Below are positions 1 to 64,000 of a DNA stretch of 64,000 nucleotides, piece by piece. Each line of letters starts with the position of its first letter. Position 1 is the first letter of the stretch. The translations under genes were made by a program, and so were the position numbers. This DNA is from Thuidium tamariscinum (taxonomy: Eukaryota > Streptophyta > Bryopsida > Hypnales > Thuidiaceae): positions 41,836,821 to 41,900,820 of the forward strand of contig OX344750.2 in NCBI GenBank assembly GCA_947034885.2, read 5' to 3'. The notes under the pieces were generated by a model. It had not been told where the DNA came from and made no database searches. It saw only the letters and a program-made list of their open reading frames with translations.

Positions 1-784
1 TATGCAGAAGACCCCAAATCGGCGACATCCCTCAACAAATGGCAATTTAAATGACGGTATTGAAAGTTGATTGGCGTATCGGGAGTATACAACATCGTAT
101 CAAGGCCTAATTTAAGTCTATTCCTACCCCCCTCTATCTACTTAAGATTTTGGTGAAGGATTGGGGTTCAAAAAAGTCAAACTCCAAAAGTTGAGAATTT
201 ATCTCAACTGTGACTTTAGCCTACACTAAGTTTCATTGAGATTTAGGGTATAGTTTAAGGGATAAAGGATTTATCCTAGATTAATTATGGCCTTCCAGAT
301 TCAACGACGCTATCCGTTTGCAAATCGGAGCTAAACTCCAAAAGTTAGACTTTTGGGGACAACACATGGAGGAAATGGGGTTTAAAGCCCCCTAATGCAA
401 ATTTGGGGGATTTGGGGCCCCTACAAATGTGGGGAATGTGTAGGAAACTTGTAGGGACCTTTAGGCACATATGGGAGCAAGTACCACCTCAAAAAGATAG
501 CGGAAGAAGTTCTAAGTGCTTGGTGTAAGTAAATTTGAATTTTGAACTAAAAGTAGGTGGGAACACATGGGAACCACTCCCATGTAGGAACTTGTAGATT
601 TTGGGAAGGTTAAAGTAGGTAGATGGAAAGTTCTTGCAAAGTTTAGGTGAGATTTGAATTTTCAATTCAAATTACGTAAATCTTAAGTGAATAGTTAGAT
701 TTGGAAAAAGTAAACATGTACGGCCCACCTTAATTCCCTTATCTAGTTTTTCTTAGTAGATTAAGGGAGGGTGCTCCCTTTGCG

Positions 785-790
785 TATAAA
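785..790 (+). promoter_or_regulatory. TATA box of LTR copy 1
   Basis: TATAAA followed by a C/T-rich stretch typical of a plant transcription start. The same arrangement is at the homologous place in copy 2 (26670-26677) and, inverted, in copy 5 (60336-60343), which supports an LTR promoter. Confidence 0.55.
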
Positions 791-1628
791 AGAGGCAGCA
801 TTCTCCTCTCATTCTCTATCTTTCTCACTCCCCACAATTTGGGGGGAGTACTATTGGGCCCGGGTTATGTCGAATTCCTTTGACTTGTTATGCCAAAGGA
901 GCCTTTGATAGTTTTTGGGGGGAGTTTACACCCTTAGTACTTGTGGTTTGCACTTGGGGACTTGAGACCCCCCCAAGGTTGGTTGGCATTTATACAAATT
1001 GATGTTGAGTTACATTTTGTGTTGTGAAATCATTAAAAGTTGTTGTGGGAGAGACTTGGGAGGAACCGAGGGGTTAACTAGTGAGGTGACTTATAGCGTA
1101 TGTTGCTTTATATGTACACCGTCTTCTCCCTCTTCTCTTGTTCACGAGGTTATAGTAGTCCCATGAGGGACAGCAGAGCTTTGACTCCCTTATGTTCCTA
1201 GGAAAACTAAAGTCTTAGTCAAGTGTCCAAAACATCACCCTCATAGCGAAGCTTTGAACCCCCTAAATCTTAGCGGGGTGTCAAAAACAACTCCCCTTAA
1301 GTTAATATCAACATTTAGTGTCCAACATGTTTGACACTAATTCAACGTTTAGCATTCAATAAAGTGACGTTAGTAGATTCTTTGGGTGGAATAAACCTTG
1401 GGCTATACCTTGGGAAAAGCCTTGCGTAGTTATTTAGTCCGTTTAAGGGGTGTATCTAGTTAGATAATTTATGCTTGTGAAAATCAGTAGTCCATTTTTG
1501 GGTAAGCCAGTACCAGCCAGCACCCAGCCGGAGACCAGCCGGGCACCCTAGGAGCCTTGGGTACGGGGGCTTTGGGTCTGGGGGCTTGGATTACAAAAAA
1601 CTAGTTTAGGATTTAAAAAGGGGTAATT

Positions 1629-1925
1629 AGAGGAATAGAATAGGGGATGGTTTTGAGGTAGAATATAGTTTAAGGAATAGTGTAGAATTAGAAAACAATT
1701 AGGGGAATAGTTTAGGGGATAGTTTAGAGGTAAAATATAGTTTAAGGGATAGTGTAGAATTAGAAAACAATTAGGGGAATAGTTTAGGGGATAGTTTAGA
1801 GATAGAATATAGTTTAAGGGATAGTGTAGAATTAAAAAACAATTAGGGGAATAGTTTAGGGGATAATTTAGAGGTAGAAAATAATTTAAGGGATAGTGTA
1901 GAATTAAAAAACAATTGGAGGAATA
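1629..1925 (+). repeat. 72-bp tandem repeat inside LTR copy 1
   Basis: About four units begin at 1629, 1701, 1773 and 1845, built around GGGGAATAGTTTAGG. Related but shorter repeats occur at the homologous position of copy 2 (about 27780-27930). Confidence 0.8.
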
Positions 1926-2283
1926 GTCTAGGAAAGAGTCTAATTAGAGACAATTAAAGGGGGATAATTAGAAGAAGTAGGACCGGGGAACCAATTGGAA
2001 CCAAGAGATGGCTATGGTGGACATGGCGTGGGACGAAGCGGGACCAGAGGGCGCTGCCACACACACATTGGAGGTGGGCTCCTAAATTTAACTCATACCT
2101 TTCCTTCCTTATGCAAACGTTTAGACCACGTAGGTGATTAGGAGGTGGTTAGGATCAAGGGCTGCAAGTTAATTGCAATTAGGGACTGGCGATTAGCTAG
2201 TATGGAATGAATTGAAGGAACAACTGTGAATTAGAAGGGACAAGTGAAAAATAATGCAACACATAGGGTAGAAAATACAATAT

Positions 2284-2510
2284 GTAGAGGTAGATTAAAC
2301 AAGTACAATACATAGAGGTAGATTAAATGAATACAATACGTAGAGGTAGATTGAACGAACACAACACGTAGAGGTAGATTAAACAAACACAATACGTAGA
2401 GGTAGACTAAACGAATACAATACGTAGAGGTAGATTGAACGAATACAATACATAGAGGTAGATAGAACAAATACAAGGCATAGAGGTAGATAGAAAATAC
2501 CATACGTAGA
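2284..2510 (+). repeat. 28-bp tandem repeat near the end of LTR copy 1
   Basis: Eight units with exact 28-bp spacing (2284, 2312, 2340, 2368, 2396, 2424, 2452, 2480), core GTAGAGGTAGATTAAAC. The periodicity produces a long spurious minus-strand reading frame that is not a gene. Copy 2 has the equivalent array at about 28300-28720. Confidence 0.85.
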
Positions 2511-3041
2511 ATAGAGTAACAAAATGCAAGACATAGAGTAGGCTAAAAGGATACAATAGATAGGAGTGGGTTAAAGAATACGGAGTATGGATAGAAGCCC
2601 CAAACATATCAAGTAGAATAGGAAAGTATAGTATAAAAAGGGGACTTAACCCACTTGGTTAGGAACGGAATAACGCTTTAAGTAGAATCAATCCATGCGT
2701 TAGAGTAGGTAGGTTAGTAAAAAGATTCATTGCTTGGAAGGCACAATGAATTGATGCCTAGACACCCATAGGTAGTAGGAATTCTTAGTTTCAGAGCCTG
2801 GTTGTGATTACTCGATTCCAAGGGTGGGAATCAAGTGCCCACACAAGTCAGATTGAAATCCCCTTTGCAATACACCCAAATGAAATGTTGTATGCATTTC
2901 AATGGACTGCTCTTTTTCTACACTACATGTCAATCTACCGTATTGAAAGAGGAGAATAATATTGTGAACATCTATGAATTGTTGCATTTAACTATGATAT
3001 ATTTTATTTGTAAGTAAGACATTATCTTTTGAATCTCTAAA

Positions 3042-3557
3042 CTAATTTGTGTATGTAGAATAATTGTGAGACAACAATATGCTCAATGCCATCTCAATTA
3101 ACAAGCTCGAAGAAAATTTGACTCCAGTCTTTTTAAATTGTTCAAATGCCTCAAGTAGTTTAGGGTAAAGCCATTGTACCCAATTAGAGCGTTTTTGGCC
3201 ACGTCCAGAGGTAGCCTTTGTATGCAACCGCTTCCAAATGCTAAGACAGCGTCTACTACAAGAAAGCGCTAAATTGGAGGCATCATCATTGTCATTGAAA
3301 AATGTATCACACAATTTCCACTACCGTGATGCTCTTATAAGATTGGCACTTTTCTATCCTCGAAAGTGTTGTGGAAAAGCTTCAACCGTGCGAGCAGAAA
3401 GGCCCCTAACACCATACAATGCCTCATCCTCAACCATTCAAGCAATGATACATTTACGTGTTGCAATAGTAGAAACTTGTTGCAATGCACGTGGAGTACC
3501 AATATTTGGATTCAAGTCTTGAAGAAGAAGAGATCGAGGGACTTCATTTGACATCAT
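3042..3557 (-). pseudogene. Degenerate HTH-like/transposase-like pseudogene
   Basis: Reading the minus strand from the ATG at 3557, one frame continues to about 3042 with three in-frame stops (one TGA, two TAG) and no frameshift. It encodes a plausible folded sequence: an N-terminal part beginning MMSNEVPRSLLLQDL, then a basic patch SGRGQKRSNWVQWLYPKLL, then VKFSSSLLIEMALSIL. The last segment has the look of a helix-turn-helix domain at the start of Tigger/pogo-type or related transposases, but I cannot assign a family. Dead copy of a repeated gene is the best reading. Confidence 0.45.
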
Positions 3558-4879
3558 GGTGCTAGAAAGAAAATTTTGATAAATAAACTACAAAAAAAAT
3601 CAAAGCTTACAAATGATTCTAATATGAATAGGAAGAACAATGTTTTTTTAATAAGCTAGAAGAAAACCTTGAGGATGAGTGGTGCAACCAATCTAAACAT
3701 TGAAATTTCAAATCTCTATGAATTTAGAAGAAAATGAAGTACAAAAAGAACAATGGAGTCTAAAATAGAAGAAAAGGAGTATCAAAGTAAAAACCATATA
3801 TATTTTTGCAATGAAATTCCATTTTATTTGTGCCAACTGCCAAAACAATAATAAATAAATAACAGAGAGGTAGAACATTTACCAACGGCGCAAAGAAGAG
3901 GGCCAGAAGCGGAAATGGCCAAAAAGGCTATAGGCAAGGCGAGGAAAGTCGCAAGGACAGGAAAGGCGAGAGGTGCAACAAGGAAGTCGCTCACGCGTGG
4001 CAGCATAGCAGGGGGGTCGCTCAAGTGGGCTACAAACAGACATGTTGACAAAAAAATCTTTAACAACAAGGAGGAAAAGAGGCACAAGGATGGGCACTTA
4101 GGTAGGAAGGTCGGAGAGGAAAGGAGGCGCACGGGCATCGAGGCGCAGGAGTGGACATGAAGGTTAAAGAGGCGCAACGACAAAGAAACACAGGGATGGG
4201 CAAGAAGGTCGACGAGGAAGGAAGGGTTTAGGTTAAAAGCGGGGAAGTGAGGAGGTGGTGGATGGATAGGTGGATTAACATTAAATGTAAACCACTTGGA
4301 GTTTAGAGTGACTTAAGTAAAAGTTCAAGTAACACTAATCTCAACATAACACTATTTACCATTATTAGTGTAGTGGGCAAACTTGCCAATATAACGGCTT
4401 CCATTGGCTGCCAACGCTTGACTAGTGACTGGTCTTTTTTTGTACTTAAATGTTCTTGCAACATGGTAGTTGCTAGCCATAGGTTATAAATCAAATTTTT
4501 TGGATCTCCCTTGGAGACCTTTTGATGCAAAACAAAAATAAAAAAGTAGTGTTAGTAAGGTCAAGTTCCACCATTCGGGGGTTTTAGGCCTGAATTTTGG
4601 AGATAAAATAACAAAATTTTGTTTTAGTACAATAAAAATCCTAAAATTTTGGTGATAACTTTGTTGTATTAAAGGACCTAGCATCAAGTTCTAGGACAAA
4701 TTTGCTAGAGTTCCATCATAAGGACCTTTACAAGAGTTTTGAACCAATCCAAATTCTCTACAAAACAAGACTTCAAACCACAATCAAGTGATTAAGCCTT
4801 AAGGGGATCCTCAATAAGTCAATCTAGCCTATGAATCATTTATCAAAAAACTTAATGGAATAATTATTGGTATCGACAC
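3558..4879. other. Intergenic, no gene recognised
   Basis: AT-rich flanks around a GC-richer, purine-rich stretch at about 3880-4260 that is open on both strands. The reading frames there are low-complexity and basic or leucine-rich and look like by-products of composition. From about 4700 onward the sequence may already belong to the truncated LTR that follows. Confidence 0.5.
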
Positions 4880-6684
4880 TTTTAAAAAGGAACCTCTCCG
4901 CTCACACAAATTGTTGCAACAAACTTGTAGAGGATTTTCTCCAAAAGATGGAAATATTCCACACCATAAGCTCATTTGTGTAAGGTTAGTACGCTAAGTC
5001 CTCACCAATAATTGCTTAGCACTTCAAAGGGACCCCAACGTCCTTTAGAAGGGCTCAAAAAGACAAGAAAAGCTCTAGAAAGTACAATAAAAAGCAAATT
5101 TTAATGAATAAGCAAGAGTTTTGGCAAATACCAAAAATTTCAACAACGTAGTCATGTATAGCTTGAGTACGGAATGCAAAAAAGGGGTGTGAAGTGAGAG
5201 GAGGGGGAGGCCTTTTATATTTTTTCAAGGCCTCCTCCCCCCTCAAATTACTTTCTAAACTATCTAAGAAAAACAATTAACGTTTAAAAAATCTATTCTA
5301 TTGTTGTGACCATTCTAATTTTTGGAGAATGGCACAATTGTCAAACAAAAAGTTCCGTTGGATTCAAAAGACTCAAATTAATATGCATGAACCTCTATCC
5401 CTTATTCTTAGAGCCAAATCGTGCTCGAAAGCTCACAACTAAGAACTAGTAAAAAGGGTGGAAAATCTATCTTCTGGAATTGATTTTTCCTAAAAGTTTT
5501 GACTAGCCAAGGTTGTCGGGAAGGTCCAAAAATGTAAAAAAAAATCCAAGTTGACTCCAATTGGACACCGGATGCTCCATGTACGCCAATCAACTTACAA
5601 AGATTTTGATAAAACTGCTAAAAGTCGTTGTTGTTGTCGATTTTGGTACTTGTCAACGTTAGAATGTCTTGAAATTTAGTGAGGCCCTTATTTATGCTAA
5701 AAAAACTATCCTAATTTTTAGTGGGATTTTACCATTATTGTGAAATTTTATATGAATTTTCACTTGTCGGTAAAAGTAGTTGACTTCCCATAGAGTCATT
5801 TTCACTATTCGAAAAATTATAAAACTTTTTAGAGATCTTTTAGAAAGCCTCCTAAAGCCAATTGCAAAGTTTTGCTAAAAACTTACACTTTCAAAATAAA
5901 GTAGAAAATGATCACTAATAGAATTAATTCCTCTGGGGAGGATCATTCCCATATTAGAGAATCTTCATGATTTGACTTTGCCGAATTGCTGTTGTGCTCT
6001 AATCATATTTTTATGCTAGAAATACCTATTTTTTCTCCTAGGTTGAAAATTGACTTTGTTCATGAGATTCCATCTGTATATGTGTGTGCCATGTGTCCAT
6101 GTGGGTGTCCATTCCTTTTCAATTCCGTAATCAGAATTTATCTAACAACTTTTTCTACATCGAGTCCCAAAGTTCTATCCAACTTCTTTTATTGTTATTG
6201 GAACCCAAGAAAGTCAAGTTTATCCATGAGAAAATTCTGACAAGGACCTATACTTAATGTTTTTGCATTAATTTGTTCCTGAAATCCTATTTGCTTTAAA
6301 TTCCTCCTAAGTTGCTAAATGAGATTCTAATGCCTGATAAAACCTTAGGAACTAGTCCTAAAGAGTTTTTAGAGCACTCCTAAACAATTCTAAATAATTC
6401 TCCATAGTTATAGGGAATCCCTTCAAACCTTCTACGAATACTCTTTTTAGTTGTTTTTTAATCATAACACTACAAGAGAAAGGGGTATTTTAAATATAGT
6501 CCTAGAAATAAGATTTTAAGTAATGACCTTTTTAGGAGATTTTAAATAAGAAATACGTATCTTTCTAGTAAAATTTAAACACTCCTTTCTCTTGTAGTGC
6601 CTAAACCCTAAAAATGAACAACAAATAGAAAAATAATAATCCAAGAACTCGGTGACAATACAAGTGACAACTATGGGACTCACA
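4880..6684 (-). repeat. Very long LTR, copy 3 (truncated, inverted)
   Basis: Colinear with the region 59.9-61.4 kb of the solo LTR on the same strand. Shared blocks include AAAGGGACCCC, the inverted TATA region CCTTTTATAT at 5211-5220, GGTGGAAAATCTATCTT, and ACTCTTTTTAG near 6441. It ends in a GGGACTCACA resembling the family terminus. The left limit is approximate. It is interrupted by the MITE at 6468-6599. Confidence 0.6.
6468..6599. mobile_element. 132-bp CACTA-type MITE
   Basis: Terminal inverted repeats CACTACAAGAGAAAGG / CCTTTCTCTTGTAGTG enclose 132 bp without coding capacity. The CACTACAAG end is the hallmark of plant CACTA (En/Spm) elements. Copy 5 of the host LTR (near 61340) lacks this segment, confirming an insertion. 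No clean 3-bp duplication remains (TAA left, CCT right). Confidence 0.75.
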
Positions 6685-6719
6685 CTATCTAAATTAATAA
6701 TTATTTTATCCAACTTCTA

Positions 6720-9100
6720 ATGATCTAAATTGTATCTCTAAGATTTTCTCTTAATCTTCTTTCATCTTTTATGTCATCTTTCAAGTTTCAACTTGTATAA
6801 TGCTTTTCAACTTTAATTCTCAACTCACACCATCATTCTTCTTAAGTTGAACTCTATTTTGAAGGTCTATAGTAGTTGATAAGTTAATGAGTTGAAAGAG
6901 TGGTGAGAATAGGAACACTTGGTTCTACTTCTAGTCTTCCATTGCTTAGTATCTCCTCTTTAATTTACATATTTTCTTTCTAAATTCACTAAATACTCAT
7001 CCCTAATTGTTAAATCTAAATTTTCTTCCTTCTAATTTACTTTCTTCTTCCTCTTTTTTTTCTCCTTCTCCTAATCTAATTTTTTTTTAGTTTTAAACAG
7101 AGAAAAACAAAACAAAAAATTAAAAAAATTAAAAATTAAAAATTTTGTGTGTATGGAAGGGGTGATCAACTCCCCCTCCTTGGCTTGGCACGGCTTAGCT
7201 GTCTGTGGTTAAGCTCAGTCGGGGTAGCTAGGCCTACCGCCTAGCCAAGGCTACTAGCTGATCGGCCTCGGCTAGTTAGCTAGGATTGGCACTCGGTCTA
7301 GCATAGAAGATGGCCCCCAAAAAAATTTAAAATTCGTATTTTTTGTAGAAATTTTCACGACAAATGGTTGCTTTCAAATAACACTTGGGGCTCCATCTAC
7401 TTTTTTCCGCTATGATTTTTGATAAAATATGCAAAGGGGATTCAAAGCTCCACTATGGTTTTGAAAATGAACAAAAAAATCAATCCCCATGAAGTCAAAG
7501 CTTCACCGTAGTTTTGAAAATGAATAAAATACTAATAAAAGCACTTCCTATGAAGTCAAAGCTTTGCCGTTATTTTGAAAATGAACAAAGTACTAGCAAA
7601 AATCAATTTCACGAAGTCAAGGCTTTGTTGTCTCAAATGGAACAAGGAAAAATTAGGGACATAATATGGTTTTATGGTTAGTACAATACCACTATAATTC
7701 AAATTAGAATGTTGCACAATACTAAAACATGTTAGTACAAAAGTTAGTACACAAAATATATAAAAACATAAACTAAAGGCCTTCTCTAAGCAGCATTGCT
7801 AGTTATAAGGGAAGTATTCCTTTAGGATTAATACAAATGTTGATATACTTCTACAAAAACACTTAAAAATTCCATTTTGAACCACAACTTCTTCAAATAC
7901 ACACCAAATAGTCAACAAACTTTGAAGGGACTCCAATTCCTTTAAAGTTTCACAAAAGCATAGAGATGAGAGCTTAAATGCTCTAAAATGCACACGTTGT
8001 AACAACTTGGTTCAAACTTGACTAAAAATTCAATTTAATGAACCATTATGAACTTGTGCCAAAAAATGGCTACAAGACTTGTTTTGAGAGAGAAATAAGT
8101 GCCCATATATATTTTTCTAAGAGCACCCACCTCTTTTCATTTTTGTGTGGTAATCTTATCATCTAAGATTTCCATCCTAATATAACCAATTTTGACTTTC
8201 TACACTGAATTGTTTTTTAAACTTTTGAGGACTAACTTCAAATCACAAACGGATTGTGCCATTGGCTTAAGAAGGCCATTTTCAATGAAATTATACCCTC
8301 AACCCTCTTTCATCCACCAAAAACTCAACAAATCCTAGGACCAACTTAACTACCAAAAAGGGTAAAAAACTAACTTTTAAGGTTTCACTTTTTTTGTAAA
8401 AAGTAATTAGCCTAGGATTTGTAGTAGGTGTAAGGGAGTAAAAAAAACCTAACTTGGTCCCCATTCTGAATTAAAGGGCATCCGAAATGCTTGTCAAACC
8501 CTAGTATAATCTTTAATTTTGTCAATTTAGTGAGGGTCCCTTCAGTTTGGACACTTTTAGCTATTAGAATGTCTTAAAAAGACTTGAATTTTTTAATTAA
8601 TATAAAAGAAATTATTCTAATTTTTAGTGAGATTTTATCGCAACTTGGATAATTTATAGAAATTTCTCGTTGAAGATTAAAGAAATTGATTGTCTTGAGA
8701 GGCATTTTGTAAGTATCAAAAAATTCCGAATTTTTTTGAGGGACCTTTTATGGAATCTCACAAAAGATATGTAAGCTTAAATCTAAGCTCTACACAATTG
8801 TCAATGGAGAATCCCGCGCCATCCTTCAATTATCCAGGTTTGAAGAATCTTTCACACGAAGGAGAATCTTGACAAAAGTGACTTCGTCGTTGAGTTCCTA
8901 GTGTGAATTCAACCTAGAGACATCATCCTTTGGCTATAGATTCCCTTCATCAATTTGTCATCATATTTTTCAAACTTGCAGGCTAACAATGGAGTTTCTA
9001 TGAAAAGTAATTAAATTGATTAGGACTTTGAAACCTATCTAGAAAACTGGGCTTTAGGATTTTTACTAAATTCTCTCAGATCTATTTTAACCAACTTCAT
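6720..9100 (-). repeat. Very long LTR, copy 4 (diverged, inverted)
   Basis: Blocks follow the order of the solo LTR at 58.3-61 kb: the CT-rich leader, a GC-rich island at 7170-7310, repeated AAGCTT(C/T)(G/A)CCGT boxes, AAGGGACTCC near 7920, and TTCTAATTTTTAGTG near 8611. It is much more decayed than copies 2 and 5. Boundaries are approximate. Confidence 0.5.
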
Positions 9101-9410
9101 CACATACATTATAGTTGAGGCTATTTTAAATAAATCTACCAAAGATGAATTTGATTTAGATTTTAATGATTTTTAACCAATTTCTAAGTGAAATTTGGAA
9201 TTACATGAATAAAAACACTCAAAATATGACCAAATACTATATTGTTATGTAATATACTATTTTGATTTTACACTCTTTTTGGGCTTTTTGTACTATTTTA
9301 CATATCATATTTTACAAAAAATTGAAAAAAAAGAATAGTGAGTTTCAGGTGATGAATTGAGGGCTTATAGAGCAGCCTATCAATAGAATGGACAATGCTT
9401 ACAAATCCAA

Positions 9411-10330
9411 ATGTTGGGAAGTCATTCATTCGTGATGAAGTCGTACATTGGTCTAGTGCTTCAAGGTCGGATGAGAACTTATGATTATGAAGGTGATTCT
9501 TTTTCTAATGACTTTGAAGATATAATTGTAGAAGAGTTATTGAAGGCCATAGAAGAGCCATTAAAAAATGATATGAACACATTAAGTAATGAGGAGCCCA
9601 TCTTAAAACACAACAGTAACAAAGAAGTCATGGAAGATGACGAGGCTACAAAAGGTGACCATATTTTGGAAGATGTTGGAGTCCTTGGAGAAAGTAGTTC
9701 ATTAAATGATTTGGAAGAAGATGAGGAAATCTTGATGGCAAAGATAGAAAGTGCAATGTGCAATTTGCGTGCAAAGACTCAAGGATTGAAAGATTTGAAG
9801 GAGCATGAAGTCCATTCCATTCTGGGTCTCGAGCAAATGAATTGAAGAAGAAACTGAAGGCCTTAAATGACTGCATTGAAGAAAATGACTAGGTCTTCCA
9901 TGCTTTCAACAAAAATTGAGATGACTATTTGAAGAAGTAGAAACAAGGGAAGGTATATGATATTGATGATTATTTGATATGGGAATTGAAGCTCAAGACC
10001 CTCACATGTTGATGTCATCAAGTAGAAAATGAAAGGTGAGCCATTGATGTTGAAATCAAAGAAAAACAAAAAAAATACTATATGCCATTGTAGAACATAT
10101 TCTATCATTGGATGTTTTGGCTTCCTTTTTTGACCATGGTAGTGTTCCTGAAGAATTAGGAGTGCTTTGAGATGTAGTTAAGTTCTATAAAAAGAAAATA
10201 TTAGAGTTGCATCTCAAGTTGCTTCTAAAGTTGGAAGAGATGAATGTAGATGAAGTTGGATGTATTACAAAATTCAATTTTGCAAATAATTTCAGAGAAA
10301 AACATCCCAACAAAATTTGTAAAATAAGAT
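9411..10330 (+). pseudogene. Acidic ORF remnant, unknown
   Basis: An open stretch at 9411-9845 (144 codons) is rich in Glu and Asp and has a predicted coiled-coil character in its second half (ILMAKIESAMCNLRAKTQ). Beyond its stop, further protein-like pieces appear in the downstream DNA up to about 10330 (for example ILSLDVLASFFDHGSV), separated by stops. This suggests a decayed larger gene, possibly from a transposable element. I do not recognise the family. Confidence 0.3.
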
Positions 10331-10354
10331 TCATAAATTATTTCTATATTGTAA

Positions 10355-10769
10355 GAACATCTCTACTCCGCACGGAAGGACATTAGGTCGGGAGGGAGTT
10401 GCCGACAAACCCCTCTACTCCAATGCGGGGACGTCAGGCCTGGCGCACGGCGTGGAGGCTAGGTGTTGACCTGGCCATTAAAATTTTCAATTTTGGCATT
10501 GGAGAAGTGAAAATGACATCCACTTCTAGCCTATTGAATGTTGACAAGTAGCAAGGCATGAGTGGTTGCGGCATAGGGCGTCCTTCTTTCTCAAGCAATA
10601 CCGCATGTGAACCCAACCTCTACGCTCAGTCGCCATTGGGCGGCGGCACGTGGCGGCGCATGGTGACGGCTGGCGGGCGGAGTGGGGAGCAGGTCCACGC
10701 ACCGTTGCCCCGCAGCTCCCCAGCCCCAGGCCAGCACGGACCTGTTGTGCATCCGCAGTGGAGATGCTC
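10355..10769. mobile_element. PIF/Harbinger-like MITE, GC-rich
   Basis: Inverted ends GAACATCTCTACTCCGC / GAGCATCTCCACTGCGG are flanked by a 3-bp duplication TAA (10352-10354 and 10770-10772), as expected for PIF/Harbinger insertions. The 415 bp are clearly GC-richer than the surroundings and have no convincing coding sequence. Confidence 0.7.
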
Positions 10770-11462
10770 TAATATCAGTTGCTACACTAACTAAATTTTT
10801 TTAATAAAATTTGAATACAAAAGTTTATAGGTGTTCCTAAAATCGATTATAGATTTCATGTTTGTCCTTTTTATAAGATATTATTTTTCAAGTTCAATAT
10901 TCTGAGCTCTAATTATATTCATCTTCAAAGACTTCATTCTACTTATTTTTTAAGGATCATATTTGGGATTGAAAAGATTAATTTTCACGTCTAACATGTT
11001 TATGATCATTCAATGTTTTTGCAAACTAAGGTTGTGAACATCGATTCTATCAACCCCTTAATGTAAAAACTGTGTTTTTTTTTACAATAGAATGATTTTG
11101 GGCAGCTCACTATAGATGGAGTTTTTATTGGGTTTTTTTTCTTTGAAATTTTACACAACATGCATCCAAAGAGTATCTTGTGAGTCCCCGATTCGTCACC
11201 GGGGACTCATGGGTTCTTTTTTCGAATTCCTACATAAACTAAGGCGTAATTGGGCTTATAAAACCCACAAAAGGGCATTAAACCGGTATTGGCATTACAC
11301 ATACCAATATGCCAATTGGTCATTAGGTGGGATTTCAAATAGTTTACATCCAAAACGAGCCTTGCCTTAGCTAAATAGACACCAAACTGATAGAGATGCG
11401 CAGGATTAGGGTAAGAAGCCTAAAAAGGCCCTGTCTAGGCTAGGAAGTCCTCATAGGGGGAT

Positions 11463-13131
11463 TGTAGATAACCGAGTTGGATAGAATTTTTACAATTTTT
11501 TGTTGAGTTTTGTGACTAAATTTTGGGTTTTTGGGTACCTAATTGTAAAGTTGTGTGGTAATTTTACAAGTTTCAGCAATGTTTTTCACCAATTTGGAGT
11601 TGATCTGTGTTAAGTTTGAAGCCAGGTTCAGTCCTTGTATTAATCCAAGTTGGTTTTCTTTGTGAGATTTGGGTTGCAAATATAGGATTGTGCAGTCTGG
11701 GGAGTTGCTGCCAATTAGGATGTTTGTTTTGCATTATCCGAGTAGGTTGGTTGAGGTGGATGTGAGTTGCCAAATGGAAATGTCAGTTGATTCAGTTGGT
11801 GCAGCCGAATTGATTGAGGCAGTTGGTCTCCTTCTTCCTCTTTCCTATTTGGTCTCATTTTTGTTTCATTTTTGTTTTACCCTCTGTTGAAGTAATCCAG
11901 TGCGTGTCCCAGTCAGTTAGGCTGTGTATTTCGTTTTCTTTGTGTTTGTGTTCTTGTGTCTGAGTGTGTGATTCCCAGTTGGGAATGGTGTTTGTGTAGT
12001 CCGAGTTGGTCAGAGTGTTTGAGAATTTGTGTCCTAGTGGGATGAATGTGTCTGTATTTGATGTGATGGATTTAATTCTTCCTATTTTGGAATGTCTATG
12101 AATTTACAGTTTTAGAATCTGAGTTGAATTGCCATATCTTGATGAAGTTTAAAATTGTGGAAGTATGAAAACTAATTGGAAGAATTGTAGAGATTCATCT
12201 TTAGAGTCCAATTAGGAGAAATTAGAAAACTAAATTGTAGAGCAGCATAGTCAAAATTATTAAAACAATTTAGTTATAATTTAGATCTGTGAGACTTTGA
12301 AAATCTGATAATACTTAAAAGGTGATTTGTTCACCAAATTGTTATGATAGAAAAATTTACATTGTGTTGATGATCACTGTTATGTAAGGAATTAATTTTT
12401 CCCATCATTGTAGTAAATTGAATTAAATTCCAAATTGTATTTGGTGAAGATGTATGCTGGAATGAATTATGCAATTTGGTATGTCATGTGAAATCCGAAT
12501 GTGAATGATGTATGTTCCAAGTTGGAATGATATGCACTGTTTGTAATATTATTTTCCCAATTGGAATCTTGGTGGTGATATGTTGAATGTGATATTCCGA
12601 ATTGGTAGTCTGCATGAGAGAAAAATATAAAACCAATTTGGTAAGTTAACTTTGGAAGTCAAATCGGAGAGTAAAGATCCTGTGATCTTTTGTAAGTAAA
12701 GACCGAATTGGAATTGCTCAGTTGTTGTGAACTGGAACCTATTCGGAGACTGGTGCTGTGTTGTGAAGACCCAATTTGGAGACCAAGCCGTGATGCCGAA
12801 TTGGAAAGGAGAAAATAAAGAAAAATAAATAAATAAAAGAAAAATAAATAAAGAATAAAAGAACAAAGAATTAAAGATTAATTGGGAGAAACTCTTAACC
12901 CTTGTGGCCTTTAAGAGTGGAGTGGCAAATTTTGAAATTAGATTCATCGTGAGGAAAAATAATATATCATTTATAATAAAGGAACAATTTGATTTCATTT
13001 CCTATTTAAATGCAATGATCCGATTAGGCGTAGCTAGAAGTAATCCTATTTAAAAGACCTCCATAGGAACGAACTATACTATTAGCCTTGGGTTTGTTTA
13101 ATTTAATTATTAGCACCAAAGCTTATCTACA
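11463..13131 (+). repeat. 5' LTR of the Ty3 element
   Basis: Identical to 23885-25553 apart from a few A/G differences. It holds at least 16 exact copies of CCNANTNGG (for example starting at 11472, 11589, 11645, 11711, 11738, 11974, 12001, 12208, 12517, 12556, 12597, 12633, 12703, 12738, 12771, 12796). No clear TATA box was picked out. Confidence 0.95.
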
Positions 13132-13134
13132 TTT

Positions 13135-13153
13135 TGGCACCGTTGCCGGGGAG
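13135..13153 (+). other. Primer-binding site
   Basis: TGGCACCGTTGCCGGGGAG three bases after the 5' LTR. This is the form of PBS common in plant Ty3 elements of the Athila/Tat type. The exact primer tRNA is not determined here. Confidence 0.75.
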
Positions 13154-13221
13154 GCATCCAAATAGGTTTTTTCCTTTTTCTTTTCTCGTTTTAGCTAATG
13201 GTATAGTTATGTTGCACTGGT

Positions 13222-13794
13222 ATGAGCAACAAATCCGTACCTACAGAGTCTAGTAAACAAGCTAGGAACGAAAGAGCAAAGAAAAGGGAAGCCAATAAAG
13301 AGCAAAAATTTACCTCTAAAGCCGAATCGGAGCCAGCCTCACCTAGTTGGAAGGATCCGTTCCAGTTGGGACATTTCTTCCGACATAGGCGGGAGCGTCA
13401 TCAAATTGTAGAAAGTGAATCAAGTATAGATAATGTACGAGTAGGTAGAGTAAATCCACATTTATTAAAAAATAAAAACAAATTTCCAGTTGTAGAGCAA
13501 TTTGGAGATCATCACACGTTATGTGACCCTATTTGCATTTCAAATAATCCCTCCCCACAAAACTCTGTGGAAGAGCAAAGTGAGGAGGAATACTTTGAAC
13601 AAACCAATTTGGAAGTGGTTGGGGAAAGTCAGCCTCAACAGGAGATTTCTCCTGTTATAGAATCCCCATTAGGATCCTTTCAAGGACGGTTCACCCCAAT
13701 TGAAAAGAAGGATATATTACCAACTTGGTATAAATCCAGTTTCAAGTCCAGAAGTAGGCCGAATAGAAATCCCATTTGTATTCCGCCAGGATAA
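13222..13794 (+). CDS. Gag N-terminal part (first frame)
   Basis: This 190-codon frame opens with the first good ATG after the primer-binding site and is highly charged: a basic start (KQARNERAKKREANKEQK) followed by a Ser/Glu-rich linker. It overlaps the next frame, which starts at 13700. The protein-like sequence appears to switch from this frame to the next near 13730-13740, so either a 1-base indel broke one ancestral gag or a frameshift is used in expression. It carries no recognised domain. Several motif copies (ccgaatcgg at 13322, cctagttgg at 13342) lie in it. Confidence 0.6.
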   Translation: MSNKSVPTESSKQARNERAKKREANKEQKFTSKAESEPASPSWKDPFQLGHFFRHRRERHQIVESESSIDNVRVGRVNPHLLKNKNKFPVVEQFGDHHTLCDPICISNNPSPQNSVEEQSEEEYFEQTNLEVVGESQPQQEISPVIESPLGSFQGRFTPIEKKDILPTWYKSSFKSRSRPNRNPICIPPG

Positions 13795-15304
13795 TGAAGT
13801 ACGGGTTTTAAACCGAAACTTGGATTTAACAGAGTTTTCAAAAGTTACGCAATCTTCTGATTTGAGTGATTCTGATGTTGTGAATGAATTTAATGGTTCT
13901 AGTGAATCTAATGTTTTGAGTGATTCCAGTGTATTGAGTGATTCATCGGAGTCAAATAGCTCTAGTGTTGAAAGCCAAATTGTTGAAGAAGAAATTATAA
14001 TGGCAGCCCCAATTGCACAAATCCCAATGGTAATGCGTCCTGGTGATGAGGCCGATAGACCTTATTCACTGATGCCATTTCCTAATTTTAATGGCCGAAT
14101 GGGCGATGACCCTGATAGCCACATTTACCAATTTTTGACTTGTAATGCAAATAATGCACGAACTGAGGCTCATTTCCTTAGTATTTTTCCGGGTACATTA
14201 GCAGATCAAGCCCTACGTTGGTTTCAACGCCAACCAGTTGGACATTTTACAACTTGGAATGGATTAAGGGATGAGTTTTTAGCCCATTTTAGACCTACTT
14301 CTTATGAAGAGAAATTATATGAAAGATTAGGGGAATTACAAATGTCGAGTGGGGAACGAATAGATGCTTATTATGGGCGTTTAGAAGAAATACTTTTGAG
14401 GTTACCTAATCATGAGCTTCCTAATGCTCATATTAAGAGACAATTTATAAACGGTCTTTATCCCCCTAGACTCAAAGCCTTTGTTAAGGAAGCTAGCCCT
14501 GCAACATTACTTGCAGCTTATCAAAGAGCTAAAATTTGGGAAGAAATTCATTATGGTGAAACTTATATCCCACCAACTATGGGTCAACAAAGTTATATAG
14601 ACCAAGTTGGTGTGAGAAAGGAAGACTTGGGAGGTACTAAGGTGCCTACCTATACTCAACCTAATTATGTAAATGTAGTGCCTTCTCTTCCTATCCAAGT
14701 GGCCCCTACAATTCCAGTAGATCCTAATAGAATAAATCAAATCATGGTACCACCTACCCAAGTGCAGTTGGGAGGACGAGAGACCAATTCGGCAATGGAA
14801 GCCCAGTTAGTAGAAATTACCAAACAATTGGGAAATTTGCAAATGAATTTAGCTAATACAGTAGAAAAGAAGGGGCAACCTAATAATGACCGTGCTCATA
14901 TTTGGTGCACAAATTGTCATGGGCATGGGCATTTATTGCCGGATTGCCCTTCTCCACCAAATTTGCCACCTAAATGTAGGTTTTGTGGGTTAAAACATGA
15001 AACTGAGTCATGTAGAAATATGCAGGCTAGTTTGGTGCAACAAGCCAATCAAAATAGAAATGGTCAAGTTTACCAAGTAGAAATGAATGATAATAATATG
15101 GGTAATAACCAAAATTGGGGTTATAATAACAATAGGCCTAGGAGGCGTAATTTTAATTCAAATTATAATCAAGGGCAAAATTTTAATCCTAATTCGAATA
15201 TGGTGAACCCAAATTTTAACCCTAATAATTTTAATAATGGTGGCTATAGTAATAACCCAAATAGGGGAGTAGCCCAAATGCCGACTAGCAATAACCAAGG
15301 ATGA
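13700..15304 (+). CDS. Gag polyprotein: capsid domain and first zinc region
   Basis: A Retrotrans_gag domain is readable at about residues 115-290: YSLMPFPNFNGRMGDDP, then HFLSIFPGTLADQALRWF, then the conserved WNGLRDEFLAHF. This is the structural protein that forms the virus-like particle and binds element RNA. The C-terminus is Asn-rich and has two Cys/His clusters: CTNCHGHGHLLPDC, a good zinc knuckle, and CRFCGLKHETESC. The frame ends in TGA at 15302-15304, but the same frame stays open to 15889, so this stop is likely a mutation (CGA to TGA is one transition). The true start of this frame is unclear because of the upstream frame switch. Confidence 0.85.
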   Translation: MKRRIYYQLGINPVSSPEVGRIEIPFVFRQDNEVRVLNRNLDLTEFSKVTQSSDLSDSDVVNEFNGSSESNVLSDSSVLSDSSESNSSSVESQIVEEEIIMAAPIAQIPMVMRPGDEADRPYSLMPFPNFNGRMGDDPDSHIYQFLTCNANNARTEAHFLSIFPGTLADQALRWFQRQPVGHFTTWNGLRDEFLAHFRPTSYEEKLYERLGELQMSSGERIDAYYGRLEEILLRLPNHELPNAHIKRQFINGLYPPRLKAFVKEASPATLLAAYQRAKIWEEIHYGETYIPPTMGQQSYIDQVGVRKEDLGGTKVPTYTQPNYVNVVPSLPIQVAPTIPVDPNRINQIMVPPTQVQLGGRETNSAMEAQLVEITKQLGNLQMNLANTVEKKGQPNNDRAHIWCTNCHGHGHLLPDCPSPPNLPPKCRFCGLKHETESCRNMQASLVQQANQNRNGQVYQVEMNDNNMGNNQNWGYNNNRPRRRNFNSNYNQGQNFNPNSNMVNPNFNPNNFNNGGYSNNPNRGVAQMPTSNNQG

Positions 15305-15310
15305 TTACAA

Positions 15311-15889
15311 ATGCCATTTGGCAATATAGATCAAGGCCCACCTACCTATGGTGGTCAAGTCCCAAATTGGAATCAAAATAAATCAGTCATTTGTTTTCAT
15401 TGCCGCCAACTAGGCCATTATAAGTCCCAATGTCCTAATGCTAAAGCTAGTGTGGACTATGTACCCCAATGTGGGAATTGCCATCAGGCTAGCCATACGG
15501 CCAATGAATGCAATGGCCCTCGTAGAAATGAGTCAAATGATGGTTATAATAATAAGAAACGTGACAGTAGTGCCAAAATAGTGTTATTGGATGAGGAAGA
15601 TGGATCTAAAAATAATAAAGAGCGCACTTCCTATTTAGTCCAAATTGAAGAAAAAATTCAGCCTTCCCCACAAAAAGGAGAAAAGGTTGTGAGAAAAGTG
15701 TCTACTAGAGGGCAGATAATTAAGGAAAATCCTTCAGGCAAATTGGAAGTATTACGTGATAAGGAAATTACTAGGAAAGAAGCCCAACAATTGTTAGAAC
15801 AACAAAATCAAATAGGATTGAAAACTAATTTGGAATTGGCCTTACAACCATCCCAGTTGAGTAATCAACCAAATTGGAATGGTAAATAG
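15311..15889 (+). CDS. Gag nucleocapsid part with CCHC zinc knuckles
   Basis: Same frame as the preceding segment, after the TGA. It has a canonical CCHC knuckle CFHCRQLGHYKSQC and a second one CGNCHQASHTANEC, the RNA-binding module of nucleocapsid. A charged linker leads toward the protease. It ends in TAG (15887-15889), which would be a sense codon after a single change (CAG in the simplest case). The segment is part of one gag-pol frame, not an independent gene. Confidence 0.8.
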   Translation: MPFGNIDQGPPTYGGQVPNWNQNKSVICFHCRQLGHYKSQCPNAKASVDYVPQCGNCHQASHTANECNGPRRNESNDGYNNKKRDSSAKIVLLDEEDGSKNNKERTSYLVQIEEKIQPSPQKGEKVVRKVSTRGQIIKENPSGKLEVLRDKEITRKEAQQLLEQQNQIGLKTNLELALQPSQLSNQPNWNGK

Positions 15890-15898
15890 CCTACCGAG

Positions 15899-17833
15899 TT
15901 GGAAGAGGATCCAGCTCCTGTTATTATAAAACCAAATGGGAAATCAGTCCAATTTGATCCCATAATTAATTCAGTACCTTTTGAGTCTAATCAGCCAAAT
16001 TGGATAGCTATGCCTCAAGTTACTCTAGTTTCCGAATTGGTACAACTAGTGAATCCAATTGAGAAAGAACAGTTGGTTATACCACCAATTTGGATGGAGA
16101 GTGAGGATCAGGACAAATTGGATGCAACTAAATGGGGTAACAGGGATAAGATAAAAAATCAAAACCAAATTGGAAAAAGTGTTAAACCACCAATTAAAAG
16201 AAAGAAAGAAAGGTTTAACCAAATTGGAATAATTGATGAGGCCAATCCTTACGATGTCATGGAGGACTTGGGGAAAGCCAAGGCTGATATATCAATTCGC
16301 CAACTGTTAGGAATTGCTCCTAGTTGTAGGGTGGTTCTTAAATCCAAATTGGTAAGAAAAAGAAGTAGGCTAGTCCATGAGGTGGCATTGAGCCTAGATC
16401 CTGGTGCTCCTGTAATTGATGTAGAAATAGAAGGCTTAATTATTTCTGGTGTCCAAGTAGATGGAGGGTCCAGTGTTAATTTAATGAATAATGAAACAAT
16501 GTTGGGACTTCATCTAGTTGGTCTTCAAGAAACAAAATTGGTTTTGCGTATGGTAGACCAAAGTAGGGTGAAGCCTTTGGGTATTTTACCTAAGGTAAAA
16601 ACACGTATTGCAGGCTTGATGTTTTTAATTGATTATATTGTCTTCCAACCAAATACTCCGAATGCCTCTTATCCTATCCTACTAGGTAGGCCGTGGCTTT
16701 ATCAAGCCAGAGTTAGGGATGATTGGGGTAGAGGAGTTATGCGTATTTTCCAAGGAAATCATGCAGTAAGTATGACGATGTATCCCATAAAATATAAAGG
16801 TGAAACCCAATGGGAATCACCAGGAGATACCAGTGACTTTGGGTACGATTCCGAATTGGATGATGTCCCTACAAATAGAATTAATATGAAATTAAGGAAA
16901 CATGACCAAGTCGGAATTATAGAAAATTATAAAGAAGTAGCCCCTGGTGAATATGTCATACCATGTGAGGATGATGACAATTCGGATAAAGCCATCCAAT
17001 TTTGGTTGACAGACTCTTCAGTCTATGGCGTCAATTCCGATTGGGAAGGAAGTGAATCCAGTGAGGAGATTTTGAGTGACCAATTTGGAGATGTTCCTAT
17101 TAGGTCTTATGTATCCAAGGTTCATTGTCAAAATATTAATATTGGAATAGATGGTGAAGAAAAAAATATTCAAATCTTTAAAGGATTAAGTGAGAGGGAA
17201 TTGGCCAAATGGGTCCATTTCTTTAAACAAAATTCAAAAACTTTTGCTTGGTCTTATAAGGATTTGAGGGGAGTTTCTCCAACTATTTGTGAACACCATA
17301 TAGATTTAGATGATGGTGCCAAGCCAATTAGGCAAAGACCCCATCGATTAAATCCGAAATATTCCTTATTAGTAAAGGATGAAATTGAGAAATTAATTAA
17401 TATTGGTTTTATTTACCCAGCCCCAAATAGTGAGTGGGTTAGTCCAATAGTAATTGTACCTAAAAAGGATGGACGCATCCGGATATTTCAGGATTTTCGA
17501 AAATTGAATGCGGTTACCAAAAAGGATGGATTTCCCTTACCGTTTACGGATAGTATACTTGATACCGTGGCCGGTCATGAATGTTACTCATTCATGGACG
17601 GGTTCTCTGGGTACAATCAAATACAAATTGCAAAAGAAGATCAAGCTAAAACAGCATTTGTTACCGATTTGGGTATTTATGCCAGTAAAGTTATGTTGTT
17701 TGGACTTTGTAACGGGGCAGCTACATTCCAACGTGTAGCCACGTTAGCCTTCCAAGATTTCCTAAGAAAATTTATGGAAATTTTCTTGGATGACTTCTGT
17801 GTTTTCGGTACCAAATCGGAGCATCCGCAATAG
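15899..17833 (+). CDS. Pol: aspartic protease and first part of reverse transcriptase
   Basis: Still the same frame. A retropepsin-like domain lies at about residues 150-300 with VDGGSSVNLM at 16457 onward: the catalytic D is followed by GGS, a variant of the usual DTG/DSG, and ILLGRPWL is the conserved flap-distal motif. The reverse transcriptase follows from about residue 440: IRQRPHRLNP, DGRIRIFQDFRKLNAVT, SFMDGFSGYNQI, FGLCNGAATFQR and the catalytic box FLDDF (17783 onward), a variant of YxDD. TAG at 17831-17833 stops translation inside RT; CAG to TAG is the simplest origin. Confidence 0.9.
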   Translation: MEEDPAPVIIKPNGKSVQFDPIINSVPFESNQPNWIAMPQVTLVSELVQLVNPIEKEQLVIPPIWMESEDQDKLDATKWGNRDKIKNQNQIGKSVKPPIKRKKERFNQIGIIDEANPYDVMEDLGKAKADISIRQLLGIAPSCRVVLKSKLVRKRSRLVHEVALSLDPGAPVIDVEIEGLIISGVQVDGGSSVNLMNNETMLGLHLVGLQETKLVLRMVDQSRVKPLGILPKVKTRIAGLMFLIDYIVFQPNTPNASYPILLGRPWLYQARVRDDWGRGVMRIFQGNHAVSMTMYPIKYKGETQWESPGDTSDFGYDSELDDVPTNRINMKLRKHDQVGIIENYKEVAPGEYVIPCEDDDNSDKAIQFWLTDSSVYGVNSDWEGSESSEEILSDQFGDVPIRSYVSKVHCQNINIGIDGEEKNIQIFKGLSERELAKWVHFFKQNSKTFAWSYKDLRGVSPTICEHHIDLDDGAKPIRQRPHRLNPKYSLLVKDEIEKLINIGFIYPAPNSEWVSPIVIVPKKDGRIRIFQDFRKLNAVTKKDGFPLPFTDSILDTVAGHECYSFMDGFSGYNQIQIAKEDQAKTAFVTDLGIYASKVMLFGLCNGAATFQRVATLAFQDFLRKFMEIFLDDFCVFGTKSEHPQ

Positions 17834-18934
17834 TTAAAAAAATGTTTTGAAAAATGCTTTGAATTTGGTATCTCGTTAAATGCGGCTAAGTGCCAATTTG
17901 TGGTGCCATATGGGAAACTATTAGGCCACATCATGAGTAAAAGAGGAATTAGTACAGACCCAGATAAGGTGAGTAAAATATCCAAATTACCTATTCCTAA
18001 TAGTATTACCCAAGTAAGGGGATTTCTTGGTCACGTAAGTTATTATAGACGTTTTATAGAAAATTATGCCCAAATAGCATTACCATTGACTGCCCTTCTT
18101 AAGAAATTAGAAGTTGGTACTCATCCTATTTGGACATTGGAATGTGATGAAGCTTTTATAAAGTTAAAAGAGAAATTAATAACAGCCCCGGTTTTAATAT
18201 CACCAAATTGGAGTGAACCTTTCCATGTATATGTCGATGCTAGCAATGTGGCAATGGGGTGTATATTGAGTCAGAAAGATAAATCTAATAAAGATCACCC
18301 TATCTACTACGCTAGTCGTCAATTTATACCTGCAGAGAGAAATTATACCACCACAGAGCGGGAGGCTTTGGGTATGGTATATGCGGTGCAAAAATTCCAC
18401 CACTACCTACTTGGTTATAAATTTACCTTTTACGTGGACCATGATGCGCTTAAATATGTAATAAACAAGCCGCAATTAAGTGGCCGTTTGGCTCGGTGGG
18501 TATTGCTTTTACAGGAATTTAATTTCAATATAATAGTACGTCCCGGTAAGCAACATTCAAACGCTGATTTTTTATCCCGTATTAATGAGTCTTCAAATTC
18601 AAGTGGGTCCCCGGTTGAAGATGATATTCCCGATGCGGACCTATTTGAAGTGGATGTTATTCATACGGAATATGCAGATATTTTAAATTATTTATTCACG
18701 GGTACATTCCCTAAGGATTATACTTCGAAGCAAAAACAAGCCCTACTTAGAAAAAGTAGCCCTTATACGTTAGTCGATCAAACTTTATATAAGATGGGTC
18801 AAGATGGGGTTCTTCGAAGATGCATATATAAAAGTGAGGTAAAGGATATTTTGCAAAGTTGCCATTCAGATTCAGCTGGTGGCCATTTTGCAGGAATTTC
18901 CACAGCCCAAAAAGTATTATTGGCTGGATATTAG
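17834..18934 (+). CDS. Pol: RT thumb, RNase H, integrase zinc finger (start)
   Basis: Frame continues directly after the TAG with RT thumb motifs (LNAAKCQFVV, LLGHIMSKRGI), then RNase H: HVYVDASNVAMGCILSQ, TTTEREALGMVYAV, FYVDHDALKYV and ADFLSR, giving the acidic D-E-D set. The first two histidines of the integrase HHCC finger (near CHSDSAGGHF) follow. A further TAG at 18932-18934 stands where plant integrases have the first Trp of the YWWP motif, so TGG to TAG is likely. The longest ATG-initiated piece starts at 17900, but that ATG is internal to RT. Confidence 0.88.
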   Translation, partial: LKKCFEKCFEFGISLNAAKCQFVVPYGKLLGHIMSKRGISTDPDKVSKISKLPIPNSITQVRGFLGHVSYYRRFIENYAQIALPLTALLKKLEVGTHPIWTLECDEAFIKLKEKLITAPVLISPNWSEPFHVYVDASNVAMGCILSQKDKSNKDHPIYYASRQFIPAERNYTTTEREALGMVYAVQKFHHYLLGYKFTFYVDHDALKYVINKPQLSGRLARWVLLLQEFNFNIIVRPGKQHSNADFLSRINESSNSSGSPVEDDIPDADLFEVDVIHTEYADILNYLFTGTFPKDYTSKQKQALLRKSSPYTLVDQTLYKMGQDGVLRRCIYKSEVKDILQSCHSDSAGGHFAGISTAQKVLLAGY

Positions 18935-19918
18935 TGGCCATCTCTATTTAGGGATGCCCACGAATTTGCAAAACATTGTGATCCGTGCCAACGCATAGGT
19001 AAACCCTCACCTTCCACTTCTATGCCTTTAATACCCCTAATGGCATTAGCCCCATTTGAAAAATGGGGAATAGACTTCGTAGGTCCTATAGCCCCAGCTA
19101 CAAAATATGGGCGAAAACGCTATATCCTAGTGGCAACGGATTATGCTACAAAATGGGCTGAGGCTATGGCCACTCGCCATGATGATGCTAAAACCGTAGC
19201 CCGGTTTTTATACGAAAATATTTTGTCCCGATTTGGATGCCCAAGGGAGTTAATTAGTGACCGGGGCACTCATTTTTTAAATTCTACAATTGAAGAATTG
19301 ACTACTAGGTTTGTTATTAAACATAGAAAAACAGCCCCATACCACCCCCGTGCTAATGGGCAGACTGAAAAAACGAACGGTATATTATGTAAAATTTTGA
19401 CTAAGACTATTAGTGGTGCTGCTACCGATTGGGACGACAAACTATGGAGTGCCTTATGGGCATATAGAATTGCCTATAAGGGTACTACAGGGTTTTCCCC
19501 ATTCCAATTGGTATACGGCCAAGAGGCTATATTACCTATAGAATTTGAAATTCCTAGCCTAAGAGTGGCTATAGAAAACAAATTGGGTGACGAAGAAAGT
19601 CTAAGAGCCCGACTCACCAATTTGGAAGCACTCGATGAAAAGAGGCGGGAGGCCTATTTAAATACTCTAGCTACCCAAAATAGGAGAAAATCCTATTATG
19701 ATTCTAAATTGCGTCCTAAAGAATTCAAAGTAGGTAATTTGGTCTTGTTATATGATAGTCGTTTTTTCAAATTCCCAGGTAAATTGCAAATGCACTGGAT
19801 TGGTCCATATGAAGTTGTCGATGTCAATCCTAATGGGTCATTGCAATTAAAAGATTTTGAAGGCAATTTGCTTCCAACTAGGATAAATGGTTATAGGCTT
19901 AAGCCTTATTTTTCCTAA
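18935..19918 (+). CDS. Pol: integrase catalytic core and C-terminus
   Basis: Begins after the TAG with the CC half of the zinc finger (HCDPCQR), then the D,D-35-E core: KWGIDFVGP with the first D, LISDRGTHF with the second, and YHPRANGQTEKTNG with the glutamate. The C-terminal part (GNLVLLYDSRFF, KLQMHWIGPYEV) is the usual Ty3 integrase GPF/Y-like end. No chromodomain follows, and the frame ends at TAA 19916-19918. This separates the element from chromoviruses. All catalytic acids are present, so only the stops prevent activity in cis. Confidence 0.92.
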   Translation, partial: WPSLFRDAHEFAKHCDPCQRIGKPSPSTSMPLIPLMALAPFEKWGIDFVGPIAPATKYGRKRYILVATDYATKWAEAMATRHDDAKTVARFLYENILSRFGCPRELISDRGTHFLNSTIEELTTRFVIKHRKTAPYHPRANGQTEKTNGILCKILTKTISGAATDWDDKLWSALWAYRIAYKGTTGFSPFQLVYGQEAILPIEFEIPSLRVAIENKLGDEESLRARLTNLEALDEKRREAYLNTLATQNRRKSYYDSKLRPKEFKVGNLVLLYDSRFFKFPGKLQMHWIGPYEVVDVNPNGSLQLKDFEGNLLPTRINGYRLKPYFS

Positions 19919-19936
19919 TGCCGAGGATGGCATTTT

Positions 19937-19948
19937 TATTTGGGGGGA
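19937..19948 (+). other. Internal polypurine tract after pol
   Basis: TTTGGGGGGATA lies about 20 bases after the pol stop, where most plant Ty3 elements have the 3' polypurine tract just before the LTR. Here the LTR is nearly 4 kb further on. It may be an internal priming site or a relic of an older 3' end. Confidence 0.45.
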
Positions 19949-20964
19949 TAGTTATTATAGTAAGTAATATGTATAGACAAGTTAATAAAAAATAAATACG
20001 TACATAAAAAAAAAACTAAAAAAAAAATATAGCATATTAAGTACAATGAGAGTATAGATTGCTATAATAAAATGCAATTAGGAATAATCTAGTGATAGAC
20101 TATATAGTAAAGAGAGTAAAATAAAAATAAAAGTAAAAACAATACATAAAAACGTAAACATAAAAATAATAGACATTAATTGTAGAAAAATATATTAATA
20201 TATTAAAAGAAAAAGAAAAAGAAAAAGACAAAATAAGGCTAAACTAAAAAAATAAAAAAAAATAAAAAATATAAGAATAAAAATGAAGAAAAGAGTGGGA
20301 AATACCAATTCGGAGAGGTCAAATCGGAGATGACTTACCAATTGGGGACGGAAAGCTGATGAGGACAAATTGGAAGTGAGCATATCATTTCAAATGGGCA
20401 TCATTCTCAAGCCGCCAAATTCCAACCAAATCGGAGGGGATCTTGAAAGGCGAGAACCGAATTGGAAATGTGGATGCAAATCGGTTTGAGAAACCAAGGC
20501 GCACTGTAGTGCAAGAAGATTCGTGGTTCCAATTCGTGTTGAGTCTGAATTGTCCATGAGTGCAAATCAGTTTGAGGAATTTTGTAGTGCGAGGTTTGTT
20601 GAGTGCTATGCGATTCCAAGTCGGAGAGCAGAGCGAGGTAACCTGACGAGCGATTAGGGTTGGTTGCGTGAGTCCTTGAGTGAAGTTTGAGAGTTTTGTT
20701 TTTCAATGTGGTTGTTTTGATTTGGGGAGAGCGTGATTCCAATTAGGGCTGTTGAGGAGGCGCACCAAAGCGAGATGAGAGAGGAGCCTAGTCGGAAATT
20801 GCGAGAGTGTCCGCGTGGTGGGGATTTCTTGTCTTCTGGCTGGGACCGTGAGAGGTCTGTGGGAAGCGAGCGGAGGGGAGCGGGAGCTCAATCCGAGTGG
20901 CAGTGAGGTTTTGCGTGCCAAATTGGAGCATTTGCCGAGAGATCAGGTTGTGGTTTGCAGGTGA
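19949..20964 (+). other. Linker between pol and the third ORF
   Basis: First about 330 bp are extremely A-rich, then from about 20300 the sequence becomes GC-richer and dense in AATTGG/AATCGG words. No ORF is convincing on either strand. This may be the leader, promoter or spliced region of the third ORF; GTTGTGGTTTGCAG just upstream of the ATG at 20965 could supply a splice acceptor. Confidence 0.5.
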
Positions 20965-21169
20965 AATGTCAGGCCTAAGTGGGAAAGAACACGAACCAGA
21001 GGAAGAGGAGACCGAGTTGGTGGATCCTGAAGCTCATGTGAACAAGAAATTGAAGTTGGGGGACGAGGAGGATGCACCAGTACAGGTCGTGCCAACAGAG
21101 TTCCGAGTGGGATCGGCGTTGCCATTTGAAATTTCCGATTGGGAGGGGCCGCAGTTGTTGAAGATTTAA
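20965..21169 (+). CDS. Third ORF of Ty3 element, N-terminal segment
   Basis: The ATG at 20965 opens an acidic N-terminus (EPEEEETELVDPEAHVNKK) in the same frame as the three larger segments downstream. It ends in TAA at 21167-21169 (CAA or GAA one change away). A short basic patch NKKLKL could be a nuclear localisation signal, but this is weak. I recognise no family. Position between integrase and the 3' LTR is where Athila, Tat and retrovirus-like plant elements carry env-like or accessory ORFs, but there is no signal peptide or membrane segment here. Confidence 0.55.
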
Positions 21170-22252
21170 GAGGCTGGCCTGTGGAAGTTTGTGGATACAA
21201 TCCAAAGCTTGGGCCATGTGAATGTCGACCGATTGGAGGTGTTCACAATGGCATACAACATTGGAACGAGGAAGAGCGGTGTGTGGTCTGAGGTGATCGA
21301 TTTGTTGGCGCCGAGGGTCGCAGAGGTGTTCAAGTTACCCAATTTGGGTCTGAGGGTGGCAGCAGTGCAGGGTGATGCAACCTATTCGGCAGAAGGTTGT
21401 TTTGTGGAAAACTGCCCACCAGAGGAGCAATCAAAAGAAGAATGGAAAATCGAGTCTTTGTTGCCGATTTGGAGACGATGGACCGAGTTGGTGGTCGGGC
21501 AATTGATGTTGGAGCCGGCAGGGGACGTGGTTTCCAGGCAGAATTTCCGAGTTGTGGTGGCGACGCAGCGAGGCGTGGGCATCAATTGGGCCTTGTTCTT
21601 CACACGCAGGCTGCATAACCAAGTGGAGCTTTTCAAGAAGAAGAAGAGCGAGGTGCTCAATGGGGCGTCATTTCTTTCCTACTTGGTGGACCAGAGCTGC
21701 CCAGAAGTGCCCGAGTCGGAGTTGCAGCCCAAGGAGGATCCTGGTGCTACTACAGGTGAAGCGAGTGCGAGTAGGTGGGGAGTCCCAGTGCAGCCGAAAG
21801 GTTCACTTAAGTCCCAGTTGGCTCAGGTGTTATCCAATTGGGAGGATGTGGATAGTTCCCAACTCGAGCTGTTGAAGAAGCAGAATGCCAAGCTGACTTT
21901 GGAGCTCGAGCAGTTGCGTGAAGAATTGAAGGCAGTCAAGCAGGAGCGAGTGGAGTATGAAGCCCGAATGGTGAAAGACTATGAGGAAGTTGTCACCAAG
22001 TTGGAAGTTTCTGAGTTGCACGTGGAGCGCGCAGAGCGGAAGGCCAAGTCGGAGGCTAGCGCGAAGAATGCTCTTCAATCCCGAGTATGGAGTATGGAGC
22101 GCGAGTTGGAGAATTGGAAATCCAAGTTAAACAAGGTGATTGACAAATCAGAGTCTTCACAGACCGAGTCGGAAGAAGAATTTTTGGCACCCAAATCGGA
22201 GGAGCCTGTAGGTTTGGAAGCCGGATGCCTCAGGGTGCAGGAGTGGTACTAA
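21170..22252 (+). CDS. Third ORF, middle segment with coiled coil
   Basis: Same frame; an internal Met at 21248 or the GTG/ATG region at 21191 is where isolated ORFs would begin, but no stop-free restart is needed if the upstream TAA is secondary. It has a globular part (VDRLEVFTMAYNIGTRKSG, LPIWRRWTELVVGQLML), then a long heptad-rich coiled coil from about 21850 to 22180 (LLKKQNAKLTLELEQLREEL). An acidic Ser/Glu stretch follows. It ends in TAA at 22250-22252. Coiled coil implies homodimerisation, which would fit a dyad-symmetric DNA target; this is inference. Confidence 0.6.
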   Translation, partial: EAGLWKFVDTIQSLGHVNVDRLEVFTMAYNIGTRKSGVWSEVIDLLAPRVAEVFKLPNLGLRVAAVQGDATYSAEGCFVENCPPEEQSKEEWKIESLLPIWRRWTELVVGQLMLEPAGDVVSRQNFRVVVATQRGVGINWALFFTRRLHNQVELFKKKKSEVLNGASFLSYLVDQSCPEVPESELQPKEDPGATTGEASASRWGVPVQPKGSLKSQLAQVLSNWEDVDSSQLELLKKQNAKLTLELEQLREELKAVKQERVEYEARMVKDYEEVVTKLEVSELHVERAERKAKSEASAKNALQSRVWSMERELENWKSKLNKVIDKSESSQTESEEEFLAPKSEEPVGLEAGCLRVQEWY

Positions 22253-23119
22253 AAGTTCAATTCGGGTAAGAAAGAGAAGGAAGAGGCTAAGTCGACCCCG
22301 ATTAGGAAGCGACAGAAGGTTCTTCATGTGACCGATTTGAAGGCTTTGTCGGAGTTGATTCCTCCCACAACCAATTTGGAGTTTGCTTACGCTTGGGAAC
22401 GGGAGGTATTTTTCCTCTATACAGGATTAACTTATCGGGAGGATGTATCTCGGGCGAGATTCAAAACAATTTGGAATCGGGCAATCCAGTTGCGAAGTGA
22501 GAACTTGTTTGCAGAGATAGTAGCAAGAGGCGACATCAATTTGGTGGACAATGTGTCGGCTTTCTGTCACATTGCTGACTTTGGAGCGCGCAGCTTGCTG
22601 TTCTATTCCGAATTGGAGGCCGTGTTGGAGAGAAGGCGGCGGGTAGCAGAGTCCTATTTGGAACAGCAGAGAGTGTACACAAGCAGTCGGTTGAATGACA
22701 AATTGGAGGAGAAGATCAAGTTGGAGGCATCGTCATCGAAGGGCAAGGGGTTGCTGCCGCAGGCCGATTGGGAGAGGACGCTGTCTACATTAAATGCAGC
22801 ATTCACGACGCAAGATTGGGTCCACGAATTGGTCAAGAATGCACATGAGCGGATTATGCAGGGCCAAGTGGTGGATGTGCATCCAGCTGCTTATGTGCTC
22901 AAGTTTGGGATGACGAAGGCTAGGTTGGAGACGAAATTGAAGGCGAGGTTTGTGCAGAATATTCCCAAGTGGAGTGTCTCGTTCGAGTTGGTGTACAGAA
23001 GACCACAAATCGGGGAAAAGATTTATCGGATGCCAGGTGTGTCTCCAAGCTTGGTAACTTGGACTCTTCCTCCACCTTCCTATTCGGATGCAGATGATCG
23101 CTACTTGGGGTATTACTAG
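22253..23119 (+). CDS. Third ORF, basic linker and second globular domain
   Basis: Continues in frame with a strongly basic stretch (GKKEKEEAKSTPIRKRQK), a candidate nuclear localisation signal, followed by a domain with many conserved-looking aromatic and charged residues (FAYAWEREVFFLYTGLTYRE, FCHIADFGARSLLFYSELE) and an alpha-helical Arg-rich region. The nearest ATG is at 22328. The segment ends in TAG at 23117-23119. Codon use and GC content resemble the other ORF3 segments, unlike the AT-rich pol. Function unknown. Confidence 0.6.
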   Translation, partial: KFNSGKKEKEEAKSTPIRKRQKVLHVTDLKALSELIPPTTNLEFAYAWEREVFFLYTGLTYREDVSRARFKTIWNRAIQLRSENLFAEIVARGDINLVDNVSAFCHIADFGARSLLFYSELEAVLERRRRVAESYLEQQRVYTSSRLNDKLEEKIKLEASSSKGKGLLPQADWERTLSTLNAAFTTQDWVHELVKNAHERIMQGQVVDVHPAAYVLKFGMTKARLETKLKARFVQNIPKWSVSFELVYRRPQIGEKIYRMPGVSPSLVTWTLPPPSYSDADDRYLGYY

Positions 23120-23845
23120 AATTTGTTTGAGACGCCCGCTGATGTTCCGTTTCCTAGTTGGGATGCGTTGCTGTGGATTGGCAAGGATCATGCTCATGTC
23201 CACAGGTCACCAATAGTTCCCTTGGACCGATTGGACCATACGGAGCGTTCTATTCGGTCGCCTCTTCCACCTCCAGCTATGACGGGAGATGTGCGTTATT
23301 GTCCCTGCCCTCGACGCTACCTGTGGAGCGAGTCAGCCAAGTTGGATACTGTGTGGTATAACTGGCCAAGGATTAGCGGCAATTTCACCACCCCTGAGGA
23401 GTGCGAGCAGGCGTATACCCAATTCGCGTTGGTGCACCAGAGTCACAGGGACCCAGTGTGTTTCCGTGCCAGTGTTTTTGCAGCGGTGTTGGCGAGTTGG
23501 TGTCGTGAGCACCAATTTGTGGTGGATTACCGAGTTGGAGCCAGGCTGAGTACAGACATAGAGATTTTCTCTAAGATTCATTACCACTCGGCTAGGAGGA
23601 TTCGAATGTTGGAGTTGATGTGCGTGACCCAATTCTTGCTAGGGGCACATAATGTCCTAATCGGAGATGCTTGTGTAGCCTTGGGTACACGCAGGGGTCC
23701 AGCTATGGCGTTTTACCCAGCACAACGTCGGGTGTGGAGGGCTCGCTCCGAGTTGGCCAGCAACCTAGAAAGAGAAGAGGAGAATCCAGTTTTGCAGTTG
23801 GCGGCCAAGGGGAAGACGTCCAAAGGTCGTATTTTGTCCAAGTAG
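23120..23845 (+). CDS. Third ORF, C-terminal domain
   Basis: In frame after the TAG. Cys/His residues are scattered (CPCPRRYLW, SWCREHQF) but do not form a recognisable zinc finger. Helical segments (IHYHSARRIRMLELMCVTQF) and a basic Lys-rich tail end at TAG 23843-23845. Full third frame from 20965 is about 960 codons with three stops and no frameshift. It is likely one large protein of the element's active relatives. I found no similarity to env, chromodomain or known transposase from memory. Confidence 0.6.
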   Translation, partial: NLFETPADVPFPSWDALLWIGKDHAHVHRSPIVPLDRLDHTERSIRSPLPPPAMTGDVRYCPCPRRYLWSESAKLDTVWYNWPRISGNFTTPEECEQAYTQFALVHQSHRDPVCFRASVFAAVLASWCREHQFVVDYRVGARLSTDIEIFSKIHYHSARRIRMLELMCVTQFLLGAHNVLIGDACVALGTRRGPAMAFYPAQRRVWRARSELASNLEREEENPVLQLAAKGKTSKGRILSK

Positions 23846-23867
23846 GCATGTTTGCGGGGACGCAAAC

Positions 23868-23884
23868 AAATGGGAGTGAGGCTA
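23868..23884 (+). other. 3' polypurine tract
   Basis: AAATGGGAGTGAGGCTA directly before the 3' LTR; purine-rich plus-strand priming site. It is a weaker tract than the G-run at 19937-19948. Confidence 0.5.
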
Positions 23885-25553
23885 TGTAGATAACCGAGTT
23901 GGATAGAATTTTTACAATTTTTTGTTGAGTTTTGTGACTAAATTTTGGGTTTTTGGGTACCTAATTGTAAAGTTGTGTGGTAATTTTACAAGTTTCAGCA
24001 ATGTTTTTCACCAATTTGGAGTTGATCTGTGTTAAGTTTGAAGCCAGGTTCAGTCCTTGTATTAATCCAAGTTGGTTTTCTTTGTGAGATTTGGGTTGCA
24101 AATATAGGATTGTGCAGTCTGGGGAGTTGCTGCCAATTAGGATGTTTGTTTTGCATTATCCGAGTAGGTTGGTTGAGGTGGATGTGAGTTGCCAAATGGA
24201 AATGTCAGTTGATTCAGTTGGTGCAGCCGAATTGATTGAGGCAGTTGGTCTCCTTCTTCCTCTTTCCTATTTGGTCTCATTTTTGTTTCATTTTTGTTTT
24301 ACCCTCTGTTGAAGTAATCCAGTGCGTGTCCCAGTCAGTTAGGCTGTGTATTTCGTTTTCTTTGTGTTTGTGTTCTTGTGTCTGAGTGTGTGATTCCCAG
24401 TTGGGAATGGTGTTTGTGTAGTCCGAGTTGGTCGGAGTGTTTGAGAATTTGTGTCCTAGTGGGATGAATGTGTCTGTATTTGATGTGATGGATTTAATTC
24501 TTCCTATTTTGGAATGTCTATGAATTTACAGTTTTAGAATCTGAGTTGAATTGCCATATCTTGATGAAGTTTAAAATTGTGGAAGTATGAAAACTAATTG
24601 GAAGAATTGTAGAGATTCATCTTTAGAGTCCAATTAAGAGAAATTAGAAAACTAAATTGTAGAGCAGCATAGTCAAAATTATTAAAACAATTTAGTTATA
24701 ATTTAGATCTGTGAGACTTTGAAAATCTGATAATACTTAAAAGGTGATTTGTTCACCAAATTGTTATGATAGAAAAATTTACATTGTGTTGATGATCACT
24801 GTTATGTAAGGAATTAATTTTTCCCATCATTGTAGTAAATTGAATTAAGTTCCAAATTGTATTTGGTGAAGATGTATGCTGGAATGAATTATGCAATTTG
24901 GTATGTCATGTGAAATCCGAATGTGAATGATGTGTGTTCCAAGTTGGAATGATATGCACTGTTTGTAATATTATTTTCCCAATTGGAATCTTGGTGGTGA
25001 TATGTTGAATGTGATATTCCGAATTGGTAGTCTGCATGAGAGAAAAATATAAAACCAATTTGGTAAGTTAACTTTGGAAGTCAAATCGGAGAGTAAAGAT
25101 CCTGTGATCTTTTGTAAGTAAAGACCGAATTGGAATTGCTCAGTTGTTGTGAACTGGAACCTATTCGGAGACTGGTGCTGTGTTGTGAAGACCCAATTTG
25201 GAGACCAAGCCGTGATGCCGAATTGGAAAGGAGAAAATAAAGAAAAATAAATAAATAAAAGAAAAATAAATAAAGAATAAAAGAACAAAGAATTAAAGAT
25301 TAATTGGGAGAAACTCTTAACCCTTGTGGCCTTTAAGAGTGGAGTGGCAAATTTTGAAATTAGATTCATCGTGAGGAAAAATAATATATCATTTATAATA
25401 AAGGAACAATTTGATTTCATTTCCTATTTAAATGCAATGATCCGATTAGGCGTAGCTAGAAGTAATCCTATTTAAAAGACCTCCATAGGAACGAACTATA
25501 CTATTAGCCTTGGGTTTGTTTAATTTAATTATTAGCACCAAAGCTTATCTACA
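23885..25553 (+). repeat. 3' LTR of the Ty3 element
   Basis: Same length as the 5' LTR and nearly identical. Followed by the target-site duplication GGGAT at 25554-25558. Polyadenylation and U3/R limits are not visible. Confidence 0.95.
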
Positions 25554-26669
25554 GGGATCTAGGAGGAATCCCCCACTCCCCATAGCATCAAAGAGAATAC
25601 GGGCGAAATACTAACCTTGAAATGAAGGTATCGGGCGATTTCCTAATTCTAGGAGCACGCAGTGGGGATGCAGATTTGCATCCAAGTGGGGGGGATCCCA
25701 TGGGTGGTCCCCTCTAAAGTTTGGGAATTTTCCGACATCGTTTGGATATTTTCCCAGACAGTCAACCGCGGTGGACTTTGGATGGGAATTCGAAAGAATA
25801 TTCCAAAGTGCGGTAAAATCCCACTAAAAATCTGGCGAGGCAGTCTCACACCAACGGAGCGCTTCCCCAAGTTTCAAGACAAATCGATAGTTGGAAGATC
25901 CCGAATCGGCGACATTCCTCCCCAACTGACAAATTAAATGACGGAAGTTGCAGTTGACCGACGTACCGGGGCCATATGACATCGGAACGAAGCCTATCTT
26001 GGGTCTATTCCTACCCCCCTCTATCCACTTAAGAGATTGGTGAAGGTTTGGGGTTCAAAATTGCCAAACTCCAAAAGTTGGGAATTTATCCCAACTTTGA
26101 CCCCAGCTTATACTAAGATTCCTTGAGAATTTGGACATAGTGTAAGGGGTTAGAGGTTTTATTCAGGCTAATTATGGCCTTCCGGACCTAATGGCGCAAT
26201 CCGTTTGCCATTCGGAGCTAAACTCCAAAAGTTAGCCTTTTGGAGACAGTACATGGAGGAGAAATGGGGATTTAAGGCCCCCCAATGCTTTTGGGGGGAG
26301 TTTTGGCCCCAATGGCCGTGGGGAACGTGTAGGGAACGTGTGGGGAACTCCGGGCACATGTGGGAGCAAGTACCACCTCAAAAAGTTAGTGGAGGTGGCC
26401 CCAAATACTTGGTGTAAGTAATTTCAAATTAAGTAGGTGGGAACACATGGGAACTTCTCCCATATGAGAATTTGTAGATTTGGGGGAAGGTAAATTAGGT
26501 GGTTTTGCAAGTTCTTGTAAGGTTAGGTAAGATTTGAATTTCTCAATTCAAATTGTGTAGATTTTAGGTGGATAGTTAGATTTGGGATGGGTAAACATAT
26601 ACGGACCTCTTAAATTCCCTCATCTAGTTATTCTTAGTAGATTAAGGGGGGGGGTTGCTCCCTTTTGAG

Positions 26670-26677
26670 TATAAAAG
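26670..26677 (+). promoter_or_regulatory. TATA box of LTR copy 2
   Basis: TATAAAAG before a GGGGCGGCATCC block and a CT-rich stretch, in the same context as copy 1. Marks the probable U3/R junction of the long-LTR family. Confidence 0.6.
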
Positions 26678-27010
26678 GGGCGGCATCCTCCTCTCATTCT
26701 CTCTCTTTTCTCACTCCTACCCATTTAAGGGAGGAGGACTATTGGGCCCGGGTTATGCTGGATTTCTTTTGGCTTTTGATGCCAAGGGAGCCTTTGATGG
26801 TCTTTTGGGGTTTTTACACCCTTTGGTAAGTGTGGTTTGTACTTGGGGACTTGAGACCCCCCCAAGTTGGTGGAATTTTATGCAATTTAATCTTGTTTCA
26901 CTCTTGTATTGTGCCACTATTGAGAGATGTTGTGGGAGAGAACTAGGGAGGAACCGAGGAATTAATAGGGAGGTGACTTTGAGAGTATATTGCATCTTGT
27001 GTTCACTCTC

Positions 27011-27262
27011 TTCTCCCTCTTCTCTTGTTCACGGGGTTAATCTAGTCCCATAGGGGACGGTGAAGCTTTGGCTATTAGTACTTAGGAAGTTGTGTGCTCA
27101 CTTCTTCTCCCTCTTCTCTTGTTCACGGTATTGAATTAAGTCCCATAGGGACGACGAAGCTTTGAACCCCCTAAGGGTCAAAGCAACTAATCTTTTCCTT
27201 CTCCCTCTTCTCTTGTTCACGGTATTGAATTAAGTCCCATAGATACGGCGAAGCTTTGAACC
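27011..27262 (+). repeat. About 95-bp tandem repeat in LTR copy 2
   Basis: Three units start TTCTCCCTCTTCTCTTG at 27011, 27104 and 27199, each ending with a GACGAAGCTTTGAACCCC-like block. Copy 1 has a single such unit near 1125, and copies 4 and 5 carry the block inverted. So the array expanded within the family. Confidence 0.8.
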
Positions 27263-27446
27263 CCTCAAGCGTTAAAAGCTTTGTAGTGTGACTAAAACAT
27301 CAAAAATTAGAAAGTTATTGATAGTTGAAGTCTAGTAAAAAAGCAATAACAAAGAAGAACCCCCCCCGGCCCAAACCAGCCAGCCGTAGTCCCTGGCCAG
27401 CCCCCCAGTCCGCGGAGCCCAGCCGGGGTTAGTCCACCCAAAGGGC

Positions 27447-27760
27447 GCCACGTGGCAGTTTATTTGTACTCGATTTGACCGGCGCGTTGCCTCTGATACC
27501 GAATCCGGCCTCCGTTTGTCATTCCGACTTACGGTTTAGGACTAAGAGCCTATTTTGTGCACTGGAGTCATCACCGCGCCCGCCACGTCGCCTGCGCAGT
27601 CATTAGCTGTAGGGGTCGGACGAACCAGGAGGCGCCACGTAGGTATCTCAGAACATGGTCTTATTTGTACTCGTTTCAGTTGGCACAGTGCCTTTGAGCC
27701 TAAATATAGACTTTGTTTTCTGTTTGGACGCATAGTATAGGACTGATTCAATGCTTTGAT
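27447..27760 (+). repeat. GC-rich imperfect direct repeat in LTR copy 2
   Basis: Two related units begin GGCGCCACGT (27447 and about 27632) and share TTATTTGTACTCG, ...GCCT(C/T)TGA... and TCCGTTTG/TCTGTTTG blocks. The preceding 27360-27440 is a C-rich island with AGCCAGCC words. No coding sequence is supported. Confidence 0.55.
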
Positions 27761-28299
27761 TGGCTGGCCGATTGTAAACTCTTAGAATAGGGGATAGTGT
27801 AGAGGTAGAAAATAGAATAGAAGATAGTTTAGAGGTAGATACTAGTTTAAGGGATAGTTTAGAAGTAGAAGGTAATTAGAGGAATAGTGTAGAGATAGTT
27901 TAGGAGATTAGTATAGAAATAGTTTAGGAGTGAGACCCAAGTCAAGAACAATCATAAAAGGTAGTCTAGGAGCACAATTGTAAAAGGAAGGGAAACAAAT
28001 TGAGAATAAAGGGCTAACTATCGCACACAGAACGGCGGAGGTTATGGAGGCGGCATGGAACAAGGAGGCCCGGCATGGGGCACACACGGAAAGGAGGTGG
28101 GCCTCTAAAACTCTCTTTTGATTTAATTTGTTAATGCAATTAGGAATTAATTAGTAGGAAAGGATTAGCAACCCCGGTAAGATTAAGGTCCGGTAATTAG
28201 CAAATACAAATAGGAGGACAACCACAACTAGAATAGAAATAAGAAGAATGCGTACGCAAACATAGAATAGAATATGGAGAAGTGAAATAAAAGGAACAA

Positions 28300-28720
28300 G
28301 GACAAATACGTAGAGTGGGACAAAAGAATACAAATACATAGAATAGATTAAAAAGAATACAAATACGTAGAATAGATTAAAACCAAGACAAATACATAGA
28401 GTAGACTAAAGCAAAGACAAATACGTAGAGTAGGACAAAAGAATACCAATACGTAGAGTAGACTAAGACTAAGACAAATACGTAGAAGTAGGTTAAGATA
28501 AATACAAATACGTAGAATAGGATAAAAATACAAGAACGTAGAGTAGGCCCAAACAAATACAAAGACGTAGTGTAGATTAAAAGAATACCAATATGTAGAG
28601 GTAGACTAGACAAATACAAAGACGTAGAAGTAGGTTAAGATAAATACCAATACGTAGAATAGGATAAAAATACAAAGACGTAGAGATGGGGTAGGAAATA
28701 CCATACGTAAAGTGGGCTAA
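28300..28720 (+). repeat. Short tandem repeats near the end of LTR copy 2
   Basis: Many units around AATACGTAGA(G/A)TAG with spacing of roughly 28-36 bp, equivalent to the 28-bp array of copy 1. Spurious minus-strand ORFs rich in Leu, Tyr and Phe arise from the repeats. Confidence 0.75.
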
Positions 28721-29034
28721 AACAAATCCAAACACGTAGAAGTAGGATAAACAAGAACAAAACATAGAAGTAGAATAGGAGAGTGAAACACATAAAGTAA
28801 GGAAATAATTAGAAGTAGGACAAGAGAACGAAACACATAAGGTAAGAAAGCAACTAGAAGTAGGACAAGAAAATGAAACAAGTACACACCCAGGATAATT
28901 AGGATAGCAAAAGATCCATTGCTTGGAAGGCACAGTGGGTTTGACACTTAGACACCCGTAGGAGTAGATTGGTAAACAAGAGCCTGGTTGTGATCGCTTA
29001 ATTCCAAGGGTAGGAATGAAGCGCCCACATATCT

Positions 29035-30599
29035 TTAAGGCCCAATAAGGCAACAATTCTCATAAATTTTGACTTTGTGGTTACATAGGTATTGTATGAT
29101 AAAAAGTGATTTTTGTTGTTTGGCAAGCAACCTAGGCAACTCAAAAAATTTCTTTACAAAACACTTTTTAAAAAAAAGAAAATTTGAAATTGATTCTTTA
29201 GGTTTATATTGACACATGTAGCTTTGAATAATTCCATTTGGATTAATAAATGAAAGTTATGAGGAGTTTTAGTTTATAAGTAGGTATAGTTTTCAAAGAC
29301 TCCATTTGTAGGTAGGTATTTGTGTGGTTGTATTGTATGTATAATATAGATATGCATTGATAGGATGGCTAATGGTCTGTAAAAATTTCATGTAACCATG
29401 TAGGTAATAGAGGGTTATAACTTTCAATGATGTTTATTTGATTGCGTCTCTTGTGCAACATTCTATTTTGAATTTCAACCAAATGAAAACGTCATTGTGT
29501 ACATGCAAAAGCAAAAATGATCTCTATCATCATTGATCTCATGTATAGAAAATATCTTTTATAGAAAAAAAGAATTTGTAGAGTTGCCAAATCCAAACAA
29601 AAAGGCAATTTTCTTCATACCATAATACATTTGTAGGTACATGTTAGTAATGATTGCATACTCTTCATTAAAATTAGCTAGAATGGGCTTATTTAGCATA
29701 ATGTAATCAAATAAAAAGTACATATAAATGTGATTAAGTTGTGAATAGTCAATGATTTTGAAAAATGAAAATTGAATAATAATTCAAATTTACTTTAGAA
29801 AAAAAATGAAATTAGAAACAAATGGACAAAGAAGAAAAAAACCACTCCTAAAGACCTAAACTAATATTTTCCAAAATTCAATGAAAATTGAAAGAGACAA
29901 TCTTTCATGGGTTTTGATTTCCAAAACTAATTTAAGTCTACAAAAGAGCTTTGAAAAGTCAAACTTCATTAGTCCGTGTCTTTAGCAACCAAAAAACAAA
30001 AATTTAAAATTAAAAAAGAAAAAAGTTTGTCCTCAATTCCTCATACTTATTCAAAAGGGAAATTTGGGAGGGAGTTCAAAAGGGACAAGAGGTCCAAAAA
30101 GAGAAGGGAGGTCAAAGAGGAGAAGAGGAGAGGGAGGTCTGAGTAGAGAAATAAAAAGGTTAGAGGAGAGTAGGACGTGGTAGATGGACAAGGGATTGAC
30201 CCCTTCATCCCCCATTCATCAAGTTTGGAGGCAATGAGGGTCAATTCACCCTAGCCATTCTTCCTACCATGGGGTCTCATTCTTAGATAGGACAAAGTAG
30301 GGCGAATGCCTTTAAAGTGATAAATTTGGCAGTTCAAAGTTGGATGAGGTCGTCTATGGAATCAATTTGATTCATAATCCCAATCTAGAGATAGAAGCTT
30401 AATATTGTTGAAGTTCAATTCAAATTTGCATCTAGAATACAATGTAGATAGAATTTTTTTCATCTCTTCTCACACACAATTGATTTATGCTCTAAAAATT
30501 TTCAAGCTAAAAATAGTTAAGTTAATTGGATTTATTTCGAGTAGTTTTTGGAAAGGTTCTTTACTAGCTTCTAAATTTCTTATATTTATTGATGTGTAA
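29035..30599. other. Intergenic, no gene recognised
   Basis: AT-rich unique-looking sequence with a purine-rich block at 30060-30190. No supported ORF, RNA gene or transposon end. Confidence 0.6.
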
Positions 30600-31048
30600 G
30601 GGCATTTGCAATGTAGTAGTGGCAAATAAGACTTGTAAAGGAAAATAGAGGGCCATTCCATGTGGCCCACATAGTGTTGATTTTTTCTGTGAACAAAATG
30701 AGCCAATGCAAAACTGGCAATTCAAACATCAAATGGACTTTTTTATTATTAAAAAAAAAAAAATTTCCATTAAAAAAAAGTTTTCTATGAAAACAAGTGA
30801 AAGTTACATTGATTAGCACACATATTAAATGCTTAAAAAGCATTGACAATAATGATTATCACTTGATGGGCCAAGTTGCAGGCCCTCTATATATTGCACA
30901 TTAACCAATTTTGGGTGATCTCAAATCGAGGCCACGGAATTAAAGGTCCCTATAATAGTTGCATTGGAGCCCAAATTTAAATGAATATTTGTCTTCACTT
31001 GGCATATTGCTGATACTGGGCCATTTCCTGGAAAGATTGCAGATGCTC
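30600..31048. mobile_element. PIF/Harbinger-like MITE
   Basis: Inverted ends GGGCATTTGCAATG / GAGCATCTGCAATC (right end read inverted) with TAA duplicated on both sides (30597-30599, 31049-31051). It has no coding capacity. The target site lies in one unit of an older 18-bp duplication (TATTTATTGATGTGTAAG at 30583 and 31055). Confidence 0.7.
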
Positions 31049-31051
31049 TAA

Positions 31052-32866
31052 GCTTATTTATTGATGTGTAAGTTTGTTTTGATTTGAAGGTTTTAGAAGG
31101 GGATGTCTAGCTTAAGGTAGGAAGCTCAAACTCTGATTGGGTAGTGTCCATGTGTTAAAAACAAACAAACAAACTCCGATTGGGTAGTAGAATTTTAGAA
31201 ATGAACATGATTTATAAATACGTATTTCTTTCTTGAATGCACCAGCTTTGCACATTTCACGATGTGGTTATTTTTATGACTATTGATGACTACTTCATTT
31301 CAACTTCAAAAATTTGTAACTAATTGCACAAAGGTCCAAAAAATATGAAAACAATTTGGAATAGATGTCAATTACATTTTTTCTTCCTATGTGAAAATTT
31401 AATGAAAATTGTCTCAAAGAGCTTAGCTTCCCTGAAAGTGCGATTAATTCTTAAATGATCACTTTACAAGCCTCCTATCTTAGCTATATGGCAATTGGAG
31501 ATATGCAAAGAGAGCCCAAGTGGTATTCAATAGGTGAGACCTTGTAAAAGTGAAGTACTCTATATTTTAGTGCACCACAATTTTTGTACTACTCATATTT
31601 TGCTTTGTTCAAAAATAGTTATATCTACTTTTAGTGACACAATCGGGATTCAAAAAATGAATTTTGACACAAATTTATGATCAAATGGGGTGATTTTGTG
31701 GTCAAAATCACCACTTTCCATTTGCTAAAATCCATTCCATAGTATATATTGTACCAAATTTACATTCTATTCTAAATAATTAACTTAGCATCTCTTTGTG
31801 TATTATGAATTAGAGAATAGAAAAAAAAGATTCTTAACTAGGCCTTAAAGTCCTATTGTCCTCTTAGAGAGGACATAATGGATTTTAGATAGGCATCTAT
31901 AGTCTCAATCTTGGTCTTGATTTCTTGAAACTTTTTTCAAAGATAAGAAAACAAATCAACTTTTTGGAAATATAATTTTTTTTCAATTGGTGCTTGAAAG
32001 CAAAATTTATGCCACCCTGAATCCAAACATTGTTTGTTGGAAAACAGAAAAGAAACTACAAAAAGTCAAAATAAAAATTTAAAATCTTTGTTTCTCATAG
32101 AAATTAATTTTTTCTATAGGGAAAGATTTGATTAATTCTATTTGGACTAGTGATGAAAAAGCTATGGACAATCTTGTTTTGGAGGCAATTAAAGCATTTT
32201 TTTTTAAAATAACTAAAAAGATTGATTTTATCTTCGGATATCATTTTTTCAATTTAAAAAAATTGTTTAACAAGGTTAAGTTAGCTTCCTAGAACAATCT
32301 CACTATTAAAAATGTTGTATCTCAATTCAAGCTTAAAACTATTAACAATTTAATTTTTCATTCAATCTTGTATCTAAATCTCGTTATTAATTTCTTAAAG
32401 AATAAAAATCAAGTATCTTCACCTACCTTTGTATTCATTTAAATTTAAAAAATTTAGAATAATTTATTTGTAGTTAAATTAAATTTATAGAAACAAAATT
32501 CAACTGAAAATTCATAATTTTTTCACTTAAAAAACAAATGAACAAAACACCTTCAGTGCATTTCTACTCATTGAGAGCTTTTTGGTAATGCCAAGAATGA
32601 CATAAAAACTCCTATACTCTATTTTTTGTAATTTGATGTTGTAGGTGATATTTATCAAGAAATGAATTAAGAGGTCAAGACACAAGCTAAACTTGAAATT
32701 ATAGTAGATTTACCAACCTCTTCCTCACTCCTTCCCTCATCCTTAACCCTTTCCTCTAGCATGCCCCCTTCTTGCACCATAGTCACTATCATCTCGCCCC
32801 CCCTTCTACCACCTTCCTTTGCTCCATTTCGTAGATAGATTCATGTGCCGGCAAGTTGTTTGCCAT
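31052..32866. other. Intergenic, no gene recognised
   Basis: AT-rich sequence without supported features on either strand; only a small duplication of CCGATTGGGTAGT near 31133 and 31178. Confidence 0.6.
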
Positions 32867-33008
32867 CACTACAAGAAAAGTGGACCCTAATTAACAATCT
32901 TAAGTTGATTCGGACATCTTGATTCGGCAATTTTCAACATAGTTGTGTTAAATCGGACATTTTGTGTTGGTTCGGACATCTTGATTCGGGCCCTATTTTC
33001 TTGTAGTG
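32867..33008. mobile_element. 142-bp CACTA MITE with intact TSD
   Basis: Ends CACTACAAGAAAA / TTTTCTTGTAGTG, flanked by the 3-bp duplication CAT (32864-32866 and 33009-33011), exactly as for CACTA elements. Interior has repeated TCGGACATCTTGATTCGG words in direct orientation. Non-coding. Confidence 0.88.
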
Positions 33009-33277
33009 CATCCACCACTAACTTCCCCCCTTTTGTATTTTTTTTCTTGAAACTTGTGGATTTGTTGGCTGCTTCTCCTTTCCTTGCGTACTCTTCACAA
33101 TTATTGACACATCATTTTCATGCTCCCCATTGGTTGTCTTTCTGTTTTTGCCCAACTACAGTTTAGATGCCTGTACCATCTTCGGACAAGGAAGGTGGGG
33201 TTTTAGTTGGTGCTTGACTCTCCATTGGATCTTTGGGCTTCGCTCTAACAATTGCTTTTTGGTAGCCACTCTATTCA

Positions 33278-34339
33278 CACTAGTAGAAAAAAACAGTGCC
33301 TAAATTAACAAAAATCAACACAAAAGTGTTGATTTTTTTTGTTGATTTGGACGTGTTAATTTGGGTACTTTTTAACACAAAAGTGTTGATTTTTTTGTTA
33401 ATTTGGACACTGAATTTTTTCTTTGAAAATTAATTTTTTTTCAAATTGGACCAATAAGAAGCTACCACGTGGCAAAAGCCACGTAGACAATCCACCAAGC
33501 AAGCAGGACACGTGGTAGTTCCCTTGGGGTGCCACCAGCAAGGTTTGAACCTTGCATCCCATGGCTGAGGTGCAAGGTCCCAGCCATTGCACCACCTTTA
33601 CACATGCATGTGTGTATGGAAAGTTTTTAAAGTTTTATGTAGCTTAAGTGGGTTTTTTCCCATTTTTTAAAAAGTCAGCGTACTTCAAAGGCCATTTAAG
33701 CATAGAAAAACAATTTAAAAAAAACAAATTTGAACTAAGAGAAGTTGCAAAATAGAAGTATCTTTCATCTCCAAAAATCCGTTTGCAATTTGAAGTCTTT
33801 TATCAAAAGTTATGAATTAATTTCAAAGAGGGTTTTTCATAATGTCAAAAAAAATCCAAAGCAACCCCTTTCTGAAATTTAGTCATAACTTTTGATTGGA
33901 GACTTGAAATTGCAAACGGATTTTTGGAGATGAAAGATAATTCTATTTATAAACTTTTCTTAGTTCAAAATTTTTCTAAAAAAGTTGTTTTTCTATGCCT
34001 AAATGGTCTCTGAAGTCTGCTGAATTTAAAAAATACCGAATTGAGAATTTTTTTTAAATTTTTTATTGGGAAACACTATTTATAGAATACTAATTAAGAT
34101 AATTTAAACATTTTCCAAATAGAAAAATTTACTTTAAATATTTTTTAGTCAAAATTAACAAAAAAGTGTTGATTTTTTGTTACTTTGAAGATGCAGTACC
34201 CAAATCAACAAAAAATTTTGTTGATTTGGGCAGTTTTTACATAAATTAACAAAAAACTGTGAAAATGGACGATGCAGTATCGAAATCAACACAAATTTGT
34301 TGATGTTTTGTTAATTTAGGCACTGTTTTTCTACTAGTG
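33278..34339 (-). mobile_element. CACTA-type element, arm A of an inverted pair
   Basis: 1062 bp with CACTAGTAGAAAAA ends and subterminal inverted repeats AGTGCCTAAATTAACAAAA. The interior contains further AACAAAAAATCAACA words in both orientations, so the ends alone can fold. It is the mirror image of 34882-35943 with no difference noticed in the parts compared. No transposase and no obvious 3-bp duplication (TCA left, AAA right). Confidence 0.8.
33542..33594 (-). other. tRNA-like (Pol III box) segment in arm A
   Basis: Mirror of the segment at 35627-35679: A-box-like TGGTGCAATGG and B-box-like GGTTCAAACC. See that entry. Confidence 0.35.
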
Positions 34340-34509
34340 AAAGACAACCATTGCCATGGTCATTGGGTGTGGCAATCGAAAGAATGTCACTGTTTTCCTT
34401 AGTCTTGAAGGAAATTACATAACATTGAAGGCTTCAATTTTTAAAGTTCTAAGGAATTTGTTTCTCCTGCCAAAGATTTTGCTGCATAAGGTCAATCAGG
34501 TACTTAGCA

Positions 34510-34887
34510 ATGGATGAACAAAGATTTAAAGACAAGCACATGGCTCCTACAATCTTTTCTAATCACCTTGAAGATGAAGTTGAGCTTATCGACAATTGAA
34601 TGGTGGACAACAAGAGGATTGAATTTGAGGGAGTGAGTGTTCTCAATTGTTTGAATAAAAATCATTTGCAAAATTTCCCTTTGCCATCAAAGAATAGGTT
34701 GTTTACTACAAATCTTGTAGCAAGAGAGTGGCAATATTTGTTTTATAGGGTCATTGCAAATGTGCTAGAGTTTAGGATGCGAAAGGATTTTCCAGCAATT
34801 GTGAATGAAGTTTCACATTGGATTTGGCCAAATTTTGAGGATGTTGTCCCAAATGTCACTAAAGAAGGTGATCAATGTACCCACTAG
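34510..34887 (+). pseudogene. Gene fragment trapped between the two CACTA arms
   Basis: From ATG at 34510 a frame runs with one TGA (34597-34599) to the edge of arm B and reads like a real protein: FKDKHMAPTIFSNHLEDEVE, then FPLPSKNRLFTTNLVAREWQ and EVSHWIWPNFEDVV. I do not recognise it. It lies exactly in the spacer of the inverted pair, so it may be a captured or interrupted gene. Codon use looks normal for the AT-rich background. Confidence 0.35.
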
Positions 34888-35943
34888 TAGAAAAACAGTG
34901 CCTAAATTAACAAAACATCAACAAATTTGTGTTGATTTCGATACTGCATCGTCCATTTTCACAGTTTTTTGTTAATTTATGTAAAAACTGCCCAAATCAA
35001 CAAAATTTTTTGTTGATTTGGGTACTGCATCTTCAAAGTAACAAAAAATCAACACTTTTTTGTTAATTTTGACTAAAAAATATTTAAAGTAAATTTTTCT
35101 ATTTGGAAAATGTTTAAATTATCTTAATTAGTATTCTATAAATAGTGTTTCCCAATAAAAAATTTAAAAAAAATTCTCAATTCGGTATTTTTTAAATTCA
35201 GCAGACTTCAGAGACCATTTAGGCATAGAAAAACAACTTTTTTAGAAAAATTTTGAACTAAGAAAAGTTTATAAATAGAATTATCTTTCATCTCCAAAAA
35301 TCCGTTTGCAATTTCAAGTCTCCAATCAAAAGTTATGACTAAATTTCAGAAAGGGGTTGCTTTGGATTTTTTTTGACATTATGAAAAACCCTCTTTGAAA
35401 TTAATTCATAACTTTTGATAAAAGACTTCAAATTGCAAACGGATTTTTGGAGATGAAAGATACTTCTATTTTGCAACTTCTCTTAGTTCAAATTTGTTTT
35501 TTTTAAATTGTTTTTCTATGCTTAAATGGCCTTTGAAGTACGCTGACTTTTTAAAAAATGGGAAAAAACCCACTTAAGCTACATAAAACTTTAAAAACTT
35601 TCCATACACACATGCATGTGTAAAGGTGGTGCAATGGCTGGGACCTTGCACCTCAGCCATGGGATGCAAGGTTCAAACCTTGCTGGTGGCACCCCAAGGG
35701 AACTACCACGTGTCCTGCTTGCTTGGTGGATTGTCTACGTGGCTTTTGCCACGTGGTAGCTTCTTATTGGTCCAATTTGAAAAAAAATTAATTTTCAAAG
35801 AAAAAATTCAGTGTCCAAATTAACAAAAAAATCAACACTTTTGTGTTAAAAAGTACCCAAATTAACACGTCCAAATCAACAAAAAAAATCAACACTTTTG
35901 TGTTGATTTTTGTTAATTTAGGCACTGTTTTTTTCTACTAGTG
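34882..35943 (+). mobile_element. CACTA-type element, arm B of an inverted pair
   Basis: Same length and same sequence as arm A in opposite orientation, with ends CACTAGTAGAAAAA / TTTTTCTACTAGTG. The 65-codon frame at 35626-35823 is repeated in arm A; it overlaps the tRNA-like part and is not considered a gene. Flanks ACC and TTT show no duplication. Confidence 0.8.
35627..35679 (+). other. tRNA-like (Pol III box) segment in arm B
   Basis: TGGTGCAATGG (35627-35637) matches an A-box and GGTTCAAACC (35670-35679) a B-box at about 43-bp spacing. The B-box sits in a perfect T-arm-like hairpin GCAAG-GTTCAAA-CCTTGC. The acceptor and anticodon arms are not formed, so this is not a working tRNA but a tRNA-derived (SINE-like) piece or chance resemblance. 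Confidence 0.35.
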
Positions 35944-37714
35944 TTTCTAGCAGATGGTGATTGCACTGCTCCAAAACTTTCGCAGCTTTGAAAAAATGAC
36001 CTCCACTACCAAATCGAAGAACAAGTACATTTAAAGGTGCCTTTTAGATTATTCTATTGGATTTATTGTAGATCAAGCGTATAAAATGTCAAAGCTAGTG
36101 TCCTCTAATGAGAACTATGTATCCAAAACTCTAATAGCTACGACTTGTAGAGGAGGTCTTCTTGAATGGACAAGCAATGACGACATGACTAGTCGAAACT
36201 AGCTTGGTGCCAAAACCTAAACCCAATGAAGAGTTTGGTGTTAGACCCTAAAATGTCAGATGACATCATCCTCATGTTGGTGTCTCAACAATAGATTTGA
36301 ACTCAATATGCATAGAGGTTCACCAATATCCCTTTTGATGAATCTTTCTCACTACAATAAGTTTTTTATTCAAATTCCAATTGAATAACTACCATAGAAA
36401 ATAGATCAATTGTATTCATGTTCGTATTTGGCCTTTCCATGATCTCAAAATCCTAATACACCACAGATCTCATTTCAAAACCTATGAAGGCAATTTTTGT
36501 GTCCTCCAGCCCTAAAGAATTAAAGTATTGATGGTTAAAGTTTTGATTTTAATTAATTTAAAGCTCAATTTTACAATTAAAACAAAAAAATTGTTTTTAT
36601 CTTCTTTCCCCTCTTTTTTCCATTTTTTCCTCCTGCTCCCCCTTTTTTTTCCTTTTTATCTATGACTAGGTTTTGGCGGCTCCTATGAGATGGAGTTGAG
36701 GATTAACCCCTAAATGCCCAAGGCTTGTTTTCAATGACTTGAAATTTGCTTTAAATTGGACAAAATGCCAATATTTTGATAAGTTATATCAATTTTCTTA
36801 AAATTGTAACCATACCGATTCAAACTAGACATGGTAGAGATCTCATAGGAAAAGAAAACACAATAATATCACTTATAGAGTGAAAGATTATAGTGTTTGA
36901 CCATGACGGTGTTAAAACTACAAAAAACTTTCAACCTTCTTTTTACAAGTTGAATCTAAAAAAATGATGACAAAAAAAATATGACGTTAAAGAACTTGAC
37001 ATGTATAACCCCAATCAACTTAGGGCTTCTTAAAATCTACACTATAGTTTTTTAAAATGAATTTTGAATGTGATTTTTGATCCAAGATCTAGCGTATTTG
37101 AGGCTCATTTCCAAGAGCTCTCAACACTATGGGAAGTCAAGATTGCAATGGGTATCCTTGTACAAAATCTTCAATAGAAAAATCACTACTGATTATTTTC
37201 AAGATCAGATTTTTGATGCCAAAACTAGACTTCACAAAGAACTTTGCAAAAATATTAAACTACTCAAAATAGCATCTTGGTTAAGTTTTGTTTGACTTCA
37301 AAGTTTTGCAAACACCAAATTTTGGTGCCTCCAGCATTTAGGGGTTAAAACTCAGATAATATAGGAGATAATAATAGTGACCAGGGCACTAGAAGTGGGT
37401 AATACAGGAAAAACGGAGACCTTTCCTCGACATTTGAGTCAGATCTTCCAAGCAAATACCTATGCAAATTCACATTTGCAATACCGTTACCATTACCGTT
37501 ACCAAACAAAATTCACACATCATCATAGTCAAGAGAAATCAAACACTTGGATAGAGAATCAATTCCATGGTACAAAGTGCAAGAGAAGACGGTAATCATC
37601 TAGAGATGAAGCATTGATGCCAAATCCCATCGCCCCATCCAAAAGAGAGATTGGGCATATAAATTGCGCCAGAAACCTACAAGTCCTACAAAACATCAAA
37701 GGGCTTGAGATGAT
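35944..37714. other. Intergenic, no gene recognised
   Basis: AT-rich, ORFs short and without recognisable motifs. The last about 100 bp before 37715 may be the 3' UTR of the P3 gene. Confidence 0.55.
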
Positions 37715-38858
37715 CTAGTCAAAGAGAGAGAATCCCATGTCATCGTCACTCTCCTCCTTCTCTTCCACCTTCTCTTCCTTCTCCTCCGCAGCTGTTGCAG
37801 CAGCACCGCTGCTGGATGCAGCAGGCGCAGAACCGGCAGAGAATCCACTGCCGCCTCCTCCACCAACTACCACCTGAGACCGTGTTTGGGCACCTCCACC
37901 AATCAGCCTCAAATTTATGAAGGACTTTCGTCTAGATACTAAGAAAAATGTCAACGAAGTGGAATAGGCTATGAAACAGTTGGGAACTGAAACAAAATCT
38001 CATAACATTGCCACTACCCACAGCTGAGCGCGTGAAATCAAGCGCAAACTAGAGAGGGCAACGCTTACTTAAAGAGTTACAATGACATAGACTTCGAAAG
38101 ATATAATGCGTGCTGCATAAGATGTCAATGTTTAAGAAATTTCAAACCGAAAAGCTCAAACCCTAAAATTAGAATTGCTAGCAACGGATTCATTGTCATT
38201 CCAAGGAAAAGACGGGAGAATCCACGCCAAACGGTGCAGGAGAGAGATAGTTATGAGTTGATCTAGTCTAACCTCGGATCCCCAAAGCAAGTCATGCATG
38301 TCGGACATACAAAGCGAAACCCTAAAAGATTTCGATTTTCGATTTCGATTTCTCGTGAGAGTACCTAGCTAGAACCAATGGTCGCTTATTACGCCGTCAA
38401 AAAGCAAATGACATCGACTTCGAAAGTCATCAGGCGTCAAAATGCACGGAATACGTCACTGAACGCTCGAGCCCTAAAGCTTGAACTACTCGCACCATTC
38501 CAAGGGAAGGACCGGACCGGAGAGTCCATACTGAACAACGTAGAAGCGACAAGTTGTTGTGACTTGATCCGATATCTACGAATCCCAAGAAACACGTCCC
38601 AGCAGTTGAAACCTTAAAAAGAATGCCTATCAATTGAACGAAAATTTCGGTTACCTGGGCAACAGCGGAGGTAGGCGTGATCAAGGAGAAAGAGGAGGAG
38701 ACAGCGCCGGAGACAGCTGAGGTGAGGGCCAAGTTGGTGAGTTTCCTCTGGAGCTCCCAGGTGGAAGCAGAGCTCGCCTCAAGGTCTGCTTCGCCACCGT
38801 GCTGCTTGGCGGTCCATGAGCCACCGGATTTCCGAACAATGAATGTGAAGACGGCCAT
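37715..38858 (-). CDS. RPP3: 60S acidic ribosomal protein P3
   Basis: Two exons on the minus strand, 38858-38655 (68 codons) and 37873-37715 (52 codons plus stop), joined in phase 0 at CCCAG|GTAACC and GTCTCAG|GTG. The 120-aa product has the length of plant P3, a stalk protein specific to plants that works with P0, P1 and P2 at the GTPase centre of the 60S subunit in the cytosol. Diagnostic parts: start [29 protein letters not shown] just before the intron, then a Gly-rich and Ala-rich hinge, an acidic EEK stretch and the C-terminal tail [12 protein letters not shown], close to the canonical P-protein tail. The gene is divergent from the methyltransferase gene, 374 bp between the ATGs. Confidence 0.95.
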
Positions 38859-39232
38859 GGCTGATGTTTCTCAGCTGTTGAACCTGGCACAAGCTCCTAC
38901 ACAAATCACCGCTCACTGAAGGTTATCATGCAGAGCTTCGAAAGGAATCCGCCAGGTCGAAATCCAGGAGTTTTATGCAGGGTTTAGGGTTTACGGTCCG
39001 GGTATTGGCGGGATGTTACCCAGGTAACGAATTGGCATTTCGCTCATTCCGTCCAGCATTCTGACTCCAATCCACGACACATTTGGAGGATTTCGTTTCA
39101 GTTCGTCACCCATTCTCCGTATTTTGTTGCGATTTGCGGAATTTGCTGCTGGTTTAGAGATGAGTGTTTGGTGACTTTGTTGGGTTGGTTTCGTCCAAGT
39201 TAGCCTTGCAAGAAGGCGGAGCTCTAGTTGCA
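38859..39232. promoter_or_regulatory. Divergent promoter region P3 / tRNA methyltransferase
   Basis: 374 bp between the two start codons. TTAGGGTTT at 38984-38992 is a telo-box (AAACCCTAA on the minus strand), an element enriched in promoters of plant ribosomal-protein and translation genes. No TATA box is evident on either side. 5' UTR limits cannot be seen. Confidence 0.6.
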
Positions 39233-42033
39233 ATGATGCGGACAGTGTGGTTGGGCAGTGCAGCAAGTCGGGGCCTGTTGCCTTCCCTCCACTTGCACCG
39301 ATTTCCGGCTCCACGCTTTCGTGTGCAATGCAGTGCCGATGTGCGCGCTATGCAGTTAGTGGAGAAGGAGTATGCAGAGCTTGAGCTAAGCTCAAGCCAG
39401 GTCTGTTTCTTCCCACGTATTGCAACATCTGAAATCATCCCATTTCTTGTTTTCGAGGTTGATGCGTCCTTATCAGCAACTCTGGTGATATTTCAAGTTT
39501 TTCCAATTCTCCGTGGTTGCAATTTGAGTCATAACATTGTAGAGAATCTTTTGAACTGGCATAAAATGGAATCCTTGTTCGCAAAGGTGTAATGAATTTG
39601 AACAACTGAGCTTTGGAAGCCTTTGAGCCACTGACTTGATATGTGAGTAATTTAGATCTTTAATTTTGCTGGACTTAGCTTTGATCGACCTGAGTTTGCC
39701 CTAAACAAACGTCGTTGGCACTGTTCTCAAAAGGTGCCATGCCACCTCTACTCAAGAATTTTACGGTGCGTTGCTTAATTCAAATTCTTTTCAATGAACC
39801 CGTTTTGCGTTAAGCAGGTCGGAGGGGTGAGGGTACGCCAGCATGTGAATCCTAACAAGGCTTCTCTTACGGTCTGTATCGAATCCGCCTGACTAATTGT
39901 TTGCATTGCACTGTAAGTTTTGTAGGTGGCTGGATTTGGCACATATGTGATTTCTAGTGAATATAACATGGTTTCGAGTATTTCTTCCATTGCTTTCTCT
40001 GCTATATAGCTTATCCTTATCCTTGAATATGAAACTATCGACTGTTATTGCTTGAAGGGGGAAAGTTTTTTTGTGACTTTGAATGATTTTTAAACTTTGG
40101 CCATATTCACAGGCTCCTACTGTTCCTCCAGCATGGGAGAACGAATTTACAGACCCACTGTTACCTCTTCATGTGGATATCGGCTGTGGTATGTAAGTGC
40201 TACCCTTGGTTTTCAACAGGATTCTTCGTTAATTTACATGAGATTTAAAACACTGGTAGGATATTTTACTCTCTTTCCATGGTGATGTGCTTGGGTGATG
40301 AAGGAAGTTTACTAATGGCTAACGCCTAGTAGATGAGTGAAATTCTACTCGCATTGCTAACATTGCTGACTTCCTTGCAGGAAGTGGTAGACTGCTAATG
40401 GTCTTGGCCAAAAGGAACGTAGGATCTTGCAATTTTTTGGGCATAGACATACGTGACAAGGTTTGTGCATATTCGACGTACTAGTGCAAGAGACTAGCAG
40501 GACAGACTTGGGTATTCAATGTATGAGGCAATTTGTGACAAGCCTTACTTCAGATCCTGAGATTCCTGAGCTATCAGTTCTGTTTTAAGTTGTTGAGATA
40601 TTGTTTTTTACTCTTTTTATTTCTATTTTCTGCAGTTGTTGCAGCGTTCAACATTATGGGCTGAGGAGCTTTGCCTTTCGAATATGTGAGTTTCCTCAAC
40701 TTAATCTGTTTCTTTTGGGCGTTTTTTGGTCGATGGATGATATCAGATGATATCTGAAGAGTCTGATGATTACTGATATCCTTCATTATTTCTATTGGAT
40801 GGAGTGCAGCAATTTCACTCTTATCTAGTGTAGGACACTTCATTTTGAGTGATCTGTTTTCTGCACGAATCATCTTGCGTCCACCTATTTGGAATCTAAT
40901 GGGTTGATGATTACACTATTCACGCTCCTATGCTTTAATGACAGTTAGAGCGGCGCACCTTACTTCGGAACTCACACTAAGTAGACAGAAGAGTATAGTT
41001 ACAAGTTTGCTTAGGGCAGAAATCCAAATAACTATTGTGAGTTCTTCTCTTCGTTGATATATAATTTTTTCTTTCTCTTGGTTGCAGTCATTTCATGGTA
41101 GCAAATGCAACACTTGCTCTGGATGCAATACTGTTGAAATACCCCGGTCCACTTAGGCTTGTTTCGATATTGGTAAGCTATTCTGAACAGTTGGCCACAT
41201 TCCTTTGCCTTTCAACATCCAATGGTAGGCGTGATGTCTGGAACGTGACGTAGTTAGTATTAATATCGCTCACATGCAAATTTTGCAGATTTTTTATATT
41301 TACTTGGGCAGACACGCCAGTGTGCATGAGCTGTGGGAGTCACGTCTTACGTCATCTTCTTGCTTGATATGCAGTGTCCAGACCCACATTTTAAGCAGAA
41401 GCACCGGAAGAGACGAATAGTACAGAAGTCTTTAGTTGAGGCTCTTGAAAAGCGTCTTCCGATTGGTGGTCAGGTAACAAAATTTCACTGTGGAAATGTT
41501 CTGTTTGTGTTTTGCGTGCCTGATCGCATAAAATTCTTCAGGAGCGGCGTAAATGCCTTTGGAAAAGGAATCTAGATTCATTTTGTGCACAATCTTTCAG
41601 AGTTAATCTGCGGTGGGAGATACCAGAAACTTTAGGAAGAAGACTCACTGAGCACCATGAATTATCTTTACAGTGAATCTCAAATTTGCGAGTCTTTGTT
41701 TTTTGGTTTCTATCAACACGAAGAGAAGGGTGAATTCTCACAACTGCCAAAGAAATGTTAAGTGGAGAGTAGTCATCCATTGATACCTGGTGTTTTGAGC
41801 AGGTATTCGTACAATCTGATGTTGAGGAAGTGGCAAAGGATATGAGAGACCAGTTCGACGAAAATGCCAGTTTTTCTCGTGTGCACTTGCCTGGGTCAGC
41901 TATGTGCAACTCAGAGGGCTGGCTATTGGAAAGCCCCCTCCCAGTAGCAACGGAGAGAGAAATTCATGCTGTTGCCAACGGAGGATGTATCTTCAGATTA
42001 CTATTTCAACGCGTATCAAGCGCAGCCGCATAA
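39233..42033 (+). CDS. tRNA (guanine-N7-)-methyltransferase, TrmB family
   Basis: Eight exons: 39233-39400, 39818-39871, 40113-40188, 40381-40460, 40636-40685, 41088-41172, 41375-41473, 41803-42033. All introns are GT-AG and phases close to 843 nt (280 aa). The enzyme makes m7G46 in the tRNA variable loop using S-adenosylmethionine. Visible family features: RVRQHVNP, the SAM-binding motif VDIGCGSGR across the exon 3/4 junction, FLGIDIRDK, the catalytic-region signature CPDPHFKQKHRKRR, and the C-terminal TEREIHA. The first about 40 residues are Arg/Ser/Leu-rich, low in acids and resemble an organelle transit peptide, so a plastid or mitochondrial isoform is likely. Start at 39233 chosen as first in-frame ATG; the next codon is also ATG. 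Confidence 0.93.
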
Positions 42034-43311
42034 CTTCTGCTCTTTCTCTGTCTTGGTCGGCCATTTTGAGAAACCAGTTTGACGAATCATGAAGATCTGA
42101 GATGAGTGACATGGTCGTCTCTCCCAGCGGAAATGCTTCGGAGACACAAGTGAGAACCAATTGCAACGGACTTTTTCTTTTTTTGGTAAGTGTCTTCTGT
42201 GATTAAAGAGTCTCGTGTCTTTAACAAGGCATAATGTCGATGCAAGCTTGTGAAGCTGATGTACAGTACTGTAGTAGAGTGTTCATGGTTGAGACGAGGT
42301 TGAAAACCTTTTATTGTCTTTGCATGAGATCTACTAAGCTTAATAAAGAATCATTAGATGATTTACAACTAATGAGATTCAAGTGCACAAACTTATCTGC
42401 AAGTCAAAGTGGAGTGTTGAATTGCAATGTGTAAAACTAAGTTTTCTGGTAGGCCAAGTACAACAATACCTTAGAGGGTGTTATTGAGAGAAGGTTCTGG
42501 GGCATGCATGACATTCGACTATGAATCTCCATCTACTTGAAGCCAAGATCCGGCGAAGTGTGATATTCAATATCGGAGGCTCAGAGCACACACGGCACTT
42601 CCCAATTCATTCGCCACCATGACTCTTGATCTATTTAGGGTTTAGACATCACATGGTGCATAATAATCTGCTCAAGTAGCAGGCTTTGAATGCTGCACAA
42701 CTTGTAAATTGTACAACCGTATGGCATATTAAGTAGGTACCCAATACCTTTGGTAGAATCAAATTTCAATTCGACGTTGAAAATGCCAATATGCAATGGC
42801 GCTGTGTCCAGAACGGCATGCAGGCGCCAGATTCGGCTGATACGTAAATAAAAAATATAAGTAACAGCCCATGCTTAGGGTGAAGGCAATACACAACTGG
42901 GACCAAGTAACTCTTTCATTTAAATGAATCAATAAAACACATGCCACTCACGGGTGTAAGAAAAAAATCCGGCTACACAGGGATTATTACCAATCAGAAA
43001 GTGTCTACAGCCAAAGCTTCACACCATTTTAGCATCTGCCTTACCTTCTTAAGCAAGCCAAGATACTCCTCACAGCAAACGCTTAGAGGTAGAGGACATT
43101 CCGCAGTTGAGAGACTCAAAACCTGAAGCAAGTAGAAATCAGTAAACTACCCCATTTTTCATGTGCTAATAATGATGTTTGCCTTGAATTGAAGCTCAGA
43201 CAACTATGTGCTAGTTTTGGATTATTGAGCATTGCATTGGGACCTATCTTGAGTCTTCAGCGTAGACAGTATTTGCCATGAAAGCGGCCGAGCTGCACCA
43301 AATCATGGATT
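42034..43311. other. Intergenic between convergent genes
   Basis: Holds the 3' ends of the two convergent genes. No further ORF, RNA or repeat supported. Confidence 0.6.
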
Positions 43312-45579
43312 CTAGAGCTCTGAGCACTCCAGACTCTCGTTTGCGACTTCGATTAGGGCGTCGCCCATTCTGCCTTTTACATTCTCGAATTTGACAACTT
43401 CGTGGACATTCCTGCCTTGCACGGGACTCCTGGGAGTGAACCTTCGGCGCCTGCGGAAGTGGATTTAAATCATAAGGAATCCAAGTCATTTACAATTCCA
43501 AAATTCGCGAAGACAAGCTTTCCCCACGGACTAATTGAAGCACTAAAAATAGCCTTAACGGTACACATTCCATAGTTTCCAGTCAAAGGCACAGTATCGA
43601 AGCTACATAACTCGATAAGGGTATCAAAGCTCAAGAATTGAGCTCTAGAATGGCAACCGTTTGTCAGATTGCGAATGGAGGTGATGTGGGACTATTGGCA
43701 AATGTTTGTGACATTGGTGGGCGCTTGAAATGTAAATCTATACCAGTCCAATATTTTCAAGCTTTACGCAATTGGTTGTCTTAATTAAATTAGTGATCTG
43801 AATCATGCCAATGTAATGAATTTGAGATTACAAAGGCGGCCAGAAATTTGAGATGAGGTTGTGGTAGGGTCAGCCTCAAAAACAAACACGTTAATCACAT
43901 GGTTGAAACTACAAACTTTGATAACCCAAAAATAGCCTTGAATTCTACTAGCAGGCAGTCATTCAAGAAGAAGAGTTCAATTCTAAGTCATAACCACTGG
44001 ATCCTTTCATTCCAGTTTTTATTATGACAATCATTTTTTCAGAATCTTCTGTATTCACCTGATCAATTAACCCAAGATTCCAGAATCCTCAATGCGATTA
44101 TGCTAAAAAAACTCAAATTTGGAGCTTGGTTGTGGACAAGTACACGAGCCTATTCCCATTAGTTTGCGCCACTCAGCATGTAGTTTGTTTTTCACAAGGC
44201 TCCAAGTTTGAGATACCGAAGACAAAACTTAAAATGCAGAAAGTTGGGAATCCTGTACTATACTGACCTCAGAGCGGGCCGCTGGAGGTCGGGCTGGAAG
44301 TGAGGACCTTCGTCCCAACCCTCGCAAGTAACATCACCGTTCTCGTCGTGATAACAGACAACGCCAGTCGACTCGTCTTTGAAAAACTGCAGCAACGTAA
44401 TTTAATTAAGACGCTGAGACTTCGTCAAGGCAATGGAAGATACCGACAAAACATTACAGATTTTGTTTGCGAATTCCATTCAGTAAGTTTCCATGTGATT
44501 GAACATGGATCCATATGTCAAAAAATCATACACTTATCAGATTAAAAATCTGAGTCAATACAGTATTTCACCATATTGACAGTACATCTGTCATCTTGCA
44601 AAACCAAAATTCTCAAAGTTAGGGATGAGTAATAGTGAATACGTTAGGCTCTTGGTGACCAATTCAACTATGCAATTTCAATAAACCAGTGCAGATCCCT
44701 TGCCTCAACTATTTACATTGGAAATTTTGTTAGGGTTATCGTTAGATTGGCGCAATTGTGGGTGCCAAAAATTGTGACATTCACAGAGCTCTGAAAACTA
44801 GGATTGTCACAGATGAATATTTCAGGCCACGCACTCTGAAAAGTGAAATTATGGCGAATTGACGTTGACACAACAATTCTACAAACTCACATTCTCAGAA
44901 AAAGGAAGCTGAGCATGAAGACTCACACTCAGCGTAAATTAGAAAGAAATGACACAGAATCTCAGCAAAAAGTAGTCCTTAGTATATCCGCCATCATGCA
45001 CTAAAATCTGCAAGTGTTGCGCAACAGAGAATAACACAAATTCAGACGGCTCTTGGGGTCAAATGACTGTGAGACTTCTTCCAACGAACACAAGGTCCAG
45101 TATTGCAAATTCGCAACCCTACCTCAATTTTACACTCGATACACAACAACACTATTCATCCCTACCAGCGAAAAGAAACTGATCAGGCACTGACTGAGAG
45201 TCCAAGCACAATTCATAATCCTACCGTTCCAGAAAATGAACATATACACAACTATACTCGTGCTTCCCAGCACCGAAAAAGAAGTTCATCGCTGAAATTA
45301 ACTCCAATCAAATTCGCACAACTTCGAAACAAAGTAACGCAGAAATCTCCAAAAAAGGAGTCAATCACCGGCCCCACTAACCAGTTGGCGCGCCTCCTCC
45401 TGCGGAAGAGCAACGCTGGCTCCATTTCCATAAGAAGCTCGACAGACTGTGAATCGTAGCTTCCATTCTCGAGCTCGCTGCAATTGCAAAACAGACCGCT
45501 GAGGCTGCAAACTGAAACTCCCGGGACTCGCAAGTGACGTAGTAGTACTACAACAGGAATATCGCTGCAACAACGCCAT
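43312..45579 (-). CDS. Unidentified small probable plastid protein, 3 exons
   Basis: Minus-strand exons 45579-45382, 44386-44268 and 43450-43312 join with GT-AG introns and matching phases (0, then 2) into 151 codons. Residues 1-50 are rich in Ser, Leu and Arg and poor in acids (start MALLQRYSCCSTTTSLASPG) with a VCRAS site, a typical chloroplast transit peptide. The mature part has a compact acidic core FFKDESTGVVCYHDENGD followed by CEGWDEGPHF, then a basic segment (RRRFTPRSPV) and an amphipathic C-terminus KGRMGDALIEVANE. The regular core suggests a conserved domain, but I cannot name the family. Introns are about 820-1000 bp. The splice model is mine and untested by transcripts. Confidence 0.72.
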
Positions 45580-46225
45580 CTCTAGCTAGAATCTCGATCC
45601 TTCAATTGCAAATTAAACACGGCCACTGACACATTCATAAACAGAACTCCAGAATCGAAAACTCGGGGAGTAAGCATGAACCCGAAGTTTGTAGAACGAA
45701 AATGGATCAGTGCTCTCACTCTCTTCCACAACTAGACAGAACTATTTGACATGCACAATCAAATCTTCTGAGAACGTACATATATATATAAATTATTACT
45801 AGCTCGTTTGGTTTGTGAACATGGATTTCCGTCCTCTGTCGACGCCCGTCAGATGGGTTTCTGAGAAGATAAGAGAGGGGTATCATACGAACCGGGTGTC
45901 TACAGTAAGTTAGATGATTTTGCAGCTTTCGATTGGATTTGATACATGGGAGTTCAGCTTGTGTTTGTTGTTATAAAGTTAAGTGCGACCCTTGAGCTAC
46001 AGTAGCGACTCTTGCAAGCGGAGGACAACAGATTTTGCGTGCCTCGACCTTTTATGTGCCGGATGGCTGGCTTCTAGAGTCTAGTAAGCTTTGGACTGTC
46101 TGGAAGTCCCGCCAGATATTTCTTTCCACGTGAACAAAGGGTGTCAGAATTGGATAACGGACTGACGAAGTGTGCGTGTCAGGATTAGAGGATGAGTCGG
46201 TCAGCCAGCCATTTGATGTTGCTAC
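45580..46225. other. Upstream region of the plastid-protein gene
   Basis: Promoter side of the minus-strand gene. A (TA)n run at 45780-45790 is the only feature noticed; too far for a core promoter. Confidence 0.4.
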
Positions 46226-47060
46226 GGTGGAAGCACCCAAAACCGTCCAAATAAGGAATTCAGTATAGGTGGAGGGCAGTTATTTCTAAAAACAGTGTTT
46301 TCCTAGTATTAGCGAGTGAAAATCATGTCTATAAAAAAAAAAAAGATTTTTTGTATGTCGTATGTAATTTCTAAAAAATTTCAAAGTGTTGGCTCTTTAG
46401 ATCATAGAAACTATTCAATAGATGCCTCCAAATCAGAATGCTATTAAAATCAGCAATGAGTCAATAAGGTTTTGGTATGTGTCCTTAATATGCGTCAGCG
46501 AATTAGAGTCAAGCATTTGGCAAACACATTGACTGTAAGCTAGAGACACTTTTGGATCAGTCTAGAATCCAACGTAAGGATAGGTGCAGTATTGGGTGTT
46601 TCTTCCTTAGGAAGAATTAGTTCTTATAGCAAAAATAAATAGCATGATGGGTTCATAGGTTCATTTCACTTTAATTGTGTTTATCTTTCATTTGTGTATA
46701 AAATGAAAAATGAAAAATAAAATCTATAGCAGAAGCATCCAAGATTGTGCAAACAAGGAATTCAACATAGTTGGAGGCAATTTTTTCTAAAAATAATATT
46801 TTTCAAGTATTAGCAAGTGAAAATCATAAATATTAAAAAAAAAATTCAGATGTCATACGTAATTTGTATGATTTTCCAAAGTGTTGGCTCCCTAGACCAC
46901 TGAAACTACTATCATGTAGGTACTGAAATTGTCATCAACAAATTAGAGTCAAGTATGTGGTGAATACATTCACTGAATTCTATAGACACAATTAGATGAA
47001 TTTAGGATCCAATGCAAGGAACATATGTAGTATAATTTGGTGTTTGTCCCTTACAATGAA
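46226..47060 (+). repeat. Diverged tandem duplication, about 500-bp unit
   Basis: The segment from 46226 (GAAGCACCCAAAACCGTCC) is repeated from about 46730 (GAAGCATCCAAGATTGTGC), with shared blocks for AAGGAATTCA, AGTGAAAATCAT, AAAGTGTTGGCTC, TTAGAGTCAAG and ATCCAA.G.AAGGA in the same order. Non-coding and clearly old. Confidence 0.75.
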
Positions 47061-47488
47061 GAAGATGAAAATTCCCGTATCAATAGATTTCTATCCCTAT
47101 TCATTAGATGCATTATGAATGCTTTGGAAAGTGGCCTTCATCCCATTAACTAAGTAATGCTGTTGGACACAATAAGTGTCCAATGGATGAGAATTCTTGT
47201 ATCTAACTATGTAAGACAAAATTGCAATTGTTCATCCTTGGAATTTTGTGCAATTTGAAGGCAAGGCCTAGTGAATTTTTTTGAATTTTTTCGAAGTAGA
47301 TCATTCCCATAGTTTCAAAAAGCATGATTTCCATAGAGACCGGTTTGTCCTTACAAAATTATCCTGTATTCCCTAAAATTTATTTGTCAATTCAAGCAAG
47401 GAACTAGTGCTAGAATCTTGCATCAGAATTGTGCAACACCAATTGACCATAAGGCTAGTCACGTTTTCTATAAACAAACAAAAATTGT

Positions 47489-48562
47489 GACTAGAAGAAA
47501 ATCACGTCCGCTGCAATCGACTGATATGCAACTATGTGTCCTATGCGACTTCCCTGCAACTACAATCCTCTGTATTTGTACCAAATTTAATGTTTACACT
47601 ACTATAGTTGCAAAGTAGTCGTAAAGTAGTTGTAGATTGAAGTTTTGAGTTGCATGTAATTACAAAGTAGTTGTAGATTGAAGTTTTGAGTTGCATGTAG
47701 TTACAAAGTAGTTGCAAGTTGAAGTTTGGATTATAGGAATCTAACAAAAGAATTTATGTGATGTATTCTACATCCAAAATTCATCACACTTGTCGACATG
47801 GACCATTTTAGGTTTTGTAGAGTCGAGTGTATCAAACTACAGCTCGGAATAATGTAAATTTGACTACAATTCAACTACTTTACAACTAGAATACAACTAG
47901 AAAATAATTAAATCAAGTTTTATATCAATTGTCCCATCTCAATTGTCAAGAGTATCATTAGATTAGATGGATAAGAGCTGTAAGTTATACCATCTTTAAG
48001 TAATAAAGTTTAATATTACAATTGTAATATTTCTACACTTTGTAGATTTTTACAACTTGTAGATTTCTACAATTTATAGAAATCTACAAATATTTAAAGT
48101 ATAAGAAATTTTAAAACTTTTGAAATTTAAAGTTTTATAAACTTCTGAAATATATTTAATATCAATTTTTGAATTTGATAATCTAAAAGAAGCTAGATCT
48201 AAAATTCTAAAATCTACAGATCATTGAGATTCAATTTTTGAAATCTACAATTATTAAGATAAAAAAATCTATAAATCTATAAATCTACAAGTTACAAACT
48301 AGTTGTAAACTAGTTGCAAAGCAATTGCACACAAGTTGCAAGCAAGTTGTACAAAAGCAAGTTTCAAAAGACTTCATCAATGAAGTTCCACGTAAGCTAT
48401 CTAATAAAAAACAATATTTTCGATTTTGCAACTACATTGCAACTAGTGCGACTTGTCCATTGCAACTGTAGGCTCCAAATTATCACCCAAATGCAAACGT
48501 GTTATGCAACTACATAACTAGTTGCTAATCGCAGTTGCAAAAGCCCCGGTTTTTTTCTAGTG
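47489..48562. mobile_element. 1074-bp CACTA-type element
   Basis: Degenerate ends GACTAGAAGAAAA / TTTTTTTCTAGTG with TGT duplicated on both sides (47486-47488, 48563-48565). Subterminal regions are dense in AGTTGCAA/TTGCAACT words in both orientations, including a 57-bp direct duplication at about 47627-47720. Such subterminal arrays are the transposase-binding regions of CACTA elements. No transposase coding sequence; non-autonomous. Confidence 0.75.
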
Positions 48563-48565
48563 TGT

Positions 48566-50531
48566 TGTTTCAACATATTTAGATGTACTTCATTTAGGGG
48601 ATTTGAAGGCCTTAGAAGATTGTAAGTCCCTAAGATGCTTCTATAAGCACGCCTTTATTGTTGGTTGTTGTAAGAACAAATTTGATGTGGTTGATCATTC
48701 CCACATCATATGGGGAATTTATTGTATACAAATAGCAACATTAGTGCAAATGAATTTAAAATTTAGAACAACACAAAGAATCACATAAACAATTCATTGA
48801 GCTGGCTTCCTATCTATCAATTGATCATCTACTACACATTGTGTGATACAAAATAGTATAGGTTTTTCTTGTAGTCACCTTCTTTTACTAATGACAATTC
48901 AAATAATCATTTGATAACCTTTCCTTACAAAGAAATTGTTGATTGTTTAGTGTTTGCTATGACTTCTATAGTACCAAATCTTTGTTGTCTTGTAATATGT
49001 GTTTCTCAACACTCACAAAATCCATTGACTATTCAAGAGACTCATATAAAGAAGATTTTATTTTTTTAATATTTGAATGAAATCCAACATGGCATCCTAT
49101 ATAATTAAAAAATAGAAAATTGTCTAAATTAGTGACGTCTTAACTGTTTTGATACTAATTGGGCAACAGGGCAAGTGACAAATCAAACTAAAAATATATT
49201 TATTTCTACTTCCATATAAAACTATAAATTGGATAAGCAAGAAACAAACTCTTGGGGGGAAGATTAGTAGTGCAGTATAAAAATAGAAAATGGTGTGCAA
49301 TAAAAAGTAGGGTCAATTCATTGAAGAAAAAATTTATACTTTTGATAAATCTACCATAGCATTGGTAATATGTACTTAGGGTGATTATTAAAAAAAATGA
49401 GGTATAGGAAAAAGCCTTCATTTTTCAATATAGTAGGAAAAAAAATAGGATGCCAAAAGTTGGATATTCCTAGAAGTGTTTAATATGTTTAGTTTCTTAA
49501 TGAGGGATAAATGGAGGTGTTTAGAAAAGATATCTTGATTTTGAATTAAAATGAAGTACCTAAGTTTAACTCCTATAGATTTTTTACTATATTTTCACCA
49601 AAAACGCTCCAAACTAACTGCAATTTCTAATACAAATGCAAAATTTTAGAAAAAAAACAAACATTTTTTGACATATGTAGTCGTAGGATCTTGTATTAAG
49701 GTGGTTTGAAAAGATACAAAAAAGATTTCATAAATCTACACCATGTAGATTGCAAAATATTAACATTTGAATTGGCAAAAATCCTTTTTTTATCCCTAAG
49801 AAAATCTAAGCAGCTGCACTTCACAAGGTCACATTTGTATGAAGGAATGTTTTAAATGGTGGTTGTTCTTTGAAATAATTCTCCAATGCAAGTTGGCTAT
49901 ATACTTAAATTTTTTCAAATCATTTGGAATTGTACAATATATAGGAAAAAAATAGTAAGTAGAAAAAGGTAAAAAATATTTCAAAATACTACATTGTGAA
50001 CAATTTATTTATGGAAATAAAAATGCCAATCCCAATGGTTGTAATATTATAATATACAATCTTCACCCAATGTTTTGTTTGTTTTTTCAAAAATATTAAA
50101 AATTGAATTAAATAAAAACTTTCAAACTTTTTGTAAAGTAGAGATTCTATAACTATTGGCAAATTACCCCAAACTAAAACCCTTCATAACTTTTGACTCA
50201 TTGATTAAAAGAAAAAGAAAAAGATTCAAAGCTTTCCACATAGATCTAAATTTAATGAAGCAATTTCAAATTTTTATTTCTTAAAAAATTATTTTTAAAG
50301 AAGTGTTTTTGGTTGCCAGGGTTGTCCACTGAGTAAATAAAACAACATATCATATTATAACTTTTTTACCATGTAATAAAAAGTTATAAAAGTTGTCGAG
50401 CCTTAAAGCTACTTCTTGGAGAAATGTTTTGTGAAAATTTCAAAGAAAAAAAAAAATCCTTTTGTAATGAGTTGCCCAAAATCACTATATTGCCAAAAAA
50501 TGTAGTTTAAGGCTTTAGAGGTTAACTTAAT
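48566..50531. other. Intergenic, one transposon end
   Basis: AT-rich without genes. At about 48842-48884 there is a sequence (GTGATACAAAATAGTATAGG, TTTCTTGTAGTCACC) resembling the right end of the element at 54868-55599, so a fragment of that family may be present. Confidence 0.4.
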
Positions 50532-51056
50532 GGGTCATTGCAAGAAAGACCGACCGATTTGTGTAGCGTTTTCCACAGTATTGCTGAAATTTTCGGGAAT
50601 ACTATATAATTAAAAAAATAATTTTTTAAAAATGTGAAAAATATGTTTTATGTACATACCTCGAAGAAGAAGGTACCCTAGGAAGGAAAAGTGTAGAAAA
50701 ATTCTCTAAGTAGGAGAACTAGAAAAGTGCAAATTTCCATGAAAATAGGTACTTTTACATTTTAATTTGTAAAAAATAGGAAATTTTTTAAAAAAAAAAC
50801 TAAAAGATGGAAATTTGGGAGAACTTTATGATGAAGAGATTTCACCAAGAGAATGATCTCAAAACCATCTTAAATGTTCAAAAGTATGCGCGCAAGGGAG
50901 GCCTGTTCACGCACATGTAGAGGAAAGAGAATAATGATTTTTGAGATTTCCTTTGGTAGAAACATGCCTAACTAGTATGGAAATAGGCCACAAAAATTTC
51001 AGCTTTAGATCATTAATTTTGGATGCTCCCTAGTACTAAAAACCCCTAAACTGCAA
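50532..51056 (+). repeat. Left part of the GGGTCATTGCAAG element (truncated copy)
   Basis: Over 90 percent similar by eye to 54868-55395, starting GGGTCATTGCAAGAAAGAC. Its right half and right end are missing; it abuts the long-LTR fragment at 51057. Confidence 0.75.
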
Positions 51057-51450
51057 CGATCTCTAGTGGGTGTCTAACCTACGTGTAATCCAATTATGCC
51101 TTCCAAGCAATGGATATTTCTAATTTCCTACTAATTGGTCTCCTTGCAATTGCTAGGATGAAATGACTTTACTTTCAGTTTTGATTGAATTTGGCTAAAT
51201 CTTTTTGGTTGTTTTCTAATTCTTAATGTCAATGGGAGTCTAAGACTTCACTTGATTTGGTCAATCCTTTTTGACCTTCGTGCAAGTGAGCGGGTTCTAT
51301 CTAAGTATGCATTCTATTCTAGCTTTTTTGCTGTTTGATCAAATTCAAAGTAGCTGTGATTTTTTCTGTTCTAAGATATCTTTCATAGAATCTAATCCTA
51401 ATTTGTTTCTAGGTTGTCTCTTAATCTCAACAATGAGATACTTCACTATA
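51057..51450 (-). repeat. Fragment of the very long LTR family
   Basis: Colinear with 57032-57420 of the solo LTR (CTAGTGGGTGTCTAACCTAC, TTCCAAGCAATGGAT, TTCTAAGATATCT). Interrupted at its right by a Mutator-like end at 51450. Confidence 0.75.
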
Positions 51451-51785
51451 GGGTTGACGAATTGCCACGTCTGGAGGAAAATCACGTCCAAAATCCGGAC
51501 GTCCGAACAGAGCGGACGCAACGGATGCATGCGTCGGGCGCCGTCCAGGGGACGGCGGATGGGTAGTGAAATGGGTGGTGGGATGGCCTTCGGACATGCG
51601 GACGCACAGACGATCGGACAAACGGACACGGTTGGACTAGTGGGGTGCGGACGGCGAGGTCCACATCCGCCGCCGAAGCGGATCCACCATCGAACCAGAG
51701 CCCTGCGGCCGCTCCTTGCTGTCCAATCGCAGGTCCGGGGCGGGCGCTTTTTAGGGTTGGAGGCGGATGGGTATATTGCAATAGA
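51450..51785. mobile_element. Mutator-like element, one end only recognised
   Basis: AGGGTTGACGAATTGC followed by AAAATCACGTCCAAAATCC and CGGACGTCCG is nearly the same as the inverted right end of the element at 53261-53671. The following 330 bp are rich in CGGACG/CGTCCG words as in that element. The opposite end was not found, so the limit is approximate. Confidence 0.5.
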
Positions 51786-53260
51786 GTGGCTTCATTAGTA
51801 TTCACTTCTTCTCTCCTTCATAGCCAATTAGTTGGATGTGCTACTGTTGCTTTATGCGCTAGTTGCTCCTACAGGGTGGAGAGTTGGGGTCTTCCAGCGT
51901 ACATTACTATTTTGTGTTCATACGTTTTCTTTGCTCGTGGCAACCACATACTATGACTAATTATCTGAGGACTCAAAAATTCAAATTGTCCATCATGACT
52001 GGTGAAGGGGGTGCACATAGTGATGCGATGATTTCAAGAGACGAAAACAAGAAGAGGACTAAAGTGAAGGGGGGAATACATGGATTGCACTTTCAAATTT
52101 TGGATGACCCTAACATCAAAGCAGAGAGCAATTGGGAGAAGGAGAAAACGGAGTATTGGACCTCCAAAATGTGCAAAAAATATGTGAAAATGTACCACAT
52201 TGACAAGCTGTGGCCTCGGGAGTGTCACGTTGGACATACAAGGGATTATTGTTGTAAGCCCAAGACTTGCAACAATCTGCATTTTGTTCATCGATCTCAA
52301 GAGGTGTGGCGAGCCCTCTTTAGAGAGAAGACAAGGAATAAGGGGTACATAAACTACAGCCTTGCATCGATGGTATATGCTGAACTGATATTGGCTCGTA
52401 AGGTGGACTGGAGCACATTTCCAACCACAATACAATCTCCGCTTTTGCATCCAAAGGATCAAAAAGATATTCCGGATTTGTACAATCCCGAGGCACAGTC
52501 AAGTGAGCCGAGCGAGGCAATTAGCCCCGAAAAAGTATTAAAAAATACTACAATGCTTACAACTAAGGACTCGGAAGTGACAAGTGATGCAGTACAGTTG
52601 CCTCCCACGGAAATCCAAACAAAAGGGAGCAATGGTTTATTGGAAGGTGTGCAAGGAGAAGGGGTTTTAATTCCTCCAACATGTTTGATAGCCATACCAA
52701 GTGAATCGACTATGGGTGTCCCAAGCATTGTTGTGAACAAGGAAAATGTTGTAGAAGAAGGTGGGATGCAAAAAACATCATGGGAATCTATTGGTGAAGG
52801 AGAAGTTGCAAAGGCCAATGCTACAATTGATAGTCTTGTGGACGGTTCAATACCACACAACTCAACAAGTGTCCTTGCAAATGCGGACTTGCCAATTATG
52901 TTGGCTCCAATTGTAAGTCCAAGAGTGAAGCTACAACCATCATCAAGAAATGAAGAGTGCCACAATGATGGCGCAATGAATTTGACCAACGATGGCGTGC
53001 AGATTGAGAGCAAGTATCCCCACTTGTTAGCTCTGAGCACATCCCAATTGGAACTTCTCAATAAAATGGCCAATGCTAAAGAATTGGAAGACTTGTTAGA
53101 GTGCTCTCTTCGGTGGAAAACATTTCAAGAGCAACTCAAGAAATGTGAATCCGAGAACAAGACGAGCAACTCCATTGAAGTTCAAGAGGGAGTTGAATTT
53201 GGAAAAGGCCATGAGATTGACGAGCTAAAGCGGAAATTGGACCAGGCAATCCAAGAAAAT

Positions 53261-53671
53261 CAGGGATGACGGGACGTCTGGACGTCCGTTTAGACATCCG
53301 GACGTCCATGGGACGTAGACGCTACCCCTCGGACGTCTTTTGACATTTGAAATTTTTTTTGACATACGTCCAGTGGACGGGCGACCGGACAGCCATGTGG
53401 ACGGCCTTTCAGTAAGACGGAAGGCGGACGGGTGGTCAGTCGGACTGCGGACGGAGCAGCGGACGGGGGGTCGGAAACTGCGGACGGGCGGTCGGACGGT
53501 GCTGTCCGCAGTCCCGACCGCCAATCCGCCCATCCGAAGTTCCGTCCGCACGTCTACTTCCGATGGATGCCGCCCGTTGGTCGCCGAGGACTACGTCCAC
53601 AACGTCCACTACGTCCGGACGTCCGGATTTTGGACGTAATTTTGCCCTGGACGTTGCAATTCGTCAACCCT
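53261..53671. mobile_element. 411-bp Mutator-like MITE
   Basis: Ends AGGGATGACG / CGTCAACCCT, flanked by 9-bp repeats CAAGAAAAT (53252-53260) and GAAGAAAAT (53672-53680), 8 of 9 identical; a 9-bp duplication is typical of Mutator elements. Interior is full of GGACGTCC, CGGACG and CGTCCG. Removing it with one repeat restores the frame of the RING pseudogene. Confidence 0.8.
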
Positions 53672-54867
53672 GAAGAAAATGTCCGTGCTCAATTGAAGGT
53701 GAAGCAATTGAAACGCATTGTACACTTCGATAAATGCATGCTAAAGAAGAGTTTGGACTCCTGATGGTTGGTATGGGCACAAAAACTTCAAGACAAATTG
53801 GACGTACTGTCTCAAGCAATGAAAAGACTCCTCAAATTGGCAATGAAGTCGGAGGAGGAATGCAATGCAATAGAGAGTTCTTTTTGGCGCTTGAAGCAAA
53901 TGTTTGAGTTGCATCCAAGGGGATCCACCGACATTACATATTGGGGAGATGTGGATGCAATGTTTGAGCGCTTGAACCACACCAAGAAAGAAGAGGATCT
54001 CGACATCAATTGGACCTTGGAACTAGAGGAAGGGTGGATCCCTTACAACACATTTTCAGCACACATCAAGAAAAATGAGAAGGCAATAGTGCATGCTTGT
54101 GATCCTTCACCTAGCTTATTAACAGCTCACTGTAGTCTTTGCCGAGGTCCTTTTGGTCTTGAAGGAGCCCTAACCATGGGCCAATGCCACCACACTTTTC
54201 ATGTCACATGCATTGTCAGAGCATCACTCATTCGTTCGGTTTGTCCCAAGTGCCGTTCTCCTTTGAGTTCGAGGTTTTACAAAATGTTTGGAATTTTGGA
54301 CGATATGCCCCTTGGACAAAAATACAATCGATGGAACCTTCCACTTGATTAGGGGCCATACAAATTCCAAAATTATGTACATTGGGAAAACCCTTTGACA
54401 TGGAATTCATTGGAACGAAAGCATGCATTGTATGAGGATGTTCAGGTAGCTGTGGATCCCTTCATATGGATGTGTCATGATATCGAGGTCGAATTGCGAG
54501 CCCGTGGTATTGAAGACGACGAGGCTCGAGAATTGTTTTGTTGTAGCATGGGGGACATTGGAGCATGCAACACAAAAAATTCTTCCGATTTCCTACAAAA
54601 GAAGTGAAGAAAGGGCCAGATGGAAATTGGATGGAAGTCAAACATGCTCTAGAGGTCAATGAGCAATATGGGGCGTATAATCACACGTTGATGGGTAGAG
54701 CCCTCTTCTTGTCAAACTTAGAAGAAGCAGCACAAGTTCGTGCCTTTGTGGATGTGGATGGGAAATCAACCACAAAACATAAAGTTATAGAAGTGGCCAT
54801 GGCATTTGATAAGAGGATAGACGAGATCATAACTCAATGGAGAGATTTCCTATTTGGTGGAAAACAT

Positions 54868-55599
54868 GGGTCATTGCAAGAAAGACTGACCGATTTATGT
54901 AGCGTTTTCTACAGTACTGCTGAAATTTTCGGGAGTACTGTATAATTAGAAAAAAAAATTTTAAAAAATTTTAAAAATATGTTTTAGGTATATACCTCTA
55001 AGAAGAAAGTACCCTAGAAAGGAAAAGTGTAGGAAAATTCTCTAAGTAGGAGAACTAGAAAAGTGCAAATTTTCATGAAAATAGCTACTTTGACGTTTTA
55101 ATTTGTAAAAAATAGGAAAAAGAATTTTTTTAAAAACTAAAAATTGGCAATTGGGGAGAACTTTATGATGAAGAGATTTCACCAAATAATGATCTCAAAA
55201 CCATCTTAATTGTTCAAAAGTATGCGCGCAAGGGAGGCCTGTTTGCGCATATGTAGAGGAAAGAGAATAATGATTTTTAAGATTTCCTTTGGTAGAAACA
55301 TGCCTACCTAGTATAGAAATAGGCCACAGAAATTTCAGCTTTAGATCATTAATTTTGGATGCTCCCCAGTACTAAAAAACCCTAAACCGCAAAGTGTGAC
55401 AAATTAGCTTAATTGAAATTTAATTATAAAATGATTTTTGAATTTTTTTGAAAAATAAGGAATTTGATTGTTGTCATGTTAGAAATCTTTAGTCAAAATT
55501 TCAAGTTAATATGGTTCATACTTTAAAAGTTATAATCAATAACAACTCCGTCATTCAAAGTGTGACGCAAAATAGTACCGGTCTTTCTTGCAATCACCC
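54868..55599. mobile_element. 732-bp TIR element interrupting the RING pseudogene
   Basis: Ends GGGTCATTGCAAGAAAGAC / GTCTTTCTTGCAATCACCC. A subterminal AAAGTGTGAC box occurs twice, after 55392 and after 55556. It has no coding capacity. No target duplication was identified. A truncated relative lies at 50532-51056. Superfamily not assigned. Confidence 0.7.
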
Positions 55600-55849
55600 A
55601 CGTGGGGTATGGTTCTTCATGCAAGACGATGAAGAAACGGTCAATGTTATGGTGGATTGAGTGGATGCTGCTTTAGGAGCCTTGAAGGCCAATGAAGTCA
55701 ATTTGTCTTCCAAGAAAAAGAACAAACGGAAGCTTGAAGACAATAATGACTACTCCCCAAATTCAAAACGTCAATCTCACATGGTTGATATGGGAGCTCA
55801 ATCCGGAGACCTCGTTATTCAAGAAAGTTCTGGGCCTCCAACTCGTTGA

Positions 55850-56089
55850 GCAAGTGCAAGACTCATGGCTAAAGAAGCCTCACCTAGTGATTTGAGAGTG
55901 GGTAGCATTGACGAAAAGAAGTAGAGTCGGACCTTATTTGAATTAGGATTCAATTAAATAGACATCCGAAGTGTTGTTTGGATTTCATAAGGATTAGGTA
56001 CTAGTCTACTACTAGTTCAATGTACTTGTCATATATTTTTATTTATTTTTAATATATTAATATATATGCTAAGCCAATGTATATTTTCA
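55850..56089. other. Short non-coding gap
   Basis: AT-rich tail downstream of the pseudogene; nothing recognised. Confidence 0.4.
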
Positions 56090-56964
56090 TTCATTATGGT
56101 GTAATTTGTATTGATTTCTTAGTTTATAAATAGACATGTCCCTATGGAACTGTGGAAGTATGGATGAAAAGATTGTCAAACAGGATTGGATGCGGGTTTC
56201 AATGTGTGAATGATTAGAATTGTTTTAATTCTTTTTTCACATGTGAATCATAATAAATAATTAAATTTAATACATGGGCCACAACAAAAATTATAGATGT
56301 TAAATGAAGTGTTTGGATAGGTCGGTAGGAATGATCATGTCATTATCAAAAATTTGATTATACTCCTAGAGTGATAATTGGACTTCCAAAGTCAAATTTG
56401 AACACTGAACAGAAATGTTCGTGGAACAATTAGTCTACCAACATCTCAATGTTTGTAGTCCAATTGACCAATAAACATTTCCATCCGGTATTCAAACTTG
56501 GCTGAAGTAACACCCAGTTACCCACGGAATATGACCAATTGACCACGATCATGAGAAGCGATTACCATTGGGGTTTGAATCCTATACCTCGGGACCCCAT
56601 GGAAGTTGAAGAAGCCAAGTGATTAAATCACAACTTCCTTTCATACCTTAACATGAACGCCCACTTGATGTCTTGAACTTTGCCTTCTAAAATGTAGTTG
56701 GTTTGTGAGTCCAGGCACATGGACGCCGTGTAGCGGACGAGTGGCACTCTGCTCCATCTCGATCGTCCGCCCATCCGCCCGTCCGCTCCATCTTTAGCGC
56801 TTGTCCGCTCTCCTATCCGCTCCATCTCGGCCGTCAACAGGACGCTTACTTCGCCACAATTCAGGCGTCCGTCCGCCTCACCCATCTCGGCCATCCGTCG
56901 CATCTCGGCCGTCCAGATCCCGTCCGAAAGTCCGTCCAAACACGTATAAGAATGTCTTGCCCGC
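56090..56964. repeat. Repeat X, copy 1 (left portion)
   Basis: About 90 percent similar to 62095-62954. Contains a GC-rich block of CGTCCG/CATCTCG words (56720-56935) and, on the minus strand, GGATTCAAACCCC (about 56562-56574), a B-box-like motif. It stops at CCCGC where the solo LTR was inserted and resumes at 61421-61513. Confidence 0.8.
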
Positions 56965-58898
56965 TGTGGGCGCTTTATTCCCACCCTTGGAATAAAGTGT
57001 ACACAACCAGGTTCTACTAATTTGTGAGTAATTCCTAGTGGGTGTCTAACCTACGTGCAATCCAATTACGCCTTCCAAGCAATGGATCTTCCTAACTTCC
57101 TACTCCTAATCAACCCGCTTGCAATTGCTAGGCAAGAATTACCTTTGCTCTAAGGGTTTTTGAATTTGAGATAAGTCTTTCAGTCGTTTTCTACTTCGTA
57201 ATACTAGTGGGAGTCTAAGGTTTTACTGGCCTTGGTCAATCCTATTTGACCTTTCCAAATAATTAAAGGTTCTAACTAAGGGTTCATTCTTTTCTAGCGT
57301 ATCGCTTGTGGATAGAGTTCTAAGTATTCTCGGGTTTTTTATGTTCTAAGATATCTCTAGAGGATTCTATCCCTAACTTGTTCTCTAATTATCTTTTAAT
57401 CTAATTAGCGTACTGTTATAACTATTCTTTTACTACTTAACCTTAGGATATCTAATTAGCCAATTTGAGTTTTACCTTAATAGGAATAATTTTATCCTTT
57501 CACGGTAAAACCTTGATCTTTGACTTGGGTAATTGTGAATCTTCTCGGTAAATTTGGACCGTTGACCGGTTCGTCCAACTTTTACCTTGTTGGACTTTTT
57601 TTTTTATCTAAAGGGTTTAATTCTTTTGGATTTATCCTTTTATCCTTTTTAATTACTAAAGTTAATTTCCACCATGTATTCTTTGGATAAAGTAATTGTA
57701 AGCAAATTTTGACCGTTATCCGGTTCACCAAAATTTCCCAGTCAATTACTTTTCCTCAAGATTAATTATGGCTTCAATTTCCTATTTTTACTCCCTAAGT
57801 CTAAAAAATCTGAATTTACTATTGATTCTAGCTTTGTCTAATTTTCTTATCTTTTGGGTAATTCTAGGTTCGTCACTTCTAAACTAACTGCTAAATTTTA
57901 TGACTAAAACGAAATTATGGGAAAAAATGAGAACAAAAGAATTTCAAAAACTAACCTCCGTCATGGCACTCTCGAGGTTTCCATGTGATTCGATAAATCC
58001 TCCAATTTGTGCTCACTCCACCTCCATTTTGTCCTTAGTCTTTTTAATATTTTAAAAGTGATGGAACGATATTTAATTCCAAACCTTCTCCCTTGTTCCT
58101 CTTGAGTATGGTATTCTAAAACTCTACGCTAATTCCTTAATATTTTTGGTGATTTTTGAGTCTAATTTCTCTATCTTTCTATTGTTTTCTTTTCTTTATC
58201 TTTTCTTATTTTCAAAGCCAAATCTTTGAAAATCTAGCCTACTTCAAAGTCAAATCAAAGACAACTAAGCCACTCTAACCTTAATCCAATTTTAGCTAAA
58301 TCTAGGATGTCTCTAAGTCAAGTGATTCTTTCATTTTGTTTTTTATTCATTGACTTTCTAACAATTCTAAACTATGTCTCCAAAGTCAAAAAATCAAATG
58401 GTTCCTAAAGTCAACCAAGCTTATTGTCTCTAATACTTCTTCTTCTCTCCTTCTACTTCTATTTGCTTCCACTTCTCTAAGACTTGTGTTTATGTTGCTA
58501 CTTGAAGTTGTTGCAAAGTTTTGAGTGTTGTAAACTCAATTTTGCAATAGATTGCAACTTAGTGTCACCTTGTAAGTACTCCACAGCTGATCAAAGGGCG
58601 TTGACCAGTCCCACAGACCAAAAATTTGGGTCCAGAACAAGTCCAGATGGTGAGAGGGCTTCTCTTCTCCAAAATTTCAAATTGTGAAGGTATCTCACAT
58701 CTCTCCACTCACTCTCCACTCACCCTCACCTCACCTCTCCCTCTCTGTCTCTCAACCGGGGGGTACAGGGGTTTGTTTTATTTTTTATTTTTTATTTTTA
58801 TTTTGTTTTTATTTTTATTTTTATTTTTATTTCTGAATTCGTTTTAGACTCTCTCCTCACAGCTCAAACTCTCTCACAATTTCCAAACTTTCCCACAG

Positions 58899-58955
58899 TT
58901 CTAAATTCTCTCCAAAGTTCTAAATTCTCTCCAAAGTTCTAAATTCTCTCCAAAG
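58899..58955 (+). repeat. 19-bp tandem repeat
   Basis: Three units of TTCTAAATTCTCTCCAAAG within the CT-rich transcribed-leader-like part of the solo LTR. Confidence 0.85.
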
Positions 58956-59837
58956 AAATTGTACTCCTCTCACATTTATCTCAAACTAGTTTTAATATTC
59001 TTGAATTAGCTCTCTATTCTTTTTCCGAGTCTATCAAATTTTCCCCAAATCTCCACTACTTGACACTAGGTGAGTTTTAGATCTAGATCAACTAATTTTG
59101 ATTTCTTAACTCCTATCCTTCCCTCTGGCTTAGACAATTCTGGAACTTTAAGTGTTTCCCACTATCTCCCAAACGAAAATTTATCACTCTGTTGCTAATC
59201 TATACTTTTCTTTTACTTAACAAATTTTTGGAAAAATTGGAAAGTTGGGACCCAGAGGGTATCATCCCAGTCTGGAAATCAGACTTGTATGTGGTTTCAA
59301 TAACCAGACCATATGCTGGCTCAATAAACCGTATGCTAGCTTAATCAGACCGTATGCTGGCTCAATCAAGCCGCCAGTGGTTAAGTCTGGCTGGCCTTCG
59401 GGGCTCTAGCTGGGCCTTGGGCTCTAGCCGGTGCAAACTGGTTTTACAAAAAAACACAATTTTTAATGATCGGCAGTTGTAGCCACATCAATTTGGGGTT
59501 CCCAAGGGGACCCTTCAATCAAATTTAAATTGGATTTAGACTAGTTTTGCCATTTCCTACACCAATTTAAACCAGACTAAGACTGGAAAATTGCAGGTAA
59601 GATCAAAGCTTCGCCGTATTGGACATCTAACTTCCAAAAACTAGGCAAATTGAATGGAAATGCTTAGAATGTTAGCCCTTAAAAGTTTGTTCAAGGGGCG
59701 AAGCTTCGCCGTATCGGGGTATTATTCCCCAAATTTGAACAAGAATTTGGCCAAGGTTAGTAAATTGAACAATAATAGTAGAGCTTGGTTCCCACCCAAG
59801 TCTCTTTAAATCTTCAAATGACTCAAAAACACTTGGA

Positions 59838-60029
59838 CCACGTATTCCCAAGCCAAATGTCTGGGAGATTTGCAACAACTAGAGAGTTGTGAAGTCTCAC
59901 TCAAACACCAAACTTAAGAAATGGTTAGTATGACCACGTAATTCCAAGCCAAATGTCCGGGAGATTTGCAACAACTAGAGAGTTGTGAAGTCTCACTCAA
60001 ACACCAAACTCAAGAAATGGTTAGTATGA
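59838..60029 (+). repeat. 96-bp tandem duplication in the solo LTR
   Basis: Two units starting CCACGTA at 59838 and 59934, differing at only a few positions; recent duplication. Confidence 0.85.
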
Positions 60030-60335
60030 CCTCAAGGACACTTGCAAATAATTGAAATCCAAAGCTTCTTGGCTAACGGCATCGCCAGAATTCGGCCAAG
60101 AAGGGTTTGGGGTTAGTACCAAATGACAAAAGGACTCAAGTAAGCTCAAAGGGACCCCCACATCCTTTGCAACAAACTCAAAAGAACATAAAAGTGCTTG
60201 AAAAACAAGAGGAAATGAAATTGAAAGCAAAATACAAAGAGTTTTGGCCAAAATACCAAAAGTCTTGACAATCGTGGCCGCGTGTGGCTTCAACAAAATG
60301 AAAGAAAGGGGTGCAAATGAAGTCGGTGAGGCCCC

Positions 60336-60343
60336 CTTTTATA
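60336..60343 (-). promoter_or_regulatory. TATA box of solo LTR copy 5
   Basis: TATAAAAG on the minus strand, same context as in copies 1 and 2. Confidence 0.55.
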
Positions 60344-61420
60344 CATTTCCAAGGACCTCACTTACCCTCAATTACGAGCTAAAACTACCTACGCAACCAA
60401 AATTGTCAAAAACTCTAATTCTACTAGGCCTAATTCTACCCTACTGCTGTAGCAATTCTAACTTTTGGAGAAATGGTCCGATCGCCAAACGGTCAGCGCC
60501 ATTAGCTTCAGAGGACCCAAATTAGTCTAAGAAAACCCCTACCCCTTACTCTCGGAGCCCAAATGCACTCCAAAGCTAACATTCACGAACCGGTAAAAAG
60601 GGTGGAAAATCTATCTTTTGGAATTGATTTTTCCCAAAGGTTTTGACTAGCCTAGGTTGTCGGGAAGGTCCAAGAATGTTGGAAAAGAGTCTAAGTTGAC
60701 CCGAATCGGACTCCGTATGCTCCCCGTGCGCCGGTCAACTCACAAGAGTTTTGGTAAAACCATCAAAACTTGTCTACGCTGCCGGTTCTGGTACTTGTCG
60801 ATGTCAAAAAGTCTTGAAACTTGGCAGGACGCTTATTTAGGCTAAAACATACTATCCTAATTTTTAGTGGGATTTTACCATCACCGTAGAATTTTCCATG
60901 AATTTCCAATTGCAGGTGAAAGCGGTTGACTTCCTATGGAGTCATTTCCGTAATCCGGAAAATTACGAAACTTTTAGGGGATCTTCTAGGAAGTCCCCTA
61001 ATGACAAGTGCAAAGTTTTGTTAAAAACCTACATTGTCTAATCAAAGTAGGATTTGCACTTATAGCGGAATTAATTCCTCCGGGGAGGAATCATTCCCGT
61101 ACAAGGGAATCCCCACTAGTTGGCTTCGCCGTGACGCTTGTAGGAGACTGTCGGACTCCCGTGGTGCTAGTGCAATCTTCTGTGAATCGCGTAATATGAT
61201 GTCTAATCTCCTGATAAGTTGTAGAAATCGGCTTTAAGGAGTCTTTTGAGGTACTCCGAAATAGTTAGACCCAATTCTCCATCATTGGCAGAAATTACAT
61301 CAATCCTACTGTGAACACTCTTTTTAGTTGATTTTAAACCATAATAACTCTAAATGTGAGCAATAAGCGAAAAAAAGAAAAATCCGAGACCTGAGTGACA
61401 AAGACGGGGCTAACACTCGC

Positions 61421-61513
61421 CGAAGCGACCAGTTTCAAATTTCTCTTACGTAGCATTGGATTCTTCAAAGAAACAATGGGCTGGCATTCTCTCAATGATA
61501 GGTAGGAACTGTT
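61421..61513. repeat. Repeat X, copy 1 (right portion)
   Basis: 93 bp nearly identical to 62955-63045 (AAGCGACCAGTTTCAAATTT, ...CATTCTCTCAATGA). It is the continuation of repeat X behind the solo LTR. Confidence 0.85.
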
Positions 61514-61587
61514 GCAAGTACCCAATGCACCATGAATGCAGGAAATGCAAAGACAAGTTAATCCTTCACACAATGGCAATTACATTG

Positions 61588-61640
61588 TAACCCCTGAACC
61601 CTATACCCTCAACCCTCAACCCTAAATCCTAAACCCTCAT
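61588..61640 (+). repeat. Degenerate telomere-like (CCCTAAA) tract
   Basis: CCCTGAACCCTATACCC, CAACCCTAAATCCTAAACCC: variants of the plant telomere unit on one strand. Too short and impure for a telomere remnant proper; interstitial. Confidence 0.5.
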
Positions 61641-62094
61641 TTATGAAGTTATAGTTTTTCATTAGGCCAAAACTCGAAGTTTGACACAACAATAAAACAC
61701 CCTAAAACCCTTAATTTACGTGCGTTATGAAATTGCACATGTTTTCCTTTGCAAGCTTGTACAATGTTTTCATTGGTATAAGCGAGTTTTAATCCCATGT
61801 TATTAATTTTTTTATTTTGAAACACATGGACAATTTCTATTGATCTAATCCCATCTTACAAATATTAGTGCATTTAGATTTGTCAATTACATTGAAGTGC
61901 TCATAACACTTGCATTTTACTATACTTGTATTATTAAATGACATTGTACAATTCACTTTTTTTTAGTATTGAATGTGTTTTGAAATATGAATCAAAATTT
62001 CATAAAGTTTGATCCAGGTGCTTCTTAAACTTTATTTTTTCAATTCTTATTCTCTTCACTAGAGGTATACGCTTTTAGATTGTTTATTAACCTT

Positions 62095-63045
62095 GTTGTG
62101 GTGCAATATATACCAGTTTCTTCATTTACAAATTGACATGTCCCTATGGAACTATGGATAAAAAGATTGTCAAACGGGATTGGATGCGGGTTTCAATGTG
62201 TCAGTGATTAGAATTGTTTTAATTCTTCCTTCACATGTCAATCATAATGAATTGTTAAATTTAGTATATGGGCCACAACAAAAAATATAAATGTCAAATG
62301 AAGTGTTTTTGATAGGTTGGTAGGAATGATCATGTCATTATCAAAAATTTGATTATATTCCTAAAATGTTAGCTAGAGTGCCAAAGACCAGTGCGAATGG
62401 CGTATTGAAATGTTTGTACTCAATGATTCTATCAATATCTCCGTGTTTGTGGTTCCATTGACCCACAAACATCTCCATACGATATTCACACTCGGTTCAA
62501 CTAACACCCACGCAACATGACCACAATCATGAGAGGCAATTACCATTGAGGTTTGAACCCTATACCTCGGGACCCCATGGAAGTTGAAGAAGCCAAGTGA
62601 TTGAATCACAATTTTCTTTCATGCCTTAACATGAATGCCCACTTGATGTCTTGAACTTTGCCTTCTAAAATGTAGTTGGTTTGTAAGTCCAAGTATGTAG
62701 ATGCTGTGAAGTGGACGGGTGGCACTCCGCTCCATCTCGACCGCCCATCTGCCCGTCCGCCTGTCCGCCCATCCGCTCCGTCTCCAGCGCCCGTCCGCTC
62801 CATCTGGACCGTCCACTATCCTGTCCGCTCCATCTCGACCGTCAACAAGACGCTTGCTTCGCCACAATTCGGGCGTCCGTCTGCCCGATCCATCTCGGCC
62901 ATCCAAATCCCGTCCGAAAGTCCGTCCAAACACGTATAAGAATGTCTTGCCCGCCAAAGCGACCAGTTTCAAATTTCTCTTACGTAGCATTGGATTCTTC
63001 AAAGAAACAATGGGCTGGCATTCTCTCAATGACAGGCAGGAACCA
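62095..63045. repeat. Repeat X, copy 2 (uninterrupted)
   Basis: Full-length copy of about 950 bp with the empty LTR insertion site CCCGC at 62950-62954. It has the same CGTCCG-rich block (62750-62930) and inverted B-box-like GGGTTCAAACCTC (near 62550). Ends without recognisable inverted repeats; class unknown (SINE-like or Mutator-like derivative). Confidence 0.75.
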
Positions 63046-64000
63046 GTGTACGTTGAGTGCTGGTAATTTGTAGCAAGGTGGCTGGTTGATTTTGAGAATT
63101 TCGGAATGAAATAGAAAAGTATAGGAAGTGATTCCGAATGAAAAAATGAGATATTCAAAAATAGACCGAGTAGGAAAAAAAATTCTCGGCAATAAAACCA
63201 TCCACCTTTGGAGTATTTAGGAAAAATACCGTTTTGCCTACCTTTCTTATGGTAGGCAACCGACCAAGCATAGAATTCCTAGGAAATTTTTTAGACATAA
63301 ATATAGAGAATTTTATCAGTATACTTAGTTTTGAACAATGAATTGGAGATTTGGAGTATTGGTCTATAGTAATGTCATACCTTTGTCAAAAAGCATCTAA
63401 ACTCTAAAGTAATGGGGAGACTAAGAAATTCTATGAATCTGGCTCTTATGGTCTTATACTAGTTTTAGATGAGTGCAATTAAAATGGCAATTTTGAATGA
63501 TTTTTGACAGAGAAATGGCCTTGGGCCTTTAGGGGTTAAGCCTTTCAAAAGTTTAGGGGCCTATTTTGGACTTTGATTTTTGAACAAACAATTGTGATGG
63601 AATTTCTTTATCTTCCTATTAGATTTTTTCCTATAAATATGTACAGTAATTGCTTTGAATGGAAGATAAATTTCATAGCCTAAGAATCAATACTTATAAA
63701 AAAATGTCGAGGTTAATATTTTATATCAATAGAGATAAGTAAGGGCAACAAGAGGATTGTATATTTGAAATCTCTTGTAGAATCAAAAGCCTAATTATAA
63801 AACGAAGAACAAATTTGAGGAAGTTGTAGGATACGTAAAATTTAGTTATAATTTTTTCAAGAAAATGAACTTTCCTCTTGCAAATTCATAGTAAAAAACA
63901 CTTTGTTTCTAGTTTTCAAACTCTAAATATCTTAAAAAAAAACAATAGAAAAAAAATGGGGAGTATAATTAATAAATGCCAAAGATGCCTTAAAAAGAAA
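63046..64000. other. Intergenic to window end, nothing recognised
   Basis: AT-rich sequence without supported coding, RNA or repeat features. Confidence 0.5.

Follow-up and report, generated by a model that had tools for sequence, protein, structure and literature searches.

A dispersed dyad word throughout a Ty3 retrotransposon of Thuidium tamariscinum, a candidate array for a self-encoded dimeric DNA-binding protein

A young, full-length Ty3 LTR retrotransposon of ~14 kb in Thuidium tamariscinum (11463–25553, + strand, of the 64,000-nucleotide stretch analysed here, the window) is filled with one short dyad word. The element holds 112 copies of CCNANTNGG, about one per 125 bases, 43 of them in the extended form WCCRANTYGGW, and they lie in its LTRs, leader, spacer and genes. 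The array, its dyad symmetry, its strict half-site spacing and its nucleotide-level excess in coding DNA are all directly observed. We read the element as an array for a dimeric binder that it most likely encodes itself, with ORF3 as the prime candidate, and that would act locally against silencing; we put the probability of this reading at roughly 45%.

The element has the parts that define a Ty3 LTR retrotransposon: an LTR pair, a target duplication within the 4–6 bp range (here 5 bp, GGGAT, at both element ends), gag, reverse transcriptase, RNase H, and an integrase that follows the reverse transcriptase. The LTRs, 1669 bp each (11463–13131 and 23885–25553), differ at 4 bases, all transitions, one of which (24637, in the 3′ LTR) destroys the site that matches 12208 in the 5′ LTR. 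There are 18 sites in the 3′ LTR and 19 in the 5′ LTR (11472, 11589, 11645, 11711, 11738, 11844, 11974, 12001, 12033, 12208, 12517, 12556, 12597, 12633, 12703, 12738, 12771, 12796, and 13020), where the first-pass annotation had counted 16; this is 11.4 sites per kb, with 0.15–0.52 sites expected in all. A primer-binding-site-like stretch, TGGCACCGTTGCCGGGG (13135–13151, + strand), is read just inside the 5′ LTR and may resemble that of Athila/Tat elements. Five sites (13158, 13322, 13342, 13604, and 13665) fall in the stretch 13132–13699, which comprises the leader and the start of the gag reading region; an ORF in another frame occupies 13222–13794.

All coding regions are on the + strand. 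The gag region (13700–15889), with capsid and zinc knuckles (Retrotrans_gag, E 7e-14; zf-CCHC, E 9e-5), carries eight sites (13720, 14095, 14602, 14784, 15257, 15362, 15406, and 15869) and has an in-frame TGA at 15302 and TAG at 15887, the latter of which may be the natural gag end. The pol region (15890–19918), in which RVT_1, RT_RNaseH, and rve mark reverse transcriptase, RNase H, and integrase, carries 27 sites and in-frame TAG codons at 17831 and 18932. A spacer (19919–20965) with eight sites (20305, 20338, 20426, 20457, 20616, 20739, 20787, and 20918) separates pol from ORF3 (20966–23845), which runs in the sense direction and holds 26 sites; a 27th, at 23838, crosses its end. ORF3 of the present copy has three in-frame stops (21167, 22250, and 23117), so that gag-pol and ORF3 together contain seven besides the final ones.

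The window contains 125 copies of the word, and the 112 inside the element compare with 3.68 expected from a first-order Markov model (maximum 9 in 100 simulations) and 6.63 from a second-order model (maximum 13 in 100). The element-wide dispersed dyad that had been proposed from inspection is therefore real, and stronger than was claimed; none of the 16 positions offered as examples is more than 2 bp from an actual site. When the 3′ LTR is omitted, 94 copies remain in 12,422 bp, against 3.17 expected and a maximum of 9 in 500 dinucleotide shuffles within 500-bp blocks. In the same one-LTR sequence, permuting the six bases gives 179 further words with a mean of 1.6 copies (maximum 7), and the next-best dyad of the same shape reaches 14. 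The flanks had been described as poor in the word, but their counts are at chance level: 2 in the 11,462 bp on the left (2.4 expected) and 11 in the 38,447 bp on the right (7.4 expected), or 13 in 49.9 kb. The comparison with shuffled and flanking DNA that had been suggested thus yields an excess in the element and not an equal density.

We also scanned the window in 4-kb blocks for gapped words with six fixed bases and spans of 6–11, retaining, for each mask in each block, the three most frequent words if they had at least 14 copies and more than 5 times the expectation. Among the words listed, CC.A.T.GG tops the blocks starting at 12001, 16001, 20001, and 24001 (z 25–41), while the other words are found in blocks 1 and 28001, where there are tandem arrays, or are weaker (z ≤ 9.5; blocks 4001, 48001, 52001, and 56001). 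Words with one mismatch are enriched as well, the 18 classes totalling 149 copies (8.3 per class, vs 3.1 for two mismatches), as would be expected of weaker sites. The gaps between exact sites deviate mildly from an exponential distribution (KS p 0.018), and we found no clear helical or nucleosomal phasing at periods of 10, 10.5, 11, 147, and 180 (mean vector lengths 0.13, 0.06, 0.14, 0.08, and 0.01, respectively).

The word first described, CCRANTYGG, is indeed a dyad, but the true site is longer, an 11-bp dyad WCCRANTYGGW that occurs 43 times in the element and not once in the 49.9 kb of flanks. Counted with one LTR, R is found at position 2 in 73/94 sites and Y at position 6 in 66/94, and the outer bases are W at −1 in 71/94 and at +9 in 78/94. 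There is no significant preference at −3, −2, +10, or +11, and the site is therefore 11 bp long with sharp ends. The half-site spacing is strict: 112 pairs are one base apart, whereas spacings of zero and two bases give 12 and 22 pairs, of which 9 and 11, respectively, overlap a site with one-base spacing, and spacings of three to eight give 7–10 each. The sites comprise 37 distinct 9-mers and so are not a copied repeat, and the bases at positions 2 and 6 are independent of each other (complementary in 29 sites vs 31.6 expected). A slight strand asymmetry is present at the centre (G 33 vs C 6; p 0.0016 vs background) and at the edges, where A occupies +9 in 69/112 sites and T occupies −1 in only 45/112. 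A dyad with such symmetric preferences supports the earlier suggestion that the word suits a dimeric DNA-binding protein.

The excess in coding DNA is present at the nucleotide level, as had been argued. In pol we found 27 sites, against a mean of 6.7 and a maximum of 13 in 1000 synonymous shuffles, and in ORF3 26 sites, against 4.1 and a maximum of 10 in 1000; gag is weak on its own, its 8 sites (3.1 expected) equalling the shuffle maximum. The word falls in all three codon phases, again as first noted (phases 0/1/2: gag 3/1/4, pol 9/11/7, ORF3 3/20/3). The pol sites show no positional conservation in relatives beyond controls, the residues carrying the word being kept in 76/372 comparisons vs 1439/5437 for controls; in gag (3/5 vs 43/134) and ORF3 (5/8 vs 50/201), where the samples are small, they were kept more often than controls.

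The array might be an artefact of composition, of tandem repeats, of a single unit copied many times or of a recurring peptide, a possibility that deserves mention because codon usage can enrich words, and one word in the 4.7-kb contig L034, described below, reaches 13 copies vs 1.0 expected. For this element we reject all four and give the possibility almost no weight: block shuffles, permuted words, and synonymous shuffles all fall far below the observed counts, the 9-mers are diverse and in three codon phases, the tandem arrays of the element (12812–12855, 13861–13941, and 25234–25277) lack the word, and the noncoding LTR and spacer carry it at 7.6–11.4 per kb. It is also quite improbable that the word acts in RNA or single-stranded cDNA, for example in packaging or nucleocapsid binding. 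The mild strand asymmetry would fit such a role, but a six-base dyad with symmetric preferences at −1/+9 and 2/6 and with strict spacing points to a dimer on double-stranded DNA, and a 9-nt dyad whose halves are only one base apart should be unable to form a usual hairpin.

ORF3 is the prime candidate for the gene of the protein that would bind the array. It has relatives, P0001 and P0002, and the identities of 60% and 50% reported for ORF3 relatives indicate a kept gene. No Pfam family scored above the cut-off and no DNA-binding domain was recognised in it; DUF1985, the domain name of VANC-type proteins, gave no match when the ORF3 pieces were searched to E 10 and nine element ORFs to E 1. 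AlphaFold2, run without an alignment, predicts a long, coiled-coil-like helix of ~100 residues (21860–22159, + strand; residues 229–330 of the piece 21170–22249) that may be a dimerisation segment. The 10-residue mean pLDDT is 78–96 over residues 231–330 and mostly below 50 in the rest of the piece, and the two ORF3 models are poor overall (mean pLDDT 49.9 and 37.3). Weak matches to gp41 constructs (E 0.007) were taken as chance coiled-coil similarity.

Among relatives, the sister of the element, P0021 (100/100 support), appears to carry these half-sites with the spacing reduced by one base, CCNATNGG, as judged from its peptides alone. Its top word among 2240 dyads is CC.AT.GG (8.58 vs 0.70 from peptides alone), a score reached by 0/200 permutations; the signal comes from peptides in one codon phase (8.0/0.33/0.25), with PIG occurring six times, and a peptide repeat stands as the alternative. 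When the approach was checked on seven protein pieces of our own element, CC.A.T.GG came top of the 2240 dyads in two and 3rd–64th in the other five, among the results listed. Peptides compatible with CCNANTNGG exceed z 5 in 5/61 relatives (P0021, P0013, P0008, P0016, and P0011), of which we do not count P0011 and P0013, since conserved peptides of RNase H (PIW, PNW) account for part of their signal; most other relatives have no clear word at the peptide level. A further word, CC.A......T.GG, in several relatives was ascribed by eye to the conserved protease peptide PILLG. Searches of the viral contigs gave no DNA relatives for pol, integrase, alignment A3, P0021, or ORF3, and a primer-site word scan gave 33 loci with at most 0.63 words per kb. 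The genome contigs gave one plant-like contig, L034, a contaminant in a Streptomyces assembly, with 37% identity and 2 words in 4.7 kb.

We propose that the roughly one hundred sites (WCCRANTYGGW, core CCNANTNGG) bind a sequence-specific protein along the element. The binder would be a rigid dimer with two-fold symmetry; each of its subunits would read CCRA, and exactly one base would separate the two half-sites. The sites would have been gained singly through point changes wherever LTRs, leader, spacer, and genes tolerated them. Most likely the element family itself produces this protein, ORF3 with its predicted long coiled coil and no known domain being the prime candidate. Once bound, it may mark the DNA as 'own' and act over a short range, most plausibly by keeping silencing marks off, as VANC does in VANDAL elements; if the effect were purely local, the need for sites inside genes as well would be accounted for. 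CpG observed/expected ratios (0.40 in the LTR, 0.63 in the element, 0.32–0.72 in the flanks) show no trace of long-term freedom from methylation in LTR or element.

The sites could instead serve a host DNA-binding protein, such as a transcription, insulator/boundary, centromere or replication factor, exploited by an element without a binder gene, which we consider unlikely though worth weighing. The sites are densest in the LTR, where promoters lie, host dimeric factors such as HD-Zip proteins commonly have 11-bp dyad sites with a single base at the centre, and Drosophila gypsy offers a precedent in its cluster of sites for the host protein Su(Hw). Known host-site clusters are confined to one regulatory stretch, however, whereas here the coding DNA of pol and ORF3 is also filled against protein constraint; furthermore, outside the element, in the flanks and elsewhere in the window, the word occurs no more often than by chance, and a fixed host factor becomes harder to uphold if P0021 really uses another spacing. 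Less probable still is a self-encoded binder with another purpose: guiding the DNA copy into the nucleus or to integration near its own kind, activating its own transcription, or sorting own copies from others. The copy has seven in-frame stops yet only 4 LTR differences in 1669 bp, so its movement probably depended on proteins supplied from elsewhere; if the mark is required in cis, retention of the array by such copies would be accounted for. Activation of local transcription alone, on the other hand, leaves the sites throughout pol unexplained.

A bolder version of the anti-silencing reading, tentative and somewhat doubtful, takes the whole element body, genes included, as the array of its own dimeric binder and supposes that the sisters have shifted their half-site spacing (CCNA-N-TNGG here, CCNA-TNGG in P0021). 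Each lineage would then recognise only its own DNA, by a self/non-self code that runs through its coding DNA, arose separately from VANC, and serves in anti-silencing or copy sorting.

The likeness of target words that had suggested an analogy with VANC is reasonable. VANC21 is described as targeting a nine-base word, YAGTATTAY, enriched in its own copies and rare outside, and both cases combine a short self-enriched word, an extra element gene, and a proposed self-specific marking; related VANC families use different words, of which P0021 may give a peptide-level sign here. The element is nevertheless not a VANC system. It is an LTR retrotransposon and not Mu-like, its word is a dyad, and DUF1985 is without a match; the words are single and dispersed in coding DNA, whereas the VANC accounts drawn on here place the targets in tandem repeats of noncoding DNA and describe exon probes that lack the motif. 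Binding and demethylation of the VANC kind may apply here by analogy.

Other systems share single features. The TnpA protein of Spm/En, encoded by the element and linked to methylation, has a short site that is repeated many times in cis, but these 12-bp sites are subterminal, at the ends of a CACTA DNA transposon, and do not extend over a whole retrotransposon with its genes. Gypsy, also of the Ty3 type, likewise has numerous sites for a single DNA-binding protein, but that protein is the host's and the sites form one cluster in the leader, unlike the element-wide array. The DNA uptake words of Neisseria and Haemophilus are short, dispersed in coding DNA, and tied to a DNA-binding protein that favours the molecules carrying them, but they belong to bacterial chromosomes and DNA uptake, not to a eukaryotic mobile element. 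Retand, Tekay, and other plant Ty3 elements have additional ORFs for which modulation of silencing has been proposed, and DNA-binding ability is predicted for TRP28 of Retand (PMC11963269, PMC11728184, PMC12844716). In these elements, as here, an additional gene follows pol and precedes the 3′ LTR, but the Retand ORFs are antisense, whereas ORF3 is on the sense strand and has no Pfam family above the cut-off, so that it is not a Retand-type TRP28 ORF; the portions of those reports cited here name no element-wide dispersed word.

The example of sequence-specific anti-silencing by a mobile element in the literature drawn on here is that of VANDAL DNA transposons, with noncoding tandem-repeat targets. 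If our reading is true, such self-recognition systems would have had a second, probably independent origin, and self-recognition would be strong enough to reshape protein-coding sequence. The word predicts a binding specificity, and the spacing difference between the sisters predicts which protein binds which element. More generally, dispersed self-words can be detected as an excess over synonymous shuffles, even from protein alone. For plant Ty3 elements, the reading, if true, would give a role to some of their many extra ORFs.

The dispersed word lies in a complete Ty3-type LTR retrotransposon (window 11463–25553) flanked on both sides by the target duplication GGGAT. Its LTRs, each of 1669 bp, occupy 11463–13131 (5′) and 23885–25553 (3′) on the forward strand, and TGGCACCGTTGCCGGGG, which resembles a primer-binding site, sits directly inside the 5′ LTR. 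We recognised the domain order Gag, zinc knuckle, reverse transcriptase (RT), RNase H and integrase, followed after a 1-kb spacer by a third sense reading frame (ORF3, 20966–23845, forward strand) in which no Pfam family scored above its cut-off. Among named sequences, pol matches those of liverworts most closely, Riccia fluitans (61% over 30% of the query) and Calypogeia fissa (41% over 26%), and gag has a 25% match in the moss Physcomitrium. These matches make a bryophyte host probable, perhaps a liverwort. A Ty3 pol 37% identical to the element's is also encoded at 1010–3208 of BMWJ01000029.1, a contig filed as Streptomyces clavifer and therefore probably eukaryotic contamination.

The LTR pair shows four differences, all A/G transitions. 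This copy carries in-frame stops in gag-pol (15302, 15887, 17831 and 18932) and in ORF3 (21167, 22250 and 23117). Seven stops against an LTR divergence of only 0.24% suggest that they predate the insertion, and that an already broken template was trans-mobilised by borrowed proteins. The stop at 15887 may be a natural end, because the protein-level relative P0008 terminates in a peptide that by eye resembles the one preceding it.

Direct repeats at 7–1186 and 25894–27073 (79% identity) bracket the element and are followed by related tandem arrays at 1625–2558 and 27783–28880, and it looks from this arrangement as if the young Ty3 element lies inside an older one or is bordered by two old copies. 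Further along, two inverted arms of 1063 bp (33277–34339 and 34882–35944) are 100% identical, stand 542 bp apart and each include an internal inverted repeat (79%); they may form one large fold-back element or reflect an effect of the assembly. An ORF with a RING-H2 zinc finger (53768–54352; zf-RING_2, E 1.2e-6, above its cut-off) adjoins repeats common to 50530–51056 and 54866–55392 (91%).

The first-pass annotation had described the word as dispersed over the whole element far beyond chance, and our counts bear this out. CCNANTNGG occurs 112 times, against 3.7 expected from a first-order Markov model (maximum 9 in 100 runs) and 6.6 from a second-order model (maximum 13 in 100 runs). With the second LTR excluded there are 94 copies, where 500 block shuffles give 3.17 and never more than 9. 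The 179 other ways of arranging these bases in this shape yield a mean of 1.55 and no more than 7, and the runner-up dyad of that shape occurs 14 times. Density per kb is 11.4 in the 5′ LTR, 8.8 in the leader, 3.7 in gag, 6.7 in pol (4.2 from RT to integrase), 7.6 in the spacer, 9.0 in ORF3 and 10.8 in the 3′ LTR. Exact sites are separated by 126 bp on average (median 83), and freeing one outer base brings the count to 184 sites, where the flanks would predict 25, and leaves no gap wider than 396 bp. The flanking DNA, which had seemed poor in the word, is at chance level, with 13 copies in 49.9 kb.

The proposed dyad nature is reflected in symmetric base preferences and strict spacing, and the site proved longer than claimed. 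The half-sites CCNA and TNGG are over-represented only at a one-base spacing (112); spacings of zero and two give 12 and 22 occurrences, roughly half of them or more overlapping one-base sites, and spacings of three to eight give 7 to 10 each. The free positions favour R at position 2 and Y at position 6. A/T is preferred immediately outside both ends, with no significant preference further outward, which defines the site as the 11-bp dyad WCCRANTYGGW, found 43 times in the element and never in the flanks. The two strands are slightly unequal, G exceeding C at the centre and A at +9 exceeding T at −1; a perfect homodimer would not require this, and local composition or coding may contribute. 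A copied repeat as the source of the array is contradicted by the 37 different 9-mers among the sites and by the independent variation of positions 2 and 6. Words one mismatch away from CCNANTNGG are raised as well. Such a pattern is what repeated, separate acquisition of a single protein-binding site would leave.

That the word acts at the nucleotide level, as had been suggested from its presence in all three codon phases, which our counts confirm, is upheld by synonymous-codon shuffling, which leaves 6.7 of the 27 sites in pol (maximum 13 of 1000) and 4.1 of the 26 in ORF3 (maximum 10). Gag alone proves little, since its 8 sites (3.1 after shuffling) equal the shuffle maximum. Codon-order shuffles retain 0.6 to 1.0 sites, and the losses under both procedures indicate that codon choice and amino-acid choice are both bent towards the word. 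When the word-carrying pol residues are aligned with those of relatives, compatibility persists in 76 of 372 cases, compared with 1439 of 5437 for control words. This comparison indicates that the pol amino acids bearing the word are not ancestral, and thus that the array arose within this element's lineage.

In a tree of 28 sequences (the element and the 27 of 61 relatives covering the region), the element and P0021, a relative judged from its protein alone, are sisters with support 100/100, the program flagging the element as a long branch. Among 2240 dyad words scored on peptides alone, the best in P0021 is CC.AT.GG (CCNATNGG; 8.58 vs 0.70). It also tops the list over all proteins in a second scoring, and none of 200 permutations reached its score. 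A clear lead is thus that the P0021 word is the same half-site pair minus the central base. The signal may instead be a repeated peptide, as its whole weight falls in a single codon phase, with six occurrences of PIG and also PMG; the use of isoleucine as well as methionine, whose codons have AT in common, favours a DNA word. As a check of the method, CC.A.T.GG comes first among the 2240 words for the element's own pol piece and second gag piece, and 3rd to 64th for its other five pieces. Most other relatives gave no clear word in this protein-level scan.

A strict and sharp-ended dyad leads us to expect a dimer, and a dimeric DNA-binding protein would occupy the sites. Because gains occur throughout the genes, each stretch would benefit from a nearby site through a short-range effect, and the benefit would accrue to the element in cis. 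Were the binder a host silencing factor, selection would run against the sites. Most simply, the element would encode a protein that coats it. For this binder ORF3 is the leading candidate: relatives of it exist at 60% and 50% identity, and the only part of its structure modelled with confidence is a helix about 100 residues long, likely a coiled coil. The sites may instead be bound by host factors, and the array may serve cDNA handling or work at the RNA level.

The array behaves like the VANC target system of VANDAL elements, to which it had been likened, but departs from it in two defining features: DUF1985 has no match among the element's ORFs that were scanned, and the word does not lie in noncoding tandem arrays. 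Our literature search, which mostly covered papers outside subscription, found no anti-silencing system encoded by a retrotransposon and no LTR element with a word spread over its whole length. By analogy, anti-silencing would be the best-supported role of the array, since VANC21 acts on CG methylation near its binding sites (PMC5735166). The CpG observed/expected ratio of the LTR is low (0.40), however, which rather points to past methylation.
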